From an uncultured Clostridia bacterium (GTDB taxonomy: Bacteria; Bacillota; Clostridia; Oscillospirales; Acutalibacteraceae), in assembly GCA_947589415.1 (NCBI GenBank), contig CANQBP010000003.1, positions 62,001 to 126,000 on the forward strand: a stretch of DNA of 64,000 nucleotides, written 5' to 3'. Below the pieces are notes generated by a model. That model was not told where the DNA came from, searched no databases, and worked only from the letters and a program-made list of their open reading frames with translations. Shown piece by piece: positions 1 through 64,000 of the stretch (within the stretch, counting starts at the first letter, position 1; each line of letters opens with the position of its first letter). The position numbers and the translations under genes were made by a program.

Positions 1-1273
1 TATCCTTTTCCTTGCTTCAGAGGTTGCTTACATATTTTTTATGTTCGGCTTCGGTGTGAGATATATTTCGGAAATTTTTTGCAACGGAGTTGTTGTTGAC
101 GGAGTTGTTGTAAACGGTGTTATAGGTAACGAATCACCTATCTATGAAACGGATCCGCTCGGTCTTGGCAAGAAGATGATAAATAGAGATACTGTTGATG
201 ATTCTAACCAGATTCTCCTTTTCTTCGTTCTTACCGTTCTTGTAACTATTGCTTTCATTGCTATTTATGTTACAAATACCAAGAGTGCATATGCCGTTCA
301 GCAGGTGGCACAAAGCGGTAAGGCTCCTATGGGAACAATTCAGGAATTGAAAATGTTCCTCGACGAGCGTTTCCATGTTACACTTATGGCAATTCCGGTT
401 ATTCTTCTCCTTATATTCACGGTTCTTCCTATTATATTCACAATCTTCGTTGCATTTACTAACTATGATAAGAACCATCAGCCTCCCGGAAATCTCTACT
501 GGTGGGTTGGTTTCAGCAACTTTGCTGACGTTTTCTATACGAACAAGATGAAATCCGAAACATTCGGAAAGATTCTTTTGTGGACGATTATTTGGGCATT
601 CTTTGCAACATTCACAAACTATATCCTCGGTATAGTACTTGCTCTTATGATCAATAAGAAAGGCATAAAGTTCAAGGCATTCTGGAGGACAATGTTCGTT
701 ATAACTGCCGCTGTTCCGCAGTTCGTAACTCTCCTCGTAATGAGAATACTCCTTGATGATAAGGGTGCTATCAACAATATGTTGGGTACCAATATACCGT
801 TCCTTACGGATATGAGCGGTGTGTGGCCGAAAATTACAGTTATATTAGTAAATATGTGGGTCGGTATCCCGTACACAATGCTTATTTCTTCCGGTCTTCT
901 TATGAATATTCCCGAAGATCTTTACGAAAGTGCACGTATCGACGGTGCAAATGCTTTCCAGCAGTTTACTAAGATAACTTTCCCGTACATTTTCTTTGTA
1001 ACGACTCCGTATCTTATCACCAGCTTCGTAGGAAACATCAATAACTTCAATGTTATCTACTTCCTTACGGCAGGCGGTCCGAACTCGGACAGCTATTACC
1101 AGGCAGGACAGACAGACTTGCTTGTAACATGGCTGTATAAGTTGACAGTAAACAGTTCGGACTTCAACCTTGCGGCAGTTATAGGTTTGCTCGTATTCGT
1201 TATATGCGCAGCAGGATCACTTATCACCTTTAATATGTCCAAGGCATCAAAGAATGAGGAGGAATTCTCATGA
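1..1273 (+). CDS. malF: Maltose/malto-oligosaccharide ABC transporter permease, MalF type (5' partial)
   Basis: Inner-membrane permease that, with the MalG-type partner encoded next, would pass malto-oligosaccharides from a binding protein to an ATPase. The reading frame is open to the left edge, and residues before the first Met continue a membrane helix, so the gene starts outside the window. Hydrophobic segments lie near the N-terminus, followed by the six-helix permease core. The EAA loop reads LYESARIDGA and sits where the ATPase docks. The extra N-terminal helices ahead of the core fit MalF rather than a generic sugar permease. The stop codon overlaps the next start in ATGA, so the two genes are co-translated. 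Substrate is inferred from the downstream amylase; the binding-protein and ATPase genes are not in view. Confidence 0.88.
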   Translation, partial: ILFLASEVAYIFFMFGFGVRYISEIFCNGVVVDGVVVNGVIGNESPIYETDPLGLGKKMINRDTVDDSNQILLFFVLTVLVTIAFIAIYVTNTKSAYAVQQVAQSGKAPMGTIQELKMFLDERFHVTLMAIPVILLLIFTVLPIIFTIFVAFTNYDKNHQPPGNLYWWVGFSNFADVFYTNKMKSETFGKILLWTIIWAFFATFTNYILGIVLALMINKKGIKFKAFWRTMFVITAAVPQFVTLLVMRILLDDKGAINNMLGTNIPFLTDMSGVWPKITVILVNMWVGIPYTMLISSGLLMNIPEDLYESARIDGANAFQQFTKITFPYIFFVTTPYLITSFVGNINNFNVIYFLTAGGPNSDSYYQAGQTDLLVTWLYKLTVNSSDFNLAAVIGLLVFVICAAGSLITFNMSKASKNEEEFS

Positions 1274-2178
1274 CAAATACTCAAAATGCTGCAATGAAAT
1301 CAGGATATGCAGCAAAAAGAAAAGCAGCAAATATTGTAATTTATGTTATTCTTTCCGTAATGGTAGTTATTTGGCTGTTCCCGATTGTATGGCTCGTTAT
1401 GAGATCGTTCAGCGGTGATAACATGATTGCTCCGAAGGGATTTTTCCCGACAGAGTGGACGTTTGATAACTACATCAATCTTTTTGCCGAGTGGGACGCA
1501 GATGCTAACGCATGGGTTACTCCGGACGTTTTCCCGTACGGAAAATGGCTTCTGAATACATTCATTGTTGCTGTTTGCTCGGCTGTTATATCCACTCTTA
1601 TCATTCTTATGATAAGCTACGCATTCTCAAGACTTCGTTTCAAGACCCGTAAAACTTTCCTTAATCTTGGTCTTATCCTCGGTATGTTCCCCGGCTTCAT
1701 GTCAATGGCTGCTACATACAACATCATGGAGATCTTCGGTCTTAAACAGTCACTTGTAGGTCTTGTTATCGTTTATTCGGCAGGTGCAGGCTTGGGCTAT
1801 CAGGTATCCAAAGGCTTCTTTGATACTATACCCCGTTCACTTGATGAGGCTGCGAAAATTGATGGTGCGACAAGAAACCAGATATTCTGGATTATCATTC
1901 TTCCGCTTTCAAAGCCGATAATCGTTTATACGGCGCTCACAACATTCCTTTCTCCGTGGGCAGACTACATCTTTGTAAGCTACTTCATGAAGGATAATGT
2001 GGACAATTACACGGTTGCTGTCGGTCTTTACAATATGTTGGAACCAAACTATATTGCAAATTATTTTACAAGATTTTGCGCGGGTGCGGTTCTTATTGCA
2101 GTACCGATTACGATACTGTTTGTAATTATGCAAAGGTTCTACGTTGCCGGCGTTACAGGCGGCGCTGTTAAGGGCTGA
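1270..2178 (+). CDS. malG: Maltose/malto-oligosaccharide ABC transporter permease, MalG type
   Basis: Second integral-membrane subunit of the sugar importer. The 302-residue length, one N-terminal helix after a basic leader, five further helices and the EAA loop LDEAAKIDGAT followed by ILPLSKP are typical of MalG. It begins inside the stop of the MalF-type gene (ATGA overlap). The operon continues, after a small hairpin, with an amylase lipoprotein, which supports malto-oligosaccharide as substrate. The subunit role is clear; the exact sugar is inferred from context. Confidence 0.9.
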   Translation: MTNTQNAAMKSGYAAKRKAANIVIYVILSVMVVIWLFPIVWLVMRSFSGDNMIAPKGFFPTEWTFDNYINLFAEWDADANAWVTPDVFPYGKWLLNTFIVAVCSAVISTLIILMISYAFSRLRFKTRKTFLNLGLILGMFPGFMSMAATYNIMEIFGLKQSLVGLVIVYSAGAGLGYQVSKGFFDTIPRSLDEAAKIDGATRNQIFWIIILPLSKPIIVYTALTTFLSPWADYIFVSYFMKDNVDNYTVAVGLYNMLEPNYIANYFTRFCAGAVLIAVPITILFVIMQRFYVAGVTGGAVKG

Positions 2179-2193
2179 TTATTTGAAAAATTG

Positions 2194-2219
2194 AGCAGGG
2201 ATGCTTTTGCCTCCCTGCT
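2194..2219 (+). terminator. Intergenic hairpin between malG and the amylase gene
   Basis: AGCAGGGA pairs perfectly with TCCCTGCT across a 10-nt loop. No good T-run follows, so it is more likely a leaky terminator or an mRNA-stabilising hairpin that lowers amylase expression relative to the permeases. Confidence 0.5.
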
Positions 2220-2243
2220 TCATTTGTATAAAGGAGAAAAATT

Positions 2244-3998
2244 ATGATAAAAAAGAAAATTCTTTCACTTTTGCTCGCAGGAGGTATGATGTCATCGGTT
2301 GTGCTTTGCGGCTGTTCGGGCAATAACAATAATACGCAGTCGGATACATCATCGGCTGCAGGCGGTTCCGCAACAACTGCCGGCACTACTCCTCTTCCGG
2401 AGGACGGCGGTTTTAAAACCGTATCATATGAGGCATCAAAGGATAAATATAGAACTTTTTATGAAATTTTTCCGTATGCCTACTATGATTCCGATGATGA
2501 CGGTATAGGCGACCTCAATGGCATTACTTCAAAACTCGATTACCTCAACGATGGCGATACCTCTACTACCGATGACCTCGGTGTTGAGGGAATTTGGCTT
2601 ATGCCGATTATGCCGTCACCGTCGTACCATAAGTATAATGTTTCCGATTACAAGAATATTGACCCGGCATACGGAAACCTCGATGATTTCAAAAAACTGG
2701 TTGAAGAATCACATAAGAGGAACATAAACGTTATTATTGATTTGGTTATTAACCACTCATCAAGACAGCATGAATGGTATCAAAACGCTATTAAGGAATT
2801 AGAACAGGGTAAAACCGACGGTTACGCCCAGTATTATCATTTTAAGGAAAATAACCAGGAGGCCGGTTGGCAGAAAGCAGGTGTGGGGGATTGGTATTAT
2901 GAGTGTCAGTTTGATGCCGATATGCCGGATCTCAACCTTACAAACGATAACCTTAGAAAGGAAATTGAGGATATTGTAAAATTCTGGCTTGATATGGGTG
3001 TTGACGGTTTCAGACTCGATGCCGTGTTGTGGTATGAAAGTACGGGAAATGATGATTCCGTGGCGGATCTGAAGTGGCTGTACGATTACGCAAAGACTGT
3101 TAAAGATGATGTTTACATGGTAGGCGAATGTTGGGACGGTGCCGGAACTATCTCTAATTTCTATAAATCCGGTGCAGACAGCTTTTTTGATTTCGCAGCG
3201 CAGGGACCGAGCGGAAGAGTATGCGATGCCGTTCGCTCCGAGGACGCACAAGGATATGTTAAATCTCTTGTCACATATGAGGACATGATAAAAAAGAATA
3301 ATAAAAACGCTATCAATGCACCGTTTATATCCAACCATGATACAAGCAGAAGTGCGAGCTTCCTTATGACGATGACATCTCAAAAAATGGCGGCGGCTAT
3401 GTATATGCTTTCTCCGGGTAATGCTTTTATTTATTACGGTGAGGAGATTGGTATGACCGGAGGTTCGGAAAATGACCCCGATAAGCGTACCGGTATGTAT
3501 TGGTCGGCAACGGATAAAAAAGGTTATGTGGAAAAAATTCCGGGCGCAAATAATAAAAACGTTCCCGATAAGGCTGTCGATGAGCAGCAAAAGGACGATG
3601 ATTCACTTTTGAGTTTCTACAAACGTGTTATTGCACTCAAAAACCAAAATCCCGAAATTGCAAGAGGCAGTCTGACCGCTGTAAATTCCGACAATAAAGC
3701 GATCGCCGGATATGTTTGCGATAATAACGGCTCGAAAGTTCTCGTTATATTTAATGCGGGTGAAAAAGCCGGTACGATAAATATTTCCGAGGACACCTTT
3801 AAGGTCAATGAAGTTCGCGGTTATGTTATTGCCGACACGGAGGAGGAAGGCCCCGGCAGCGGAGCTGCAAATATAGATGCTCTTCTTGGGGGCGGAAGCT
3901 CTAAAGAGAAGTCTGAGGAGGAAAAGGAAAGCGGAGAGTTTTTAGTAAACGGACAGGAAATAACTCTTCCGGCATATAGTGCAATCGTTCTCAAATAA
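2244..3998 (+). CDS. Lipoprotein alpha-amylase, glycoside hydrolase family 13
   Basis: Extracytoplasmic amylase, probably tethered to the membrane beside the maltodextrin importer. Residues 1-24 form a lipoprotein signal ending in the lipobox LCGC. A short Ser/Thr/Gly/Asn-rich spacer precedes the GH13 barrel (from about residue 65). Conserved regions are visible: DLVINHSS (region I), DGFRLDA with nucleophile Asp259, GECWDG with acid/base Glu295, and SNHD with Asp366. The calcium-type loop DSDDDGIGDLNG is present. The C-terminal beta domain carries an acidic, Ser/Glu-rich insertion near residues 535-570 before the last strand. The start is set by AAAGGAG 8 nt upstream. Together with the permeases it would trim maltodextrins at the cell surface; the exact specificity (amylase, neopullulanase or oligo-glucosidase) cannot be read from sequence. 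Confidence 0.9.
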   Translation: MIKKKILSLLLAGGMMSSVVLCGCSGNNNNTQSDTSSAAGGSATTAGTTPLPEDGGFKTVSYEASKDKYRTFYEIFPYAYYDSDDDGIGDLNGITSKLDYLNDGDTSTTDDLGVEGIWLMPIMPSPSYHKYNVSDYKNIDPAYGNLDDFKKLVEESHKRNINVIIDLVINHSSRQHEWYQNAIKELEQGKTDGYAQYYHFKENNQEAGWQKAGVGDWYYECQFDADMPDLNLTNDNLRKEIEDIVKFWLDMGVDGFRLDAVLWYESTGNDDSVADLKWLYDYAKTVKDDVYMVGECWDGAGTISNFYKSGADSFFDFAAQGPSGRVCDAVRSEDAQGYVKSLVTYEDMIKKNNKNAINAPFISNHDTSRSASFLMTMTSQKMAAAMYMLSPGNAFIYYGEEIGMTGGSENDPDKRTGMYWSATDKKGYVEKIPGANNKNVPDKAVDEQQKDDDSLLSFYKRVIALKNQNPEIARGSLTAVNSDNKAIAGYVCDNNGSKVLVIFNAGEKAGTINISEDTFKVNEVRGYVIADTEEEGPGSGAANIDALLGGGSSKEKSEEEKESGEFLVNGQEITLPAYSAIVLK

Positions 3999-4045
3999 CA
4001 ATAATTAAATATTATCGTATTTTCCTCGGTGTTTTTTAAAAATTC

Positions 4046-4086
4046 AGGGTTATCGGATAAGCTGTTGGTGCGTATCCGATAACCCT
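4046..4086 (+). terminator. Terminator after the amylase gene
   Basis: A perfect 14-bp stem, AGGGTTATCGGATA with its complement, encloses a 13-nt loop 48 nt after the amylase stop. The T-run is weak (TGTATTATTA), but the stem is strong. Confidence 0.7.
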
Positions 4087-4647
4087 TGTATTATTATGGA
4101 AATGTGTGCCCCGACCGTAATACCCGATACCAAAACGAAACTGTTATATTAAACTTAGTTTTTTGTAAGTTCGGGTATATTTACTTGCTCGTCATTCAAA
4201 AACCCATTGCAAAATTTTTTAGCTTTTGCAGTAAAAAAATATTATCCTGTTTTGTCATTTTCATAACAGACCGCACGAATCTTTCTTGCCGACAGAGTTT
4301 TTCTTGACTTTTAACTCATGAAAATAATTAGAGAAAATTTAAGTGTGCTGTTTTTCTGTGAAATGTACTCCGCAAAGCGGCACGGCGCAAAATTTGAATA
4401 ATAACAAAGGGGTCGCTGTAACGACGATCCCTTTTGTTGTGAAGTACATTATGATATTTGAGAATTTTTGTGGAAACGATATGGATTTTGCTGTGCTAAA
4501 ACGTCGGCTTAGGGTTAGCAGCAGCGGTATGCAATCATCTTACTTTTGATCACAAAAACTATATTGTCGGCTGTTCGGTAACAGCGACTCAATATGTATG
4601 GTGAAACATAACGGTCGGGTGGGGTGTCTGCCGACGTATCCGTTAAT
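4087..4647. other. Intergenic region without a convincing gene
   Basis: About 560 nt. Short open frames exist but lack ribosome sites and a credible composition. One hairpin stands out at 4404-4437 (ACAAAGGG paired with CCCTTTTGT, one bulged base, GTCG/CGAC extension). It looks like the end of a small transcript, but I see no recognisable RNA family. Confidence 0.4.
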
Positions 4648-5175
4648 TTATTCACCGTCATGCAATACCTTATTTATCAATTCGGTATGGGAAATAATGC
4701 GTATCCATTTTTGCTTTACGCGGTTATACGGATTTTCTACTATCCAAATACTTGCCGCCTCCCACAAGGAGAAAGCACCGATTGTAGATATTATCTCGCT
4801 TGTAAGAAGAGAAATATGTGAACCTGCCACCAGACCTAATATAATGAAAAAAACACCTATTCCGAACATCCAAAGCTGTTTTTTCATATTTGTACGCTTT
4901 TGTCTTTTCAATATAAAACTCTGTTCGTTAAGATATTTGTCAAATGTTTTTTTTAAATTGTCCATATCTATGGGTTTATCCGATATGACGATTATTACAA
5001 GCCTGCCTTTTTCATTTTTTTCTTTATAGCGGGTAAAAATGTAGTCAATAACATCATCGTTGAGGGTCAGTCGTTTGGGGTCGAGTGAGCAGTAAAGCTC
5101 CGACTCGTCACTTATTTTGATCTCAATTTCAAATTTATTTTCTGTTTCACGGTTTTCCGCTGATTTTTTACTCAT
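4648..5175 (-). CDS. Membrane protein of unknown function (175 aa)
   Basis: I do not recognise the family. Residues 1-95 are charged and soluble, with a predicted alpha/beta feel (strand RLVIIVISD followed by a helix). Two hydrophobic segments follow, about residues 98-117 and 121-143, and then a basic cytoplasmic tail. The start is supported by AGGAGGAAAG 7 nt before ATG. It is alone on the minus strand between the amylase terminator and a leaderless region, so context gives no role. A two-helix membrane protein with a cytosolic N-terminal domain is all that can be supported. Confidence 0.6.
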   Translation of the reverse strand: MSKKSAENRETENKFEIEIKISDESELYCSLDPKRLTLNDDVIDYIFTRYKEKNEKGRLVIIVISDKPIDMDNLKKTFDKYLNEQSFILKRQKRTNMKKQLWMFGIGVFFIILGLVAGSHISLLTSEIISTIGAFSLWEAASIWIVENPYNRVKQKWIRIISHTELINKVLHDGE

Positions 5176-5594
5176 GTATTACTTTCCTCCTGTTTGCCGA
5201 CCGTATTTTTTATCAATTTTTTGTCGAGTTCTGTGAACGCAGCCTTATATATCGGTCACTTCCGTCCGCCTTTGTGTTTCCTATACTATTTTACAATAGT
5301 CTCAAATAAATATCAATATCTGTGCATACTTATATTTTTGCCGCTCGGCTTAATGAAAAATTACTTACGGGATAAATACGGCAACTCTGTTTTTACACTC
5401 GTTGGAAAGTCCATGCCATTTCCTCGTTTTTTAGAGCGTTGGCTAATCCTCGTTTATTGATATGCCGATATTCGACTTTACAAAATAAATCTCATTGCAG
5501 TTGCTGTAACACCAGTTGCAAGTGTGCCGTCGGAATTTTTGGCAGTAGGTATTCGGTATTGAGAAACTTGTGATTTGTGACATCATATATCATC
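5176..5594. other. Intergenic region, nothing identified
   Basis: AT-rich spacer between the divergent membrane-protein gene and the strong promoter at 5595. Open frames here have no ribosome site and no recognisable motif. Confidence 0.4.
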
Positions 5595-5623
5595 TTGACA
5601 CAAATTACGGTCAATGCTATAAT
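5595..5623 (+). promoter_or_regulatory. Consensus vegetative promoter
   Basis: Perfect TTGACA (5595-5600) and TATAAT (5618-5623) separated by exactly 17 nt. Transcription would start near 5629-5631, about 185 nt upstream of the cyclophilin start codon, so it produces a long leader or a separate small RNA. Confidence 0.85.
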
Positions 5624-5629
5624 AAATCA

Positions 5630-5787
5630 GGTAGTCGCAGCGACGTGCGTATTTTTTCGTAAACAAACGGGTCGGTTAAGACCCCGAACGGAAAAATTCC
5701 CGCCCTCAATATACGAGTTTTACTCGGGGAGATTGTGTGTGTTTCCCCGAAAAGCAGCGGGAAGTGTATCACGGAGCTTGTTATACC
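5630..5787 (+). ncRNA. Candidate structured RNA or long structured leader (6S-like size)
   Basis: The region between the consensus promoter and the cyclophilin gene can fold into a closed structure. The ends pair through GGTA (5630-5633) with TACC (5784-5787) and CGTG (5644-5647) with CACG (5770-5773), symmetric about an internal loop. TTCCCGC (5697-5703) pairs with GCGGGAA (5757-5763). Inside it TCGGGGA (5724-5730) pairs with TCCCCGA (5744-5750), and GGGTC (5669-5673) pairs with GACCC (5680-5684). Length and rod shape recall 6S RNA, but I cannot assign a family and no terminator follows. It may instead be a regulatory leader of the downstream gene. Confidence 0.45.
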
Positions 5788-5813
5788 GCAAAATAAAGAG
5801 GGGATTTGAAATA

Positions 5814-6590
5814 ATGGCTAAAAACAGAAAGAAAAAAGGTCCGGCACCAAGAAAGAAAACGCCGATATCGACCGATAAAATGCCTAAAAAACAGCAGACA
5901 ACGGTCGATGAAAAGGAAACGGGTAAGAAACTTAAAACGGGAATAATTACCGCAATCGTTATTGTAGTGATTATAGCTGTCCTTTTAATATTTGCGCTCG
6001 TGTTGTCAAATAAGGGCGTTTCACAATCAACGGAAAATAGTAATACACAAAGTTCTCTTGCATCAGGTGAAACCGTGATAGACGAAACCAAGACTTATTA
6101 TGCGGACATTGATATAAAGGATTACGGTAAAATAACCGTGGAGCTTGACTATGAGTCTGCTCCGAAAACCGTTGAAAATTTTGTAAAGCTCGCAAATTCA
6201 AAATTTTATGACGGTCTTACGTTCCATAGAATTATAGAAGGCTTTATGATGCAGGGCGGACAGGCAAAGGAAGGTATGGAGGAACCCGAAACGATTGTCG
6301 GCGAGTTTTCGGCAAACGGTTTCAATAATACCATTTCACACACAAGGGGTACTATATCTATGGCAAGAACCGGTGCGGATATGAACAGCGCATCATCGCA
6401 GTTCTTTATCGTACACGAGGACAGTCTGTTCCTTGACGGACAGTATGCCGCTTTCGGTCATGTCACGGAGGGTATTGATGTTGTCGATAAGGTTTGTACG
6501 GACGCTAAGCCTACCGATGATAACGGTACTATACCGGAGGACGAACAGCCGATTATAAATTCAATAACCGTGCGCACGGTGGATAAATAA
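5814..6590 (+). CDS. Cyclophilin-type peptidyl-prolyl cis-trans isomerase, membrane-anchored
   Basis: Extracytoplasmic proline isomerase of the cyclophilin family. The N-terminus is very basic (residues 1-45), followed by one hydrophobic helix (about 46-68), a Ser/Thr/Asn linker and the cyclophilin domain (about 85-255). Family signatures present are ENFVKLANSKFYDGLTFHR, then GGQ, and further on MARTGADMNSASSQFFI with the catalytic-site residues of the family. A longer frame begins at 5577, but AGAGGGG upstream of the ATG at 5814 and the composition change there fix the start. It follows a strong promoter and a structured leader and ends at a GC-rich hairpin, so it is probably monocistronic. 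The extracellular location is inferred from the helix. Confidence 0.9.
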   Translation: MAKNRKKKGPAPRKKTPISTDKMPKKQQTTVDEKETGKKLKTGIITAIVIVVIIAVLLIFALVLSNKGVSQSTENSNTQSSLASGETVIDETKTYYADIDIKDYGKITVELDYESAPKTVENFVKLANSKFYDGLTFHRIIEGFMMQGGQAKEGMEEPETIVGEFSANGFNNTISHTRGTISMARTGADMNSASSQFFIVHEDSLFLDGQYAAFGHVTEGIDVVDKVCTDAKPTDDNGTIPEDEQPIINSITVRTVDK

Positions 6591-6636
6591 CCGATAGTAT
6601 ATGCTTGTTTTTGCCGAAGGTGTTATAGAAATTATA

Positions 6637-6661
6637 AGGGGTGTCTTTGAGGGGCGCCCCT
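6637..6661 (+). terminator. Terminator after the cyclophilin gene
   Basis: AGGGGTGTC and GGCGCCCCT form a stem with G-T wobbles around a short loop, 47 nt after the stop. The following TATTTCGTT is only moderately T-rich. Confidence 0.6.
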
Positions 6662-6809
6662 ATTTCGTTGACTGCGGTTTCGGAACTGATTTGGTCTGTT
6701 AATTCCCACTCAAGAGAAGTCCCCGGCTTTTAGCAAGGTGCGGCAGAGGAAGTATGTCAATTGAAATAGTAAATTTTTGATTTTTTGCGGGGATATATAG
6801 AAAAATCAT

Positions 6810-6838
6810 TTGATTTTTTGTGCAATATGTGGTATAAT
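6810..6838 (+). promoter_or_regulatory. Promoter for the 205-aa membrane protein
   Basis: TTGATT (6810-6815), 17 nt, TATAAT (6833-6838); the start codon is 47 nt downstream of the -10 box. Confidence 0.75.
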
Positions 6839-6885
6839 AGCCGTACGCTCTTAAATTGGGCAAATAAAATATCGGGGGTATATCT

Positions 6886-7503
6886 ATGGATAAATTGATA
6901 GATGTTACAAGAATGGATAATTATTACGAACAAATAGTTAAAAAGAAATTTACCGCAAAACAGCTTGTAAGTCTGGTGGGATCAATATGCGGTATTGTTC
7001 TCGTGATCGCATTGTGTGTTATGTTTTCGAGTAAATATTCCTTTTTAATACCTGTTTCTTTGTTACTTTTATGTTTGGGTATATGGCTTGCCGTTTATCT
7101 TGTAAGAAATTCGGGTATAGAATACGAATATACCTTTGTGACGGGAGAAATGCGTATAGAACGTATAAAGGGCAAGGCAAAACGCCGCAATATAACGGTA
7201 TTCGACATAAAAGGAATTGACGATATCGGAAAATACTACGACCGTGAAACAGGCAGGCGCAACGTTGAACCGTCAAAATACAATCTTGTGCTTCATGCCG
7301 AGGAAAACAATACAAGTGATGCCACTTATTATGTTTTGATACATGATAAGATAAGACATAAACCCGCACTTCTGATTTTTACACCGAACAAAATGACTCT
7401 TGAAAAGTTAAGACCGTATCTCTCGATCGAGCTTAAAAAGAAATTTATCACGCTTATGAAAAGTGAGGACGAGTACGCAAAAAGTGCGGCGGTCAATGCA
7501 TAA
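6886..7503 (+). CDS. Conserved-looking membrane protein of unknown function (205 aa)
   Basis: Two adjacent hydrophobic helices (about residues 27-47 and 51-70) are framed by charged regions. The C-terminal two-thirds is soluble and strand-rich, starting YEYTFVTGEMRIERIKGKAK, which resembles the start of a PH-like or bPH2-type membrane-associated fold; that fold reading is only a guess. It may belong to an uncharacterised Firmicutes family (DUF6106 comes to mind, unverified). It has its own promoter and a strong terminator, so it is a single-gene unit. Ribosome site CGGGGGTAT lies just before the ATG. Confidence 0.7.
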   Translation: MDKLIDVTRMDNYYEQIVKKKFTAKQLVSLVGSICGIVLVIALCVMFSSKYSFLIPVSLLLLCLGIWLAVYLVRNSGIEYEYTFVTGEMRIERIKGKAKRRNITVFDIKGIDDIGKYYDRETGRRNVEPSKYNLVLHAEENNTSDATYYVLIHDKIRHKPALLIFTPNKMTLEKLRPYLSIELKKKFITLMKSEDEYAKSAAVNA

Positions 7504-7508
7504 ATAAG

Positions 7509-7546
7509 GCTGTAAGATGTATTGTTGCATCTTACAGCTCTTTTTT
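7509..7546 (+). terminator. Strong intrinsic terminator between convergent genes
   Basis: An 11-bp perfect stem, GCTGTAAGATG with its complement, an 8-nt loop, then TCTTTTTT. The T-run overlaps the last codons of the convergent aroB gene. Confidence 0.9.
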
Positions 7547-8597
7547 ACTGTTGTTTGAAAAATTCTTTTATATCACTGTTTTCTATTCTGTGTATAAAAC
7601 ATTCACCTATATCTTTAAGGAAAATAAAGGATATTCCTTTTCCGCTGCTTTTTTTATCACCTCTTGTTGCTTTGAGTATATCACTGACGGAAAATTCCGT
7701 GGCTGTTGTCATATTATACTTTTTAAGGAGGTTATATATTCTTTTTGAGGTTCCTGCCTCCGTTATGCCCTTTTTTTCCGTTATGTCCGTTATCAGATAA
7801 GCCCCAAGACCCACGGCCTCTCCGTGAGTTATGCCGCTGTAATCAAAGAGCTTTTCGAGTGCGTGACCGAAAGTATGCCCAAAATTCAAAATTGCCCTTT
7901 CGCCCTTATCAAGTGCATCGTTCTCGACAACATTACTCTTGATCGAAATACATTCGTATATAATATCATCAATAAAATCCTCTGCATTTTCATTTTCGAG
8001 CCTTTCAAAAAGGGTCTTGCTGCGTATGCAGCCGTATTTAATGACTTCGCCCATTCCGTCGTTAAAAAATTTTTTCGGAAGAGTAAAAAGCGTGTCGGGG
8101 TCAATAAGCACGGCTTTCGGCTGCTTGAATGCTCCGACAAGATTTTTGCCGAAAGGAAGATCTACGCCTGTTTTTCCCCCGACGGAGGAATCAACTTGTG
8201 CGAGCAGGCTTGTGGGTATCTGAATAAAATCTATTCCCCGAAGATAACTTGCCGCTGCAAATCCTGCCATATCCCCGACAACACCGCCGCCAAGAGCAAT
8301 TACTATGTCGCTTCTTGTTATGTCATTATCAAAAAAATGATTATACATCTGTTCTATCGTCGAAAGTCTTTTTCGTTCCTCACCCGCTTCAAATACGAAC
8401 AGCGAAGTTTCAAATCCGTTTTTTTTCAGGGCTCTCTCTACCCTTTCCGCATAAATCGGGGCTACGTTGCTGTCGCTTATTATCACGGCACGTACAGCAC
8501 CGGAAATTACCCTTGCGTATTCTCCCGCTTTTGAAAGTATTCCTCTTCCAATGTAAACGTTGTAGCTGTTTTCTGTTTTTACGTTAATAATTTTCAT
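7545..8597 (-). CDS. aroB: 3-dehydroquinate synthase
   Basis: Second step of the shikimate pathway: converts DAHP to 3-dehydroquinate using NAD and a divalent metal, in the cytosol. The 350-residue length is typical. Diagnostic segments are ALGGGVVGDMAGFAAASY, DSSVGGKTG, GKNLVGAF and the metal-binding NFGHTFGHALE. It is the downstream partner of tyrA, overlapping it by 4 nt (ATGA), so the two form one aromatic amino acid operon. Other shikimate genes are not in the window. Confidence 0.95.
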   Translation of the reverse strand: MKIINVKTENSYNVYIGRGILSKAGEYARVISGAVRAVIISDSNVAPIYAERVERALKKNGFETSLFVFEAGEERKRLSTIEQMYNHFFDNDITRSDIVIALGGGVVGDMAGFAAASYLRGIDFIQIPTSLLAQVDSSVGGKTGVDLPFGKNLVGAFKQPKAVLIDPDTLFTLPKKFFNDGMGEVIKYGCIRSKTLFERLENENAEDFIDDIIYECISIKSNVVENDALDKGERAILNFGHTFGHALEKLFDYSGITHGEAVGLGAYLITDITEKKGITEAGTSKRIYNLLKKYNMTTATEFSVSDILKATRGDKKSSGKGISFIFLKDIGECFIHRIENSDIKEFFKQQ

Positions 8598-9427
8598 TCT
8601 CCAAAACTCTCCTTAATATTTCGGCTTTTTGCAAGAAGTCCTTCAAGAGCTTCCCTGTCACCGCTCTGTATTGCTGATTTTATGCGGTTGAGGTTTTGCG
8701 TCAATATATCTATTTCCTCTATGAGCGGATCACGGTTTTCAAGAAAAAGCTCCGTCCATAGTTTTTCATTTATATTTGCTACCCTTGATACGTCACGGTA
8801 GCTCCCTGCCGAAAAGCCTTTATGTTTCGGACAGGTCGGACTCATAACGTATGAACAGGCTATGACATGGGGGAGTTGTGAGGTGAATGAAATTATTCGG
8901 TCATGTTCTTCGGGCGTTGAATAAATTATCTGTCCGAAACGGAGTTTTCTCATAAGATTACCCACCGTTTCAACCGCACCTTTTTCAGCATCACAAGGAA
9001 CGATAACACAACTTGCCCCGACAAACAAATCAGGCTCGGAAGCGGAAAATCCGTTTTTCTCCTTTCCTGCCATGGGGTGACAGCCTACAAAACTGAAACC
9101 GTATTCCTCGGAAACGGCGGAAAGCTCACGGCACAGACCGGTCTTTATGCCTGCACTGTCGGTTACAATACAATTCTGCGGGATAAGTTGTGCATTATCT
9201 TTAACAAACCTGACCGCTGCATCGGGAAATGTTCCGAGTATCAGCATATCGGCGCTGCTAAGCGACTCTATACTGCCAATTTCATCTATTGCACCGCAGG
9301 CAAGCGCATCTTCAAGAGGTTTACGGCTGCGGTTTATACCTGTAACATGATAATCGGTATATTTTTTTATTGCTTTTGCAAAGGAACCGCCGATAATTCC
9401 CAATCCGTATATTACAATTTTCATCAA
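8594..9427 (-). CDS. tyrA: Prephenate dehydrogenase
   Basis: NAD(P)-dependent oxidative decarboxylation of prephenate to 4-hydroxyphenylpyruvate, on the way to tyrosine. The N-terminal Rossmann motif GLGIIGGSFAKAI is followed by the catalytic-histidine segment GCHPMAGKE and a helical C-terminal dimerisation region. At 277 aa it lacks a C-terminal ACT domain, so direct tyrosine feedback through such a domain is not expected. It overlaps aroB by 4 nt. The two start Met codons (MMK) make the exact start uncertain by one codon. Confidence 0.93.
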   Translation of the reverse strand: MMKIVIYGLGIIGGSFAKAIKKYTDYHVTGINRSRKPLEDALACGAIDEIGSIESLSSADMLILGTFPDAAVRFVKDNAQLIPQNCIVTDSAGIKTGLCRELSAVSEEYGFSFVGCHPMAGKEKNGFSASEPDLFVGASCVIVPCDAEKGAVETVGNLMRKLRFGQIIYSTPEEHDRIISFTSQLPHVIACSYVMSPTCPKHKGFSAGSYRDVSRVANINEKLWTELFLENRDPLIEEIDILTQNLNRIKSAIQSGDREALEGLLAKSRNIKESFGE

Positions 9428-9534
9428 TTCGCTGCGGAATTAAAAATCCCGAAACTCCCTCCCTATATCTAACTAAGAATATTATATCACCTGCGTGATA
9501 TATTTGCAATAATTTATATAAGACATACTGCAAA

Positions 9535-9570
9535 GTCCCGACGGTTCGGCAGTTCCAAAACCGTCGGGAC
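9535..9570 (-). terminator. Terminator after the LysR gene
   Basis: A perfect 12-bp GC-rich stem (GTCCCGACGGTT with its complement) sits 16 nt beyond the stop of the minus-strand regulator gene. The trailing T-run is short. Confidence 0.7.
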
Positions 9571-9586
9571 ATAAAGCCCGAATATT

Positions 9587-10498
9587 CTATCTTTCATATC
9601 CGTCAATATACTCTTTGAAAAGTTCAAGATATCTTTCGGCAATTTTGCTGAGATTTCTCTCGGAAGAGCATATATATCCGACCTCCATTATTTCCTCACT
9701 TTGCAGAGGTATGGCGATTATATCTGTTCCGTTTAGGTCACTGCTAAGTATCCCTGACGAAATTGTATAGCCGTTCAGACCGATAATTAAGTTAAAGAGT
9801 GTGGCACGGTCTGAAACTATGATCGTCTTAGGACTCTTTATAGTGCTGTGGAGTTCTTCGGAAAAATAAAAAGAATTGTTTATTCCCTGATCATATGTAA
9901 GTCTGGGATATTCAATCAAGTCCTCCATACTCACCGAGTCTTTGACTGCAAGCGGATTATTCCTGCTGACAAATACATGGGGAGAGGCTGTGAATTGCGG
10001 GATAAATTTAAGCTCCGTTTTTTGCAGGATATGCTGTATGACTTCACGGTTAAAATTACTTAAATATATAATTCCCAGTTCGGATCGTTGGGTGTGAACG
10101 TCCTCGATGATATCATATGTCCGCATTTCACGGAGAGAAAATTCGTATTTGTCCTTTCCGTACTCTTTCACTAATGCGACAAAGGCGTTCACCGCAAATG
10201 CATAATGCTGCGCTGATACGGCAAATACCCGCCTTACGGGTTCGCCGTGTTTATAGGTGTTTTCCAAAAGCTCCGCCTGTTCGACAACCTGCCTTGCATA
10301 CGACAGAAATTTTATACCGTCATCTGACAAAATAACCCCACGGTTATTCCTTAAAAATATAGTTATTCCCATTTCCTGTTCCAGATCGGATACCGCCTTT
10401 GACAGACTGGGCTGCGTGATAAAAAGTTTCTGTGCTGCCATTGTAATTGAGCCGCATTGTACAATCTCTATTATATATTTTAATTGTTGTAGAGTCAT
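9587..10498 (-). CDS. LysR-family transcriptional regulator, probably of metE
   Basis: DNA-binding regulator. The winged helix-turn-helix occupies residues 1-60 (GSITMAAQKLFITQPSLSKA, then LEQEMGITIFLRNNRG), and a two-lobed effector-binding domain fills the rest (303 aa, family-typical). A longer in-frame start exists 54 nt upstream, but MTLQQLKYIIEI is the canonical LysR start and GGAG lies 9 nt before it. It follows metE by 16 nt on the same strand, so it is probably co-transcribed. A LysR-type T-N11-A palindrome upstream of metE suggests it controls the operon. The effector (homocysteine, O-acetylserine or another compound) cannot be told from sequence. Confidence 0.88.
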   Translation of the reverse strand: MTLQQLKYIIEIVQCGSITMAAQKLFITQPSLSKAVSDLEQEMGITIFLRNNRGVILSDDGIKFLSYARQVVEQAELLENTYKHGEPVRRVFAVSAQHYAFAVNAFVALVKEYGKDKYEFSLREMRTYDIIEDVHTQRSELGIIYLSNFNREVIQHILQKTELKFIPQFTASPHVFVSRNNPLAVKDSVSMEDLIEYPRLTYDQGINNSFYFSEELHSTIKSPKTIIVSDRATLFNLIIGLNGYTISSGILSSDLNGTDIIAIPLQSEEIMEVGYICSSERNLSKIAERYLELFKEYIDGYER

Positions 10499-10514
10499 CA
10501 AAGGTACTCCGTTT

Positions 10515-12788
10515 CTATACGTTAATTTCTTCTCTGATTTCCTTTGCCGCACTTACAAGATTTTTTAGTGAAGCAACGGTTTCGGTATATCCTCTTGTTT
10601 TTAGACCGCAGTCCGGATTTATCCATAGTTTTTCCGGCGAAATTTTGAGAAGCATCTTTCGGATCGAATTTTTTATCTCCTCCTTAGACGGTATCCTCGG
10701 TGAATGGATATCGTACACACCCGGCCCCGCCTCCGTGCGGAAATTATTTTCTTTCAAATCATCAAGAATTGTAAGATCCGACCGTGATGCCTCAAATGTT
10801 ATAACATCGGCATCCATATCGTCAATTTCCTTTATTATATCCGAAAACTCACTATAACACATATGAGTATGTATCTGTGTTTCGGGTTTTACTCCGCTGT
10901 GTACCAGTCTGAAAGCGGGTATCGCCCAATCAAGATAAGATTTTCGATCCGATTTTCTTATGGGTAGCTTTTCACGCAACGCAGCCTCGTCTACCTGTAT
11001 TATTGAAATTCCGTTTTTCTCAAGATCATTTACTTCATCACGTATCGCAAGTGCTATTTGAAATGCACTTTCCCTCAAAGAAATATCTTCACGGGGAAAT
11101 GACCAGTTTAGTATAGTAACAGGCCCTGTCAACATTCCTTTTATCGGTTTTTCTGTAAGGCTGCGGGTATATGACGACCATTTTACCGTCATGGGTTTTG
11201 CTCGTGAGATATCTCCCCATATGATAGGAGGCTTTACGCAGCGTGTGCCGTATGACTGTACCCATGCCTTTTCCGTGAAAACATAACCGTTAAGACATTC
11301 CCCGAAATACTCTACCATATCATTTCTTTCAAATTCTCCGTGTACAAGAACATCAAGACCGATTTCTTCCTGTAACTCAATACATTCCGCTATTTTCGCT
11401 TTAATGAAATTTTCGTACTTCTCTTCACTTATGTCGCCTTTGCGGTAGGAAGCACGTATCTGGCGTATTTCTTCCGTCTGTGGAAATGAGCCTATGGTCG
11501 TTGTCGGGAAAAGAGGGAGTTTGAGGGTACGTTTCTGTATTTTTTCACGTTCCGAAAATTCGGGTGATCTTGAAAAATCTTTATCGGATAGTGCAGCTAT
11601 GCGTTCTTTTACCGCTGTATCATCTTCCGTGCGCTTCCTGCAAAACAGCAGGGTGTTCTGTATAAATTCGTTTGTCTTATCGGGACTGTGAGAAGTGATA
11701 ATCAATTTAAGCTCGGCAAGCTCCGAGAGTTTTTCCTCCGCATAGGCAAAATACCTTTTTTGGCTTTCGGGCAGTTTGGTTTCGTTTTTGAGTGTGTATG
11801 GAACGTGCAAAAGCGAGCATGAAGTTCCTATTACCGTGTCAGCACATATTTTCTGTAATTCCGATACTGTATCAAGTGTATGGCGGTAATTATTTTTCCA
11901 TATATTTTTACCGTTAATTATTCCCGCAAATAATGTCTTATCATTCGGAAATCCTTTTTCTCTGACTAACTCAAGGCTCTTTGAACCCTCGACAAAATCA
12001 AGCCCTATGCCGTCAAAATCAAGACTGCATACGTCCGCATAACAATCCCTTATATCACCGAAAAAGGTTTGAAGGATAATTTTTGTCTTTCCCTTTTTCT
12101 CAAGAATTTTTTGATACAGATCTTTAAAGTGTTTTATGTCCGCTTTTGTCATATCTCTGACAAGACAGGGCTCGTCAAGCTGAATCCAATCAGCTCCCAA
12201 GCTGCCGAGTTTGTTGATGATCTCAATGTATGTTTCCGCAATTTTTTCGGAAAGCTCCCATTTATCCTTATTGCCCGCATATTTTGACAGCATTAGGAAG
12301 CTGTATGCGCCCGTCAAAACAGGCTTTGTTTTAATACCGTTTTCAAGGGCTTCACTAAACAATTCAAACGGTTTGTTCCCGTTAAGTTTTATTTCCGTCG
12401 CATCGTCTATTTCCGGTACCATATAGTGATAATTTGTATTAAACCATTTTTTCATTGCCAGCGCTTTGACATCACCCGATTTTCCCTGATATCCTCTTGC
12501 CATGGCAAAGTATGTATCAAGCTCCGTTAACTTCAGGTCAAGATAACGTTTCGGTATTACATTTAGCAGAAATGCCATATCAAGCATACCGTCGTAAAAT
12601 GAAAAATCATTTGACGGTATGAAGTCTATGGAGTTCCTGCTTTGTATCTCATAAGCCGAAAGACGAAGTGATTTTGCTGTGGTGTTAAGTGCATCGGCAG
12701 TAATCTCTTTGCGAAAATATTTCTCGCTTGCAAATTTAAGCTCCCTTTGTACACCAATTCTCGGATATCCTATAACAGATGTTTTCAT
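10515..12788 (-). CDS. metE: Cobalamin-independent methionine synthase
   Basis: Transfers the methyl group of 5-methyltetrahydropteroyl-glutamate to homocysteine, giving methionine without B12. The protein has the duplicated barrel architecture and full length (757 aa). Zinc ligands are seen in HTHMCYSEF (His and Cys), FEASRSD (Glu) and NPDCGLKTRG (Cys). The ATG at 12797 would leave only 1 nt after AAGGTGG, so the ATG at 12788 (giving MKTSVIGYPRIG) is preferred. It shares an operon with the LysR gene. No SAM riboswitch or T-box is visible in the 220-nt leader region. Confidence 0.95.
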   Translation of the reverse strand: MKTSVIGYPRIGVQRELKFASEKYFRKEITADALNTTAKSLRLSAYEIQSRNSIDFIPSNDFSFYDGMLDMAFLLNVIPKRYLDLKLTELDTYFAMARGYQGKSGDVKALAMKKWFNTNYHYMVPEIDDATEIKLNGNKPFELFSEALENGIKTKPVLTGAYSFLMLSKYAGNKDKWELSEKIAETYIEIINKLGSLGADWIQLDEPCLVRDMTKADIKHFKDLYQKILEKKGKTKIILQTFFGDIRDCYADVCSLDFDGIGLDFVEGSKSLELVREKGFPNDKTLFAGIINGKNIWKNNYRHTLDTVSELQKICADTVIGTSCSLLHVPYTLKNETKLPESQKRYFAYAEEKLSELAELKLIITSHSPDKTNEFIQNTLLFCRKRTEDDTAVKERIAALSDKDFSRSPEFSEREKIQKRTLKLPLFPTTTIGSFPQTEEIRQIRASYRKGDISEEKYENFIKAKIAECIELQEEIGLDVLVHGEFERNDMVEYFGECLNGYVFTEKAWVQSYGTRCVKPPIIWGDISRAKPMTVKWSSYTRSLTEKPIKGMLTGPVTILNWSFPREDISLRESAFQIALAIRDEVNDLEKNGISIIQVDEAALREKLPIRKSDRKSYLDWAIPAFRLVHSGVKPETQIHTHMCYSEFSDIIKEIDDMDADVITFEASRSDLTILDDLKENNFRTEAGPGVYDIHSPRIPSKEEIKNSIRKMLLKISPEKLWINPDCGLKTRGYTETVASLKNLVSAAKEIREEINV

Positions 12789-12875
12789 ATTATTCATGCC
12801 ACCTTTTTGTTGTTTCGTAGTTATTGTAACATTTTTTTTAATATATGTGGTAACATCTGTTTTTTGTGGCTGAAC

Positions 12876-12890
12876 ATAGTTTTAAACTAT
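12876..12890 (-). promoter_or_regulatory. Candidate LysR-type operator upstream of metE
   Basis: ATAGTTTTAAACTAT is a perfect palindrome around a central T and contains T-N11-A (12877-12889), the LysR-family consensus. It lies 86 nt upstream of the metE start codon, and the operon encodes its own LysR regulator. Confidence 0.55.
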
Positions 12891-12970
12891 AACCGCAGGA
12901 AAATTTTTTCTTATCTTTCGTACCGTGTAATGTCCCGCATCGAAAATAGAGCTTTTAACCTGACATCAGC

Positions 12971-13005
12971 ATATTCCCCCACCTTTTTCGGACGGGGGGG
13001 AATAT
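12971..13005 (-). terminator. Hairpin between the bile salt hydrolase gene and the metE leader
   Basis: ATATTCCCCC pairs with GGGGGAATAT just past the stop of the minus-strand hydrolase gene. There is no T-run on either side, so it is a terminator-like or boundary hairpin. Confidence 0.5.
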
Positions 13006-13013
13006 AGTGTACA

Positions 13014-13985
13014 TCAATTCAGAATATTAAGCTCGTCGCATTTTGCAAGCTGATAAATCGAGAGCTCACTTCCGTCGAGATCTTCACGGTGCATATCTAT
13101 ACCGTTTATCGTACTGTTTTCATAGGTCGTATAATAATAAATACCTTTGTCCGTGTTACAGCATGAGGTATATATCGTATATTCAAATCCGCCCGCTACC
13201 TTACAGCAACCCTTTTGTTGTGCAGCAGAACCGAGAATGTGAAAGAATTGATTTACACTTTCAATTTCGGAATCTCCGGATATGGAATTGAGTTTAGTAA
13301 ACGCCGCCTTTACAAAGCGTGATGCCGATGATAAATCTCCGGGTAAACCGAAACTTCCCATGCCTCTGCTGTATGTCTTGAGCGGTATATCGGGTGAAAA
13401 TCTGTTGGTGGGGTCTTCACGGGTAAGACCCATATAGTTTGCCAGATTGAGCATCTGAAAATCAAACGTGGGGTTATTCGTCATTACGCCGACAGGATTG
13501 TCATATATTTTGAGTCCGTCCTTTACAGACTCGACAACAATACTTTCGCTGCTGTCGGAGATTATCCAATGGAGAGGTGAGAGCGGGAGCTGTTTGCTGA
13601 AGTTCTCGTCCAAAAGATTTATGTGTGAAAGTTTCTCTTTTGCTTCGCCGATATCGGCGCACTGACCGAGTATCCAAGGGATAAACTCAAACGGGGTGAT
13701 ATTGTCCTTATTCGGCTCTTCCGACTTATAATCCGCATTTCCGGGAAAATTAAGACCTGCCATACTAAGTCCTTTTTCGTTTGTTGCATCATAATACAAC
13801 GGATAATTCTCCTGAACAAACGCCATTCCGATAATTGCGTAATGCGTCTTTATATTACCCGCTTTGCGGAAATTAAACGGATAATTTCTCGGTGTTACGG
13901 TTACTGTCTGATTATACGAAAATTCATAATCAAGCGTCCTTCCGAAATAATGGTCTTTTGTCTTGTAGGTTGCTGCTGTACACAT
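13014..13985 (-). CDS. bsh: Bile salt hydrolase (choloylglycine hydrolase family)
   Basis: N-terminal nucleophile hydrolase that cleaves glycine or taurine from conjugated bile salts. After Met removal, Cys2 would be the nucleophile (MCTAATYKTK). The supporting active-site residues are seen in FGRTLDYE (Arg16, Asp19), AGLNFPGNADY, MTNNPTFD and LPGDLSSASRFVKAAF. The 323-residue length and overall sequence strongly resemble Lactobacillus and Clostridium bile salt hydrolases rather than penicillin V acylases. There is no signal peptide, so it is cytosolic. AGGAGGAAAAG precedes the ATG. It forms its own transcription unit. The high similarity to lactobacillar enzymes, recalled rather than searched, raises the possibility of horizontal acquisition. 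Confidence 0.92.
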   Translation of the reverse strand: MCTAATYKTKDHYFGRTLDYEFSYNQTVTVTPRNYPFNFRKAGNIKTHYAIIGMAFVQENYPLYYDATNEKGLSMAGLNFPGNADYKSEEPNKDNITPFEFIPWILGQCADIGEAKEKLSHINLLDENFSKQLPLSPLHWIISDSSESIVVESVKDGLKIYDNPVGVMTNNPTFDFQMLNLANYMGLTREDPTNRFSPDIPLKTYSRGMGSFGLPGDLSSASRFVKAAFTKLNSISGDSEIESVNQFFHILGSAAQQKGCCKVAGGFEYTIYTSCCNTDKGIYYYTTYENSTINGIDMHREDLDGSELSIYQLAKCDELNILN

Positions 13986-14274
13986 AGTCTTTTCCTCCTG
14001 CTGATTTTAATATTATTTTTTAAATATCCCTGCCTGTTTATAAGGGGCGTGTGCTTACCTGTGCATAGAAAGTCATTCGTTTCCCGTTTGACGGTACCAA
14101 ACGTACCGAGTGCAGACGTATTGTTCCCGTGCGTTTACGGTTTTTGCTTTGATCTTACCGTACTTGATCATGAGGTCAAAAACAAAGAAAATTTCCGTTT
14201 ATAATCTTAATATCCTAACTTGACATATTATGTCCGAAGGAAATATAATAGTAAATGAAAACCAAGGTGATAAA

Positions 14275-15456
14275 ATGATACAGATAAAAAATCGGTCGGA
14301 ATGTTGCGGGTGCTGTGCCTGTGCGGTAAAATGTCCTCAAAAATGTATTCAAATGGTATCGGACAGCGAGGGATTTATCTATCCGTATGTGAATGGCGAA
14401 TTATGTATAAACTGCGGCTTGTGTGAGAAAACCTGCCCCGTTCTTAACTGTCCTGCAAATGAAAAAATCCGCCCATGTGACAAAACATATGTTTCCTACT
14501 GCAACGTTCCCGAAATAAGACTCAACAGCTCATCAGGCGGTATATTTTCCCTGTGTGCAGAACAAATATTAAAGAAAAACGGTGTCGTTTTCGGTGCGGC
14601 ATTTGACTGTGATTTTTCTGTGCATCATATAAAAATAGAAAAAATTGATGATATTAAGCTACTGCAGGGCAGTAAATACGTGCAGAGTAAAATCGAAAAT
14701 ACATTTGAACAGGTCAGGGCGGCACTTTGTGACGATAAATATGTCCTGTACAGCGGCACTGCGTGTCAAATATCAGCACTTAAACAATATCTGGCAGAGG
14801 ATTTTTGCAGGCTCTATACCGTAGATGTTCTTTGCCACGGTGTACCGAGTCCGCTGCTGTGGAAAAAGTATCTTGAGGAAAAAGAAACGGAATTTTCTTC
14901 AAAAATAAAAAATATAAATTTCAGAGATAAAAGCAGCGGTTGGAAAAGCTACTCGGTAAAAATAGAATTTTTAAACGGCAAAGTATATTCCCGAACCTTT
15001 GATAAAGATGTTTTTATGAGGCTGTTTTTGAGCAACATATGTCTTAGACCGTCGTGCCATGATTGTAAATTTAAAAGTGCGGACAGAATGTCGGATATAA
15101 CTGTGGGTGATGCTTGGGGAATCGGCAAATGTATGCCTGATATGGACGATGATATGGGAACATCTGTGGTTATCGTACATAGCGGTAAGGGAAAACAGCT
15201 TGCGGAAAGCATAACGGACAGAGTGACTGTTAAATCCTGTGATACCGATATTGTCTTACCGCCCGATGCCGACTCAAGAAAGTCTGTTATGCCGCATAGG
15301 AACAGACAAGTGTTTTTTCGGTATCTTGCAGACGGTTACGGTACTAAAGAGTTGGCGGTGCTGATAAAAAAACCGCTCTCAACTCGTTTTAAGGCTAAAA
15401 TTATTAAATTGTTAAGGTCTGCAAAAAGATTATTCCGCATTAAAATAATCAGTTGA
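14275..15456 (+). CDS. Coenzyme F420 hydrogenase/dehydrogenase beta-subunit family iron-sulfur protein
   Basis: Cytosolic redox protein. Residues 1-60 carry a two-[4Fe-4S] ferredoxin domain (CCGCCACAVKCP, then CINCGLCEKTCP). The FrhB-type N- and C-terminal domains follow (GGIFSLCAEQIL, YSGTACQISALKQYL, VLCHGVPSPLLWKKY, and a Cys pair in RPSCHDCKFK). In many gut bacteria this family is encoded beside polysaccharide pyruvyl transferases in exopolysaccharide loci. Here it stands alone, about 44 kb from the pyruvyl transferase at 58.7 kb. AAGGTG before the ATG at 14275 favours that start over one at 14230. The substrate and electron partner are unknown. Confidence 0.85.
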   Translation: MIQIKNRSECCGCCACAVKCPQKCIQMVSDSEGFIYPYVNGELCINCGLCEKTCPVLNCPANEKIRPCDKTYVSYCNVPEIRLNSSSGGIFSLCAEQILKKNGVVFGAAFDCDFSVHHIKIEKIDDIKLLQGSKYVQSKIENTFEQVRAALCDDKYVLYSGTACQISALKQYLAEDFCRLYTVDVLCHGVPSPLLWKKYLEEKETEFSSKIKNINFRDKSSGWKSYSVKIEFLNGKVYSRTFDKDVFMRLFLSNICLRPSCHDCKFKSADRMSDITVGDAWGIGKCMPDMDDDMGTSVVIVHSGKGKQLAESITDRVTVKSCDTDIVLPPDADSRKSVMPHRNRQVFFRYLADGYGTKELAVLIKKPLSTRFKAKIIKLLRSAKRLFRIKIIS

Positions 15457-15601
15457 TGCTCAAAAATACCGAAATATTCAATTGAGCCTATTTTAGTATA
15501 TCATTTTTTATAATATTTGACAATATCTGCCGTGTAAATTTTTTGAGTTTTTGTAATAATTTCATATAATTTTCAAAATGTAATTTTTTTTAAAATATCT
15601 A

Positions 15602-15630
15602 TTGATTTTTGAAAATCTTTATGATATAAT
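15602..15630 (+). promoter_or_regulatory. tRNA-Val promoter
   Basis: TTGATT (15602-15607), 17 nt, TATAAT (15625-15630), ending 32 nt before the tRNA. Confidence 0.8.
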
Positions 15631-15662
15631 AAGTACTGTTGTTGAGAGTTCAACAACATGAT

Positions 15663-15735
15663 GGGAGCATAGCTCAGCTGGGAGAGCATCTGCCTTACAA
15701 GCAGAGGGTCATAGGTTCGAGCCCTATTGTTCCCA
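15663..15735 (+). tRNA. tRNA-Val (anticodon UAC)
   Basis: A complete 73-nt cloverleaf: acceptor GGGAGCA/TGTTCCC, D stem GCTC/GAGC, anticodon stem TCTGC/GCAGA with loop CTTACAA, and T stem ATAGG/CCTAT. The discriminator is A and no CCA is encoded. Confidence 0.96.
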
Positions 15736-15750
15736 TTTTCTTTTTGCCCA

Positions 15751-15787
15751 AATGCGCCCGATTTTATTTTCGGGTGCATTTTATTTT
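15751..15787 (+). terminator. Terminator after tRNA-Val
   Basis: AATGCGCCCG pairs with CGGGTGCATT (one G-T), followed by TTATTTTTT. Confidence 0.85.
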
Positions 15788-15928
15788 TTAGCTTTCGGCA
15801 AATTGCTTTTGTACAAAATTTTATACCCCCCGTTTAAAAACGCTGCCGCCGAAAAATTAAATGTCACTATGTACAGAAATCCCGTCCGACAAATCAGAGA
15901 AAACTCCGCAAAAGTGATAGCTGTTTTA

Positions 15929-15957
15929 TGGACATTTCCGTATATTTGTTGTATTAT
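15929..15957 (+). promoter_or_regulatory. Promoter for the CBS-domain gene
   Basis: TGGACA (15929-15934), 17 nt, TATTAT (15952-15957), 33 nt before the start codon. Confidence 0.65.
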
Positions 15958-15989
15958 ATAGTTATATAAAAATGAAAGGGGAAATGCAG

Positions 15990-16409
15990 ATGAATCTGTT
16001 TTACCTTCTTAAGCCGAAAACTACGGTGGCTTATCTTAATAAAACGAGCAGCATAAGGCAGGGTCTTGAAAAAATGCGTGTACACGGCTATACGGCAATA
16101 CCCGTAATTGACGATAACGGGGAATACATAGGTACGGTAAGCGAGGGCGATTTCCTGCGCCATATCCTTGAACACGGTAATGAGGGTATGGGGGCGGTTG
16201 AGGAATACCGTATCATAGATATAGTTAATGAGGATAGAAACCACCCGGCAAAATCAACCGTTACAATGGATCAGCTTTTGCTTATGGTTATGGATCAGAA
16301 TTTTGTTCCTATAACAGATGACAGAAATGTGTTTATAGGTATTGTGACACGGCGTGATGTTATAAAATATTTTTATGATAAGGATAAAAAAACGGAAAAT
16401 AAACAGTAA
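15990..16409 (+). CDS. CBS-domain protein (two tandem CBS motifs)
   Basis: A small cytosolic protein made of a single CBS pair. The first motif ends in YTAIPVIDDNGEYIGTVSEG, the second in FVPITDDRNVFIGIVTRRDV. Such stand-alone pairs usually bind adenine nucleotides and sense energy or second messengers; the ligand is not known here. In-frame ATGs lie at 15972, 15984 and 15990. AAAGGGG 8 nt upstream favours the ATG at 15990 (139 aa). It has its own promoter; the weak hairpin at 16440-16475 (CCGTAATT/AATTACGG) may end the transcript. Confidence 0.88.
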   Translation: MNLFYLLKPKTTVAYLNKTSSIRQGLEKMRVHGYTAIPVIDDNGEYIGTVSEGDFLRHILEHGNEGMGAVEEYRIIDIVNEDRNHPAKSTVTMDQLLLMVMDQNFVPITDDRNVFIGIVTRRDVIKYFYDKDKKTENKQ

Positions 16410-16595
16410 ACGAACAATTCTGCGAATAAGTCGTGAAACCCGTAATTGGCGGGGCAAGGTTTAAACGAATTACGGATATTATTGAATAAGCGGCGTCCTT
16501 TGTGTAGAAAAATGATTGCGTTAATGACGAGGGAACTGAAATAACACGATTTACTGTAAAGAATAAAAATTTACTTTGAGGGAAATATATACATT

Positions 16596-17366
16596 ATGAA
16601 CATGATTTTTGACACACATTCGCATTATGATGATAAGTCTTTTGACGGGGACAGAGATACTCTGCTTGCCGATCTGTTTGAAAACGGAGTTTGTGCGGTT
16701 GTTAATCAGGGAACAGATGCGGATACTTCACGTTTCGGATTGGAGCTTGCAGAAAAGTATGACCATGTCTTTGCGGCGGTTGGTCTGCACCCGGAATGTC
16801 TGAATGAGAAAAGTACGAGGGATCTGGAGGAAATAAGAAATCTTGCACAACATAGTAAAGCGGTTGCAATAGGCGAAATAGGACTTGATTATTACTGCGA
16901 TACGGATAGGGAGCTGCAAAAGCGCATTTTTACGGCTCAACTTGATATGGCAAGAGAGCTTGATATGCCCGTCAATATACATGACAGAGAGGCACACGGC
17001 GATATGCTCGAAATACTAAAAAAATACTCCCCGACGGGCATACTACATTGTTTTTCGGGAAGTGTTGAAATGGCAAAGGATATAGTCGAAATCGGAATGT
17101 ATATAGGCGTGGGCGGTGTTGTGACCTTTAAAAATGCCGTGAAAATAGTTGAAACCGTTCGGAATATACCGCTTGAGAGAATTGTGCTTGAAACGGATTG
17201 TCCGTATCTTGCACCCGTACCGTTTAGGGGTAAGAGAAATAATTCGTCGTATATTAAATATATAGCCGAACGTATAGCGGAAATTAAAGAAACAGATGTA
17301 GAAAAAGTACTGGAGATAACAAAAAATAATGCCGAGTGTGTATATAAGATAAATAACAAAAAATAA
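16596..17366 (+). CDS. tatD: TatD family metal-dependent hydrolase (deoxyribonuclease)
   Basis: Cytosolic metal-dependent hydrolase of the amidohydrolase superfamily, with exonuclease activity in known members. The metal ligands are all in place: HSHYDD (His-x-His), GEIGLDYY (Glu), NIHDREAHGD (His), ILHCFSG (His) and LETDCPYLAP (Asp). Length (256 aa) is typical. A GAGGG site lies about 12 nt upstream; the second Met, two codons in, is an alternative start. It is followed after 59 nt by a short-chain dehydrogenase on the same strand. Confidence 0.93.
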   Translation: MNMIFDTHSHYDDKSFDGDRDTLLADLFENGVCAVVNQGTDADTSRFGLELAEKYDHVFAAVGLHPECLNEKSTRDLEEIRNLAQHSKAVAIGEIGLDYYCDTDRELQKRIFTAQLDMARELDMPVNIHDREAHGDMLEILKKYSPTGILHCFSGSVEMAKDIVEIGMYIGVGGVVTFKNAVKIVETVRNIPLERIVLETDCPYLAPVPFRGKRNNSSYIKYIAERIAEIKETDVEKVLEITKNNAECVYKINNKK

Positions 17367-17425
17367 ATATACTTTCTGTATTATATACTGTTTCTTTACA
17401 ATTTGTAAATAGAGGGGTGGAATCT

Positions 17426-18175
17426 ATGAAAGCACTTATAACCGGCGCAAGCTCCGGAATAGGCAGGGATATAGCCCGTGCGCTTGTATGCAGAGGTTGG
17501 GAAGTGATACTTGTCGCAAGAAGAGCCGAACGGCTTATGGAATTAAAAAAAGAGTTGGGGAAAAAAGCTAAATGTGTCCGCTGCGATTTGTCACATGAAG
17601 AAGAATGTATAAAACTGCACGAAGTCCTGAAAAAAGAAGATGTTGAAATGCTCGTAAATTGTGCGGGCTTCGGACTTTGCGGCTTCTTTACGGAAACCTC
17701 AATGGATAAAGAGCTTGAAATGATAAACACCAATATAAAGGCTGTCCATATACTTACGAAGCTGTTCCTTCAGGACTTTATGGCAAAAAATAAGGGCTAC
17801 ATTTTAAATGTTGCGTCTGTTGCAGGATTTTTTTCCGGACCGATGATGGCAACATATTATGCTACAAAAAATTATGTCGTAAGTCTTACGGGAGCAATTT
17901 ATGAAGAACTGAAACGACGCGGGAGCAGCGTTAAAATAAGTGCTTTTTGTCCGGGGCCTGTTGAAACTGAATTTAACAAGGTTGCCCGTGTGAAGTTTTC
18001 TACTGCTCCTATTGACAGCAAAACAGCCGCTACGGCAGCTGTTGACGGTGTTATGAACGGGAAACTTTATGTTATCCCTACATTAAAAATTAAGTCGCTT
18101 AAATTTGTAAAACGTCTTTTAAGTGATAAAACTATAACACATTTTTGCTATACTTTCCAAAAGAAAAAACGATGA
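17426..18175 (+). CDS. Short-chain dehydrogenase/reductase
   Basis: NAD(P)-dependent oxidoreductase with the classical SDR fold. Motifs are the cofactor site TGASSGIG near the N-terminus, the structural NCAG motif, the catalytic Ser (VASVAG) and the catalytic pair YYATKNYV (Tyr-x3-Lys). Arg residues following the second strand (VARRAERL) favour NADP. Length is 249 aa from the ATG at 17426, which has AGAGGGG 8 nt before it; a GTG nine nt upstream is inside that ribosome site. Substrate is unknown. The next gene begins shortly after its stop on the same strand. Confidence 0.9.
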   Translation: MKALITGASSGIGRDIARALVCRGWEVILVARRAERLMELKKELGKKAKCVRCDLSHEEECIKLHEVLKKEDVEMLVNCAGFGLCGFFTETSMDKELEMINTNIKAVHILTKLFLQDFMAKNKGYILNVASVAGFFSGPMMATYYATKNYVVSLTGAIYEELKRRGSSVKISAFCPGPVETEFNKVARVKFSTAPIDSKTAATAAVDGVMNGKLYVIPTLKIKSLKFVKRLLSDKTITHFCYTFQKKKR

Positions 18176-18204
18176 CACTTACACAAGTTGAAAAGGGTGA
18201 GTTT

Positions 18205-18828
18205 ATGCTTAAAACCGAAAGGGCAGAAGTAATGAATTTCCATAACGCCGTTAGAGGGGCGAGAAATCCCCTCAACAGTTGGGATCGCTCCGACAGTTAT
18301 TTTGACGAAAACGGCAAATTTATACTCGGAGAAAATGATCTGTCGCTTGCAATACGCTTGAGAAAAGCCGGAAGTGACCATAGAAAGTTCATGCGTCAGA
18401 TATTCGTTACGGTTGATATTACCGCACCTCTGTATTGGTGGAAGGAATTTGATACATATAAGGTTGGAACCGTGGCTAATTCCACAAGTACAATGCACAA
18501 GATAACATCGGCTCCGTTTGATATTTCGCAGTTTAGCTGCGACAAAATGGACGACCCTACTATTGAGTGCATGAAAAAAATAATTGAATACCTTGAAATA
18601 TTAAGACAAAAGTACATTGATACAAAAAATAAACAGGTATGGTATGATATAATACAGCTTTTGCCGTCAAGCTACAATCAAATGAGAACCTGTACTATGA
18701 ATTATGAAAATCTTATCGCTATTTATAATTCAAGACATAATCATAAACTCGATGAATGGCACGTGTTTTGCGATTTTATAAGAAAACTGCCGTATGCCGA
18801 GGAAATTATAATATGTGAGGAGCAATAA
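18205..18828 (+). CDS. ThyX-like protein of unknown function
   Basis: A 207-residue soluble protein. The central part (HRKFMRQIFVTVDITAPLYW, then WKEFDTYKVGTVANSTSTMH) has the spacing and character of the flavin-dependent thymidylate synthase core. The diagnostic RHR-x7-S motif is replaced, with Lys-Glu-Phe-Asp-Thr-Tyr-Lys where the arginines should be. Catalytic thymidylate synthesis is therefore doubtful. Related proteins occur in Firmicutes chromosomes and phages (recalled, not searched). AAGGGTGAG just before the ATG at 18205 favours this start over earlier in-frame codons that would overlap the dehydrogenase. It ends the operon at a terminator. Confidence 0.6.
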   Translation: MLKTERAEVMNFHNAVRGARNPLNSWDRSDSYFDENGKFILGENDLSLAIRLRKAGSDHRKFMRQIFVTVDITAPLYWWKEFDTYKVGTVANSTSTMHKITSAPFDISQFSCDKMDDPTIECMKKIIEYLEILRQKYIDTKNKQVWYDIIQLLPSSYNQMRTCTMNYENLIAIYNSRHNHKLDEWHVFCDFIRKLPYAEEIIICEEQ

Positions 18829-18841
18829 CTCCGAGCCTATG

Positions 18842-18879
18842 GAAACAGTATCCGAAAGGTTACTGTTTCTTATTATTTT
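18842..18879 (+). terminator. Terminator after the ThyX-like gene
   Basis: GAAACAGTA pairs with TACTGTTTC over a 10-nt loop, then TTATTATTTTA. Confidence 0.85.
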
Positions 18880-19397
18880 ATGTCAAAATTGTAATTTATT
18901 GGCTTTGATTTGATTGCAAAATTGTTTTTGAACTTACCGTAAAATTATGCCCTTTTGTCGTACTATGTCATTTGTGTGCGAATTTTTTATCGTAATTATG
19001 CGATTATTGATAAATGAAACAGCACTTTCGTTATATTTGTTTTATTGCATAACCGTTATTATTTTGTATCCTATTATTTAAAAACTGTAATTTTTTGAAA
19101 TCTTTTTAAAAAAATATATTCGATAATTTGATTTACTTATTCACCTCATGCTGATTAAATAAATCCGAATATAATCGCATTTTTTTCTATAACAAGTATA
19201 TTTTTACGGTTTTTATATACAATAAATTGTCTATAATCTGTTGGTTACAGAGTTGTAATACTAAATTTCCGCAATTTGCACATAAATTAAAAACTAATAT
19301 TCTTATGAGGAACTAAAAAAGCGTTTTTATGGTTGAAAAATGTATTTTTTCGTATTACTGTCCGTCAAAATGCACAAGATGACGAGCTTTTTTTTGT
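18880..19397. other. Long AT-rich intergenic region, no gene seen
   Basis: About 520 nt of strongly AT-rich sequence between the terminator and the promoter at 19398. I looked for a c-di-AMP (ydaO) riboswitch, common upstream of G5/3D cell-wall genes, and did not see its conserved blocks. Short open frames lack ribosome sites. Confidence 0.4.
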
Positions 19398-19426
19398 TTG
19401 ACATAATTAAAAGTCGGGGATATAAT
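19398..19426 (+). promoter_or_regulatory. Consensus promoter for the 3D-domain gene
   Basis: TTGACA (19398-19403), exactly 17 nt, TATAAT (19421-19426). The start codon is 70 nt downstream, preceded by AAGGAG. Confidence 0.85.
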
Positions 19427-19496
19427 ATCAATATCAACGAAAAAACGCACTTGACTGACTTTCTGTTTGGCGGTGCGGAACTAAGGAGATTTAATA

Positions 19497-20663
19497 ATGT
19501 ACACCAAGAAAAAGAAAAAACGGTCGCTGCTTAATAAAACTTTATCTGTTGTTATGACATCTGCCGTTTGCATTGGAGCAGTAGCAACCGTATCGGCTTT
19601 TACCAAAACCGTTACCGTAACCGACGGAAGAGAAGTTGTTGAAATCGAAACACCTAAGCCGGACAGTAAAGAGGTTTCTGTTGTAGAAGATGAGATCGGT
19701 CAGTCAATGCTCTCTGCGTTCAGTATTGATGCTGTTCAGGAAAGTGAAGTTGAGGAGGACAGCCTCGTTATGGTAAGCACCGACATCGGTACGGCATTTG
19801 CCGATTTAGATGAGGTTTCCGAAAATGAAATTAAAATTGCCGAGTGGCGTTCGATAGTTATTGAACTTAGAGGAGAAAAACTCGAAAAAGATGTTCCTGC
19901 GGGAACTGTTGAAGATGCTCTTGCATATCTTCAAATTGAACTTTCAAAGGACGATCAGATAAATACGGATAAAAGTACGGAACTGACAGACGGTATGAAA
20001 ATCGTCATTGACAGAGTAACCTATAAAAATGTAACAACTACCGAGGTCGTTGACTACAAGACTATAAATAAGGATACATCAACGCTTTATCAGGGTGAAA
20101 GTTTGGTCGATACATACGGCGTTGAGGGTGAACGTACCATTGTTACGAAAGAAAAATATGTAAACGGCAAAAAGGTTTCCGAAAAACAAATCAGCAATAA
20201 GATTACAACCGAACCGATCGATGAGGTTATTCTTAACGGAACTGCCGAAAGAGAGCCTGTTACCGTGAATACTTACAGCGGCGATATGCTGGTCGATGAG
20301 GATCAGGGAACTATAACGGATATATACGGCAATACCGTTAATTATACCGAAGTTATAACCGGTTCGAGTACAGCATATACGGCTGAATATGGCGCAATCT
20401 GTTCAACAGGCCGTTTGGCAAGGTATGGCGTCGTTGCGGTCGATCCCGACAGAATCCCCTATGGCTCTATACTATATATCGTTTCCGATGACGGATTTGT
20501 ATATGGATATGCTGTTGCCGGTGATACGGGCGGATTTGTTTATAACGGCACAAATACAGTTGTGGATCTCTATTTCCCCACACTTGACGAATGTAATAGT
20601 TATGGCAGAAGAGGTATAAGTGTTTACGTTCTTGATGGAGTGTCGGAGGACATCACATATTAA
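19497..20663 (+). CDS. Secreted G5- and 3D-domain cell-wall protein (YabE/RpfB-like)
   Basis: Probable peptidoglycan-associated or -cleaving protein. A basic N-terminus and hydrophobic segment (residues 10-35) form a signal or anchor. The middle has the ubiquitin-like repeat seen in YabE and RpfB (around 115-175), then a G5 domain (EKYVNGKKVSEKQISNKI). The C-terminal 3D domain (about 285-385) starts GSSTAYTAEYGAICSTG and contains the aspartates AVAGDTGG and VVDLYF that give the family its name. The 3D fold is shared with MltA lytic transglycosylases, so glycan cleavage is plausible but not shown. It is monocistronic, with a consensus promoter and terminator. Confidence 0.9.
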   Translation: MYTKKKKKRSLLNKTLSVVMTSAVCIGAVATVSAFTKTVTVTDGREVVEIETPKPDSKEVSVVEDEIGQSMLSAFSIDAVQESEVEEDSLVMVSTDIGTAFADLDEVSENEIKIAEWRSIVIELRGEKLEKDVPAGTVEDALAYLQIELSKDDQINTDKSTELTDGMKIVIDRVTYKNVTTTEVVDYKTINKDTSTLYQGESLVDTYGVEGERTIVTKEKYVNGKKVSEKQISNKITTEPIDEVILNGTAEREPVTVNTYSGDMLVDEDQGTITDIYGNTVNYTEVITGSSTAYTAEYGAICSTGRLARYGVVAVDPDRIPYGSILYIVSDDGFVYGYAVAGDTGGFVYNGTNTVVDLYFPTLDECNSYGRRGISVYVLDGVSEDITY

Positions 20664-20674
20664 ATTATATGCTT

Positions 20675-20710
20675 GAGGGATACTTTCGGGTGTCCCTCTT
20701 AATTTTTTAT
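20675..20710 (+). terminator. Terminator after the 3D-domain gene
   Basis: GAGGGA pairs with TCCCTC with two further pairs inside, followed by TTAATTTTTTA. Confidence 0.85.
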
Positions 20711-20770
20711 AAATCTTTATAGGACATGATACGATGTTTGTTTACGGAAATAATTAACCCTATTAACAAA

Positions 20771-20812
20771 AAGACCGCTGTTCGGGCAAAACGCAAACCG
20801 AACAGCGGTCTT
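20771..20812 (-). terminator. Terminator of tRNA-Pro
   Basis: A perfect 15-bp stem, AAGACCGCTGTTCGG with its complement, 8 nt past the 3' end of the minus-strand tRNA. The minus-strand flank is T-rich (CTTTTTGTTAAT). Confidence 0.85.
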
Positions 20813-20820
20813 TTATATTA

Positions 20821-20893
20821 TCGGAGTGGGGAGACTCGAACTCCCGGCTTCCACATCCCAAATGTGGCGCCCTACCAACTGGGCTACACCCCG
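20821..20893 (-). tRNA. tRNA-Pro (anticodon UGG)
   Basis: Read on the minus strand: acceptor CGGGGTG/CACTCCG, D stem GCCC/GGGC, anticodon stem CCACA/TGTGG with loop TTTGGGA, T stem GGGAG/CTCCC, discriminator A, 73 nt, no encoded CCA. The phage-derived module starts 170 nt upstream of its 5' end. Confidence 0.95.
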
Positions 20894-20913
20894 ATATATC
20901 TCAAACTTCATCA

Positions 20914-20942
20914 ATTATAGTATATATGTATATATTTGTCAA
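20914..20942 (-). promoter_or_regulatory. tRNA-Pro promoter
   Basis: On the minus strand TTGACA (20942-20937), 17 nt, TATAAT (20919-20914), a full consensus 21 nt upstream of the tRNA. Confidence 0.88.
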
Positions 20943-21005
20943 GTGATAAATTATCCCGTGATTTATTCCGCTTGAATTTAATAGAAAAATTTATTTTTTT
21001 AAATG

Positions 21006-21029
21006 TTGACCTTACGGGGTCAATTTTTT
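21006..21029 (+). terminator. Terminator-like hairpin in front of the phage module
   Basis: TTGACC (21006-21011) pairs with GGTCAA (21018-21023), directly followed by six T. It lies 34 nt upstream of the first phage gene, so it would insulate the module from upstream transcription or act as an attenuator. Confidence 0.55.
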
Positions 21030-21062
21030 CTGCTTTTTCCCCTACTGTTGAAAGGGGGTATG

Positions 21063-21593
21063 ATGTTGAACAAAAAAGAAAAAGGGCTTTCTTCGAGAGA
21101 AAAACAGTTTTGCTGCCTTTATGCCAACAGCGGGAATTTTAAAGAGGCAGCACTCCGTGCCGGTTTCGGTAATCCCGATAAAACGGGGGCGTCCCTTCTG
21201 TTGAGGGAAGATATAAACGACGAGATAGAAAGGATATATAAGTCCCGTACAAAAAATTACCGCCAAAGGGCAAGAGCAGGATATGAAAGGCTTGCCTTTG
21301 GAAATGTTTCTGATGCGGTAAGACTTATGTTTGACGATAATCCGTCGGAAAAAGCACTTGAATCCTATGATCTTTTCAATGTTGCCGAAATTAAAAGACC
21401 TAAAGACGGTGCAATGGAAATTAAGTTCTTTGACAGAATTAAGGCACTCGAAAAACTTGAATTTGCCGAAGAAAGCCAACAAAAGGGTGTATCGGATTTT
21501 TATAACGCTCTGATGGGGGGAATTAAAAATTCCGATAAGACAAGTAATGACTCCGCAGAAGGAGATGATGTTTCAAAGGAGGAAATTATTTGA
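21063..21593 (+). CDS. Phage terminase small subunit
   Basis: DNA-recognition subunit of the packaging motor. The N-terminal half has the helix-turn-helix pattern of this family: LSSREKQFCCLYANSGNFKE, then AALRAGFG and a second helix LLLREDINDEIERIY. The C-terminus is acidic. Two adjacent ATG codons follow AAAGGGGG; the second (21063) has the better spacing, giving 176 aa. It overlaps the large-subunit gene by 4 nt, and the pairing is the main support for the call. Confidence 0.85.
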   Translation: MLNKKEKGLSSREKQFCCLYANSGNFKEAALRAGFGNPDKTGASLLLREDINDEIERIYKSRTKNYRQRARAGYERLAFGNVSDAVRLMFDDNPSEKALESYDLFNVAEIKRPKDGAMEIKFFDRIKALEKLEFAEESQQKGVSDFYNALMGGIKNSDKTSNDSAEGDDVSKEEII

Positions 21594-22837
21594 AATTTAC
21601 GGCTTTTTCCGAAAAACAACTCAAATTGCTCAGGTGGTGGTGTGACAGCTCTGACGGGGCGGAGAGGGACGGTATTATATGTGACGGTGCAGTGAGGAGC
21701 GGTAAAACGTTGTGTATGAGCGTTTCGTTCGTTTCGTGGGCAATGCTTAATTTTGACGGCGGAAGTTTCGCCGTGTGCGGAAAGACTATACGTTCGGTCA
21801 AGAGAAATTTGGTCGTTCCTCTTATAAGCGTACTGACAGATCTGGGGTTTGATGTTAAAGACAAACTTTCGTCCAATATTCTTGAGGTGCAAATCGGAAA
21901 CAGAAAAAATATATTCTATCTTTTTGGGGGTAGAGATGAAGGCTCTGCCGCACTTATACAGGGTATAACACTTTGCGGAGTGCTTTTCGATGAGGCAGCA
22001 CTTATGCCGAGGTCTTTTGTTGAACAGGCTGTTGCAAGATGCTCCGTCGAGAGATCAAAGTTATGGTTTAACTGTAATCCCGAATATCCGCAGCATTGGT
22101 TCTGTACCGAGTGGGTAAAAAAGGCAAAGGAAAAAAATCTGCTGTATATGCATTTTACTATGGAGGATAATCCCTCTTTGTCAAAGTCTATGCTCAAACG
22201 TTACCAAAAACTGTATTCGGGGAGCTTTTATCAAAGATATGTTCTCGGAAAGTGGACTGCAACGGAGGGACTTGTATATCCGTTTATGTCGGACGGGAAA
22301 ATGCTTTATGATGTTCCCAAAAACGAATTTGATAATTTTGTTATTTCGTGTGACTATGGTACGGTAAATCCGTCATCTTTCGGCTTGTGGGGTCTTAGCG
22401 GAGGAATATGGTACAGAATCGGCGAATACTATTACAGCTCACGCAGAGAGGGAATCTCACGCACGGACGAAGAACATTACAAAGGGTTATGTGAACTTGC
22501 CGGTTCGAGAAAAATAGCCGAGGTTATCGTTGATCCGTCCGCCGCCAGCTTTATAGAAGTCATAAAAAGACACGGAAAGTTTAAGGTCACTGCCGCAAAG
22601 AATAATGTTACAGACGGAATAAGGCAGGTCAGTTGTGCGCTTAAACAGGGGGATATCAGAATTTGCAGATGCTGTACGGACTGCATAAGGGAGTTCGGTA
22701 TGTACCGTTGGGACAGCGGAGGCAGAGATTCACCGTTGAAAGAAAATGATCATGCTATGGACGATGTGAGGTATTTTGTTGCAACATTTCTGAACAGATA
22801 TGATGACAGTATATTTGCGTTTGCCTCCGAAAGATAA
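21590..22837 (+). CDS. Phage terminase large subunit (PBSX family)
   Basis: ATPase and nuclease that pumps and cuts DNA during head filling. The ATPase domain shows Walker A DGAVRSGKTLC and Walker B GVLFDEAALMP. The RNase H-like nuclease half begins FVISCDYGTVNPSSFGLW, has VIVDPSAASF, and ends near DHAMDDVRYF, which supplies the acidic residues of the family. Length 415 aa is complete. It starts at TTG after AAAGGAGG and overlaps the small subunit by 4 nt. Confidence 0.93.
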   Translation: MKFTAFSEKQLKLLRWWCDSSDGAERDGIICDGAVRSGKTLCMSVSFVSWAMLNFDGGSFAVCGKTIRSVKRNLVVPLISVLTDLGFDVKDKLSSNILEVQIGNRKNIFYLFGGRDEGSAALIQGITLCGVLFDEAALMPRSFVEQAVARCSVERSKLWFNCNPEYPQHWFCTEWVKKAKEKNLLYMHFTMEDNPSLSKSMLKRYQKLYSGSFYQRYVLGKWTATEGLVYPFMSDGKMLYDVPKNEFDNFVISCDYGTVNPSSFGLWGLSGGIWYRIGEYYYSSRREGISRTDEEHYKGLCELAGSRKIAEVIVDPSAASFIEVIKRHGKFKVTAAKNNVTDGIRQVSCALKQGDIRICRCCTDCIREFGMYRWDSGGRDSPLKENDHAMDDVRYFVATFLNRYDDSIFAFASER

Positions 22838-22865
22838 TATAACCTGAAGGAGAAGTGATAAAAAA

Positions 22866-24014
22866 TTGAGTCGGTTTAAGAATAAGAAAAACGGTTTTGC
22901 CGTGCAGACAGCGGGAAATGAGGATCATAAACACCCGTTCACCTGCATAAGGGATTACAGTCCGCTCGGCAGTTTTGAAAAAAATCTTTATCGCTCACTG
23001 AGAGAGTCTATTCCCGTAATTGATGCGGCGATATACAAAATAATTAGACTTGTCGGCAGTTTTAACGTAAAATGTTCCGACAGGCAGGCGGAAAGAAGTT
23101 TGAAAAACTTCCTCGAAAATGTAAGAGTCAACGGAATATCGTACGGGATCGACAGCTTTATTTCGCAATATCTTGAACAGCTGCTCACATACGGTACTGC
23201 CGTAGGGGAAATTGTACTCGGCGCGGACGGAAATATTGCCGCACTCTATAACAGCTCGCTTGATAATGTTGAGCTTAGCAGCGGTGTAAATCCTTTTGAT
23301 GTACATATTGAAACGATAGATGAAACCGGTACAAGGCAGCTTGTAAAATATCCCGAACTTATTTTGTGCAGCGTGATTATGCCCGAAGCGGGCAGGCTGT
23401 ACGGTACTTCCGTATTGAGAGGACTTCCGTTTGTGAGCGACATATTTTTGAAAATTATAAATGCCGTAGGTACAAACTGGGAGAGAGTCGGAAATGTGCG
23501 TTTTGCCGTTACATATAAACCGAATGAAAATGACAGGGGAAATACAAAAGAAAAAGCCATGATGATAGCATCCGAATGGAGCAAGGCAATGAAAAGCAGA
23601 GAACCGAGGGATTTTATTTCTGTCGGTGATGTCAGCATTAAGGCTATTGGCGCAGATAATCAAATACCTGACAGCGAAATTCCCGTGCGTCAGATACTCG
23701 AACAGATAGTGGCTAAGCTGTCCATTCCGCCTTTCCTGCTCGGACTTACATGGTCATCGACAGAAAGAATGTCCTCACAACAAGCGGATATCCTTACAAG
23801 CGAACTTGAATATTACAGACGTGTGCTTAATCAGAGTATAAGAAAAATATGCTGTACGTTTCTAAGACTCGGCGGTTTTGATGAGGATATGGAAATAGTA
23901 TGGGAAAATATAAATCTTCAAGACGAAGTCGAGCTTGCACAAGCCAGACTTTACAACGCTAAGGCTGAAGAAACGGAAAAACGTATAAAAAGGGAGAATG
24001 TATGTGGAAAATGA
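22866..24014 (+). CDS. Phage portal protein
   Basis: Forms the dodecameric DNA channel at the capsid vertex. The protein (382 aa) follows the terminase, as portals do. It has the helical wing and stem pattern, with SIPVIDAAIYKIIRLVGSF near the N-terminus and LSIPPFLLGL, then SSTERMSSQQADILTSELEY towards the C-terminus, segments typical of PBSX-type portals. The start is TTG, with AAGGAG about 11 nt upstream. Its last codons overlap the start region of the next gene. Confidence 0.82.
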   Translation: MSRFKNKKNGFAVQTAGNEDHKHPFTCIRDYSPLGSFEKNLYRSLRESIPVIDAAIYKIIRLVGSFNVKCSDRQAERSLKNFLENVRVNGISYGIDSFISQYLEQLLTYGTAVGEIVLGADGNIAALYNSSLDNVELSSGVNPFDVHIETIDETGTRQLVKYPELILCSVIMPEAGRLYGTSVLRGLPFVSDIFLKIINAVGTNWERVGNVRFAVTYKPNENDRGNTKEKAMMIASEWSKAMKSREPRDFISVGDVSIKAIGADNQIPDSEIPVRQILEQIVAKLSIPPFLLGLTWSSTERMSSQQADILTSELEYYRRVLNQSIRKICCTFLRLGGFDEDMEIVWENINLQDEVELAQARLYNAKAEETEKRIKRENVCGK

Positions 24015-24945
24015 AAGTAATAATCTGAAATCGGGCGAACTCGAACTTATCAACAGATATGCCAGACGAGCCTTGAGGGAAGATGAAGTGTATGTATTTT
24101 CTGTTGTTTTGTGCGATAACGAAATAGATAGAGATTTTGAAAAATTTTCCGATTTTTCATTGAAAAAATTGGAAAAACTGTTTATAGGGGTTACGGGGGT
24201 GCTTGACCATGACCCCAAGAGCAATAACCAAACCGCAAGGATATTTTCGTGCAAAGCGGAAAATGTGGCGGGGAAAAAAACATCGGACGGGCATCAGTAT
24301 ATCAGGCTTTCGGCAAGAGCGTATATGCCAAAAACCGAGGGCAATAAGGACTTTATTATGCAGCTTGACAGCGGTATAAAAAAGGAGGTAAGCGTAGGTT
24401 GTTCCGTGGCGAAAAAAATATGTTCTGTATGCGGGTGTGAAAACGGCTCGTGCGGACATATAAGAGGCAGAAAATACGACGGTGTTCTTTGCTATAAGAT
24501 ACTTGATGAACCTACCGATGCTTATGAATGGTCATTTGTCGCTGTACCGTCACAAAAGGCGGCAGGGGTTATTAAATCATATAAAAAAGGAGAGAACAAA
24601 TTGGATATTGAAAAAAGACTTTTCAGCGGTGAGGCGGAAACCTTTAGTGTTGATGAAATGAATATTATTGCGGAAAAATTCCGTGTGCTTCAGGAAAAGG
24701 CCGCCGACGGCGAGGCATACAGGAGAAAACTTGAGGCGGATATAAATAAACTTGCTGCATTTACTCTGCCTCAGCTTAAAAGAGATGTGCTGGATTTTAT
24801 TATCGGCAAAATGAGTGCTGTCCAGCTTGAGAACTTTAAAAAGGCTCTTTCCGAAAAAAAGGACAATAATGTTCCTGTTAAGCCGCAGCTTGCAGGAGCA
24901 GCGAAAAATGTGAGAATTGATAATAATGCTTTTAAAAATATTTGA
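24004..24945 (+). CDS. Putative phage prohead protease/scaffold with a zinc-ribbon insertion
   Basis: By position and pattern this combines a prohead protease and scaffold. The N-terminal half has VLCDNEIDRDFEKF, GVTGVLDHDP (candidate catalytic His) and KKEVSVGCSV (candidate catalytic Ser), as in XkdF-like proteases. A Cys/His cluster CSVCGCENGSCGH suggests bound zinc inserted right after the serine. From about residue 200 it becomes charged and helical with a coiled-coil look (EKFRVLQEKAADGEAYRRKL), as expected of scaffold. AAGGGAG is too close to the ATG at 23998, so GTG at 24004 is preferred, but either is possible. The catalytic assignment is inference. Confidence 0.65.
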   Translation: MENESNNLKSGELELINRYARRALREDEVYVFSVVLCDNEIDRDFEKFSDFSLKKLEKLFIGVTGVLDHDPKSNNQTARIFSCKAENVAGKKTSDGHQYIRLSARAYMPKTEGNKDFIMQLDSGIKKEVSVGCSVAKKICSVCGCENGSCGHIRGRKYDGVLCYKILDEPTDAYEWSFVAVPSQKAAGVIKSYKKGENKLDIEKRLFSGEAETFSVDEMNIIAEKFRVLQEKAADGEAYRRKLEADINKLAAFTLPQLKRDVLDFIIGKMSAVQLENFKKALSEKKDNNVPVKPQLAGAAKNVRIDNNAFKNI

Positions 24946-24957
24946 GGAGGATAATAT

Positions 24958-25290
24958 ATGAATGTTTCATTTAACGGCTTCGGGGAAAATGTTGCTACAT
25001 TTGAAACGGAGGGAAGTGTCAGTGCAGGTATTCCCGTTATGATATCGTCAAGCGGTAAGGTGAAGGCTGCAAACGGCGTATTTTGCGGAATATGTGTGGG
25101 GGAAAGAAACGGCTATGCTGCCGTTCAGCTCAGCGGTTATGTAAAGGCGGCGTTTGATACCGAACCCGCCGTAGGATATACAAAACTGATCGGAAAAAAC
25201 GGTAAGGTCAGTACAGATGAATCGTCCGGAAGAGAATACCTCGTTGCAGATGTGGATACGGCTGCAAAAACAGCGGGAATTATACTTTGA
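24958..25290 (+). CDS. Putative capsid decoration/head-stabilising protein
   Basis: A 110-residue, glycine- and serine-rich beta protein directly before the capsid gene. It has repeated strand patterns (SAGIPVMISSSGKVKAANGV, FCGICVGERNGYAAVQLSGY) like DUF2190-type or lambda gpD-like decoration proteins. GAGGAGGATAATAT precedes the ATG. The assignment rests on position, size and composition. Confidence 0.6.
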   Translation: MNVSFNGFGENVATFETEGSVSAGIPVMISSSGKVKAANGVFCGICVGERNGYAAVQLSGYVKAAFDTEPAVGYTKLIGKNGKVSTDESSGREYLVADVDTAAKTAGIIL

Positions 25291-25310
25291 TTTGAAAGGA
25301 GATTATTACT

Positions 25311-26321
25311 ATGGCATATTATGATACTATCAGACTCGAAAAGGGTATGTATGGCAACGGAACTAAATCTTTTACTCAAGTTCTTGAGGAACTTGATCCC
25401 TCGGAAAACTATAAGGGAAGTGAGCTTGAGGGACTTGATGCATATCAGCGTCAGCTTAAAAGATATGATATAAGAGTCGGAGGCGGAAACTCCGATTGTG
25501 TGCAGAAGTTTTTCCAAACCTCGGACAGCGCTGCTCTTTTTCCCGAATATGTGTCAAGAGCCGTGAAGCAGGGAATTGAAAGAGCCGATGTTCTTTCGGA
25601 TATTATTGCCGTTAAGACGATTATTGACGGTATGGATTACAGATCCGTGGTTTCTGCCCCGTCTGACGATGATAAACAGCTTAAACCCGTTGCTGAGGGA
25701 GCTTATCTCCCGCAGACTACTATCAAAACAAGCGGTCAGCTTGTTAAACTGCAAAAGAGAGGGCGAATGCTTGTAGCATCGTATGAGGCAATTAAGTTTC
25801 AAAAACTGGATCTCTTTACTGTTACATTAAGGCAGATAGGGGCACATATTGCCCGTGAACAGGTTAAGGACGCTGTTAATGTTCTTATAAACGGTGACTC
25901 CACAAGCGGGGCTGCGGGTACGGTTGCTTCGGCATCTTCGGGAAGTGTTTCGTATGGGGATCTTATAAAACTTTGGGCTGAAATTTCTCCGTATGAAATG
26001 AATACACTTCTTGCACCGACTACTGCTATGACAAAGCTGCTGTCAATGAGTGAAATGAAAGATTCCAATGCGGGACTGAATTTCCACGGAACCGGAAAAA
26101 TGATAACCCCGCTCGGTGCTAATCTTATACATATACCTTCCATTCCCGGAAATAAAATAGTGGGTCTTGATAAAAATTGTGCCCTTGAAATGGTGCAGTC
26201 GGGAGATGTTATTACAGATTACGATAAACTTATAGACAGACAGCTTGAAAGAGCTGCTATAAGCTGTATTACGGGCTTTGCAAAAATATTCCCGGACGCT
26301 GTTAAGGTACTTGCCGGCTGA
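25311..26321 (+). CDS. Phage major capsid protein
   Basis: Main shell protein, probably HK97 fold (336 aa). The N-terminus is helical and charged. The central region contains DMRS-like strands (IIDGMDYRSVVSAPS), a spine-helix region (FQKLDLFTVTLRQIGAHIAREQ) and a typical C-terminal domain (LGANLIHIPSIPGNKIVGLD, then DYDKLIDRQLERAAISCI). The strong site AAAGGAGATTATTACT before ATG suits high expression. Placement after protease and decoration genes agrees. Confidence 0.85.
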   Translation: MAYYDTIRLEKGMYGNGTKSFTQVLEELDPSENYKGSELEGLDAYQRQLKRYDIRVGGGNSDCVQKFFQTSDSAALFPEYVSRAVKQGIERADVLSDIIAVKTIIDGMDYRSVVSAPSDDDKQLKPVAEGAYLPQTTIKTSGQLVKLQKRGRMLVASYEAIKFQKLDLFTVTLRQIGAHIAREQVKDAVNVLINGDSTSGAAGTVASASSGSVSYGDLIKLWAEISPYEMNTLLAPTTAMTKLLSMSEMKDSNAGLNFHGTGKMITPLGANLIHIPSIPGNKIVGLDKNCALEMVQSGDVITDYDKLIDRQLERAAISCITGFAKIFPDAVKVLAG

Positions 26322-26336
26322 TTGGGGGAATAACGG

Positions 26337-26702
26337 TTGAATATAGAGGAGATAATCAGAATATTCTGCCGTCTGTCAGGTTTGGATTGTGAGGAAGCGG
26401 TTGATTTTCGTTTTATGTGTGATACGGCATTGAGCTATATTTTATCAAGGATAAAAGCCGGTACCGATATAAAGTGCTATGGCGGCAGAATCAATTTTGC
26501 CGCCGCCGCCCTTGCATACTACCGATATGTTTTATGGAGTCTTACGGACGGAGTGGTAAATGAAGTTAAAGTCGGGGATATAAGCGTTAAGCATGAAAAA
26601 ATCAGCGAACTTAATGCTGCCGATAAACTTTGCAGAGAGGCTTTTTCCGATTTAAAGGATATACTCACAAACGACGATTTTGTATTTAATTCATTTAATT
26701 GA
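26337..26702 (+). CDS. Putative head-tail connector (gp6-like)
   Basis: A 121-residue largely helical protein following the capsid gene, where phages encode the portal adaptor. The pattern IIRIFCRLSGLDCEEA, then MCDTALSYILSRIKAG fits adaptor-type connectors. TTG start after GGGGGAATAACGG. Assignment is mainly from gene order. Confidence 0.55.
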   Translation: MNIEEIIRIFCRLSGLDCEEAVDFRFMCDTALSYILSRIKAGTDIKCYGGRINFAAAALAYYRYVLWSLTDGVVNEVKVGDISVKHEKISELNAADKLCREAFSDLKDILTNDDFVFNSFN

Positions 26703-26718
26703 CACATCGGGGGCGGAT

Positions 26719-27045
26719 ATGAAAAAAATAATTGAGAAGGCTATTGAAAATCTGGGGGAAGTTTGCTGTATAAACGGAAAAAAAGGGTATGCGGTAATTA
26801 TGCCCGTAAGATATTCCTATAAGACAGACGGCGGAGTGGAATCACTTCCTGACGGAAGAGGAGATCCCGAAAAATATTTTATCTATTGTAATGCCGAGTC
26901 GGCAAGGGACATACACTATGGGAATATTGTCAGTGGAAGTGAAAATGCATACTATGTACTGTGGAGCGATGAAGTGAAAAGCCGTTATGGGGATTATGTC
27001 AAAATCTGTGCAAGAAAAATTAAAAGGGGGGACGGATATATATGA
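26719..27045 (+). CDS. Putative head-closure protein (XkdH-like)
   Basis: A 108-residue strand-rich protein (KGYAVIMPVRYSYKTDGGVE, then YFIYCNAESARDI) between connector and tail-completion genes, the place of head-closure or XkdH-type proteins. GGGGGCGG lies just before the ATG at 26719; an earlier in-frame codon at 26680 is inside the previous gene. Its stop overlaps the next start in ATGA. Confidence 0.5.
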   Translation: MKKIIEKAIENLGEVCCINGKKGYAVIMPVRYSYKTDGGVESLPDGRGDPEKYFIYCNAESARDIHYGNIVSGSENAYYVLWSDEVKSRYGDYVKICARKIKRGDGYI

Positions 27046-27443
27046 CGTTTGCGTCTGAAATGTATTTCAAGGCTTTGAAAGACCATGCTTTTTCGGAAAT
27101 GCAGCCGGTACTTGAACGGCAGGCGGGAGTTCTTCCCTTCCCGATAGAAAAACCTTATGTCAGCTTCGGGACAGAAAGTGAAAGCGGCGAATATCTTTTA
27201 GGAAGTGACGGCGGCATGGTTGCCAATGAAATAATGACTGTAAATGTTGCCGTCAGCGAGGAAACCAATGAAAATTATTGCAGAGAATGTGCAAGAAATG
27301 CTGCCCTTGCAATTATTTCTCTTGATACGGAAAAAAGAATTATTTCCGTGTCAGCGGAAAACTGTAAATATAATTCTGCGGCGGGGGTCTATGTTGTAAA
27401 AATAAAATTCGGACTTCGTGAGGTGAGAAAAAGCGGGGGGTGA
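27042..27443 (+). CDS. Putative tail terminator/completion protein
   Basis: A 133-residue alpha/beta protein (MYFKALKDHAFSEMQPVLER, then IMTVNVAVSEETNENYCREC and VVKIKFGLREV). Size and position match tail-completion proteins that cap the tube. The ribosome site GGGGGGACGG lies upstream and the start overlaps the preceding stop by 4 nt. No catalytic motif is expected. Confidence 0.5.
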   Translation: MTFASEMYFKALKDHAFSEMQPVLERQAGVLPFPIEKPYVSFGTESESGEYLLGSDGGMVANEIMTVNVAVSEETNENYCRECARNAALAIISLDTEKRIISVSAENCKYNSAAGVYVVKIKFGLREVRKSGG

Positions 27444-27446
27444 TCG

Positions 27447-27833
27447 ATCATATATACTGAACAAGAGAGCGTATGCGGCAGAGATGTAAACATATATATC
27501 GACGGAAAAAAGCTGCTTCAGGTCGAAAGCATGGAAATACGAAAAAAATCGGAAATACACAATGTACGCTCATGCTTTGTCGGGGAAGATATTGCGCATA
27601 TAAGAAAAAGGTGCGTTTATAAGGCGGTTATGACAGGAATTTGTTTTAAGAAACCTTTTGAAAATTGCTGCTTTGCAGATCTTGATAATTTTACCATGAC
27701 CGTGGAAATAGACAAAAAGAGATACATTCTCGGCAACTGTATGTGGGACGATTTCTATGCGGCAGCAGACAGGGAAAAATTCAGAGAACATATCAGCGTT
27801 ATTGCTATGAATATGAGAACGGAGGATATATGA
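27447..27833 (+). CDS. Putative tail-tube-like protein with a non-ATG start (ATC or ATA)
   Basis: The coding frame clearly extends upstream of the first Met at 27531. Residues RDVNIYIDGKKLLQVESMEI continue the strand pattern without a stop back to 27441, yet no ATG, GTG or TTG is available. The best start is ATC (27447) or ATA (27450), placed 5-8 nt after GGGGGG. The product, about 128 aa, is strand-rich (FTMTVEIDKKRYILGNC) and resembles small phage tube or neck proteins of the XkdM/gp19 type in pattern only. A mutated start codon or a sequencing error would be the alternative. Confidence 0.55.
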   Translation: MIYTEQESVCGRDVNIYIDGKKLLQVESMEIRKKSEIHNVRSCFVGEDIAHIRKRCVYKAVMTGICFKKPFENCCFADLDNFTMTVEIDKKRYILGNCMWDDFYAAADREKFREHISVIAMNMRTEDI

Positions 27834-27985
27834 TTGAAACTGATGTTAAACTGACAGATGATATGGCTGCCGAAATCGGAAAGGATAAGACGGCAGAATT
27901 GAGAAATATATCGGAAATGTTAAGGTGCGATATGTTGAGGTATAATAAAATTCTTAATGCCGAGGAGGAGATAAATGAGGACTGA
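27830..27985 (+). CDS. Small phage protein of unknown function (51 aa)
   Basis: Short acidic helical protein (MIETDVKLTDDMAAEIGKDK). Its ATG follows GGAGGATAT and overlaps the stop of the previous gene (ATGA), and its end overlaps the next gene by 11 nt, so it is translated in the chain. It sits where contractile phages encode a tail assembly chaperone and tape measure, and may be the remnant or functional replacement of those genes. Confidence 0.6.
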   Translation: MIETDVKLTDDMAAEIGKDKTAELRNISEMLRCDMLRYNKILNAEEEINED

Positions 27986-28496
27986 CGAAAAAATGAGCTA
28001 CAAAAGCTATGTGTTTCCCGTTAATCCTTCATTGATAAAAATAAGTCATGAGAGAAAAATAGCTAAGGCATCGGTTTTTGACGGATACGATATAGTAAAC
28101 GATATGGGCGGATCATACAGGATCATTAGCGGGGAAGGTGAATTTTTCGGCAGCCGTTGTGTCGAGGATTTTCTTGCACTTAAATCCGTTATGGACAGCG
28201 GCGGCGGGGGAATGCTTTATCTTCCCTCGCAAAAGCCCATATATGCCGTGTTTGAACAGCTTGAAATGACAGCGCAGGATATACAGGGGGTAATAAAATA
28301 TAAATTCAAATTCATTGAGAGTTTTGAAAAACACCGTCAAGAGCGTTTTTTGTACTGCTATGGCAACGGTAGGGATTGTTTGTGGGATATTTCATATAAG
28401 TACTGTGTGAATATTGATATTCTTACGGAGCTTAATCCTAATATAAAAAGACCGGATATACCGATATTTCCGTGGGAGAAGGTGAAACTGTGCTGA
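27975..28496 (+). CDS. Baseplate protein with C-terminal LysM domain (XkdP-like)
   Basis: 173 aa. The N-terminal 115 residues are strand-rich (YVFPVNPSLIKISHERKIAK). The C-terminal 45 form a LysM-type fold (NGRDCLWDISYKYCVNIDIL, then TELNPNIKRPD). PBSX XkdP has the same order: tail protein plus LysM next to the hub gene. LysM binds peptidoglycan or stabilises the tail assembly. The ribosome site is GAGGAGGAGATAA. Confidence 0.72.
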   Translation: MRTDEKMSYKSYVFPVNPSLIKISHERKIAKASVFDGYDIVNDMGGSYRIISGEGEFFGSRCVEDFLALKSVMDSGGGGMLYLPSQKPIYAVFEQLEMTAQDIQGVIKYKFKFIESFEKHRQERFLYCYGNGRDCLWDISYKYCVNIDILTELNPNIKRPDIPIFPWEKVKLC

Positions 28497-29407
28497 AATA
28501 TTTACTTACTGATGTCAATAAAATTCAAACGGAATTGAGAAATCCTCTTAGTATGAGTATTGTTTCATCGGAAGATGCGCCTGCCGACAGCTTTAGAGCT
28601 GTGTTTGCCGTTAGCGGAAGTATTCCGGAATTATATTCCGTAAAGGTCAGCAGCGGTTCGGAGGTAATATTTTTCGGTTTTGTAGATGAGCAAAGCGAAA
28701 CCGCTGCGGGTGACGGAATACTGCTTGAGGTTACTGCCAGAGGCCCTGAAGCGTTATTGTTGGATAATGAGGCACTTCCGCAAACTTATTGTATGCCTAC
28801 TATGAAGATATTGTTTGAAAGACATTTTAAATCGCTGGGATTTGCCGGGGTCGAGGGAGGAGAAAAGGCATTTCCGGGGGATCTTGTTATTTCAAAGGGA
28901 ATGAGTGAGTGGCAGGTTTTGAGTGACTACTGTGAGAAATTCTGTAAGAGCAAACCGTTTGTCAGAAGTGATATGGTTATAGAAACAGGCGAAAACCACA
29001 AGCCGGATACGATTTATTTGGGCGGGAATAATTCGTTCATAAAAATTCGCAGAACATTAAAACGCTGTATGCCTGTGTCGGATATATATGTCAGAACCTA
29101 TAACGCAGGAAAGTATGAGATGTATTTCGGAAATGAAACTGCGGAAAAACATAAAATAATACGAAAAAGGTATTTTAATTGTGCGGACAGCAAATACAGG
29201 TCTGTTCTTTATGCCGATAATATTATAAAAAATTCTAACAGAAAATATGAGAGTTATGATATAGATGCAGGGGGGATTATCGGCTGCCGTGTGGGGGATA
29301 TACTGAAACTGGAAAACAGGCGCAGGGAAATGATAATAAACGAACTTCACTATATTTTGGACAGTAAGGGAGAACATACAAGAATTTATGCGGAGGTGAT
29401 TGTATAA
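28490..29407 (+). CDS. Baseplate hub protein (XkdQ/gpD-like)
   Basis: 305-residue structural hub protein. The order of beta domains, with an early SSGSEVIFFGFVDEQSETAA, then LLLEVTARGPEALLLDNE-like strands and a mid-helix SEWQVLSDYCEKFCKSKPFV, matches XkdQ/gp27-type hubs. The ATG-less 5' end is resolved by GAAGGTG 5 nt before GTG at 28490, which overlaps the preceding stop. It ends overlapping the spike gene by one base. Confidence 0.7.
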   Translation: MLKYLLTDVNKIQTELRNPLSMSIVSSEDAPADSFRAVFAVSGSIPELYSVKVSSGSEVIFFGFVDEQSETAAGDGILLEVTARGPEALLLDNEALPQTYCMPTMKILFERHFKSLGFAGVEGGEKAFPGDLVISKGMSEWQVLSDYCEKFCKSKPFVRSDMVIETGENHKPDTIYLGGNNSFIKIRRTLKRCMPVSDIYVRTYNAGKYEMYFGNETAEKHKIIRKRYFNCADSKYRSVLYADNIIKNSNRKYESYDIDAGGIIGCRVGDILKLENRRREMIINELHYILDSKGEHTRIYAEVIV

Positions 29408-29745
29408 TGTGGATATCAAAAAATATAATCGAACGCTCCGGCGTGGGGACAGCAGCATCGGGCGTGGTAGGAAACAGTGCAAATTTGAGGGTCTCTGCCA
29501 CATCGGGATACGGTATCGAAAAATGTGCCATGATTACACCGCCGGGGATATACAGTATTCCTACGGGCAGACAGCCGCTGGTTGTGCTTCAGACGCAGAA
29601 CGGCCCTGTTTGTATAGGAATGCGAATGGGTACATATTACGGAAATATTGAACCGGGAGAAATTGTATTACAATCACACGGCGGGGCGCAAATCAGGCTC
29701 TCCAATGACGGCAAGGTATATATAAACGGCAGGGAGGTTGAATGA
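29407..29745 (+). CDS. Baseplate spike/assembly protein (gpV-like OB fold)
   Basis: A 112-residue protein with an OB-fold pattern (SGVGTAASGVVGNSANLRVS, then GRQPLVVLQTQNGPVCIGM) and a short beta-helix-like tail (GEIVLQSHGGAQIRLSNDGK). Together these resemble compact membrane-piercing spikes of the gpV/gp5.4 class. It lies between hub and gp25 homologues, as expected. Confidence 0.65.
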   Translation: MWISKNIIERSGVGTAASGVVGNSANLRVSATSGYGIEKCAMITPPGIYSIPTGRQPLVVLQTQNGPVCIGMRMGTYYGNIEPGEIVLQSHGGAQIRLSNDGKVYINGREVE

Positions 29746-29746
29746 T

Positions 29747-30082
29747 ATGGATATGTCGCTGAATGTTAGCGGAGATTTTGATACCGATATTCTCGGCAGA
29801 CCGTATGAAATCGACGGAACGGAGGAAATTCTGCAAAAGGTATATATAAGTTTATCGGCACACGGGGAATGTTTTATATATGACCGTGATCTTGGGGGGC
29901 AACTGTATAAAACGGATATTTCTTCGGAAAATGCCGAGAAAATGCTTTATGCCCGTGCAAAGGACTTGACGGAAAATATCACGGGTGCTGAAATTTGCGG
30001 AATAGAAATAAGAAACGGGGATACGTATGCCGTGGTTAGCATAGAGGGTAAAAATTATGATGTTGCCTTGAGGAGGGGTTGA
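29747..30082 (+). CDS. Baseplate wedge protein, gp25/XkdS-like
   Basis: A 111-residue protein containing the sequence start of gp25-type wedges (DTDILGRPYEIDGTEEILQK). This is followed by a small alpha/beta domain with NAEKMLYARAKDLTENITGA. GGGAGG lies 10 nt before the ATG at 29747; a TTG nine nt upstream is an alternative. In contractile systems gp25 joins hub and wedges and seeds the sheath, yet no sheath gene is present. Confidence 0.72.
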   Translation: MDMSLNVSGDFDTDILGRPYEIDGTEEILQKVYISLSAHGECFIYDRDLGGQLYKTDISSENAEKMLYARAKDLTENITGAEICGIEIRNGDTYAVVSIEGKNYDVALRRG

Positions 30083-30083
30083 G

Positions 30084-31139
30084 TTGGCGTACAGTTATAA
30101 TGAAATACTTGAAAGAATGGAAAATAAATACCGTGAGCTGTCGGGACATGAGGCTGCGGAATGTGGGGATATAGGGATAAGATTAAAACTTCTTGCGGGG
30201 GAGCTTTATTCTTTGGGAAACAATATGGATTGGCTTAAAAGGCAGATGTTTTTCACTACTGCTACGGGAGAACAGCTCGATATGTATGCGATGCAGAGAG
30301 GTATTAAAAGAATAAGAGGAAACAAGGCAAGCGGTGAGTTGGCAATTGTACTTGATACTCCGCTTGACTATGATATGGATGTTCCTAAGGGTACGGTTTG
30401 TACAACAGCGGACGGAGGACTTAATTTTGTTATAGATGAAACCACAACGATAAAAAAGGGTACTGCAAGGACGATATGTCACGCCTGTGCCGAGCATAGC
30501 GGAAAGAAGTATAATGTCAAGAGGGGTTATATCACCACGATGGTTACATATTTTTCCGTGGGAATGTACCTTGAAAATGCAAGCGTATTTTCGGGAGGTA
30601 CGGACGATGAAAGTGATGACGAATTGAGGGAAAGAATAGCCGAAAGCTACAAAAATATATCAAACGGAGCAAATACGGCATATTATAAAAATCTTGTTGA
30701 GAGTATTGACGGGGTTCAGTCGTGTGCCGTTATTGAGAGCAAGGCGGATAATAGTGTCACCTCGATTTACGTTGCCGGCAGGGGCGGATTATGTACATCA
30801 AATTGCCTTTCAAAGGTGGCGGAGGCGATAAAAACGGGAAAATGTATGGGTGAAACCGTTAATGTTTTAAATGCGAAAACGGCTGCTTATAATGTTAGTG
30901 TCAAAATAGAGGTCAAACCCGGTTATGTTGGGGATAAAGTAATTGAAAGTGTTGAGGAGAACATAAAAAATTATTTTAATTCGCTGCGTGTGGCACAAAA
31001 GGTAATTCTCGCAGAAATAGGACGTGTTCTTATGGATACCGATGGTGTTGAAAATTATACTTTTAGTAATATGCAGGACGGAAATGCTGACGAATCGGTA
31101 CTTATGGTTTTGGGCAGTATGAATGTGAGTATAATGTGA
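30084..31139 (+). CDS. Baseplate J-like protein (XkdT)
   Basis: 351-residue wedge protein. The N-terminal segment GDIGIRLKLLAGELYSLGNN, then TATGEQLDMYAMQRGIKR is typical of baseplate J/XkdT proteins. The central GGTDDESDDELRERIAESYK and NGANTAYYKNLVESIDGVQS blocks are the family's best conserved part. It starts at TTG after GAGGAGGGG and is followed directly by the gpI-like gene. Confidence 0.9.
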   Translation: MAYSYNEILERMENKYRELSGHEAAECGDIGIRLKLLAGELYSLGNNMDWLKRQMFFTTATGEQLDMYAMQRGIKRIRGNKASGELAIVLDTPLDYDMDVPKGTVCTTADGGLNFVIDETTTIKKGTARTICHACAEHSGKKYNVKRGYITTMVTYFSVGMYLENASVFSGGTDDESDDELRERIAESYKNISNGANTAYYKNLVESIDGVQSCAVIESKADNSVTSIYVAGRGGLCTSNCLSKVAEAIKTGKCMGETVNVLNAKTAAYNVSVKIEVKPGYVGDKVIESVEENIKNYFNSLRVAQKVILAEIGRVLMDTDGVENYTFSNMQDGNADESVLMVLGSMNVSIM

Positions 31140-31149
31140 GGTGAGAGGT

Positions 31150-31617
31150 TTGAGTGAGTTTGAAATGATGTCCGAAAGGCTTTTGCAGACAGGTCTGTAC
31201 GATATATCCGAGGGCAGTATGATATATGCCGAAATTATGGCGTATGCGGCAGGATTGGATCTTTATTTTGACGAGCTTGAGCGTATCAGAAGTGAGATTT
31301 TCTTTGATATTTCGGAAGGGAGTGAGCCGGGAATATTTGAAAGGCTGGTTTCCGTATGTAATACCGATAAATCCCCCGAAGGCAGAAGAAAAAGTATAAT
31401 GAGCGCACTTTCCGTGACTAACAAGGATTTTACACTTGAGGGAATGAAAAAAATAATGGGGATATATAACATAGACGGTGATATTAGCGAGCAGGACGGA
31501 AATATTATTATAAACTGCAAAAATAAACTCAGTGAGGGTGAGGAGAAAGCAATTAACGAGAATATACAGCGATTTGCACCGCTGCATAAAAAGATTTATG
31601 TATTCGGTGCAGCATAG
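31150..31617 (+). CDS. Tail protein gpI/YmfQ-like (XkdU)
   Basis: A 155-residue protein with the YmfQ/DUF2313 pattern: helical N-terminus (SEGSMIYAEIMAYAAGLDLY), then RRKSIMSALSVTNKDFTLEG and a C-terminal ferredoxin-like domain. It is the usual last baseplate gene before tail fibres; here a terminator follows instead, so no fibre is encoded. A GTG at 31141 is possible, but GAGGTG spacing favours TTG at 31150. Confidence 0.75.
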   Translation: MSEFEMMSERLLQTGLYDISEGSMIYAEIMAYAAGLDLYFDELERIRSEIFFDISEGSEPGIFERLVSVCNTDKSPEGRRKSIMSALSVTNKDFTLEGMKKIMGIYNIDGDISEQDGNIIINCKNKLSEGEEKAINENIQRFAPLHKKIYVFGAA

Positions 31618-31636
31618 GTTATAAAATACAACAAAA

Positions 31637-31665
31637 AGGACTGTCCGTCAAAAACGGACAGTCCT
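31637..31665. terminator. Bidirectional terminator at the right edge of the phage module
   Basis: A perfect 12-bp stem, AGGACTGTCCGT with its complement, and a 5-nt loop. The minus-strand exit is TTTTTGTTG, the plus-strand exit TAAACTTTTT. It serves both the phage operon and the convergent starch-binding gene. Confidence 0.88.
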
Positions 31666-31695
31666 AAACTTTTTACTTTTTACTGTTGCTTGAAA

Positions 31696-32508
31696 TCAGT
31701 TCTTGGAAGAAGCCTTTTTAGTCATAACAACAGCAGTACCGAGAGATGCAAGAACAACAGCTACAAGAGCAATAGCAGATGTTGTATCACCTGTTGCGGG
31801 AGTTGCCGTGTCCTTATCCTGTGTTGTATCAGCAGGTGCTGAAGGTGTTTCAGCAGGTGTCGATTCAGCAGGTGTCGATTCAGCAGGAGCTTCTGTTGAA
31901 GGCTCTTCTGAAGACTCCTCGGTTGCAGCGCCGCCTGCGGGTGTTACTACGAGATCCTTAACACCGCCTGCGAGAAGAGTGAAGTCGGGATCAGCATCCT
32001 CTTCAACTTCTTCTGCCTCAATTGCGAGGGGATCGTTCTTGTTTGTGTCAAGATATGCTGTGAAAGAAACGTGGTCGCCTACCTTTACCTGATCACCGGG
32101 GATACCGTAGTTGTACTGGCTGTTGTATGCGCCGTTCTTACCGTCGTAGTTGCCCCAGCTATCTGTCCAGTCGTTGTTTGTACGAATCTTAAACTGGATA
32201 CCCGTTCCCTCAGGAGCAGGCTTGCCGTCGCAAGTCCAGTCGGTGATGTAACCGTCAACTACGTCAAACTCTACCTTAGCTTCCCAGATGCCTGTGGACT
32301 CGTTGTAGGTCATGGGGATATCAGCACCGGCTTCCCAACCGCCTGCAGCGAGGTCGCCTGTGAATATACCGCATACACCCATCTGGACTGACGAATTCTT
32401 GAGTTCGTCAACATTTGTCAATGCAGAAGCACCGAAAGCTGCAGAAGCAGCCAAAGAAGCAACGAGTGCCGAGCAAACAGCTACTTTAAGTACTTTTGAA
32501 TTTCTCAT
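31696..32508 (-). CDS. Cell-wall-anchored starch-binding-type protein (270 aa)
   Basis: Secreted surface protein. It has a signal peptide (residues 1-30, cut near ASA), then one domain (about 40-165) with MGVCGIF, GWEAGADIPMT, GIWEAKVEF and FKIRTNNDWTDSWGNYD. The same pattern occurs twice in the 608-aa protein at 34359. It recalls SusE/Sas20-like alpha-glucan-binding beta-sandwiches, with Trp residues as likely sugar platforms. A Ser/Thr/Glu/Pro linker (about 195-240) leads to a sortase-like signal TPATGD, a hydrophobic segment and a Lys-rich tail. Starch binding is inferred from the domain similarity and the neighbourhood. It has a consensus-like promoter. Confidence 0.75.
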   Translation of the reverse strand: MRNSKVLKVAVCSALVASLAASAAFGASALTNVDELKNSSVQMGVCGIFTGDLAAGGWEAGADIPMTYNESTGIWEAKVEFDVVDGYITDWTCDGKPAPEGTGIQFKIRTNNDWTDSWGNYDGKNGAYNSQYNYGIPGDQVKVGDHVSFTAYLDTNKNDPLAIEAEEVEEDADPDFTLLAGGVKDLVVTPAGGAATEESSEEPSTEAPAESTPAESTPAETPSAPADTTQDKDTATPATGDTTSAIALVAVVLASLGTAVVMTKKASSKN

Positions 32509-32562
32509 TGTATAAATCCTCCTAAAAAATATTCCGATACCATATCCGGTACCTTTATCACG

Positions 32563-32591
32563 ATTGTACCATGTTTACAGCCAAAAATCAA
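32563..32591 (-). promoter_or_regulatory. Promoter of the 270-aa starch-binding-type gene
   Basis: Minus strand TTGATT (32591-32586), 17 nt, TACAAT (32568-32563). The 5' leader contains an imperfect palindrome (GGTACCGGATATGGTATC). Confidence 0.75.
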
Positions 32592-33115
32592 GAGATATTT
32601 TAAAAAACCGTTATGTAAAATCTTCTATAAACGTCATTTTTAAATGATTTTATTGATTTTGCATAAATCAATCTCACATAAATAAGGATAATTTTAATTA
32701 CAAATCTAAATTTTTGGTTATTTTATATGACAATTTTGATATATATTCGTATAAAACAGCATGGTTTAATTATTTGAAATAAAATATGCGGATAAAATGC
32801 ATAATTATTCGGGATATATTCAAGTATATTTTGGATAATTTATATGAAAAGTTATACTAAAAAATTAAATTTTGGCGGTAAATTCCTTGGCAGAAATTTG
32901 ATTTATTTCCGGATAGGAAATAAATGACATCAATCGTTATTCCGTCATATACATTAAATTATGATAAAAACGGTTTGAATATACGTGGGAAAAACGGCAA
33001 TAATATAAAAGCAAACATTTTAACTGACGCAAAAGCGGCAGCAGAAATTTTGTGTATATTCCGAATATTATGATTTGCGGGCGGGAGAACCGACTTGCAG
33101 GAAACGGAGGAAATT
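32592..33115. other. AT-rich intergenic region, no gene seen
   Basis: About 520 nt between the divergent starch-binding gene and the DUF1540 gene. It is very AT-rich, with no convincing coding frame or structured RNA. The DUF1540 gene has GGAGGAAATT right before its ATG, but I cannot place its promoter with confidence. Confidence 0.4.
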
Positions 33116-33280
33116 ATGAAAGATCCAAACAGAAGTATCGAATGTACAGTAGAACAATGTCAGTATCATTGTACTGATTGTGACTATTGCACCCTTAATA
33201 CCGTTAGAATAGGCACACATGAATCCAACCCCACGGAGGAGCAATGTGTGGATTGTATGTCATTCAGAGTAAAAGACTGA
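33116..33280 (+). CDS. Small cysteine-rich DUF1540 protein
   Basis: A 54-residue protein of the DUF1540 type. The pattern IECTVEQCQYHCTDCDYCT, then EQCVDCMSF gives a regular Cys array that likely binds metal. In Clostridia such proteins are small, often sporulation-linked and of unknown function; no role can be assigned here. GGAGG lies 5 nt before the ATG at 33116. Confidence 0.8.
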   Translation: MKDPNRSIECTVEQCQYHCTDCDYCTLNTVRIGTHESNPTEEQCVDCMSFRVKD

Positions 33281-33292
33281 CAGCATGATTTC

Positions 33293-33327
33293 CGTCAGCC
33301 GTCATATTGTTTTGGCTGACGATTTTT
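33293..33327 (+). terminator. Terminator after the DUF1540 gene
   Basis: CGTCAGCC pairs with GGCTGACG, then ATTTTT. Confidence 0.85.
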
Positions 33328-33341
33328 AGATATTACAGTAC

Positions 33342-33385
33342 AGCCATAGCATAATCGCACGTATTATGTTATGGCTCTTTTTTTA
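33342..33385. terminator. Second terminator, shared with the convergent gene
   Basis: A 14-bp stem, AGCCATAGCATAAT with ATTATGTTATGGCT (one G-T), followed by CTTTTTTTT. It lies just past the stop of the minus-strand zinc-ribbon gene as well. Confidence 0.8.
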
Positions 33386-33398
33386 AAAATGCGGTTGT

Positions 33399-33920
33399 TC
33401 AGGCAAAAAAACTTTTGACGAGTGCAATTATAAAATCCGCAGCATACACGGTTGCGGCGAGTATAAGAAGAAAAGCCGCAAATGAAAGAATACGCACTAT
33501 TCTTGCCTTTCCCGGTGAAAGTTCCTCGTCGGCACGGGCAGCTTCTTTTTTGGCACTATCTATTTTTTTTATTCCGTCATCATCAATATCGGGAATATTG
33601 TCGTTTTTGATTGCCCCTATTCCGACAAGTATATCCAATGCATCGGAATATGCGCTCACGGGAACGAATACGTCGCAGTTTTCCGGAGGTGCGGAATTTA
33701 AGATCCTTATACCCGTTTCCTTTTTTTCGTTTTGGTACGAATACGGTATTTCCTTGCTTTCAAGAGCCGCACGTATTCTTTCAAGCTCAAAACCGTTAGC
33801 CGTTACAATATGAACGGGTGAAAAATAGTTCGGATCTTCTATCAATTTCCTACCGCACGACGGACAGGAATCGTTATCCTTATTAAAGTATAGTTTTTTG
33901 CATTTTGAGCAATATTTCAT
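33399..33920 (-). CDS. Zinc-ribbon membrane protein with a DUF2007-like middle (173 aa)
   Basis: Residues 1-25 form a zinc ribbon (YCSKCKKLYF, then SCPSCGRKL). The middle (about 35-95) looks like a small ferredoxin-like DUF2007 domain (FELERIRAALESKEIPYSYQ). After a charged Asp/Lys linker, a single C-terminal helix (about 147-170) anchors it in the membrane. GGAG 9 nt upstream sets the ATG at 33920 over the longer frame. Function unknown; such proteins often accompany membrane quality-control or regulation, which is only a guess. Confidence 0.7.
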   Translation of the reverse strand: MKYCSKCKKLYFNKDNDSCPSCGRKLIEDPNYFSPVHIVTANGFELERIRAALESKEIPYSYQNEKKETGIRILNSAPPENCDVFVPVSAYSDALDILVGIGAIKNDNIPDIDDDGIKKIDSAKKEAARADEELSPGKARIVRILSFAAFLLILAATVYAADFIIALVKSFFA

Positions 33921-34252
33921 TTTTGATTCTCCGTTCGGGATTGAATTTTTATAAATTTTATTATATAACAATTTGTATAAATGTCAATCATTTTACAAAA
34001 CGGATTTCAACAAAAGGTCAAAAAATGTTGAAAACTCTCCTTTTGAGGGGGAAAGGTTAAATTTTTGTAATAAAATTGTTACATATTAGAAAGTAAATAT
34101 TAACAAAAACAAACATGATTTTATGTGTAGTATGCATAATTAAAAAACTAAATAAGAATTATTTCGGCAAAATTCTTTAAATGTCTGCCGTCAAAATGCA
34201 TAAAAAAATCCAATTTTGGAAATTAAATAATAAATATATCCGCAGTTTTGTC
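33921..34252. other. AT-rich intergenic region, nothing identified
   Basis: About 330 nt of spacer between divergent genes. No coding frame with a ribosome site and no recognisable RNA. Confidence 0.4.
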
Positions 34253-34281
34253 TTGCAATTTTAATTTTTCCGTTGTATAAT
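34253..34281 (+). promoter_or_regulatory. Promoter of the 608-aa starch-binding gene
   Basis: TTGCAA (34253-34258), 17 nt, TATAAT (34276-34281). A leader hairpin (GTAAAA paired with TTTTAC around 34290-34328) precedes a strong AGGAGG site. Confidence 0.75.
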
Positions 34282-34358
34282 CAAGATAAAGTAAAAGCCG
34301 TGGGGTGTTTTGCCCTGATTGGTTTTACGAAAAAATATTTTTTTAGGAGGACAAAAAA

Positions 34359-36185
34359 ATGCAAACAAAGAAGATTATCAGTATTGCTTTGACAGCTGCT
34401 CTTGTCAGCTCGGTTGCTGCTGTTGCTACACTGACAGCATCTGCTGTTGACCCTCTGCCGGCTGATTTTACAAAGGCGAATCTCGAAGGTCACACAATGG
34501 GTATTTGTGGAACAGTCAACGAGTGGGGCAGTGCGGGTGTTGATATCCCGATGACTGATCCTGATGGTGACGGAATTTATGTCGGTATGACTGCTCTTCC
34601 GAACGGTGATTCTCAGTATAAGATTCGTCTTGACAATGATAGTGGTTGGAGTTACAACTGGGGTGCCTATGAAGAGGACAATGATCGTACATTTGACAGC
34701 CAGACCAACTGCACTGCAACTGTAGCTGGTGAATCAGCAGACCTTATTCTTGCACTTGATACGACATCTAACGCAGACGCTAATGTTTGGGATGTTATTA
34801 ACAAAACATCAGAAAATGCTACGTTGAGTGCATACAGCATTGTGGGTTCACCCACAGGTTGGGCAGCAGGTGCTGATATTCCGATGTATGAACTCAAAGA
34901 GGGCAAGTATGTCGGCATAATCAAGGGTGCAACTGATTCGGTTATTGACGATGTAGGCACTATGGGTGTATCATTCAAGGTTAGAGATACTCAGGGCGGC
35001 ACAATTGAGTGGAATGATACCAACAGTTGGGGTGTATATGAGGCTGATCATGATCGTACGCAGAACAGCCAGACTAATTGCATTGTTCAGCTTGGCGAAG
35101 GAGTTACGGCGAATATCGTTGTTGAGTTTGATACAACCGGTGAAGATCCAGCTATCTGGCCCCTTTCTTACACAGTTGTAAATGCTAACACTCAGGAAAT
35201 AATTGAGAGCAAGTATACAGGCAGCACGGCATCCGATGAGTCTTCAACAGAAGAACCCTCAACAGACGAGCCTTCAACTGATGAACCGTCAACAGACGAG
35301 CCTTCAGTTGACGAGCCTTCAGCAGACGAGCCTTCAGCAGATGAACCGAGTGAGCCTTCACTTGGCGACAACTATGAAACACAAATTTCAGACTACATCT
35401 TCTATGATAATAGTGAAACACAGTGGACAACAGTACACGCTCATTGGTGGAATTCCGACTATACAAAGATAGTTGACCTTGAGGGTAATCTTTGGCCGTC
35501 AGCGCCGCTTGATGCAGACGGCAACCAAGACTTCGGCAATGCATGGCCGGGAACAGAAATGACTCAGATCCCCGGTACTGACATTTGGCAGGCAAGAGTA
35601 CCGTTTGGCGCAACAAAGATTGTTTTCAACAATGGTATGACTGATGATGAAGCAGCTGCTATTGATGATGCAGCAGTTCAGGCAATAGCTGACGGTGATA
35701 AGAGTATTGCAGCATTGTCGGCAGCAGGTGTTGCTATGCAGACCGGTGACCTTGAATTCGATTCAACAGCTAATGCAGGTCAGGTTTATAAGATCGATTT
35801 GGCAACAGAACCGACAAGCGCACGTGGTCAGTGGAAGAACAAAAAGTGGACATTCGGTGCAGGTGCATGGGACGCTTATACAGGTCTGTACACTTCCGAA
35901 TTACTTAATGAGGTTACTGTAAGCGGAGATCCTTCGGTTGGCGACGAACCCACAGAGCCCAGCGGCACAAATCCCGGCGGTAGCTCAACACCCGGCGGAA
36001 GCACAGGTACAACACCCGGCGGAAGCACAGGTACAACACCCGGCGGAAGCACAGGTACAACACCCGGCGGCACAGGTACAGCTCCTCAGACAGGCGATGC
36101 AACAGTTCCCGCAGTATTTGCAGTAATAGCTGTTGCAGCTCTCGGTGTAGTTCTTGTAGCTGCAAAGAAGAAAGAAAGAGCTTAA
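34359..36185 (+). CDS. Multidomain cell-wall-anchored starch-binding protein (Sas20-like architecture)
   Basis: Secreted surface protein that probably holds starch at the cell. Signal peptide 1-30. Two copies of a beta-sandwich domain follow, about residues 45-150 and 155-285, each with a GADIPM/GVDIPM motif, FKVR/YKIR, a Trp-x-x-x-WG pair and SQTNC. A Glu-Pro-Ser-Thr-Asp repeat linker (288-330) leads to a CBM26-like domain (about 340-505; WTTVHAHWWNSD, KIVFNNGMTDDEA). A Gly-rich linker of perfect 8-residue repeats ends in sortase-like APQTGD, a membrane helix and KKKERA. The domain order resembles R. bromii Sas20 (recalled). No catalytic module or dockerin is seen. Confidence 0.82.
   Translation: MQTKKIISIALTAALVSSVAAVATLTASAVDPLPADFTKANLEGHTMGICGTVNEWGSAGVDIPMTDPDGDGIYVGMTALPNGDSQYKIRLDNDSGWSYNWGAYEEDNDRTFDSQTNCTATVAGESADLILALDTTSNADANVWDVINKTSENATLSAYSIVGSPTGWAAGADIPMYELKEGKYVGIIKGATDSVIDDVGTMGVSFKVRDTQGGTIEWNDTNSWGVYEADHDRTQNSQTNCIVQLGEGVTANIVVEFDTTGEDPAIWPLSYTVVNANTQEIIESKYTGSTASDESSTEEPSTDEPSTDEPSTDEPSVDEPSADEPSADEPSEPSLGDNYETQISDYIFYDNSETQWTTVHAHWWNSDYTKIVDLEGNLWPSAPLDADGNQDFGNAWPGTEMTQIPGTDIWQARVPFGATKIVFNNGMTDDEAAAIDDAAVQAIADGDKSIAALSAAGVAMQTGDLEFDSTANAGQVYKIDLATEPTSARGQWKNKKWTFGAGAWDAYTGLYTSELLNEVTVSGDPSVGDEPTEPSGTNPGGSSTPGGSTGTTPGGSTGTTPGGSTGTTPGGTGTAPQTGDATVPAVFAVIAVAALGVVLVAAKKKERA
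35987..36070 (+). repeat. Three perfect 24-bp tandem repeats in the linker coding region
   Basis: A 24-bp unit repeats at 35987, 36011 and 36035 with a partial fourth copy, encoding Gly-Gly-Ser-Thr-Gly-Thr-Thr-Pro. Identity at the DNA level indicates recent expansion, and the linker length is likely variable between strains. Confidence 0.9.
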
Positions 36186-36231
36186 TCGTTGAGTTTTAGG
36201 CTTCAACTTTTGACAATGTGATATGATTATT

Positions 36232-36273
36232 CGGCGGATATGTCTTTTTGATGTATCCGCCGTTTATTTTTTG
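36232..36273 (+). terminator. Terminator after the 608-aa starch-binding gene
   Basis: CGGCGGATA pairs with TATCCGCCG, loop 13 nt, then TTTATTTTTTG. Confidence 0.85.
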
Positions 36274-36348
36274 TTTTTATGTATAAATTTCCTTGAAAAA
36301 ACAGAAAATATTTTTGTTTAACAAATCAATTAACAAGGAGTTTTATAT

Positions 36349-36888
36349 ATGAGAGCAACAGGAATAGTAAGAAGAATAGATGATTTAGGCAGGGTGGTTA
36401 TCCCAAAGGAAATTCGCCGTACGCTAAGAATACGTGAGGGAGATCCGCTTGAAATATATACTGATTCGGGAGGAGAGGTCATTTTCAAAAAATACTCTCC
36501 CATGGGAGAAATGTCAACTTTTGCCGAACAATATGCCGAGGTTATAAACAGAGTATCTAAAAGTCCTGTTATAATCACGGATAGGGATCATGTTGTTGCC
36601 GCATCGGGCGTATCGAAGAAAGAGTATGTTGACCGCAGAATATCATCCGATCTTGAAGATATGATAGAAAACAGGAAAAATTTTATTGCCGAAAAAAATT
36701 CGACGGTGCTTATGCCCGTAGAAAATATAGACAGATGTGCATCTGTTGCATATCCAATCATATCATCGGGGGATATAACCGGATCGATCGTTATGCTTTT
36801 ACCGGAAAACGGTGCGTTTCCTTCAGAGGGAGATATGAAGCTCATACAAGCAGCAGCGGATTTTTTAGCAAGACAAAATGAACAATAG
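36349..36888 (+). CDS. spoVT: Stage V sporulation protein T
   Basis: Forespore transcription factor. The N-terminal AbrB/MazE-type swapped-hairpin domain (MRATGIVRRIDDLGRVVIPK, then EIRRTLRIREGDPLEIYT) binds DNA. A GAF-like C-terminal domain (about 55-175) makes up the rest. Length (179 aa) and sequence match SpoVT rather than short AbrB. AAGGAG lies before the ATG. Its presence indicates the organism can form spores. Confidence 0.93.
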   Translation: MRATGIVRRIDDLGRVVIPKEIRRTLRIREGDPLEIYTDSGGEVIFKKYSPMGEMSTFAEQYAEVINRVSKSPVIITDRDHVVAASGVSKKEYVDRRISSDLEDMIENRKNFIAEKNSTVLMPVENIDRCASVAYPIISSGDITGSIVMLLPENGAFPSEGDMKLIQAAADFLARQNEQ

Positions 36889-37015
36889 TATATATTGAAA
36901 TGTAATAAGGTAATATGTGGAGTGGTTCTTGCGGGTCACTCTTAAAAAATAAGAGCTGCACCATAGGGCGTTTGAGTTGAGTGTGACGTTATATAAAAAT
37001 TTACCGTTGATAAAA

Positions 37016-37057
37016 GGTCTGCCGCATTAAGTTTTTTAGGACTTAATGCGGCAGACC
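37016..37057. terminator. Long-stem terminator between convergent genes
   Basis: A perfect 16-bp stem, GGTCTGCCGCATTAAG with its complement, loop of 10 nt. It separates spoVT from the convergent acyl-CoA synthetase gene. Confidence 0.8.
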
Positions 37058-37097
37058 GACTTTAGATTGCCGAGTATTTACCGTTAAATACTGCGTA

Positions 37098-38801
37098 TTA
37101 TTTAGTATTATTAGGCTGATTTTTGTCTTTTACCCTGACGGCCTCTTCATCGGCGTGTCTTATTTGCGCACGTTTTATCTTTCCGCTTATCGTTTTCGGC
37201 AGCTCGTCCACAAATTCAATTATCCTCGGATATTTATAAGGTGCGGTAGACTTCTTTACGTGGTTTTGCAATTCCTTTATAAGTGCTTCACTTGGTTCAT
37301 AACCTTTTTTGAGTACTACTGTTGCTTTAACTACCTGTCCGCGCACAGGATCGGGCGCTCCCGTTATTGCACATTCTACAACCGCATCATGCTCAAGCAT
37401 TGCACTTTCTACCTCAAACGGGCCTATACGGTATCCCGAACATTTAATAACATCATCGTTTCTGCCGACAAACCAATAATAACCCTCGCTGTCACGCCAT
37501 GCCATATCACAAGTATTATAACATTTTCCGAGAAGCAGCTCCTCTGTCATTTCCGGATTTCTGTAATAGCCTGTAAATAAGCCGACAGGCGGATTGTTTT
37601 TTACGTCCATAACACAAATTGAACCCTCTTCGCCGACTCCTGCCTCATTACCGTCATTGTCAAGCAGCTTTATATCATAGAGCGGGGAAGGCTTTCCCGT
37701 TGAACCGATTTTTATTTCGTCCCACTGGAAGTCCGCCATAAGTACACTGCCCTCGGATTGACCGAAACCTTGGTATATGTTATGTCCCGTGAGCTTAAAC
37801 CATTTATTGTTTACCTCCGGGTTAAGAGGCTCACCCGCTGTTGCCCAATGCTGTATTGATGATAAATCATAGGAGGCAACGTCCTCCAAAAGCATAAAGC
37901 GGTACATTGTCGGAGGTGCGCAAAATGTTGTCAGTTTATACTCGGACATTTTTTCAAGCAGTTTTGCAGGAATGAATTTGTCAAAATCGTAAGCAAAAAT
38001 AACTGCTCCGCAGATCCATTGTCCGTATATTTTTCCCCAACCGAATTTTGCCCAGCCGGAATCCGTAACGCTCATATGCAGCTTATTTTCCTGTACCTGC
38101 TGCCAGTATTTTGCCGTAACAATGTGTCCGAGCGGGTGCGAAAAACTATGCTGCACCATTTTGGGCATACCGGTTGTGCCCGATGTGAAATAGACAAGCA
38201 TAATATCGTCTTTGGTCGTTGCATCTTCACCCGACGGTCTTTCAAAAACATCAGACTGTTTCTCGATCTCATCTTCAAAAAACTCCCAACCGTCACGCTT
38301 TTCCCCGACAACGATACATTTTTTCAATGTGGGACATTCGGGAAGGGATTTTTCTGCTTGTGTTATTACAAAATCATCATTTACGCAGATAATGGCACGA
38401 GCCAACGCAGCGTTTGCACGGTAAATTATATCCTTACTCGTAAGCTGAAGTGTGCCGGGAATGGTAACGGCTCCGAGTTTATGGAGTGCAACGGCGCATA
38501 CCCAGTATTCCCAGCGTCTGCGCAGGATAAGCATAACAACATCACCTTTTTTTATGCCTATGCTCTTAAAGTAATTGGCGGCCCTGTTTGAAAGAAGGCT
38601 TATATCCTTGAATGTAAAAGTTTTCTTTCCGCCGTGGTCATCACACCATACAAGTGCTTTCTTATTTTCGTCCTGTTTTGCCCATTCGTCAACGATGTCA
38701 AATCCGAAATTGAAATTTTCGGGCACATTTACCTTGTAATTTTTCTTAAAATCCTCATACGAATCAAATTCGATGCGGGGTAAAAATCTGTCCAACAGCA
38801 T
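37098..38801 (-). CDS. AMP-dependent acyl-CoA synthetase/ligase (medium-chain or acetyl-CoA synthetase-like)
   Basis: Activates a carboxylic acid to its acyl-adenylate and then to acyl-CoA in the cytosol. Adenylation motifs are complete: VYFTSGTTGMPKM (P-loop-like), YQGFGQSEG, YNTCDMAWRDSEGYYWFVGR and the catalytic-lysine segment PKTISGKIKR near the C-terminus. The 567-residue length fits the AcsM/acetyl-CoA-synthetase-like group. AAGGAG lies before the ATG. It stands alone; the acid substrate cannot be deduced. Confidence 0.9.
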   Translation of the reverse strand: MLLDRFLPRIEFDSYEDFKKNYKVNVPENFNFGFDIVDEWAKQDENKKALVWCDDHGGKKTFTFKDISLLSNRAANYFKSIGIKKGDVVMLILRRRWEYWVCAVALHKLGAVTIPGTLQLTSKDIIYRANAALARAIICVNDDFVITQAEKSLPECPTLKKCIVVGEKRDGWEFFEDEIEKQSDVFERPSGEDATTKDDIMLVYFTSGTTGMPKMVQHSFSHPLGHIVTAKYWQQVQENKLHMSVTDSGWAKFGWGKIYGQWICGAVIFAYDFDKFIPAKLLEKMSEYKLTTFCAPPTMYRFMLLEDVASYDLSSIQHWATAGEPLNPEVNNKWFKLTGHNIYQGFGQSEGSVLMADFQWDEIKIGSTGKPSPLYDIKLLDNDGNEAGVGEEGSICVMDVKNNPPVGLFTGYYRNPEMTEELLLGKCYNTCDMAWRDSEGYYWFVGRNDDVIKCSGYRIGPFEVESAMLEHDAVVECAITGAPDPVRGQVVKATVVLKKGYEPSEALIKELQNHVKKSTAPYKYPRIIEFVDELPKTISGKIKRAQIRHADEEAVRVKDKNQPNNTK

Positions 38802-39010
38802 TTTTTCTTCTCCTTACTTATTGATATTTTGGCCGTAATAGCATTTTACCGTTCTTAATAACACAATAATGCCATTTAATTGTAAAATAATAATTTTATC
38901 GGCTTGCTAAATATGATAACACGTTGTTTTTTCTTTGTCAAGATTACTTTTATGCATATAATAGGCACTATAATATTATATCGGTAAAAATATATATTTT
39001 TATTCGTATT

Positions 39011-39490
39011 CTAACCTTTTAAGCTGTACATTTTACCGCCGTAAATCCGTTCGCTTATATCCCCTCCGATAATTCTGTCATCGAAAATAATAAGGTTTAA
39101 AACACATTCTTTTTGACTTTCCGGGGAGATAATCTCATATGAATTTAGCGTACAGTTTTGAGCTTTATATTTTTCAAGATCAAGACCGATTTGTTTTTGA
39201 AGGTCATTGTACTGCAAATAAATATCATTAAAGTTATCGGGAATAACTATATTTTTCGTATAAACGGGTTCGTCAGCGATTTTCAGCCCGAAAAAGTCGG
39301 CAAATTTTGAAATATCGCTTTTAGTTTCCGCTTTGAGGCAGTATTTTTTTCCGTCAAATTCGGCGGTATAAGGATCATCACGGAAAATAGCAAACATCAC
39401 GGCAGCAATCAAAATAATTATAAAAATTCCTATAATTACAAGGAATTTTTTACTGCCAAAAAGTTTTTCGGATATAGTAAAAATAACCAA
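39011..39490 (-). CDS. Membrane-anchored DUF4830-type protein
   Basis: 159 aa with one N-terminal helix (about 16-37) and an extracytoplasmic domain containing FADFFGLKIADEPVYTKNIV and LEKYKAQNCTLNSYEIIS, the pattern of DUF4830. Function is unknown. It starts at TTG, with GGAG 9 nt upstream; no ATG is in range. Confidence 0.7.
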   Translation of the reverse strand: MVIFTISEKLFGSKKFLVIIGIFIIILIAAVMFAIFRDDPYTAEFDGKKYCLKAETKSDISKFADFFGLKIADEPVYTKNIVIPDNFNDIYLQYNDLQKQIGLDLEKYKAQNCTLNSYEIISPESQKECVLNLIIFDDRIIGGDISERIYGGKMYSLKG

Positions 39491-39646
39491 AAATTCAATC
39501 TCCTTTTCTACACGATAAATTTAAAAATTTTCGCAGTGAATAGATATATACGAATAATGCATATAATAATCGGGTAATAATAATTCCCGAAGTAACGGAA
39601 ATATTATTACACTGAATTTCTGCGAAAATATAATGAGGTGAAAATT

Positions 39647-39853
39647 GTGTCGCAAAACGATTTTTATGATCAGGACGGTTTCAGTGCAATAGGCACACCG
39701 TTTGACCCGTATGGAAATGAACAGGACGGAGCTGTTATGAACGGTAGGATAATGCCGTTTCAGTTCAAGTACCCTATTTATCCTTATGCATTTACCATGA
39801 TAAGAAATACCATACCCGATGATTTTAACGGTTCAGAGTCACATGAAATATGA
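39647..39853 (+). CDS. Small protein of unknown function (68 aa)
   Basis: Short, Phe/Tyr/Pro-rich protein (SAIGTPFDPYGNEQDG, then PFQFKYPIYPYAF). It is not recognised. GAGGTG 6 nt upstream makes GTG at 39647 the start; the GTG at 39638 is part of that site. It has a clear terminator. The composition would suit a small spore or coat component, but nothing proves this. Confidence 0.6.
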   Translation: MSQNDFYDQDGFSAIGTPFDPYGNEQDGAVMNGRIMPFQFKYPIYPYAFTMIRNTIPDDFNGSESHEI

Positions 39854-39945
39854 CTTGCATCTATGCCCGAACGTCGAATAAACGCACGCATAGTTTTAAA
39901 AAGTATGACCATGCAAAAACGGTAAAAATTACGGCAGGAATAATC

Positions 39946-39979
39946 TTGAGCGGCTCAATGAGCTGCTCAAAATTTTTTT
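39946..39979 (+). terminator. Terminator after the 68-aa gene
   Basis: TTGAGCGGCT pairs with AGCTGCTCAA (one G-T), then AATTTTTTT. Confidence 0.85.
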
Positions 39980-40081
39980 CGCACTAACCCCATGCGATCG
40001 CTTATCACGCCGTATTGACATGGGAACAGGATTATTATATAATTAACTTTGTAATATTATACTGGCTCTGGAGGGTAATAT

Positions 40082-41242
40082 ATGAGCAAAATTCAGCAAC
40101 TGATAATAGATTACGGGAAAAATAAAAACAAAAATACATACCGTGATATACTCACGGAAATACAAACGGGAGAGGTTTTGTATTCTGCGTTTTCTCCGAG
40201 GACAAGGGGACATTTTGTTGATTATGTTGAGGGGATACCGTCTGCATTTCTCTTTTCGGAAAAACAGTATTGCGAAGATTTTTGCCGCCACATGAAAGAA
40301 AGCGGACATACCGTCGGAATTGCCGAATGTAAAAAAGACAGCCGCCTGAGTATGCTTTCGGATTACCATAGGAGCGGTATAGAATCCGTGCTTATTGACA
40401 ACGGAAAGGCGCATATTCTTGTGCCGCTCGGTGATCTCATAAATGTGCCGGATTTTTCAAAAGTGCCGGAGAACCAACGACCCGTGATAAATCCCACGTT
40501 CGTATGCAGTGCAAACAGATTTTTCCAGTGCATAGAAAATAAAACCGTTACCCCGGATAAAGAAATAAATTTTTTGTCTGATGCATATAATGCAAGGTAC
40601 ATCATACCGATAGAGGGTAAACTCGAAAATAATAAGGTCAATATTCCCTCAATCGGCAGAAATGACGGTGAAAAGGTCATACCGTTTTTTACGGATATAA
40701 ACGAATACAGAAAGCTCGACCCTGACAGTAAATTCAATCCTTTGCCGGTCACGTTTGCACACATTGAAAATCTTTGCAGCGAGGGTGAAACGGTCGTTAT
40801 CAATCCTTTCGGCTTTAATTTTACAATTACGAAGAAAACTTGTGAAGCAGTTCATAAGGCGGTCAGTCTTGCGCCCAAGACAAACAACGAGCGTGCGGTA
40901 ATATATACGCTTGAGAATGTACCGACCGATATAACAAACAAAATAAGTGAATTATGCGATAATGACGGAAGAATAGTCAGAGCCTTTATTAAGGGCATAA
41001 GGAAAAAAGGCAGCAGTGAATTGCTTGTTACACTTGACTGCGGTGAAATAGCGGATAGTGAAGTTAGGGATATACTTGAGGAAATAAAGACCGAAACGGA
41101 AAAATACACGAATAAACCCGTAAATTTTGCGTCAGCCGGCAGTTATATAGGAAAAGTTGCCTCTGCCGAAACAGTGCCGTTTTTTGAAAAATTTATTGTA
41201 GATGTGAGCATTCCGCCCGAAAACTTCGATGTGGAAGAGTGA
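40082..41242 (+). CDS. SseB-family protein
   Basis: 386-residue cytosolic protein with an SseB N-terminal-type domain around residues 190-265 (KVIPFFTDINEYRKLDPDSK, then VVINPFGFNFTI). A similar region lies earlier (about 30-125; SAFLFSEKQYCEDFCRHMKE, HILVPLGDLINVPDF). The C-terminal SseB domain (about 275-385) is alpha/beta with DVSIPPENFDVEE at the end. SseB proteins are linked to serine sensitivity in E. coli. The serine biosynthesis genes start 313 nt downstream on the same strand, which may be meaningful or chance. GGAGGG precedes ATG. Confidence 0.75.
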   Translation: MSKIQQLIIDYGKNKNKNTYRDILTEIQTGEVLYSAFSPRTRGHFVDYVEGIPSAFLFSEKQYCEDFCRHMKESGHTVGIAECKKDSRLSMLSDYHRSGIESVLIDNGKAHILVPLGDLINVPDFSKVPENQRPVINPTFVCSANRFFQCIENKTVTPDKEINFLSDAYNARYIIPIEGKLENNKVNIPSIGRNDGEKVIPFFTDINEYRKLDPDSKFNPLPVTFAHIENLCSEGETVVINPFGFNFTITKKTCEAVHKAVSLAPKTNNERAVIYTLENVPTDITNKISELCDNDGRIVRAFIKGIRKKGSSELLVTLDCGEIADSEVRDILEEIKTETEKYTNKPVNFASAGSYIGKVASAETVPFFEKFIVDVSIPPENFDVEE

Positions 41243-41450
41243 AGATGATTTATACAGCTAAAATACGGCTGCGGAAACCGTGAGTTTTGGTTAAACTGAA
41301 AAGATTACGATATATGCTGCCAAAAGCTGATTTTTATTGTTTCGGATATTCAGCCGATGACCTTTGCACCGATTTGACGTAACCTTATTGATGTATGTGT
41401 TGTAATGATTGGAACGGTAAAATAAATTTTGGAAAAATTCCTGCTTATAA
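41243..41450. other. Intergenic region upstream of serC, no gene seen
   Basis: About 210 nt of non-coding spacer (313 nt to the serC start), with only the serC promoter recognisable. No serine-responsive T-box specifier/antiterminator sequence was seen. Confidence 0.4.
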
Positions 41451-41479
41451 TTGACTTATTATGAGTTTTGAATTATAAT
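41451..41479 (+). promoter_or_regulatory. serC promoter
   Basis: TTGACT (41451-41456), 17 nt, TATAAT (41474-41479), 76 nt before the start codon. Confidence 0.8.
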
Positions 41480-41555
41480 TAAATGGTATCATTACATAAT
41501 AATGCGGGATTGTATTATTTCCGCAGCGTAAAAATATAAATGGAGGCTTTTAACT

Positions 41556-42641
41556 ATGAAAAGAGTTTACAATTTCTCGGCAGGTCCTTCTATGCTGCCG
41601 CAGTCGGTTCTTGAAAGGGCAGCAAATGAAATGCTTGATTATGAGGGCAGCGGTCAGTCCGTTATGGAAATGTCACACCGTTCAAAAATTTACGGAACTA
41701 TTATTGAGGGAGCAGAGGCTCTCCTGCGAGAGGTTATGAATATTCCCGATAACTACAAGGTGCTTTTCCTTCAGGGAGGCGCATCAACGCAGTTTGCGGC
41801 TATTCCGCTTAACCTCGGTGTAAACAGCGGCAAGGCTGACTATGTTATAACGGGTCAGTGGGCAACAAAGGCACAAAAAGAGGCAGCAAGATACATAGAT
41901 GCAAATATTGTTGCTTCGTCAAAGGATAAGACATTCTCATATATTCCCAAGCTCGATCCCGATACATTTACAAAGGATGCGGACTATTTCTATATCTGCA
42001 TGAACAACACGATTTACGGAACAGTTTACCATGAACTTCCCGAAACGGGAAATGTGCCGCTTGTTGCGGATATCTCGTCGTGCATACTTTCGCAGCCGAT
42101 AGATGTTTCAAAATTCGGCATACTTTATGCAGGTGCGCAGAAGAATATGGCTCCGGCAGGTCTTACCGTTGTTATAATACGTGAGGATCTTATCGGTCAC
42201 GCTAAGGATATAACCCCCACGATGCTTAATTACAAAACTCACGCTGATAACGGTTCGATGTTTAATACACCTCCGTGCTACACCATTTATATAGCTAAAC
42301 TCGTTCTTGAGTGGATAAAGAACGATATCGGCGGTCTTGAGAAAATGAAAGAAATCAATGAGAAAAAGGCTTCAATCCTTTATAATTTCCTTGATAACTC
42401 TAATCTCTTCAGGGGCACGGTTGTACCGGAGGATCGTTCACTTATGAATGTTCCGTTCGTTACGGGCAATGAAGAGCTTGATGCTAAATTTGTCAAGGAA
42501 GCAACCGAAAATGATTTTGTCAATATCAAGGGCCACCGTACGGTAGGCGGCATGAGAGCATCTATTTATAACGCTATGCCGATAGAGGGTGTAGAAAAGC
42601 TCGTTAAATTTATGGGTGAGTTTGAGGCTCGCAACATATAA
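41556..42641 (+). CDS. serC: Phosphoserine aminotransferase
   Basis: PLP enzyme converting 3-phosphohydroxypyruvate plus glutamate to phosphoserine; can also serve pyridoxine synthesis. The N-terminal FSAGPSMLPQSVLE and GGASTQFAAIPLNL, and the PLP-lysine region ILYAGAQKNMAPAGLTVVII, are diagnostic. 361 aa is full length. GGAGG precedes the ATG. It is followed by serA after 27 nt, forming a serine operon. Confidence 0.96.
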   Translation: MKRVYNFSAGPSMLPQSVLERAANEMLDYEGSGQSVMEMSHRSKIYGTIIEGAEALLREVMNIPDNYKVLFLQGGASTQFAAIPLNLGVNSGKADYVITGQWATKAQKEAARYIDANIVASSKDKTFSYIPKLDPDTFTKDADYFYICMNNTIYGTVYHELPETGNVPLVADISSCILSQPIDVSKFGILYAGAQKNMAPAGLTVVIIREDLIGHAKDITPTMLNYKTHADNGSMFNTPPCYTIYIAKLVLEWIKNDIGGLEKMKEINEKKASILYNFLDNSNLFRGTVVPEDRSLMNVPFVTGNEELDAKFVKEATENDFVNIKGHRTVGGMRASIYNAMPIEGVEKLVKFMGEFEARNI

Positions 42642-42668
42642 TAAAATTTATTTATTAGGGTGATAGAA

Positions 42669-43832
42669 ATGTATAATGTTAAGACACTTAATAAAATCTC
42701 TCCCGTAGGACTTTCACGTCTTGGGGATAATTATACAGTAGGCGATGATGTTCAGAACCCCGAAGCAGTCCTTGTTCGTTCAGCATCAATGCATGATATG
42801 GAACTTCCCGAAAGTCTGCTTGCTATTGCAAGAGCAGGCGCAGGTGTAAACAATATTCCGCTCGACAAGTGTGCGGAAAAAGGTATAGTTGTATTTAACA
42901 CTCCCGGAGCAAATGCCAACGCTGTTAAGGAGCTTGTTATGACGGCTTTACTTCTCAGCAGCCGTGATGTTATGGGCGGTATTGAGTGGGCTAAAACGCT
43001 CAAAGGCAACGGTGATGCCGTAGGCAAAATGGTAGAAAAGGGTAAGAGCAAGTTTGTCGGCCCGGAAATAAAGGGTAAGACACTCGGCGTAGTCGGTCTT
43101 GGAGCTATCGGTATCCTTGTAGCAAATGCTGCTGTTGCACTCGGCATGGAGGTTATCGGATATGATCCGTTCCTTTCGGTCGATAATGCACTTAGAATTT
43201 CACATAAGGTAAAACACGTTGTGTCGCTTGACGAAATATTTGCGGAAAGTGATTATATAACGGTTCATGTTCCGCTCACTCCCGAAACAAAGGGTGTTAT
43301 CAATGCCGAGAATATAGCGAAGATGAAAGACGGAGTGCGTATAATAAACTACTCCCGTGCAGATCTTGTTGTATCATCTGATATTATTGAGGCTGTAAAG
43401 AGCGGCAAGGTGGCAAATTATACCACGGATTTTGCGACGGACGATATACTTGATGTTGATGGTATTATAGTAACGCCTCATCTCGGCGCTTCAACACCGG
43501 AGTCGGAAGATAACTGCGCTAAGATGGCTGCCGATGAAATCAAGGATTATCTTGAAAACGGTAATATTACAAATTCGGTCATACTTCCGACGGTATGTGT
43601 TCCCCGCACGGGTGCGGCAAGAGTTTGCGTGATACATAGGAATGTTCCGAACATTCTTACAACAGTTACGGCGGCTCTTTCCGAAACAGGAAATAACATT
43701 GAAAGCCTTGACAGTAAATCCAAGAAGGATTATGCATATACAATACTCGATACGGCGAATGCTGTTGATACTGCGGCAGCGGATAAGATTGCAGAAATTG
43801 ACGGTGTTATTCGTGTGAGAGTTATCGGCTGA
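42669..43832 (+). CDS. serA: D-3-phosphoglycerate dehydrogenase with ACT domain
   Basis: First committed step of serine synthesis. The NAD-binding core shows GVVGLGAIGILVANAAVALG, and the catalytic region includes INYSRADLVV and VTPHLGASTPESE (catalytic His). The C-terminal ACT-like part (about 315-387) is a likely serine sensor. The first in-frame codon, GTG at 42660, lies in the ribosome site AGGGTGATA, so ATG at 42669 is chosen (387 aa). A terminator follows. Confidence 0.94.
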   Translation: MYNVKTLNKISPVGLSRLGDNYTVGDDVQNPEAVLVRSASMHDMELPESLLAIARAGAGVNNIPLDKCAEKGIVVFNTPGANANAVKELVMTALLLSSRDVMGGIEWAKTLKGNGDAVGKMVEKGKSKFVGPEIKGKTLGVVGLGAIGILVANAAVALGMEVIGYDPFLSVDNALRISHKVKHVVSLDEIFAESDYITVHVPLTPETKGVINAENIAKMKDGVRIINYSRADLVVSSDIIEAVKSGKVANYTTDFATDDILDVDGIIVTPHLGASTPESEDNCAKMAADEIKDYLENGNITNSVILPTVCVPRTGAARVCVIHRNVPNILTTVTAALSETGNNIESLDSKSKKDYAYTILDTANAVDTAAADKIAEIDGVIRVRVIG

Positions 43833-43849
43833 CAAAAACAAAAGTATAT

Positions 43850-43883
43850 ATGCACCCGAGGCAATCCGTTTCGGGTGCATTTT
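43850..43883 (+). terminator. Terminator after serA
   Basis: ATGCACCCGA pairs with TCGGGTGCAT, then TTTGTAATT. Confidence 0.85.
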
Positions 43884-43904
43884 GTAATTACGAGTAAAAT
43901 ATAA

Positions 43905-43929
43905 ACTATAAGTATATTATACTTATAGT
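43905..43929 (+). promoter_or_regulatory. Perfect 25-bp palindrome overlapping the gltX -10 box
   Basis: ACTATAAGTATA (43905-43916), a central T, and its exact complement (43918-43929). TATAAT at 43929-43934 abuts it. No good -35 box is present, as for an activator- or repressor-controlled promoter. The cognate regulator is unknown. Confidence 0.6.
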
Positions 43930-43954
43930 ATAATAGAGAAGAGGAGAGAATAAG

Positions 43955-45418
43955 ATGTCAGCAAGAAAGGTAAGAACAAGATTTGCGCCAAGTCCGACGG
44001 GGTTTATGCACGTCGGTAATTTAAGGACTGCACTTTACGAATATCTCATCGCAAAATCACTTGACGGTGATTTTATATTAAGGATAGAGGATACCGACCA
44101 AGAAAGGAAAGTAGAGGGTGCGATAGATATAATTTATGATACGCTTAATTCGGCGGGACTAAAGCATGACGAGGGCCCTGATGTGGGCGGTGAATACGGC
44201 CCGTATGTACAGAGCGAACGCAAGGATATGTATGTTCCGTATGCTGAAGAGCTTATAAGAAAGGGCAAGGCTTACCGTTGTTTTTGCACAAAGGAAAGAC
44301 TTGACAGTTTGAGGGAAAATTCAGATGATCCCGGAGCAGGTTATGACCGTCGATGCCGTAATTTGTCGGACGAAGAGGTGAAGGAGTTGCTTAACAAGGG
44401 TACACCTTATGTTATAAGACAAAAAATGCCGCTTGAGGGAACAACGACTTTTGATGATGCGGTATATGGCACTATATCAGTTGAAAATTCGGAACTTCAG
44501 GATCAGATACTTATAAAAGCTGACGGATATCCTACTTATAATTTCGCAAATGTGATTGATGATCATACAATGAATATAACTCACGTTGTAAGGGGAAGTG
44601 AATATCTGTCCTCAACGCCGAAGTATAATCTTCTTTATGAGGCATTCGGTTGGGAGATACCGACTTATATACATCTTCCGCTGATAATGGGAAAAAATGA
44701 TGACGGTTCTATATCTAAGCTGTCAAAACGTCACGGGGCAACGAGTTTTGAAGATCTTGTAAAGGCAGGATTTTTGCCGGAGGCTATTATAAATTACATA
44801 GCGCTCCTCGGTTGGGCTCCGAAGGATAACAGAGAGATGTTTACGCTTGAGGAACTGGTAGAGAATTTCACGATAGACAGAATAAGCAAATCACCGGCTG
44901 TATTTGATTATGACAAGCTCGAATGGTTCAATGCGGAATATATCAAGGCAATGACTGTTGAAAAATTTGCTGAAGTTGCAGAGCCGTATTTTGTAAAGGT
45001 GCTTGGCGAGAAGCCTCTTGACAGGGTCAAACTTGCCGGAATTTTACAGCAGAGAACCGTAAGGCTTACGGAAATTCCCGAAAAGATAGCATTTTTTGCC
45101 GAGCAGCCGGAATATGAAAAGGATTTGTTTGTCAACAAGAAGAGTAAGACAAACCTTGAAAATGCACCCGGGCTTTTGAGAGCAGGCATAGAGGTACTTG
45201 AGGCTTTGGAGGAATGGAATCACGACAGCATACATGATTGTCTTATTGGTCTTGCGGAAAAATTAGGAGTAAAGAATGGTACGGCCATGTGGCCTGTAAG
45301 GATTGCGGTATCGGGAATGACAGTAACGCCCGGCGGTGCGGTAGAGATACTTGATATACTCGGCAGGGAGGAATCACTTGCAAGGCTACGCAATGGACTT
45401 GACAAGCTACAAAATTGA
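43955..45418 (+). CDS. gltX: Glutamyl-tRNA synthetase
   Basis: Charges tRNA-Glu. Class I signatures: the HIGH-type motif in FAPSPTGFMHVGNLRTALYE and the KMSKS-type KLSKRHGATS. The C-terminal all-helical anticodon-binding part completes 487 aa. GAGGAGAG precedes the ATG. It is followed, after a repeat block, by glnS. Confidence 0.95.
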   Translation: MSARKVRTRFAPSPTGFMHVGNLRTALYEYLIAKSLDGDFILRIEDTDQERKVEGAIDIIYDTLNSAGLKHDEGPDVGGEYGPYVQSERKDMYVPYAEELIRKGKAYRCFCTKERLDSLRENSDDPGAGYDRRCRNLSDEEVKELLNKGTPYVIRQKMPLEGTTTFDDAVYGTISVENSELQDQILIKADGYPTYNFANVIDDHTMNITHVVRGSEYLSSTPKYNLLYEAFGWEIPTYIHLPLIMGKNDDGSISKLSKRHGATSFEDLVKAGFLPEAIINYIALLGWAPKDNREMFTLEELVENFTIDRISKSPAVFDYDKLEWFNAEYIKAMTVEKFAEVAEPYFVKVLGEKPLDRVKLAGILQQRTVRLTEIPEKIAFFAEQPEYEKDLFVNKKSKTNLENAPGLLRAGIEVLEALEEWNHDSIHDCLIGLAEKLGVKNGTAMWPVRIAVSGMTVTPGGAVEILDILGREESLARLRNGLDKLQN

Positions 45419-45420
45419 GT

Positions 45421-45657
45421 CCTTTGGCGGCGGCGGCGTGCCGCCGCTGTCAATTCGCGGGGGCGCTCACTTACGTTCGCTTTGTTTTTTGTGGAGGGGG
45501 TAGTCTGTTTCCGCGATAGTGAACTTGCCTGTCGGTATGGGAACGAAAGTATCGAGAACGGCTCTAACGAGCCGCTCCGCAGTAAGAAATTTATGGTGAG
45601 CAACATTAGTTTTAGGTCAAGCCTTTTTCAAAAGGCTTGCGGTTTCCAAAGGCAGAG
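45421..45657 (+). repeat. 237-bp intergenic repeat, copy 1
   Basis: First of two tandem copies with a 237-bp period. It begins CCTTTGG followed by a GC-rich palindrome (GGCGGC...GCCGCC) and the block TCAATTCGCGGGGGCGCTCA. It ends with a hairpin (CAAGCCTTTTTCAAAAGGCTTG, 45618-45639) and TTTCCAAAGGCAGAG. Open frames across it are by-products. Confidence 0.9.
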
Positions 45658-45894
45658 CCTTTGGTCGCCGGCGGCGTGCCGCCGCTGTCAATTCGCGGGG
45701 GCGCTCACTTGCGTTCGCTTTGTTTTTTGTGGAGGGGTAGTCTGTTTCCGCGATAGCGAACTTGCCTATCGGTGTGAGTAGGTCTGTATCGTGAGTGGCT
45801 CTTACAAGCCGCTCCGCAATAGGAATGTTATTGGATAAAAATGCAAGTTTAGGTCAAGCCTTTTTCAAAAGGCTTGCGGTTTCCAAAGGCAGAG
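45658..45894 (+). repeat. 237-bp intergenic repeat, copy 2
   Basis: Same order of blocks as copy 1: the GC palindrome, the CAATTCGCGGGGGCGCTCAC block, TAGTCTGTTTCCGCGATAG (45738) and the CAAGCC/GGCTTG hairpin. Only scattered changes and compensating single-base indels separate the two. A third start (CCTTTGGTCGCCG at 45895) is cut off after about 14 nt. Confidence 0.9.
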
Positions 45895-45956
45895 CCTTTG
45901 GTCGCCGTCCGCAGACGGCGAAATCTCCAATCCTCCACGCCTGGGCAAGGGGTGAA

Positions 45957-45987
45957 TTTAAAAACAGTCCGGTGGACTGTTTTTAAA
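45957..45987 (+). repeat. Perfect 14-bp inverted repeat with 3-nt loop
   Basis: TTTAAAAACAGTCC and its complement are separated by GGT. A second hairpin follows (GCCCTGCGAGAGGGC). This is part of the composite repeat block. Confidence 0.85.
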
Positions 45988-46040
45988 GAGGGGACGCCCT
46001 GCGAGAGGGCGGCCCCTTGTCAATGCCTCAGCGAACCAAC

Positions 46041-46150
46041 CTCGGCGGCGAGCCGCCGACGTCAATTCGCAGGGTCGCTCACTGGTGTTCGCTTTGCCTT
46101 TTGTGTGGGGGAGTCTGATTTCGCAGTAACCAACTTACCTGTCGGTAATG
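46041..46150 (+). repeat. Degenerate third copy of the intergenic repeat
   Basis: About 110 nt aligned to the first half of copies 1 and 2: GGCGGCGAGCCGCCG, GTCAATTCGCAGGGTCGCTC, TTCGCTTTGCCTTTTGTG and ACTTACCTGTCGGTA are all recognisable, with many substitutions. Confidence 0.8.
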
Positions 46151-46231
46151 GTTGTGTGTAAAGCGGAAAAGGAATTTGTACATCGGGCAAACAATAGTTT
46201 CTATCAGATTATAAAGAGGAGAGGATTAAGA

Positions 46232-47914
46232 ATGTCGGAAGAAAATAAAACGGAAGAGGTTGCAGCAGGCAACTTTATTGAGGATTTTATTAACGAGGAT
46301 ATCGCAGAGGGAGGTATGTATGAGGGTAAAACCGTGCATACACGTTTTCCGCCCGAACCAAACGGATATCTTCATATAGGTCATGCAAAGGCAATATGCA
46401 TAGATTTCGGTATGGCTGAAAAATTCGGCGGAAAATGTAATCTGCGTATGGACGATACTAACCCGACAAAAGAAGATGTTGAGTATATAGATTCTATAAA
46501 AGAAGATATAAAGTGGCTCGGCTTCGATTGGGAGGACAGATTTTATTTTGCATCAGAGTATTTTGAGGAAATGTACGAATATGCCGTTGAGCTTATCAAA
46601 AAGGGACTTGCTTATGTATGTGAGCTTACACCCGAACAGGTGAGGGAATATAGGGGAGATCTTACAACACCGGCAAAAAGTCCGTATCGTGACAGACCGA
46701 TTGAGGAAAGTTTGGATCTTTTTGAAAGAATGAAAAACGGAGAATTTGAAGAGGGAAAAATGACACTCCGTGCAAAAATCGACCTTGCAAGCGGTAACTT
46801 TAATATGAGAGATCCCGTAATATACAGGATAAACCGCATACCGCACCACAGAACGGGGGATAAATGGTGCATATACCCGATGTATGACTTTGCACACCCG
46901 ATAGAAGATGCAATAGAGGGCATAACACATTCTCTATGTACACTCGAATTTGAGGCACACAGACCGCTTTATGACTGGGTAATAAACAATATAACAGCTC
47001 CGTGCAAGCCAAGACAGATAGAATTTTCAAGGCTCGGAATTAACAATACCGTAATGAGCAAAAGAAAACTCCGTCAGCTCGTTGAGGACGGTTATGTAAA
47101 CGGTTGGGACGATCCGAGAATGCCCACACTATGCGGACTTCGCAGACGAGGATACACCCCCGCATCAATACGCAACTTTTGTGAAAGGATAGGCGTATCT
47201 AAGACAAACAGTACAGTAGAGTACAGTTTTCTTGAGCATTGTTTGAGGGAGGATCTTAATGAAAATGCTAAACGTGTTATGTGCGTTCTTAACCCGATAA
47301 GGCTTATCATAACGAACTATCCAGAAGATAAAACGGAAACATTTGAGGCGGAAAACAATCCGCAGAAGGCAGAGGACGGTATGCGTACCATAACATTCAG
47401 CAGGGAATGTTATATAGAGGCGGAGGACTTTATTGAAGAAAAAGTAAAGGGATATAACCGCTTCTATCCCGGAAATGAAGTCAGACTTAAATCTGCCTAT
47501 ATTGTAAAATGTACAGGCTGTAAAAAGGACGAAAACGGCAGGGTCGTTGAAGTATATGCGGAGTATGACCCCGAAACAAGGGGTGGAGATACGCCGGACG
47601 GAAGAAAAGTAAGAGGTACGGTGCATTGGGTAGATGCAAAAAATTACATTGATGCAGAAGTAAGACTCTATGAAAATCTGTTTACCGACCCTGAACCCGA
47701 TGTCGGCGATAAAAATTTCCTTGACTATATCAATCCCGCAAGTCTTACGGTTCTTAAAAACTGTAAAATAGAGAGATCAGTAGAGGGAGCGGAATTTCCG
47801 ACGTTTTATCAGTTCATGCGTATGGGATATTTTTGCCTTGATAAGGACAGCACTAAGGATAATTTGATATTTAACCGCAGTGTTTCGCTCAAGGACGGAT
47901 ATAAGAAAAAATAA
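46232..47914 (+). CDS. glnS: Glutaminyl-tRNA synthetase
   Basis: Charges tRNA-Gln directly. Motifs: [18 protein letters not shown] (HIGH), [17 protein letters not shown], and the KMSKS-type [11 protein letters not shown]. The C-terminal half has the two-beta-barrel anticodon domain of bacterial GlnRS. This excludes GluRS: the [13 protein letters not shown] form is GlnRS-specific. AAGAGGAGAGG upstream of ATG at 46232 sets the start (560 aa); a longer frame from 46148 reads into repeat DNA. Most Firmicutes lack GlnRS and use GatCAB instead. Confidence 0.94.
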
Positions 47915-47933
47915 TAAATACGGGGGTGCGGAT

Positions 47934-48989
47934 ATGAAAAATTTGAGTGCGATAATACTTGCCGGCGGTGAGGGAAAAAGAATGAAATCCAACCGACCGA
48001 AAGCAATGAGCGAGGTTATGTTTCAGCCTATGCTGAAATGGGTAATTGATGCCGTCAGATCGGCAGGCATAAAGGATATATGTGTTATAACGGGAAGTAA
48101 GAGGGAATATGTTGAAGATTATTTGTCAAACCTACCCTTTAAAGTTGAAACCATATATCAGCCCGAACGACTCGGTACGGGTCATGCGGTTATGATGGCG
48201 ATACCGTTTATTGAAAAACATAGGGGCAGTGATGTGCTTATACTTAACGGTGATTCGCCGTTTGTTGGTGAGGAAACGATAAGAAATGCGTTTGTTGTGC
48301 ATAATCAGACGGGCGAAATAGACCCGGAGGTGTTCGATTGGGAAGAACCGAGAGAGCCTTCGCCGAACAGAGGCTGTACCGTCATATCCGCAGAGGTTGA
48401 CGACCCTTCCGGATATGGCAGAATTGTGCATGAAACAGATGATGAGGTATTTTTTCATTTAAAAACCATAAAGGCAATAGTTGAGGAAAAAGAAGCCGAT
48501 AATGAAATACGTAAAATAAAAGAGGTAAACTCCGGAGCTTACTGGTTTGAAGCCGATATACTCCTTGAGGCACTCGGAAAACTTCAAAAGAGCGAGAAAA
48601 CGGGAGAGTTTTATCTTACCGATACCGTGGCAATAATAAAGGACAGCGGCAATGCGGTAATGTCATATAAAGCGAAAAACCCCGATACGGCACTCGGCGC
48701 GAATGACTGTATGCAGCTTGCGCAGCTCAATGAAATAGCAAGAATGAAAATCATTCGTAAGCACATGAAAAACGGTGTTAATATTCCCTGTACCGACGGA
48801 GTTATGATAGGAAAAGATGTTGTTATAGATTCAGGCACAACAATACTTCCGTCAACCGTCATAAGGGGAAAAACGCAAATAGGTTCATATTGTGAAATAG
48901 GCCCTGCCGCACTTATAGACAACTGCACAATATCAGACGGCATTTCAGTCGGAAATATAAATATCAAAGAACAGATTTTAAAGAAATAA
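47934..48989 (+). CDS. GlmU-like sugar-nucleotide uridylyltransferase, short form
   Basis: The N-terminal nucleotidyltransferase domain shows LAGGEGKRMKSNRPKAM, QPERLGTGHAVMMA and LNGDSPFV, as in GlmU, which makes UDP-GlcNAc. The signature Thr of GxGTRM is Lys here. The C-terminal left-handed beta-helix is cut to a few hexapeptide turns (about 290-350), so at 351 aa it is about 100 residues short of GlmU and probably lacks the acetyltransferase site. It may be UDP-GlcNAc pyrophosphorylase only. GGGGGTGCGG precedes ATG at 47934; it follows glnS closely. Confidence 0.82.
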   Translation: MKNLSAIILAGGEGKRMKSNRPKAMSEVMFQPMLKWVIDAVRSAGIKDICVITGSKREYVEDYLSNLPFKVETIYQPERLGTGHAVMMAIPFIEKHRGSDVLILNGDSPFVGEETIRNAFVVHNQTGEIDPEVFDWEEPREPSPNRGCTVISAEVDDPSGYGRIVHETDDEVFFHLKTIKAIVEEKEADNEIRKIKEVNSGAYWFEADILLEALGKLQKSEKTGEFYLTDTVAIIKDSGNAVMSYKAKNPDTALGANDCMQLAQLNEIARMKIIRKHMKNGVNIPCTDGVMIGKDVVIDSGTTILPSTVIRGKTQIGSYCEIGPAALIDNCTISDGISVGNINIKEQILKK

Positions 48990-49187
48990 GTATAAATGCA
49001 GGTAAAAATATTTATTCGGAAAAATTAGGGCTTTCAGACGAATAAGTGAAGTGTAGGGACTATTATCGGACGAGCGAAAAAATATGTAAGCTGTTTGTGC
49101 AAAATAAATTGAAATTTTCGCATTTTAAGCAAGAATTACATAAATGCAACAAAAGTATTTAAAAAGTTCCAATTATTTGACAAAAAC

Positions 49188-49216
49188 TTGATTTTTCCGC
49201 AAATAGGTATTAAAAT
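49188..49216 (+). promoter_or_regulatory. prs promoter
   Basis: TTGATT (49188-49193), 17 nt, TAAAAT (49211-49216), 78 nt upstream of the start. The rest of the 305-nt gap before it shows nothing else. Confidence 0.65.
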
Positions 49217-49294
49217 ATTATGTAGCGGTATGGGGCTGACTTTTTGTTATGCTCCGCGGATTGAAAACAAATAATATAATGGGGGAAAAATCAA

Positions 49295-50254
49295 ATGAAT
49301 TTTCACGGCAAAGATATAAAGATCTTTACTTGCAATTCCAACAGAGCGGTAGCTAAGGAAATAGCCGATTGTCTGGGTATTCCGGTCGGCAAATCCGAGG
49401 TGACGTGTTTTAGCGACGGAGAGATTGCTGTTTCTCTTCACGAATCGGTAAGAGGTTCGGAGTGCTTTATTGTACAGTCGACCTGTACTCCGGTCAATGA
49501 CAATATCATGGAACTTCTTATAATGATAGATGCCATGAAACGTGCTTCCGCAGCAAGAATAACAGCCGTTATTCCTTACTTCGGCTATGCACGTCAGGAC
49601 AGAAAGGCTAAGGCCCGTGATCCGATCTCCGCTAAACTTGTAGCAGATCTTATTACAACTGCCGGTGCGGACAGAGTTCTTACAATGGATCTTCATGCCG
49701 CTCAAATTCAGGGATTTTTCAATATTCCCGTTGATCATATTGTCGGTGCGCCTATCCTTGCTAACCACTTTAAGCAGATGATAGGCGATAATCCCGATGA
49801 CTATGTTGTAGTATCGCCCGACCTCGGCTCGGTCACAAGAGCAAGAAATTTTGCTACACGTCTCGGTTGCCCGATAGCTATAATTGATAAGCGGCGCCCG
49901 AAAGCAAATGTATGTGAGGTCATGAGCATTATCGGTGATGTTAAGGACAAAAAAGTTATCCTTGTTGATGATATGATAGATACTGCCGGAACTCTTTGCA
50001 ACGCTGCACAAGCTGTCGTTGAAAGAGGCGGAGCTACGGAAGTTTATGCGGGAGCGACCCATGCGGTACTTTCCGGCCCTGCTGTTGAAAGACTGCAAAA
50101 CAGCGTTATCAAAGAAGTCATTCTTCTTGATACGATTGCCGTGCCTGAGGACAGATACCTCGATAAATTCACAACTCTCCATGTAGCTCCCGTATTTGCA
50201 GAGGCAATAGAGAGAATTTATAACGATAAATCCGTATCTTCAATTACCGTTTGA
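49295..50254 (+). CDS. prs: Ribose-phosphate pyrophosphokinase
   Basis: Makes PRPP from ribose 5-phosphate and ATP, the entry point for purines, pyrimidines, His and Trp. Motifs: FSDGEIAVSLHESVRG, the ATP-site YFGYARQDRKAKARDPISAK, LHAAQIQGFF, and the PRPP-binding loop LVDDMIDTAGTL. Length 319 aa is typical. It has its own promoter and terminator. Confidence 0.96.
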   Translation: MNFHGKDIKIFTCNSNRAVAKEIADCLGIPVGKSEVTCFSDGEIAVSLHESVRGSECFIVQSTCTPVNDNIMELLIMIDAMKRASAARITAVIPYFGYARQDRKAKARDPISAKLVADLITTAGADRVLTMDLHAAQIQGFFNIPVDHIVGAPILANHFKQMIGDNPDDYVVVSPDLGSVTRARNFATRLGCPIAIIDKRRPKANVCEVMSIIGDVKDKKVILVDDMIDTAGTLCNAAQAVVERGGATEVYAGATHAVLSGPAVERLQNSVIKEVILLDTIAVPEDRYLDKFTTLHVAPVFAEAIERIYNDKSVSSITV

Positions 50255-50272
50255 CAGATATATGCTGAAAAT

Positions 50273-50305
50273 TACCCGACTGCGGCGTTATGTTGCAGTC
50301 GGGTA
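50273..50305 (+). terminator. Terminator after prs
   Basis: TACCCGACTGC pairs perfectly with GCAGTCGGGTA; the T-run is weak (TATTAG). Confidence 0.75.
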
Positions 50306-50658
50306 TATTAGTATAAACTGCCGAAAAATATTATAGACATATCTGTAATTATTTTGATAGGAAAATGACTTTTTGCGGTATAATAAATATTAGACCCGAT
50401 ATCCGAATTAGTTATGATATACTTGTAAATAAGGCGGACGGGAGAAATATATTTCTGCGGCATTGTGAATATCTCTAAATGCACGAGAAATATTCATATA
50501 CAAAATGTGATAAAATTAAGAATGAATTATATAAATATATTAAGTCTTAAATCCTGCGGTGATAATTTTGTGATACAATTTAAAAAATAAACAATAATGA
50601 AAAGGTGACTGTTAATTTGTTCCTATTTGTGCAAAACGCTAAATATACGGCATATATC
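50306..50658. other. AT-rich intergenic region upstream of the polysaccharide operon
   Basis: About 350 nt before the operon promoter. Several -10-like boxes occur. One possible 25-codon frame starts at TTG near 50618 after AAAAGGTG; I do not consider it proven. No structured leader was recognised. Confidence 0.4.
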
Positions 50659-50687
50659 TTGACACTCAATTTACCGTATGTTAAAAT
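50659..50687 (+). promoter_or_regulatory. Promoter of the polysaccharide operon
   Basis: TTGACA (50659-50664), 17 nt, TAAAAT (50682-50687). The first start codon is 160 nt downstream, leaving a long leader. Confidence 0.75.
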
Positions 50688-50847
50688 ACAATGAGTGTAT
50701 GTGATAATAGTATCTGTGTATTGCTGTTTCTTTGATATGCTTAGATTTAATTTTTGCATCACTTTTACATTTTGGCGTTTTTTTAATTCACGCGAATGCA
50801 GGCGTTTTTTTAAATCTGTGTATATTATTTTATCGGGAGTATAAGTC

Positions 50848-51945
50848 ATGGAGAAAAATTGTAAATCTGAAGTCCGTTTGAACGGGAAAGTTATTTTTGT
50901 GACCGGCGCTGCCGGATTTATCGGTGCAAATCTTGTTAAACGTATTTGTGCCGATGTAAGTGATGTTACTGTTATAGGCATTGATAACATGAATGATTAT
51001 TATGATGTCAGGCTGAAGGAAGAGAGATTGAAGGAATTGTCGGCATATCCGTCTTTTATTTTTGTGAAGGGGAATATTGCGGACAAGCAAGCGGTAACAG
51101 ATGTTTTCAAGCAGTATAAGCCGAGCGTTGTTGTTAATCTTGCGGCACAAGCAGGCGTCAGATACAGCATTACAAACCCCGATGCATATATAGAATCGAA
51201 CCTGATCGGTTTTTATAATATTTTGGAAGCCTGCCGACATTCCTATGATGACGGTTCGGTCGGAGTGGAACACCTTGTGTATGCTTCCTCATCGTCAGTA
51301 TATGGTTCTAACAAAAAAATACCGTATTCCGTAGAGGATAAGGTGGACGATCCGGTGTCGCTGTATGCGGCAACGAAGAAGAGTAATGAGCTTATGGCTC
51401 ATGCTTATTCAAAGCTGTATAATATCCCGTCGACAGGTCTGCGCTTTTTTACTGTTTACGGGCCTGCCGGACGACCCGATATGGCATATTTCGGTTTTAC
51501 CGATAAGTTGGTCAGAGGCGAGGAAATAAAGATATTTAATTACGGAAATTGCAAGAGAGATTTCACGTATATAGACGATATAGTTGAGGGCATTGTAAGA
51601 GTTATGAAAAAAGCCCCGTCAAGACAAACAGGCGATGACGGACTGCCTGTGCCGCCGTATGCCGTATATAATATAGGCAATAATAAGCCGGAGAATTTAC
51701 TTGATTTTGTAGATATACTTCAGCAGGAGCTTGTAAGAGCCGATGTATTGCCGAAAGATTTTGATTTTGAGGCTCACAGGCAGCTCGTTCCCATGCAGCC
51801 CGGAGATGTACCGGTTACTTATGCCGATGTGAGTGCGCTTGAGAGTGATTTCGGTTTTAAACCCGAAACGACTTTGAGAGACGGTTTGCGGAAATTTGCC
51901 GAGTGGTACAAAGATTTTTATGTGAATAAGACGTGCAGCGTTTGA
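50848..51945 (+). CDS. UDP-glucuronate 4-epimerase-like NAD-dependent epimerase
   Basis: Extended SDR enzyme that likely interconverts UDP-glucuronate and UDP-galacturonate. NAD site FVTGAAGFIGANLVKR, catalytic YASSSSVYGSNKKIPYS and YAATKKSNE. The DFTYIDDIVEG and PMQPGDVPVTYAD blocks are typical of the CapI/LspL group rather than GalE. 365 aa. It heads the operon, and the next gene makes its presumed substrate. Confidence 0.88.
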   Translation: MEKNCKSEVRLNGKVIFVTGAAGFIGANLVKRICADVSDVTVIGIDNMNDYYDVRLKEERLKELSAYPSFIFVKGNIADKQAVTDVFKQYKPSVVVNLAAQAGVRYSITNPDAYIESNLIGFYNILEACRHSYDDGSVGVEHLVYASSSSVYGSNKKIPYSVEDKVDDPVSLYAATKKSNELMAHAYSKLYNIPSTGLRFFTVYGPAGRPDMAYFGFTDKLVRGEEIKIFNYGNCKRDFTYIDDIVEGIVRVMKKAPSRQTGDDGLPVPPYAVYNIGNNKPENLLDFVDILQQELVRADVLPKDFDFEAHRQLVPMQPGDVPVTYADVSALESDFGFKPETTLRDGLRKFAEWYKDFYVNKTCSV

Positions 51946-51991
51946 AAATATAGGGGTCAGATACTTATTGTAAGGGGGATTTACGGTAATT

Positions 51992-53242
51992 ATGAAAGAT
52001 ATCAAAAATTTAAAGATAGCCGTTGCAGGAACAGGATATGTGGGGTTGTCGGTTGCTATTCTTCTTGCGCAGAACCATAAGGTTATGGCTGTGGATATTG
52101 TACCCGAAAAAGTGGAATTGATAAATAAAAGGAAGTCGCCGATTCAGGACGACTATATAGAAGAATATCTTGCAAACAGAAAACTTGACTTGACAGCAAC
52201 GCTTGATGCGGAGGCTGCTTATACCGATGCCGATTTTGTTGTGGTTGCAGCTCCGACTAATTATGATCCGGATAAAAATTTCTTTGATACATCGGCGGTC
52301 GAAGAGGTTATTGAACAGGTCATGAAATATGCGCCCGATGCCGTTATAGTGATAAAAAGTACCGTGCCGGTGGGATATACCGAGAATATACGAAAGAAAA
52401 CCGGGAACGGGAATATTATGTTCAGTCCCGAATTTTTGCGTGAATCAAAGGCATTGTATGATAATTTATATCCCTCAAGAATAATTGTAGGCGCCGATAT
52501 GTCGAACGAATATTTGAAAACGTCTGCGGAGATTTTTTCGAGTCTGCTCAAGGAAGGGGCAGAAAAGGAAGGAATAAACGTTCTTTTTATGGGTTCTACC
52601 GAGGCGGAGGCAGTTAAATTGTTCGCAAACACATATCTTGCCCTAAGGGTGAGCTATTTTAACGAGCTTGACACGTATGCGGAGATGAAAGGATTAGACA
52701 GCCGAAAAATTATTGACGGCGTTTGCCTTGATCCCCGTATAGGTACGTTCTATAACAACCCGTCGTTTGGTTACGGGGGATACTGTCTGCCGAAGGATAC
52801 AAAACAGTTATTGGCAAACTATGCCGAAGTACCCGAAAATCTTATACAGGCAATCGTTGAAAGCAACAGAACGAGAAAAGATTTTATAGCCGACCGTGTA
52901 TTGGAAATTGCGGGCGGTTACAAGTCTAACAGCAATTGGGATGCAAGTAAGGAGAAAGAAATCGTTGTGGGTGTGTACCGCCTAACAATGAAAAGCAACA
53001 GCGACAATTTCCGCCAAAGTTCAATACAGGGAATTATGAAGCGTGTGAAAGCGAAGGGTGCGGTAGTTATCGTATATGAACCTACGCTTGAAGACGGAAC
53101 AACGTTTTTCGGAAGTAAAGTCGTTAATGATTTGGAATTGTTTAAAAAGCAAAGTATGGTAATTGTGGCAAACAGGTATGATGTTTGCTTGAGCGATGTA
53201 AAAGAAAAGGTTTATACAAGAGATATATACTGGAGAGATTGA
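51992..53242 (+). CDS. UDP-glucose 6-dehydrogenase family protein
   Basis: Oxidises UDP-glucose (or a related UDP-sugar) to the uronic acid with two NAD. N-terminal Rossmann motif [16 protein letters not shown], the middle substrate region [20 protein letters not shown], and the catalytic-cysteine motif [19 protein letters not shown]. 416 aa. The GGGGG ribosome site is about 13 nt from ATG, rather far. Together with the epimerase it would supply acidic sugars for the polymer. Confidence 0.92.
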
Positions 53243-53249
53243 TGAGCAT

Positions 53250-53717
53250 ATGAAAAAGAAAAAGAAAGAAAAACCGACACTTTGTCTGGTATCCTCTTCG
53301 GGGGGGCATTGGGAACAGCTCCAAAAGTTAAGACCGCTTATAGAAAAATATGACGGTTTTATGGTTACGGAAAAAACCGAATTTGAAGCAGATGCAAAAT
53401 ATCTTATGATACAAACGGATTTGAAGGATAAGCTGATGATACCCAAAATGATAGTGAACGGGTTTCGTGCGCTTAAGATTTGGATAAAGGAAAAGCCGGA
53501 TTTTGTGATAACTACCGGTACAATGGTCGCATACCCTTTCTATTTGCTCGCAGTTATGATGCGCAAAAAGATAGTTTTTATAGAAACTTTCGGCAGAGCC
53601 GATATGCCGACGGTTGCGGGCAGACTTATGGAAAAGCATACCGATTTGTTTATCGTTCAGTGGGAATCACAAGTAAAACATTATAAGAAAGCAATATACG
53701 GCGGTTGTTTGTATTAA
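53250..53717 (+). CDS. Alg14/PssD-like membrane subunit of a split glycosyltransferase
   Basis: 155-residue protein with the Alg14 pattern: CLVSSSGGHWEQLQKLRPLI at the N-terminus, a hydrophobic region YPFYLLAVMM and IVFIETFGRADMPTVAGRLM. Such proteins bind the membrane and recruit the catalytic Alg13-like partner, encoded 18 nt downstream. The pair usually adds the second sugar to a lipid-linked intermediate (as Cps14F/Cps14G). It follows the dehydrogenase by 7 nt. Confidence 0.88.
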   Translation: MKKKKKEKPTLCLVSSSGGHWEQLQKLRPLIEKYDGFMVTEKTEFEADAKYLMIQTDLKDKLMIPKMIVNGFRALKIWIKEKPDFVITTGTMVAYPFYLLAVMMRKKIVFIETFGRADMPTVAGRLMEKHTDLFIVQWESQVKHYKKAIYGGCLY

Positions 53718-53735
53718 AAAATGGAGGTTGGAGTA

Positions 53736-54230
53736 TTGATATTTGTTACAGTAGGATCAAGAAACTATCCTTTTGACCGATTATTTATTAAATTAGATGA
53801 ATTGTATGAAAAGAAAATACTTACAGATAAAATGTTCGCACAAATCGGTACTTCAAAATATCAACCTAAATATTACGAATATAAGGATTTTATCTCACAA
53901 GATGAATTTCTTGAAAAGATAAATGAGGCGGATATAGTTGTGAGCCACGGTGCTTCCGGTTCGATTATGAAAGCACTGAATGCCGGAAAAAAAGTTATTG
54001 CCGTAACAAGATTGGAAAAATACGGTGAGCATATCAATGACCATCAGATACAAAACAATGAAGCGTTCAGTTCAAACGGGTATGTTCTTATGGCTGATAC
54101 GGAGCTTTCTGACCTCGGCGAATGCTTTGCCAAAATATATAATGGCAGTGACGGATTGAGAAAATGGGAAAATACCGATCCGAATCGTATTATCAATATG
54201 ATCGATGATTTCATATGTAATAATTGGTGA
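53736..54230 (+). CDS. Alg13/PssE-like catalytic subunit of a split glycosyltransferase
   Basis: Completes the GT-B enzyme. Motifs: IFVTVGSRNYPFDRL at the N-terminus, ADIVVSHGASGSIMKALNAG and IAVTRLEKYGEHINDHQIQN, the family's UDP-sugar site. TTG at 53736 after GGAGG gives the canonical N-terminus (164 aa); the ATG at 53721 overlaps that ribosome site. Transfer of a hexose or hexuronic acid is inferred. Confidence 0.9.
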   Translation: MIFVTVGSRNYPFDRLFIKLDELYEKKILTDKMFAQIGTSKYQPKYYEYKDFISQDEFLEKINEADIVVSHGASGSIMKALNAGKKVIAVTRLEKYGEHINDHQIQNNEAFSSNGYVLMADTELSDLGECFAKIYNGSDGLRKWENTDPNRIINMIDDFICNNW

Positions 54231-54314
54231 CGATAGGGCAGCTTGTGTTCGAGTGTGTTTTGAATGAAGTGTGTCGGGAATTAGACAGGAAATAAGTTTT
54301 TAGGAGAATGAATT

Positions 54315-56528
54315 GTGGGCTTTGTAGAAATTGAACAAACAGGAAAGAGAGTATTGGAACAGTTCCCCGTTGTAAAACGCTCAGCCAAAAGAGTATATCA
54401 GCTTTTTAGTGTTGCGACCTCAAATGAGAAGTTTAAATCCGAGGGGAATGTTGTAAGAGTAACACCGGACGATAAATTTGAATATTTTTACGGATATTAC
54501 GATAAATCGCCCTGGGATGCAGATGACCGCTATATGATATGTCTGAAGGTAAAGCAGGCATACAAGTCTGTTGCACCTGCCGAGCCGGGAATTGTCGGAC
54601 TTATAGATACACACGACAACAATCGTTTTTATGAAATAGGTATGACACATTCTTGGAATGTTCAGCAGGGTTGTATGGCCCAGTGGCTTGGGCCTGATTT
54701 TAAGAGCCGTATTATTTATAATGATTTCAGGGACGGAGCTTACTGCTCGGTCATATATAATGTTGCCCTTAAAAAAGAGGAAAAAGTATTGCCTATTCCC
54801 GTATATGACGTTGCAAAAGACGGCAGTTTTGCTTTGAGTCTTGATTTTTCAAGACTCCACCGTATGCGCCCCGGTTACGGGTATTCCAACATTCCGGATA
54901 GGACAGCCAAAGAATTGTGTCCCGACAGCCCGTGCATAAGGAAAGTGGATCTGAAAACGGGTAAGGTCGAGGATTTGTTTAATTATACCGATTTTGCATC
55001 TTTTGAACCCGACGAGAGCATGACGGGAGCAAAGCATAAGGTCAACCACATTATGATAAGCCCCAACGGAAAAAGATTTATGGTACTTCATAGGTGGTTT
55101 CAAAACGGCAGAAAGCATACACGTCTTGTCACGGTTAATGTAGATAAGACGGATATGTATAATTTAAGCGACGATGTTTTTGTTTCCCACTGCTATTGGA
55201 AAAATGATAACGAAATTCTTTCATTCCTGCGTAAGAATGAAAGCGGCGACCATTATTACCTTATGAAGGACAAAACTCATGAGTATCAGCTGCTTTGGAA
55301 AGAACTTAATACAGACGGACATTGCAGTTATTCTCCCGACGGCAAATTTGTTATAACCGATACGTATCCTAACAGAAAGCGTATTGCCTCGATATATCTT
55401 TGCAGCGATACGGAGAATACATCAAAGAGAGTTGCCCGTGTTTTTGCGCCGTTCCGTTATGATAATGATTGCAGATGTGATCTGCATCCGAGGTGGAACC
55501 GTTCCGGTGACAAGATATGTTTCGACTCGGTGCATGAGGGCAGAAGGGCGCTGTATGTGATTGATATTTCTAAATTGACAAGGGAAGAAGCTCCTGCGCC
55601 GGACATGAGTGTTAGTGTCGTTATTCCCACGCATAACAGAGCTGATCTGCTTCCGAGAGCCGTGAGGAGCGCACTTTCTCAAACATATCCCGTTAAAGAA
55701 GTTATAGTCGTTTCCGACGGTTCGGAGGACGATACCGACAAGGTTATGGAAGAATTGTGCGCAGAAGATCCGAGAGTGCAGTACGTTTCGTATCACCCGA
55801 ATAAAGGCGGAAATTATGCACGTAATATGGGAATAAAAAAATCGCAGGGCGATGTTGTTGCTTTTCTTGATGACGATGATGAGTGGCACGAGGACAAAAT
55901 ATACAGGCAGCTTTCACTAATGTCATCGGATGAAAATATAGGTATAGTATGTACGGCTATAAACAATATCCATGTTTCGGAAAATGTTTCCAATGTTTTT
56001 ATCCCGCCTGCTCCGTATGATTGTGAAAAGGAAATCCTCCTTAAAAACTGTATAGGTTCTACAACAACGGCAATGGTAAGACGAAAGGTCTTTGAACAGG
56101 TAGGAATGTTCGATGAAAAATTACCCGCTCTTCAGGATTACGATATGTGGGTAAGGATCTGTCAGAAATATAAGGTAGGCGTTGTTGACGTACCGTGCGT
56201 GGATTATTATAACTATGAAAACAGTTCGCAGATTTCGGGAAATACCAAAAAATATATTGAGGCCGAAAGGGCAATCACAACAAAATATGATAAGCTGATA
56301 GAGAATTTGTCACGTTCTGAAAAGGCGAAAAGAAAAAGCTATTTTGATATACTGATTTCAAAAAAAGGAATGCGAAACGGGGAGGCATCAATAGCGATAA
56401 AATACGGGGTTCGTTCGTTTTTTGTCCGTCCCGGTAAAAGTACGTTGATGTGTATGTGTGCATCGTTCGTACCGTACAAGGTTTCATTGAAAATTCGTCG
56501 GAAAGTATTGAAAAAAGGTTTGAATTAA
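54315..56528 (+). CDS. Fusion of a beta-propeller-like domain and a family 2 glycosyltransferase
   Basis: 737 aa. Residues about 55-425 show repeated blade-like units (YYDKSPWDADDRYMICLKVK, KVNHIMISPNGKRFMVLHRW, WNRSGDKICFDSVHEGRRAL), like TolB or oligogalacturonate-lyase-type propellers. Residues about 433-680 are a GT2 GT-A domain: SVVIPTHNRADLLPRAVRSA, ARNMGIKKSQGDVVAFLDDD (DxD-type metal site) and LQDYDMWVRICQKY. No signal peptide is seen, so both halves are cytosolic. Start GTG with AGGAG. The propeller could position the polymer or a partner; this is inference. Confidence 0.8.
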   Translation: MGFVEIEQTGKRVLEQFPVVKRSAKRVYQLFSVATSNEKFKSEGNVVRVTPDDKFEYFYGYYDKSPWDADDRYMICLKVKQAYKSVAPAEPGIVGLIDTHDNNRFYEIGMTHSWNVQQGCMAQWLGPDFKSRIIYNDFRDGAYCSVIYNVALKKEEKVLPIPVYDVAKDGSFALSLDFSRLHRMRPGYGYSNIPDRTAKELCPDSPCIRKVDLKTGKVEDLFNYTDFASFEPDESMTGAKHKVNHIMISPNGKRFMVLHRWFQNGRKHTRLVTVNVDKTDMYNLSDDVFVSHCYWKNDNEILSFLRKNESGDHYYLMKDKTHEYQLLWKELNTDGHCSYSPDGKFVITDTYPNRKRIASIYLCSDTENTSKRVARVFAPFRYDNDCRCDLHPRWNRSGDKICFDSVHEGRRALYVIDISKLTREEAPAPDMSVSVVIPTHNRADLLPRAVRSALSQTYPVKEVIVVSDGSEDDTDKVMEELCAEDPRVQYVSYHPNKGGNYARNMGIKKSQGDVVAFLDDDDEWHEDKIYRQLSLMSSDENIGIVCTAINNIHVSENVSNVFIPPAPYDCEKEILLKNCIGSTTTAMVRRKVFEQVGMFDEKLPALQDYDMWVRICQKYKVGVVDVPCVDYYNYENSSQISGNTKKYIEAERAITTKYDKLIENLSRSEKAKRKSYFDILISKKGMRNGEASIAIKYGVRSFFVRPGKSTLMCMCASFVPYKVSLKIRRKVLKKGLN

Positions 56529-56543
56529 ATCTGTGGGGTAAAT

Positions 56544-57467
56544 ATGAAACTTAAAAATATCCAAAGGCTTCGTTTGCCGTACCGTTTCAAAATAAAATTT
56601 TTATGGGGAGCGTTGATTCGTCTTACCTCGTTTTTGGAAAACAGAGCAGTTGATAAAATAAAACCCCAAAAGATCAATGACGGTTTGAACGAGGACAAAG
56701 AGAAGGTAATTGTTTCTCTTACATCTTTTCCTGCAAGAATTAACAGGGTTAGTAAATGCATAAAAACTTTACTAAATCAAGATGCACATATTGACGGGAT
56801 ATATTTGTGGCTTGCGGAGGAACAGTTTCCCGACAGGAAACTGCCCGAAGAATTGGAGTCTTTGTGCAGGTACGGATTAAAAATTAGATACTGCGAAGAT
56901 TTAAGGTCACATAAAAAATATTATTATACTATGCTCGAAGAGCCCGATGCGATTGTGATAACTGTTGATGATGATATTTTGTATCCGGAAGATACCGTGG
57001 ACAGACTTATGAAATATCATAGGCTTTACCCTGATGCCGTGATATGTAATAACGGCAGGTGGATAGAATGTGAGGACGGAAAATATGTCCGTTATAAGCA
57101 TTGGAAACGTTACCAGCCTATGAAGTGCAGAGAACCGTCGGCTTCCGTGCTGCCGATAGGTATGGGGGCGGTTCTGTATCCGCCGAACTCTTTGGATAAA
57201 GAAAAATTGTTTGATAAAAAGATGATAATGGAACAGGTATTATATACCGACGATTTGTGGTTAAAATATATGGCTGCAATAAACGGAACGAAAGCGCTGA
57301 TGACCTCTCATTATTCTAAGCCGTTTGTTGAGATATCGGGCAATGATCCCGATTATTCTTTAAAAAAAATAAATGTGGATAAGGGAAATAATGACGAGGT
57401 TCTTAAATTGCTCGATTCCATCTATCCGGAGGTAGTTAAATGTATTCAGCAGGAGGAAAAGAGTTAA
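56544..57467 (+). CDS. Glycosyltransferase (GT-A fold, capsule synthesis type)
   Basis: 307 aa. KVIVSLTSFPARINRVSKCI opens a GT-A fold and VITVDDDILYPEDTVDRLM gives the metal-binding acidic motif. Later PIGMGAVLYPPNSLD and YTDDLWLKYMAAINGTKALM resemble acceptor-site blocks of related capsule transferases. The N-terminal 25 basic residues may touch the membrane. Sugar specificity is unknown. Its end overlaps the next gene by 28 nt. Confidence 0.8.
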   Translation: MKLKNIQRLRLPYRFKIKFLWGALIRLTSFLENRAVDKIKPQKINDGLNEDKEKVIVSLTSFPARINRVSKCIKTLLNQDAHIDGIYLWLAEEQFPDRKLPEELESLCRYGLKIRYCEDLRSHKKYYYTMLEEPDAIVITVDDDILYPEDTVDRLMKYHRLYPDAVICNNGRWIECEDGKYVRYKHWKRYQPMKCREPSASVLPIGMGAVLYPPNSLDKEKLFDKKMIMEQVLYTDDLWLKYMAAINGTKALMTSHYSKPFVEISGNDPDYSLKKINVDKGNNDEVLKLLDSIYPEVVKCIQQEEKS

Positions 57468-58705
57468 AAGTCAAAGTAAACAGGGTGTTGCTGTTGCTGT
57501 TGATAGTCGGAGGATACTGGTACAGATTATTTGAAGTTTCACCGACGCTGCTCGGTCATAGCCGATTGTACAGTATATTGGCGGTTTTTGTTTTTGTTGT
57601 ACTCCTTACACAAAGGAGTACATATTTAAAGTTCAAGGCTGCGATAAAACGGAAAAATAAATTATCGTCAACGTTTTTTGCGTATTTGTTGATTGTGCTG
57701 TATGCCGCTGTTTCGGTATTTTGGGCGTATTCCCGTCATAATGCCATGATTGGAGTTGTTGCCTATCTTACGACCGGGTTGGTAATATTTGAGGCAGCGA
57801 TACTGATAAATGATATTTCGGACTTTTATTTTTGCTGTAAAGTGTTGACTTTCAACGTTTTTATCATAGCCGCCATGGCAGTTTATGAATGTTTAACAGG
57901 CAGTTATATATTTTCCCTGACTTCTTCAGTGGGAGTTTTACAATGGATGTATGCAGGTTTACATTCCCCGATAGTGCAATATAACCACCCCAACAACCTT
58001 TCAACGGTATTACTGTTGTCTTATCCTTTTTGTGTTATAGCATTGCGCAGAGGTAAAACAAAGCATACATTGGCTTTGATATTTCTTACGATAGTTCTTT
58101 TTGTTATAATAGTAGCCTCTAATTCAAGATTTGCATTGGCAGTATTTGTGTTGTATTTTGTGTTTTCAATATTTTTTCTCGGAAATAAAAAGAAAAGATA
58201 TTTATACGTGGTCATGCTGGTTTTGTTGGGGTTGTTTGCATTGATATATATGAACTCTATACTTAGCAGCATAGAATTTCAAGCTATGGGTTTAAGTGAT
58301 GAAGCAAGACCTGTGATATGGAAAAATGCATTGAACAATTTTGTTAATTCCGGCGGATTGGGAGTCGGGGTAGGAAATGCCGAAACGGTCAATGCAATGA
58401 CTGCTCATGCGGATTATATCGGAAGACCGTGTCATAACCAGATATTGGAAATACTTGAAGAGCTGGGCGTGTTCGGTTTGTTGGTTTGGCTGGTATGGTA
58501 TGTTAATACATTTAAAAATTCGTACAGGGTGTTTAAAACCGAACGAAATACAGCAAGTATCAATGTGTTTATCTTTGTAATAATCTTTGTGCTTATGACG
58601 ATACAGCAATCATCAATGCTCGGTTCATATTCCGTATGGCTGCCGTTTGGAATAGTTATCGGTTTTTGTAATTTACAGGAAAGAAAAATTATCAAGGGGA
58701 AATGA
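57440..58705 (+). CDS. O-antigen ligase/Wzy-like polysaccharide polymerase
   Basis: Integral membrane protein with about ten to twelve hydrophobic helices. A large external loop carries QYNHPNNLSTVLLLSYPFC, then GGLGVGVGNAETVNAMTAHA and GRPCHNQILEILEELGVFGL, the WaaL/Wzy signature with a conserved His. It would polymerise or ligate the repeat units outside the membrane. ATG at 57440 follows GGAGGT and lies inside the preceding gene, indicating coupled translation. Confidence 0.87.
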   Translation: MYSAGGKELKVKVNRVLLLLLIVGGYWYRLFEVSPTLLGHSRLYSILAVFVFVVLLTQRSTYLKFKAAIKRKNKLSSTFFAYLLIVLYAAVSVFWAYSRHNAMIGVVAYLTTGLVIFEAAILINDISDFYFCCKVLTFNVFIIAAMAVYECLTGSYIFSLTSSVGVLQWMYAGLHSPIVQYNHPNNLSTVLLLSYPFCVIALRRGKTKHTLALIFLTIVLFVIIVASNSRFALAVFVLYFVFSIFFLGNKKKRYLYVVMLVLLGLFALIYMNSILSSIEFQAMGLSDEARPVIWKNALNNFVNSGGLGVGVGNAETVNAMTAHADYIGRPCHNQILEILEELGVFGLLVWLVWYVNTFKNSYRVFKTERNTASINVFIFVIIFVLMTIQQSSMLGSYSVWLPFGIVIGFCNLQERKIIKGK

Positions 58706-58708
58706 TTG

Positions 58709-59803
58709 ATGAATCCAAAGGTACACATACTGACGTTCCATAATGCTTTGAACTATGGAGCGGTTCTTCAATGCTATGCGCTGTACAAGACGATTTCGGG
58801 ATTTGCTGATGTCGATGTTGTTGATTACAGATCAGATAAGATTGAAGAGAGATATAAATTGTTTTCAAAATCCAAATCGTTGAAATTCAATTTATACAGA
58901 TTTATAACATACAATAAGATTTTGAAGAAAAGAAAGCTCTTTAATTCGTTTATAGATAAAAATATAGAGCTTACACCAAAATACGATAAGGCATCGGTGT
59001 ATAACGGAAATTGGAATAAAAACGACAAATTTTGTGTTGGGAGCGATCAGGTATGGAATACCGTGCTTTCGCAGGGCGACGATACATATATGCTTGATTT
59101 TGCGCCGAACGGTTCTGTTAAGTTTTCTTATGCTGCAAGCGTAGGTTTCGATATAGACGAGGAAAGTGCCGGCTACTTTACCGATAAGCTCGCCGATTTT
59201 ACGGCGGTTTCGGTAAGAGAAAAAACGCTGTACGAATCTTTTGTAAAATACAATATAAAATGTTCAAGACACGTTGATCCTGTTTTCTTGTTAGACAAAA
59301 AAGACTGGGAAGATGTCAGTTCACCGTGTGAGCTTGACAATCAAAAATTTGTTTTGGTCTATCTCCTCCAGAAGTCGGACATAATGCTCGAAAAGGCGAA
59401 AAAATACGCAAAATCAAGGAATATGCCGATATATTCCGTTTCTATGGCATTAAAGAGGGATAAGGACATAAATTATTTAGATGTGTGCAGTCCCGAACAT
59501 TTTATCAGGTTATTTTTAAAAGCAGATACCGTATTTACAAATTCGTTTCATGGAATTTCGTTTTCTATACTGTTTAATAAGCATTTTTACTATGAGCTTC
59601 AAAGAAACGGTATAAAGACCAACAGCCGTTTATCGGATATTATTGAGATGTTCGGCTTGGAAAATCAAAATCTTGATAATTATGATGCCGCAGGTTTATC
59701 CGAAAATATAGATTATGAACGTGTTAATTCTATTATTCGTTCGGAGGCCGATAAATCAGTGGATTATTTGAAAAAAGTTATATGTGCGCAGAGCGGACTT
59801 TAA
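58709..59803 (+). CDS. Polysaccharide pyruvyl transferase family protein
   Basis: Adds a ketal pyruvate to a sugar in the polymer (CsaB/WcaK-type). 364 aa with ILTFHNALNYGAVLQCYALY, KFCVGSDQVWNTVLSQGDDT, SYAASVG, SVREKTLYE and TNSFHGISFSILFN, all hallmark blocks. AAGGGGA before ATG at 58709. It is the last gene of the operon, before a terminator. It gives the polymer an acidic decoration along with the uronic acids. Confidence 0.9.
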   Translation: MNPKVHILTFHNALNYGAVLQCYALYKTISGFADVDVVDYRSDKIEERYKLFSKSKSLKFNLYRFITYNKILKKRKLFNSFIDKNIELTPKYDKASVYNGNWNKNDKFCVGSDQVWNTVLSQGDDTYMLDFAPNGSVKFSYAASVGFDIDEESAGYFTDKLADFTAVSVREKTLYESFVKYNIKCSRHVDPVFLLDKKDWEDVSSPCELDNQKFVLVYLLQKSDIMLEKAKKYAKSRNMPIYSVSMALKRDKDINYLDVCSPEHFIRLFLKADTVFTNSFHGISFSILFNKHFYYELQRNGIKTNSRLSDIIEMFGLENQNLDNYDAAGLSENIDYERVNSIIRSEADKSVDYLKKVICAQSGL

Positions 59804-59806
59804 ACA

Positions 59807-59863
59807 AATACGCTCCCCCGAAAGAGTCAGTACAAATACTGATAACCAACGGGGGAGCGTATT
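59807..59863. terminator. Terminator between the polysaccharide operon and tRNA-Leu
   Basis: AATACGCTCCCCC pairs with GGGGGAGCGTATT and encloses a smaller hairpin (CAGTA/TACTG). It ends the operon and may also end the convergent tRNA transcript. Confidence 0.85.
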
Positions 59864-59874
59864 TTACGCGAAAA

Positions 59875-59960
59875 TGCCGGTGACCGGACTTGAACCGGTA
59901 CGGTATGTTACTACCGAGGGATTTTAAGTCCCTTGCGTCTGCCTATTTCGCCACACCGGC
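59875..59960 (-). tRNA. tRNA-Leu (anticodon UAA)
   Basis: 86 nt with a long variable arm. On the minus strand: acceptor GCCGGTG/CACCGGC, anticodon stem AGGGA/TCCCT with loop CTTAAAA, T stem ACCGG/CCGGT, discriminator A, no encoded CCA. Confidence 0.95.
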
Positions 59961-59987
59961 ACGTTAAAATATTTCGACTACTCGTAT

Positions 59988-60016
59988 ATGATAGCATTTT
60001 CGGATAAAAAAATCAA
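59988..60016 (-). promoter_or_regulatory. tRNA-Leu promoter
   Basis: Minus strand TTGATT (60016-60011), 17 nt, TATCAT (59993-59988). Confidence 0.7.
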
Positions 60017-60298
60017 GTCTTTTATTAAATAATTATCGAAAAATTAAATTGCAATATAGGATACAAGTGAAATTAAGCAAGTACTTAGCAGAAAATTTGT
60101 TAAAGATTCTTATGGGATAGTTATTGCTCTGATTTTCAATCATCTGATTAGCTTATTTGCGTTTTATGCTTTTTGTACTTTTGGCGGAGGTAAAAAAATA
60201 AAAATACCGTTGATATTTTTGCGAAAGACGACAAATATAAATTCGGAAGATATTGTTATGTGTATTTTTACTAAAAAATATGCGGGCAGCACAATAAA
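60017..60298. other. AT-rich intergenic region, nothing identified
   Basis: About 280 nt between tRNA-Leu and the coiled-coil gene; no coding frame or RNA recognised. Confidence 0.4.
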
Positions 60299-60332
60299 AA
60301 AGCGGAAGCCTTTTTAAACAGGTATCCGCTTT
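60299..60332 (-). terminator. Terminator after the coiled-coil gene
   Basis: AAAGCGGA pairs with TCCGCTTT; the minus-strand exit is rich in T (TTTTTATTGTG). Confidence 0.7.
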
Positions 60333-60381
60333 AATTTATGCCTGTTGTCATGTGCATTTGCCGTGCGACATATAAATTCGA

Positions 60382-60765
60382 TTATACAGCCTCTGTTTCC
60401 GCCATGAAAGGAATTTGTATAATAGCTGCTGCCCGTTCACTGAAATCGACAATCTCATTAACGGCGGTTCTTGTAACCAATGTAAATTCTTTAAGATCTT
60501 CAACATCGGATTTCAGTTCTGCAACCTGATTTTCGACCGAAGCCACTTTGACCTTGAGTTCATCTACACCAAACCTAAGATCGGCAATGGTTGATTTCAT
60601 TTCCGCAACGTCCTGCCTTATGGGGTCAAGTTCGGTGCGTATAATATTTTCTACCATAGGCTCAACGGTAACTTTTACAATTTCCATAATACTCTCTCGG
60701 AGCGAGTTCTCAACCGTTTCCTTCACAGCTCCTTTAACGGCAATCAGTAATTCGGAATTATCCAT
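60382..60765 (-). CDS. Small coiled-coil protein (127 aa)
   Basis: Almost entirely helical. Residues about 45-95 show heptad repeats (DVAEMKSTIADLRFGVDELK, KVASVENQVAELKSDVEDLK), so it should oligomerise as a coiled coil. It has no membrane segment and no known motif. GGAGG precedes the ATG. Function is unknown; phage tail-fibre-like or tropomyosin-like trimer regions look similar, but nothing phage-related is nearby. Confidence 0.65.
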   Translation of the reverse strand: MDNSELLIAVKGAVKETVENSLRESIMEIVKVTVEPMVENIIRTELDPIRQDVAEMKSTIADLRFGVDELKVKVASVENQVAELKSDVEDLKEFTLVTRTAVNEIVDFSERAAAIIQIPFMAETEAV

Positions 60766-60859
60766 TGTTTTCGCCTCCGACGTTTTAGTTTCCTTATCTG
60801 CACAGATAGTATTTTATCACCATTTCGTACCAAAATCAAGGGCAATAATACAATAAATA

Positions 60860-62248
60860 TCAATTTACCCCAAATGACTCGGCAACGGCATCAAGAGTTG
60901 CCCCCGCAATCGGGATAGCGACCTGATATCCCGAATTGCCATGTTCTACAACGACAGCGAAAGCAAGCGGACAGTCTTCATCTTTTGTAAAACCCGTTAC
61001 CCATGCATGGGCTAAACCGTCATCACTTACTTCTGCCGTGCCTGTTTTTGCGCAAACGTCAAGATATTTTGAAAAGTATCCCTTTCCGTATTCGTTTTCG
61101 ACGGTATAGTCCATCATATCTGCGATCGTGTCCGCGGTTTCCCTGCTCATCATGGTTTTTGACGGAGAGCTGTCGTCATGGTTAAAAGCTCCTCCAAAGA
61201 CAGAGCTTATTTCCGTAATAAGTTTCGGTGTTACGGATTTTCCGCCGTTGGCTATTGCAGATGATCTTATAGCCATATTTACCGGTGACTCCAACACGGT
61301 ATATTGCCCCACACCTGACCAAGCAAATGAATTTTCATCAGCCTTTGATATATCGTATGTGCTGTTGACGGTTTCTATGCCGTCAAACCTCCAAGAGGAG
61401 TTAAAGCCCATTTTTTCCGCCTGTTTTTGCATAATATCCTTTCCGAGGTCAACAGTAAGCTCCGCAAAATACGCATTACAGGAGTCCGTAATTGCACCGG
61501 TCATATCAATGTGACCGCTTACCGAATAGCAATTTATGGCTTTTCCGCCTATCTCCGTATATCCTATACAGTCATATTCTCTGTTAGCGTAATTTTTATC
61601 TTTTTCAAGTGCAGCAGAGGCGGTAATCAGCTTGAATGTTGAGCCGGGCGGATAGGCGGCTGATATGGCACGGTTGATATATGCGCCTTCATAGGCATCG
61701 TTTGTTTCGATATCTTCGGGTACATTTTCGGGGTCGTATGTCGGTGTACTTACCATACAAATAATTTCTCCCGTTTTGTAGTTATATACCATGACCGCCC
61801 CTTTATAATCGCCCAATGCAAGATATGCGGCTTTTTGAACCTCACTGTCTATTGTAAGTTTTATATCCGCCCCCTCTTTTATAAAATCCGGTGTTCCAAG
61901 ACCAAGCACAAAGTTATATCCTGATAGCTCGGAACGGTAAATTGTCTGTATAGCCGTGGAAATATTTACGCTGTTATCTCCGACGACATGGAGGCAGGCA
62001 CGTCGGATATCCTCATCTTCATTGTAAATTCTTTTGCCGTTTTCGGTTTTTGCGAGTACAACACCGTTTCTGTCGGTTATCATTCCCGCCGTTTCAAGAC
62101 CGCCGCTGTCGGACAGGTGTCCGTTGTACGGCATAGAAGCCCATTCGGCAGAATGTGCGGCAAGGTTTATGATAAAATAGATAAGACCCGCAAAGAAAGC
62201 TATGGTTATCATCAATACCGGAAAGGATCTGAATCTGGTTTTTCTCAA
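60860..62248 (-). CDS. Penicillin-binding protein transpeptidase (PbpA/FtsI type)
   Basis: Membrane-anchored peptidoglycan transpeptidase. A basic N-terminus and one helix (about 8-30) precede a short pedestal. The catalytic domain has PPGSTFKL (Ser-x-x-Lys), DSCNAYF (Ser-x-Asn) and AKTGTAE. At 462 aa it is a short class B enzyme like actinobacterial PbpA. AGGAGGGTG 6 nt before TTG at 62248 fixes the start; a longer frame overlapping the FtsW gene has no ribosome site. It is the partner of the SEDS polymerase encoded just upstream. Confidence 0.9.
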   Translation of the reverse strand: MRKTRFRSFPVLMITIAFFAGLIYFIINLAAHSAEWASMPYNGHLSDSGGLETAGMITDRNGVVLAKTENGKRIYNEDEDIRRACLHVVGDNSVNISTAIQTIYRSELSGYNFVLGLGTPDFIKEGADIKLTIDSEVQKAAYLALGDYKGAVMVYNYKTGEIICMVSTPTYDPENVPEDIETNDAYEGAYINRAISAAYPPGSTFKLITASAALEKDKNYANREYDCIGYTEIGGKAINCYSVSGHIDMTGAITDSCNAYFAELTVDLGKDIMQKQAEKMGFNSSWRFDGIETVNSTYDISKADENSFAWSGVGQYTVLESPVNMAIRSSAIANGGKSVTPKLITEISSVFGGAFNHDDSSPSKTMMSRETADTIADMMDYTVENEYGKGYFSKYLDVCAKTGTAEVSDDGLAHAWVTGFTKDEDCPLAFAVVVEHGNSGYQVAIPIAGATLDAVAESFGVN

Positions 62249-62261
62249 GTTAAACACCCTC

Positions 62262-63971
62262 CTATATTTCAACAAAATCCTCGTCATATTTCTGTTTTTG
62301 CCGTGTCCTTACGGAAATTTTTTTCTGTTTCGGTTTATGTCGTGCATAGGTACGCTCATCTGCTGATTTTATGAAAGCGAGCATTCCCCAACAGGCAGCC
62401 ATGCTTGTTCCGCCGTAGCTTACGAACGGTAATGTTACCCCCGTGAGGGGAAGTATATCCGTCACGCCGAATATATTCAAAGCCGCTTGAAAAACAAGCA
62501 GACCTCCGGCCGAGCAGGCGGCAATAGAGTAGAAAGTTGAGCGGCTGCGTGTGGTAACGGCTCTTGCGTAAAGCATAAGACCTCCGATAGCCAGTGCGCA
62601 GAGGAGTGCGATTATACAGCCGATTTCTTCACACATAAGGCAGAATACGAGGTCGTTTTCCGATGCGAAAACATATTGCAGACAGCCTTTTGAAAGACCG
62701 ACTCCGAAAAGTCCGCCGCTTGCGGAATAAATAAGCGACCTCACCTGTTGATATCCGCCGGCAACATCGGCATAATCCCACACATGACCCCATGCCTCGA
62801 AACGTTCGGCAATATACGGCTTTACGGACAGCACGGTAAGTACGCCCAAAACAGCGGCAGTTATTGCAAGAACAACCGTTTTTATATCACCCGAACGCAT
62901 AAATGCTATTATCAAAAATGTAACGAAGAATATAACGGCTGTACCGAAATCACTCATAAGAACAAGACAGCCGACACTTGCGGCAGACACGGTAATAAAT
63001 GCCGCAAGGCTTTTTTTGGTTTGCAGCACATCGAGAGTCGAAGCTCCGACAAATATATATGCTATCTTAGCAAATTCGGACGGCTGTACCGACAGCGGGC
63101 CTATTATAATCCAGTTTTTTGCGCCGTTTACGCTTTTTCCTATGACAAGCGTAGATGCAAGCAATAATAAGGTCAGAATTGATATGGCAACGTTCCATTT
63201 CATTACCCTGTCGGGTATTTCTATGAACCAAAGGAGAAACGAATAAATACATAGTCCCAGAACCATTGCCCCAAGCTGCATATAGGCCTGTCGGCTGTCA
63301 TGGGAAGCTGCAAGAATTATGCCGGTGCCGGAAAGAAAAAAGGCAACGGATTCAAGTTCAAAGTTAAGTCTTTTAAAGGCTGCACGTGAAATTCCGTAAT
63401 AAATCCAAATCACGGCAATAAATACAACTCCCGGAATAAGTGCGTCCGTGTTTCCCATATTTATTACTGCCTGCAGAATTAGAAGTATCGTATATAGGGT
63501 GACAAACGATAATATTACTCCCTGGGGGAACATTTTTTTCTCGTGTCTTTGTTCTGTACTTACGGTATCCGAGGCACGTCGCAAAACGAGTGAGGTCGTT
63601 CCGCAGGTTATCGTATCACCGACTGCAACCTGATGTCTGCCGACGGTTTTTTCTCCGTTTACAAACACACCCGACTTTGAGCCTGTGTCTGTGACGAACC
63701 AACCGTCGTTACGTCGTAACAGAACAGCATGATCTCTTGATACTGTGGGGTCGGAAAGTCTTATATCAGAACTTCTGCTCCTGCCGATAGAGTTTTCCCA
63801 GTACAATACCGAGTAGATTACATGGTCTGCTTCGTTTTCCAATGTTATAAGTGCGTGTTCATCTCTTCTCCCCGCCCGTAGAGAATAAAAAGCCATTATT
63901 ATTGCAGTAAGGGCTAAAAGCGGCTCGGCAATTCTTATTACAAATGATGCTATTTCTGCTATATGTTCCAA
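62262..63971 (-). CDS. FHA domain-FtsW/RodA fusion (SEDS peptidoglycan polymerase)
   Basis: 569 aa. One membrane helix (about 8-28) is followed by an FHA domain (about 55-130; GRSRSSDIRLSDPTVSRDHA, then KSGVFVNGEKTV) that reads phospho-threonine. From about 150 to 545 it is a ten-helix SEDS protein, with KNWIIIGPLSVQPSEFAKIA and the C-terminal PFVSYGGTSMAACWG signature. The fusion places phosphorylation control on the polymerase itself. TTG start with GGAGG 8 nt upstream. It is followed by its PBP partner, an arrangement recalling actinobacterial fhaB-rodA-pbpA-pknB. Confidence 0.9.
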   Translation of the reverse strand: MEHIAEIASFVIRIAEPLLALTAIIMAFYSLRAGRRDEHALITLENEADHVIYSVLYWENSIGRSRSSDIRLSDPTVSRDHAVLLRRNDGWFVTDTGSKSGVFVNGEKTVGRHQVAVGDTITCGTTSLVLRRASDTVSTEQRHEKKMFPQGVILSFVTLYTILLILQAVINMGNTDALIPGVVFIAVIWIYYGISRAAFKRLNFELESVAFFLSGTGIILAASHDSRQAYMQLGAMVLGLCIYSFLLWFIEIPDRVMKWNVAISILTLLLLASTLVIGKSVNGAKNWIIIGPLSVQPSEFAKIAYIFVGASTLDVLQTKKSLAAFITVSAASVGCLVLMSDFGTAVIFFVTFLIIAFMRSGDIKTVVLAITAAVLGVLTVLSVKPYIAERFEAWGHVWDYADVAGGYQQVRSLIYSASGGLFGVGLSKGCLQYVFASENDLVFCLMCEEIGCIIALLCALAIGGLMLYARAVTTRSRSTFYSIAACSAGGLLVFQAALNIFGVTDILPLTGVTLPFVSYGGTSMAACWGMLAFIKSADERTYARHKPKQKKISVRTRQKQKYDEDFVEI

Positions 63972-64000
63972 ATCATTCGCCTCCGAAATATATCTGATAT

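Follow-up and report, generated by a model that had tools for sequence, protein, structure and literature searches.

Why would a bacterium keep the head and baseplate genes of a phage in one compact run that lacks a contractile sheath? The question is raised by a cluster in the window, i.e. the whole 64,000-nucleotide stretch of DNA from an uncultured Clostridia bacterium that was analyzed here. The initial annotation left two options, a neat internal deletion of a prophage or a functional stripped particle. Our results reject a recent deletion and favor the selected particle: the block is likely to be a domesticated, vertically inherited and dispersed gene transfer agent (GTA)-like element with a minimal tail. 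Judging from its genes, which Ruminococcus-type gut bacteria have inherited and kept intact, it probably forms a tiny capsid that carries DNA and has only a very short tail, devoid of contracting parts, and the particle perhaps passes bacterial DNA between cells.

The block (21060-31617) is composed of seventeen tightly packed plus-strand frames, with TerS first and baseplate I last. All frames are open, in agreement with the earlier description of closely spaced, uninterrupted genes. The features are as follows.

21006..21023, plus strand: leader palindrome TTGACC-N6-GGTCAA with a T-tract, 26 nt upstream of GAAAGG
21060..21593, plus strand: terminase small subunit (TerS); PF03592, PHROG 2606/51
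21590..22837, plus strand: terminase large subunit (TerL), containing GAVRSGKT; PF03237, phrog_2
22866..24014, plus strand: portal; phrog_30703 at 444 bits, PF04860 below cut-off
23998..24945, plus strand: head maturation protease candidate; position, phrog_16951
24958..25290, plus strand: small virion structural or head decoration-like protein; phrog_4588
25311..26321, plus strand: major capsid protein; PF25209, phrog_3922
26337..26702, plus strand: connector 1, head-tail adaptor-like; position and homologues
26719..27045, plus strand: connector 2, stopper-like, N terminus uncertain; position and homologues
27042..27443, plus strand: connector 3, tail terminator-like; position and homologues
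27447..27833, plus strand: tail tube homologue, 128 aa; HMM and alignment with contractile relatives
27830..27985, plus strand: 51-aa protein with no function assigned; found in 32/37 genus loci
27975..28496, plus strand: LysM-containing tail protein; LysM E 4e-4, just under cut-off, conserved in contractile relatives
28490..29407, plus strand: baseplate hub; phrog_177, E 4e-6 (weak)
29407..29745, plus strand: spike-like protein, named by position and in the initial annotation; phrog_25991, of unknown function
29738..30082, plus strand: gp25 or sheath-initiator-like protein; PF10934 E 0.02, below cut-off
30084..31139, plus strand: baseplate J; PF04865 at 145 bits, phrog_6
31141..31617, plus strand: baseplate I-like protein, last gene; position, no family match
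31637..31665, no strand assigned: terminator-like hairpin of 12-13 pairs between the operon and a converging gene, with the better T-run on the minus strand

Clear PHROG or Pfam support was obtained for TerS, TerL, portal, capsid and baseplate J, and the DNA-packaging and head set (terminase, portal, capsid) is intact. The GAVRSGKT sequence of TerL is a Walker-A-like motif. The gene order proposed initially is clear by profile for terminase, portal, capsid and J, while the hub, LysM and gp25 matches are weak and the protease is labelled by its position, because phrog_16951, matched by the protein between portal and capsid, is a family of unknown function. Connectors 1-3 and I matched no named PHROG or Pfam family, and were named from gene order and from homologues in contractile relatives.

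The PHROG and Pfam profiles detected neither a sheath gene nor one for a tape measure, lysis or an integrase within the seventeen-gene block, which bears out the claim that sheath, tape measure and integration functions are missing; for a tape measure there is neither room nor a profile match. The gap before the baseplate had been read as lacking a sheath and a tape measure, and it does, but a tail tube is retained in it, since the 128-aa frame is a tube homologue. Of 22 IMG/VR loci that have a sheath, 21 are matched in the tube frame (22-51 bits) by an HMM built from genus sequences only, and the alignment of 20 tube sequences retains five invariant columns despite 16-25% identity. A PDB profile search with the tube gave a best E of 0.009, with tail tubes at the top and asparaginases next; this lends weak support, because half of the profile is made of contractile relatives.

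These contractile relatives, which come from the same bacterial family and from IMG/VR (e.g. L212, L217, L188, L234, L233 and L265), carry homologous head, connector, tube, LysM, hub, gp25, J and I genes in broadly the same order. They have in addition a sheath, about 345 aa long and confirmed by Pfam in L212, and, between tube and LysM, in most cases one or two further frames (75-290 aa) without a family match, which occupy the position expected for chaperone and tape measure. The absence of these parts from the block is what a prophage decaying after an internal deletion would display. The sheathless layout is, however, the same in 37/37 genus loci examined, so that the pattern is not due to chance, and the sheath profile matched 0/64 genus genomes, many of them incomplete, against 6/6 sheath-bearing control genomes. 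The shared layout, the missing sheath and, as given below, the low dN/dS values and the trees that follow a host gene lead us to reject a recent internal deletion. Decay is extremely improbable, as the frames are full length with few exceptions. Since some related genera carry homologous clusters with a sheath and none was detected in the genus, reduction of the tail probably happened long ago and in more than one lineage, several of them in all.

Within the genus, the capsid gene was matched in 59 of the 60 other genomes, the match in G040 being a 33-residue fragment and G011 being the sole genome without one. At the cut-offs used, 13 genes are detected in 36 or 37 of the 37 loci, one of which (L055) ends with its contig inside the hub gene; less constant are the small head protein (34), I (33), the 51-aa protein (32) and gp25 (31). 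Frames are full length nearly everywhere, TerL in 36/37 loci. The exceptions are a split TerL (L060), a portal shortened by a stop (L033), I in L030, and a shorter gp25 in five loci.

Intact frames had been taken as a sign of selection, and the substitution data agree. All finite dN/dS values of the module genes in the genus are below 0.5 (0.026-0.466), with 0.03-0.07 for the capsid and 0.05-0.11 for the tube; the module genes, including hub, J and I, are under purifying selection. The module trees follow the host GlnS tree (Spearman 0.81 and 0.85; 0/999 permutations), with 12 of 17 well-supported host splits recovered, i.e. the module is inherited vertically with the chromosome within the genus. 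A phage satellite or helper-dependent element would also appear as a compact capsid-forming block with no replication genes of its own. Considering that an integrase is absent from the seventeen genes, that the module is present once in the window genome and that its phylogeny tracks the host, such an origin is very improbable.

Beyond the genus, the capsid occurs in 229/398 family genomes (82/135 genera) and in 89/197 genomes of a second family, nearly always as a single match per genome; four genomes as small as about 0.7-0.9 Mb are among those that carry it. No capsid match was obtained in 169/398 family genomes, or in 98/288 of the good-quality ones, so that the element is dispensable or replaced. 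Among the 40 genus representatives for which sufficient sequence was available, 12 lack the baseplate genes too, while terminase, portal and capsid are kept, and in many genera the locus is reduced to head and connector genes. Relocation of the baseplate in head-only genomes is rejected, as the J profile found nothing in 13/15 of them (some incomplete) and matched 3/3 baseplate-bearing controls; the other 2/15 have distant matches on other contigs. Such head-only loci would suit a capsid that serves another purpose, e.g. DNA export or storage without injection, the mini-tail being a plug. This reading seems quite unlikely in view of the purifying selection on hub, J and I in the genus and of the leader shared with fibre-like operons in relatives.

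The leader was found in 24/30 genus genomes (reversed-pattern control, 0/30) with near-constant spacing (25-27 nt in 48/54 measured sites). In relatives it also heads unlinked operons that encode fibre-like proteins, a holin together with an endolysin, or replisome organisers. Twenty of 28 non-TerS sites sit ahead of such fibre-like, lysis or replisome-organiser genes and 8 have no recognizable gene downstream, with gene names assigned by eye and seeds drawn from those same sites. Hence the absence of lysis genes claimed initially holds for the cluster only. In other genera the leader arms co-vary, as TTGCAT...ATGCAA in 9 of the 48 loci examined as short upstream stretches. A plain terminator is disfavored, because palindrome and spacing survive where the T-tract is lost (e.g. 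L040, L037 and L057); the leader may be a regulated RNA hairpin. Replisome organisers are odd in a GTA, and those seen here may come from prophages that share the leader.

In the window genome, the leader was seen only before TerS, and no fibre/lysis operon carrying it was found in the about 0.8 Mb searched of 2.29 Mb. Two candidates for the genome's own operon were rejected. A holin and a BppU-like gene at the start of contig C18 lie in a separate siphophage tail module of the ordinary kind, in which PHROGs identify tape measure, Dit and holin; on contig C1, a single GH25 gene is surrounded by host genes.

A broader proposal, which we regard as possible though tentative, is that the element belongs to a GTA family spanning two large gut Clostridia families, whose contractile tail was repeatedly worn down to head-only forms. 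In the genus it would be a multi-locus system of structure, fibre, lysis and replisome-organiser operons, the last possibly amplifying host DNA before packaging, tied together by one palindromic leader that is bound by a regulator whose specificity has drifted between genera.

For the GTA-like element, we propose that a contractile ancestor lost the sheath, the chaperone and the tape-measure region. Through the shared leader, the operons would be induced jointly in a small number of cells, and TerS/TerL would package host chromosomal DNA into the small capsid. With neither sheath nor tape measure, the tube would be one or a few rings, so that the baseplate would lie close against the neck, much as in a podovirus tail. 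Fibres from the unlinked operons would attach to the target, a LysM/spike/hub part would open the wall, and holin and endolysin would release the particles.

In PBSX of Bacillus subtilis the tail is contractile, with a sheath and a tape measure, and the lysis genes are linked; all of these are missing from the window block. Both share the head/baseplate gene order of Firmicutes contractile phages. RcGTA and other alphaproteobacterial GTAs likewise have host-regulated genes dispersed over several loci (see PMC7296036), and differ in their siphovirus-like tail with tape measure, their host and their regulation. PBSX is domesticated and packs host DNA, as remarks in PMC12946183 also indicate.

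PMC12946183 (2026) was the only directly relevant paper among the matches listed. Its text sections describe GTA-like packaging of random host DNA in Faecalibacterium (8.4-8.9 kb) and Ruminococcus callidus (4.6 kb), and 40-nm capsids with no visible tails; they name no Ruminococcus operon. By that description, the structural operon of FpGTA (Faecalibacterium prausnitzii) is about 10.5 kb and encodes TerS, TerL, portal and capsid, as here; it holds ten frames, in contrast to seventeen in the block. A second, unlinked Faecalibacterium locus carries fibre, holin and endolysin, similar to loci in several genus relatives of the window genome. The FpGTA baseplate gene lies in that second locus, whereas hub, spike-like protein, gp25, J and I of the window are in the structural operon, and the text passages describe no leader element. 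The FpGTA particles are described as 40 nm in size, with no visible tails and with random host DNA inside.

The same text leaves a killing role open for the Faecalibacterium element. A PBSX-like particle that packs host DNA and kills neighbors rather than giving them DNA would fit the retained baseplate and spike-like genes and the unlinked fibre/lysis genes of relatives. We consider it unlikely, since the sheath, part of contractile killing machinery, was not found in 64/64 genus genomes and 12/40 genus representatives lack baseplate genes yet keep terminase, portal and capsid.

Under the GTA-like reading, the block becomes a candidate operon for the packaging of DNA that has been reported from Ruminococcus-type gut bacteria, and the leader a sequence tag to locate the remaining parts of such systems. 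The loci also form a natural series that starts with a contractile tail and ends without any, which makes the minimum tail for DNA delivery directly testable.

The gp25 sheath-initiator-like gene is kept in spite of the missing sheath, a point against this reading. The tube frame has no ATG, GTG or TTG start in the window and opens in frame right behind the TGA that ends connector 3; fusions of tube and connector 3 occur in some other lineages.

We conclude that the module is a domesticated, selected, GTA-like element (GTA, gene transfer agent) with a minimal tail, whose function we infer. It lies in the window as follows.

2244-3998: alpha-amylase-family gene
21060-31617, plus strand: seventeen tightly spaced frames from TerS to baseplate gene I, with a tRNA-Pro gene on one side and a converging gene on the other
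27447-27833, plus strand: 128-aa frame directly after connector 3
31696-32508 and 34359-36185: two secreted-looking proteins downstream of the block, starch-binding-protein-like by eye

Possibly, the host degrades starch. Family searches gave good identifications for TerS, TerL, portal, capsid and Baseplate_J, weak matches for the hub and LysM genes, and a match below the cut-off for the sheath-initiator-like gp25; the connectors, the 51-aa protein, the protease candidate and I matched no named family. The same searches of the block's frames turned up no gene for a sheath, a tape measure, lysis or an integrase.

The initial annotation had weighed a neat deletion within a prophage against a functional, stripped particle, and took the intact frames to favour selection. 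The search of relatives for the same gene order agrees with selection, as the layout is identical in all 37 genus loci among the forty relatives fetched (one, L055, ends at a contig end). Not detected were gp25 in six of these loci, I in four, the 51-aa protein in five and the small head protein in three; five loci have a short gp25, L060 a split TerL, L033 a shortened portal and L030 a split I. A search with the capsid found matches in 59 of the 60 remaining genus genomes, counting a 33-residue fragment in G040 and pieces or part in G028 and G059, and in 3 of 38 genomes from other families of the order. Finite dN/dS ratios, likewise in line with selection, range from 0.026 to 0.466 (NG86, 8 pairs, 17 genes), the highest belonging to the 51-aa protein and gp25; the small head protein is missing in two pairs, and dS is high, to the point of saturation in a few values. 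In 34 genomes, the head- and tail-protein trees agree with the GlnS host tree, with Spearman coefficients of 0.81 and 0.85 that none of 999 permutations reached, and 19/31 and 15/31 splits in common, respectively (random mean below 0.3). The window's capsid gene lies 20.8 kb from glnS and 18.65 kb from gltX; two close relatives, G021 (~20.4 kb, glnS) and G024 (~18.7 kb, gltX), show matching distances. The genes flanking the module vary between subclades. The module is thus old and selected.

A sheath profile matched none of 64 genus genomes, 26 of them of good quality, and all six sheath-bearing control genomes, two of which were outside its building set. Judged by sequence comparison, the 128-aa frame is a tail-tube homologue. 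An HMM built from genus sequences alone picked out the tube frame in 21 of the 22 IMG/VR loci with a sheath; the frame aligns lengthwise with tube proteins of contractile relatives (16-25% identity), five columns are invariant among 20 aligned tube sequences, and solved tail tubes were the first, but weak, matches of a mixed profile. Its beginning (27441-27450) is without ATG, GTG or TTG and follows in frame the TGA of connector 3. By eye, connector 3 and the tube form a single frame in loci L172, L169, L102 and L081, and connector 2 is fused to the tube in L158 and L183.

Beyond the genus, a capsid profile matched 229 of 398 family genomes (82/135 genera) and, in a second family, 89 of 197 genomes (60/125 genera), a few of the latter matches being weak or fragments. 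Four genomes of the second family (G865, G882, G949, G962) carry the capsid gene at only ~0.7-0.9 Mb. Forty genus representatives, picked from the best-scoring family matches listed with more divergent genera left out, comprise 4 with a sheath, 21 sheathless with a baseplate and 15 with no baseplate (at least 9.5 kb downstream examined in 12, the other three cut short). A sheath occurs in 26 of 80 IMG/VR loci. Capsid-to-LysM distances are either 0.8-1.9 kb or 3.2-6.8 kb; the extra room is taken up by a sheath (PF04984/PF17482 in L212), the tube and at least one unnamed frame. On a tree of 67 tips, sheath presence and baseplate loss (18 tips scored without baseplate, three from cut loci) require 6 changes each, below all 200 shuffles (minimum 10 and 12, respectively). 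The pattern is consistent with several losses, each on a different lineage, loss being the direction that we infer. In contractile relatives L193, L195, L199, L201, L202 and L204, the capsid gene comes first, followed by the portal and protease candidate.

Nearly all genus loci share a leader upstream of TerS: a TYGACC-N6-GGTCRA palindrome, usually a T-tract, then TGAAAGG. The strict pattern gave 48 matches in 24 of 30 genus genomes, and the reversed-pattern control none in 30. Seventeen of them are TerS leaders: thirteen were re-read, three were placed by fetched-locus coordinates, and G007:C55 is presumed to be one because it sits ~4.5 kb ahead of the capsid gene. Another three are reads of the opposite strand, which leaves 28 other sites. 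Of 58 sites, 54 gave a palindrome-to-GAAAG spacing: exactly 26 nt at 40 of them and within 25-27 nt at 48. Three TerS leaders did not match the rule and one site gave no spacing; some off-values arose where the search word hit another position. In loci of other genera (L082, L086, L090, L098, L102, L118, L126, L134, L229), TerS is preceded by a similar leader whose arms differ (TTGCAT-N6-ATGCAA), as though recognition had shifted to another sequence within an unchanged layout.

Of the 28 sites that are not TerS leaders, nine lie ahead of short BppU-like and fibre-like genes (named by eye; no family match in the three tested), six ahead of holin and/or endolysin genes and five ahead of phage replisome organisers; the remaining eight, including a transporter gene and contig ends, were assigned no class. 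Pfam and PHROGs gave Phage_holin_4_1, r1t holin, GH25, Amidase_3, Phage_rep_org_N and a DnaC-like loader on examples. Three operons (L363, L365, L368) each combine a BppU-like gene, a 240-aa protein, holin and endolysin. Replisome-organiser genes in L331, L337, L366, L367 and L328 carry the leader as on the structural operon, and may belong to the element or to prophages. In L333 (G041:C157), the full block with TGAAAGG precedes a transporter-like gene, with no recognised phage gene nearby.

In the window's own genome, the TerS site is the only leader match, and no leader-bearing fibre/lysis operon was found in the ~0.8 Mb examined of 2.29 Mb. A holin and BppU-like gene were rejected as the element's operon, since both belong to a distinct siphophage tail module at the beginning of contig C18 (L392, 284-6712; 796-aa tape measure, Dit, tail protein, BppU-like, holin), where a palindrome scan found none. 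A GH25 gene was rejected as the lysis gene since its neighbours are host genes.

The nearest published case in the parts of the literature consulted is FpGTA of Faecalibacterium, likened by description. As described in the passages covered, FpGTA packages random host DNA in 40-nm particles with no visible tails; its structural operon spans 10.5 kb, and genes for baseplate, fibre, holin and endolysin sit at a second locus (PMC12946183). Those passages also report 4.6-kb packaging in Ruminococcus callidus, and name no operon for it (PMC12946183). Capsid and portal genes of the window element's family also occur in five unannotated 'Bacteriophage sp.' records of human faecal origin, which may stem from a virus-like-particle study (PMC8361208); in one of them (46.7 kb), the rest of the 41 kb examined looks chromosome-like by eye.
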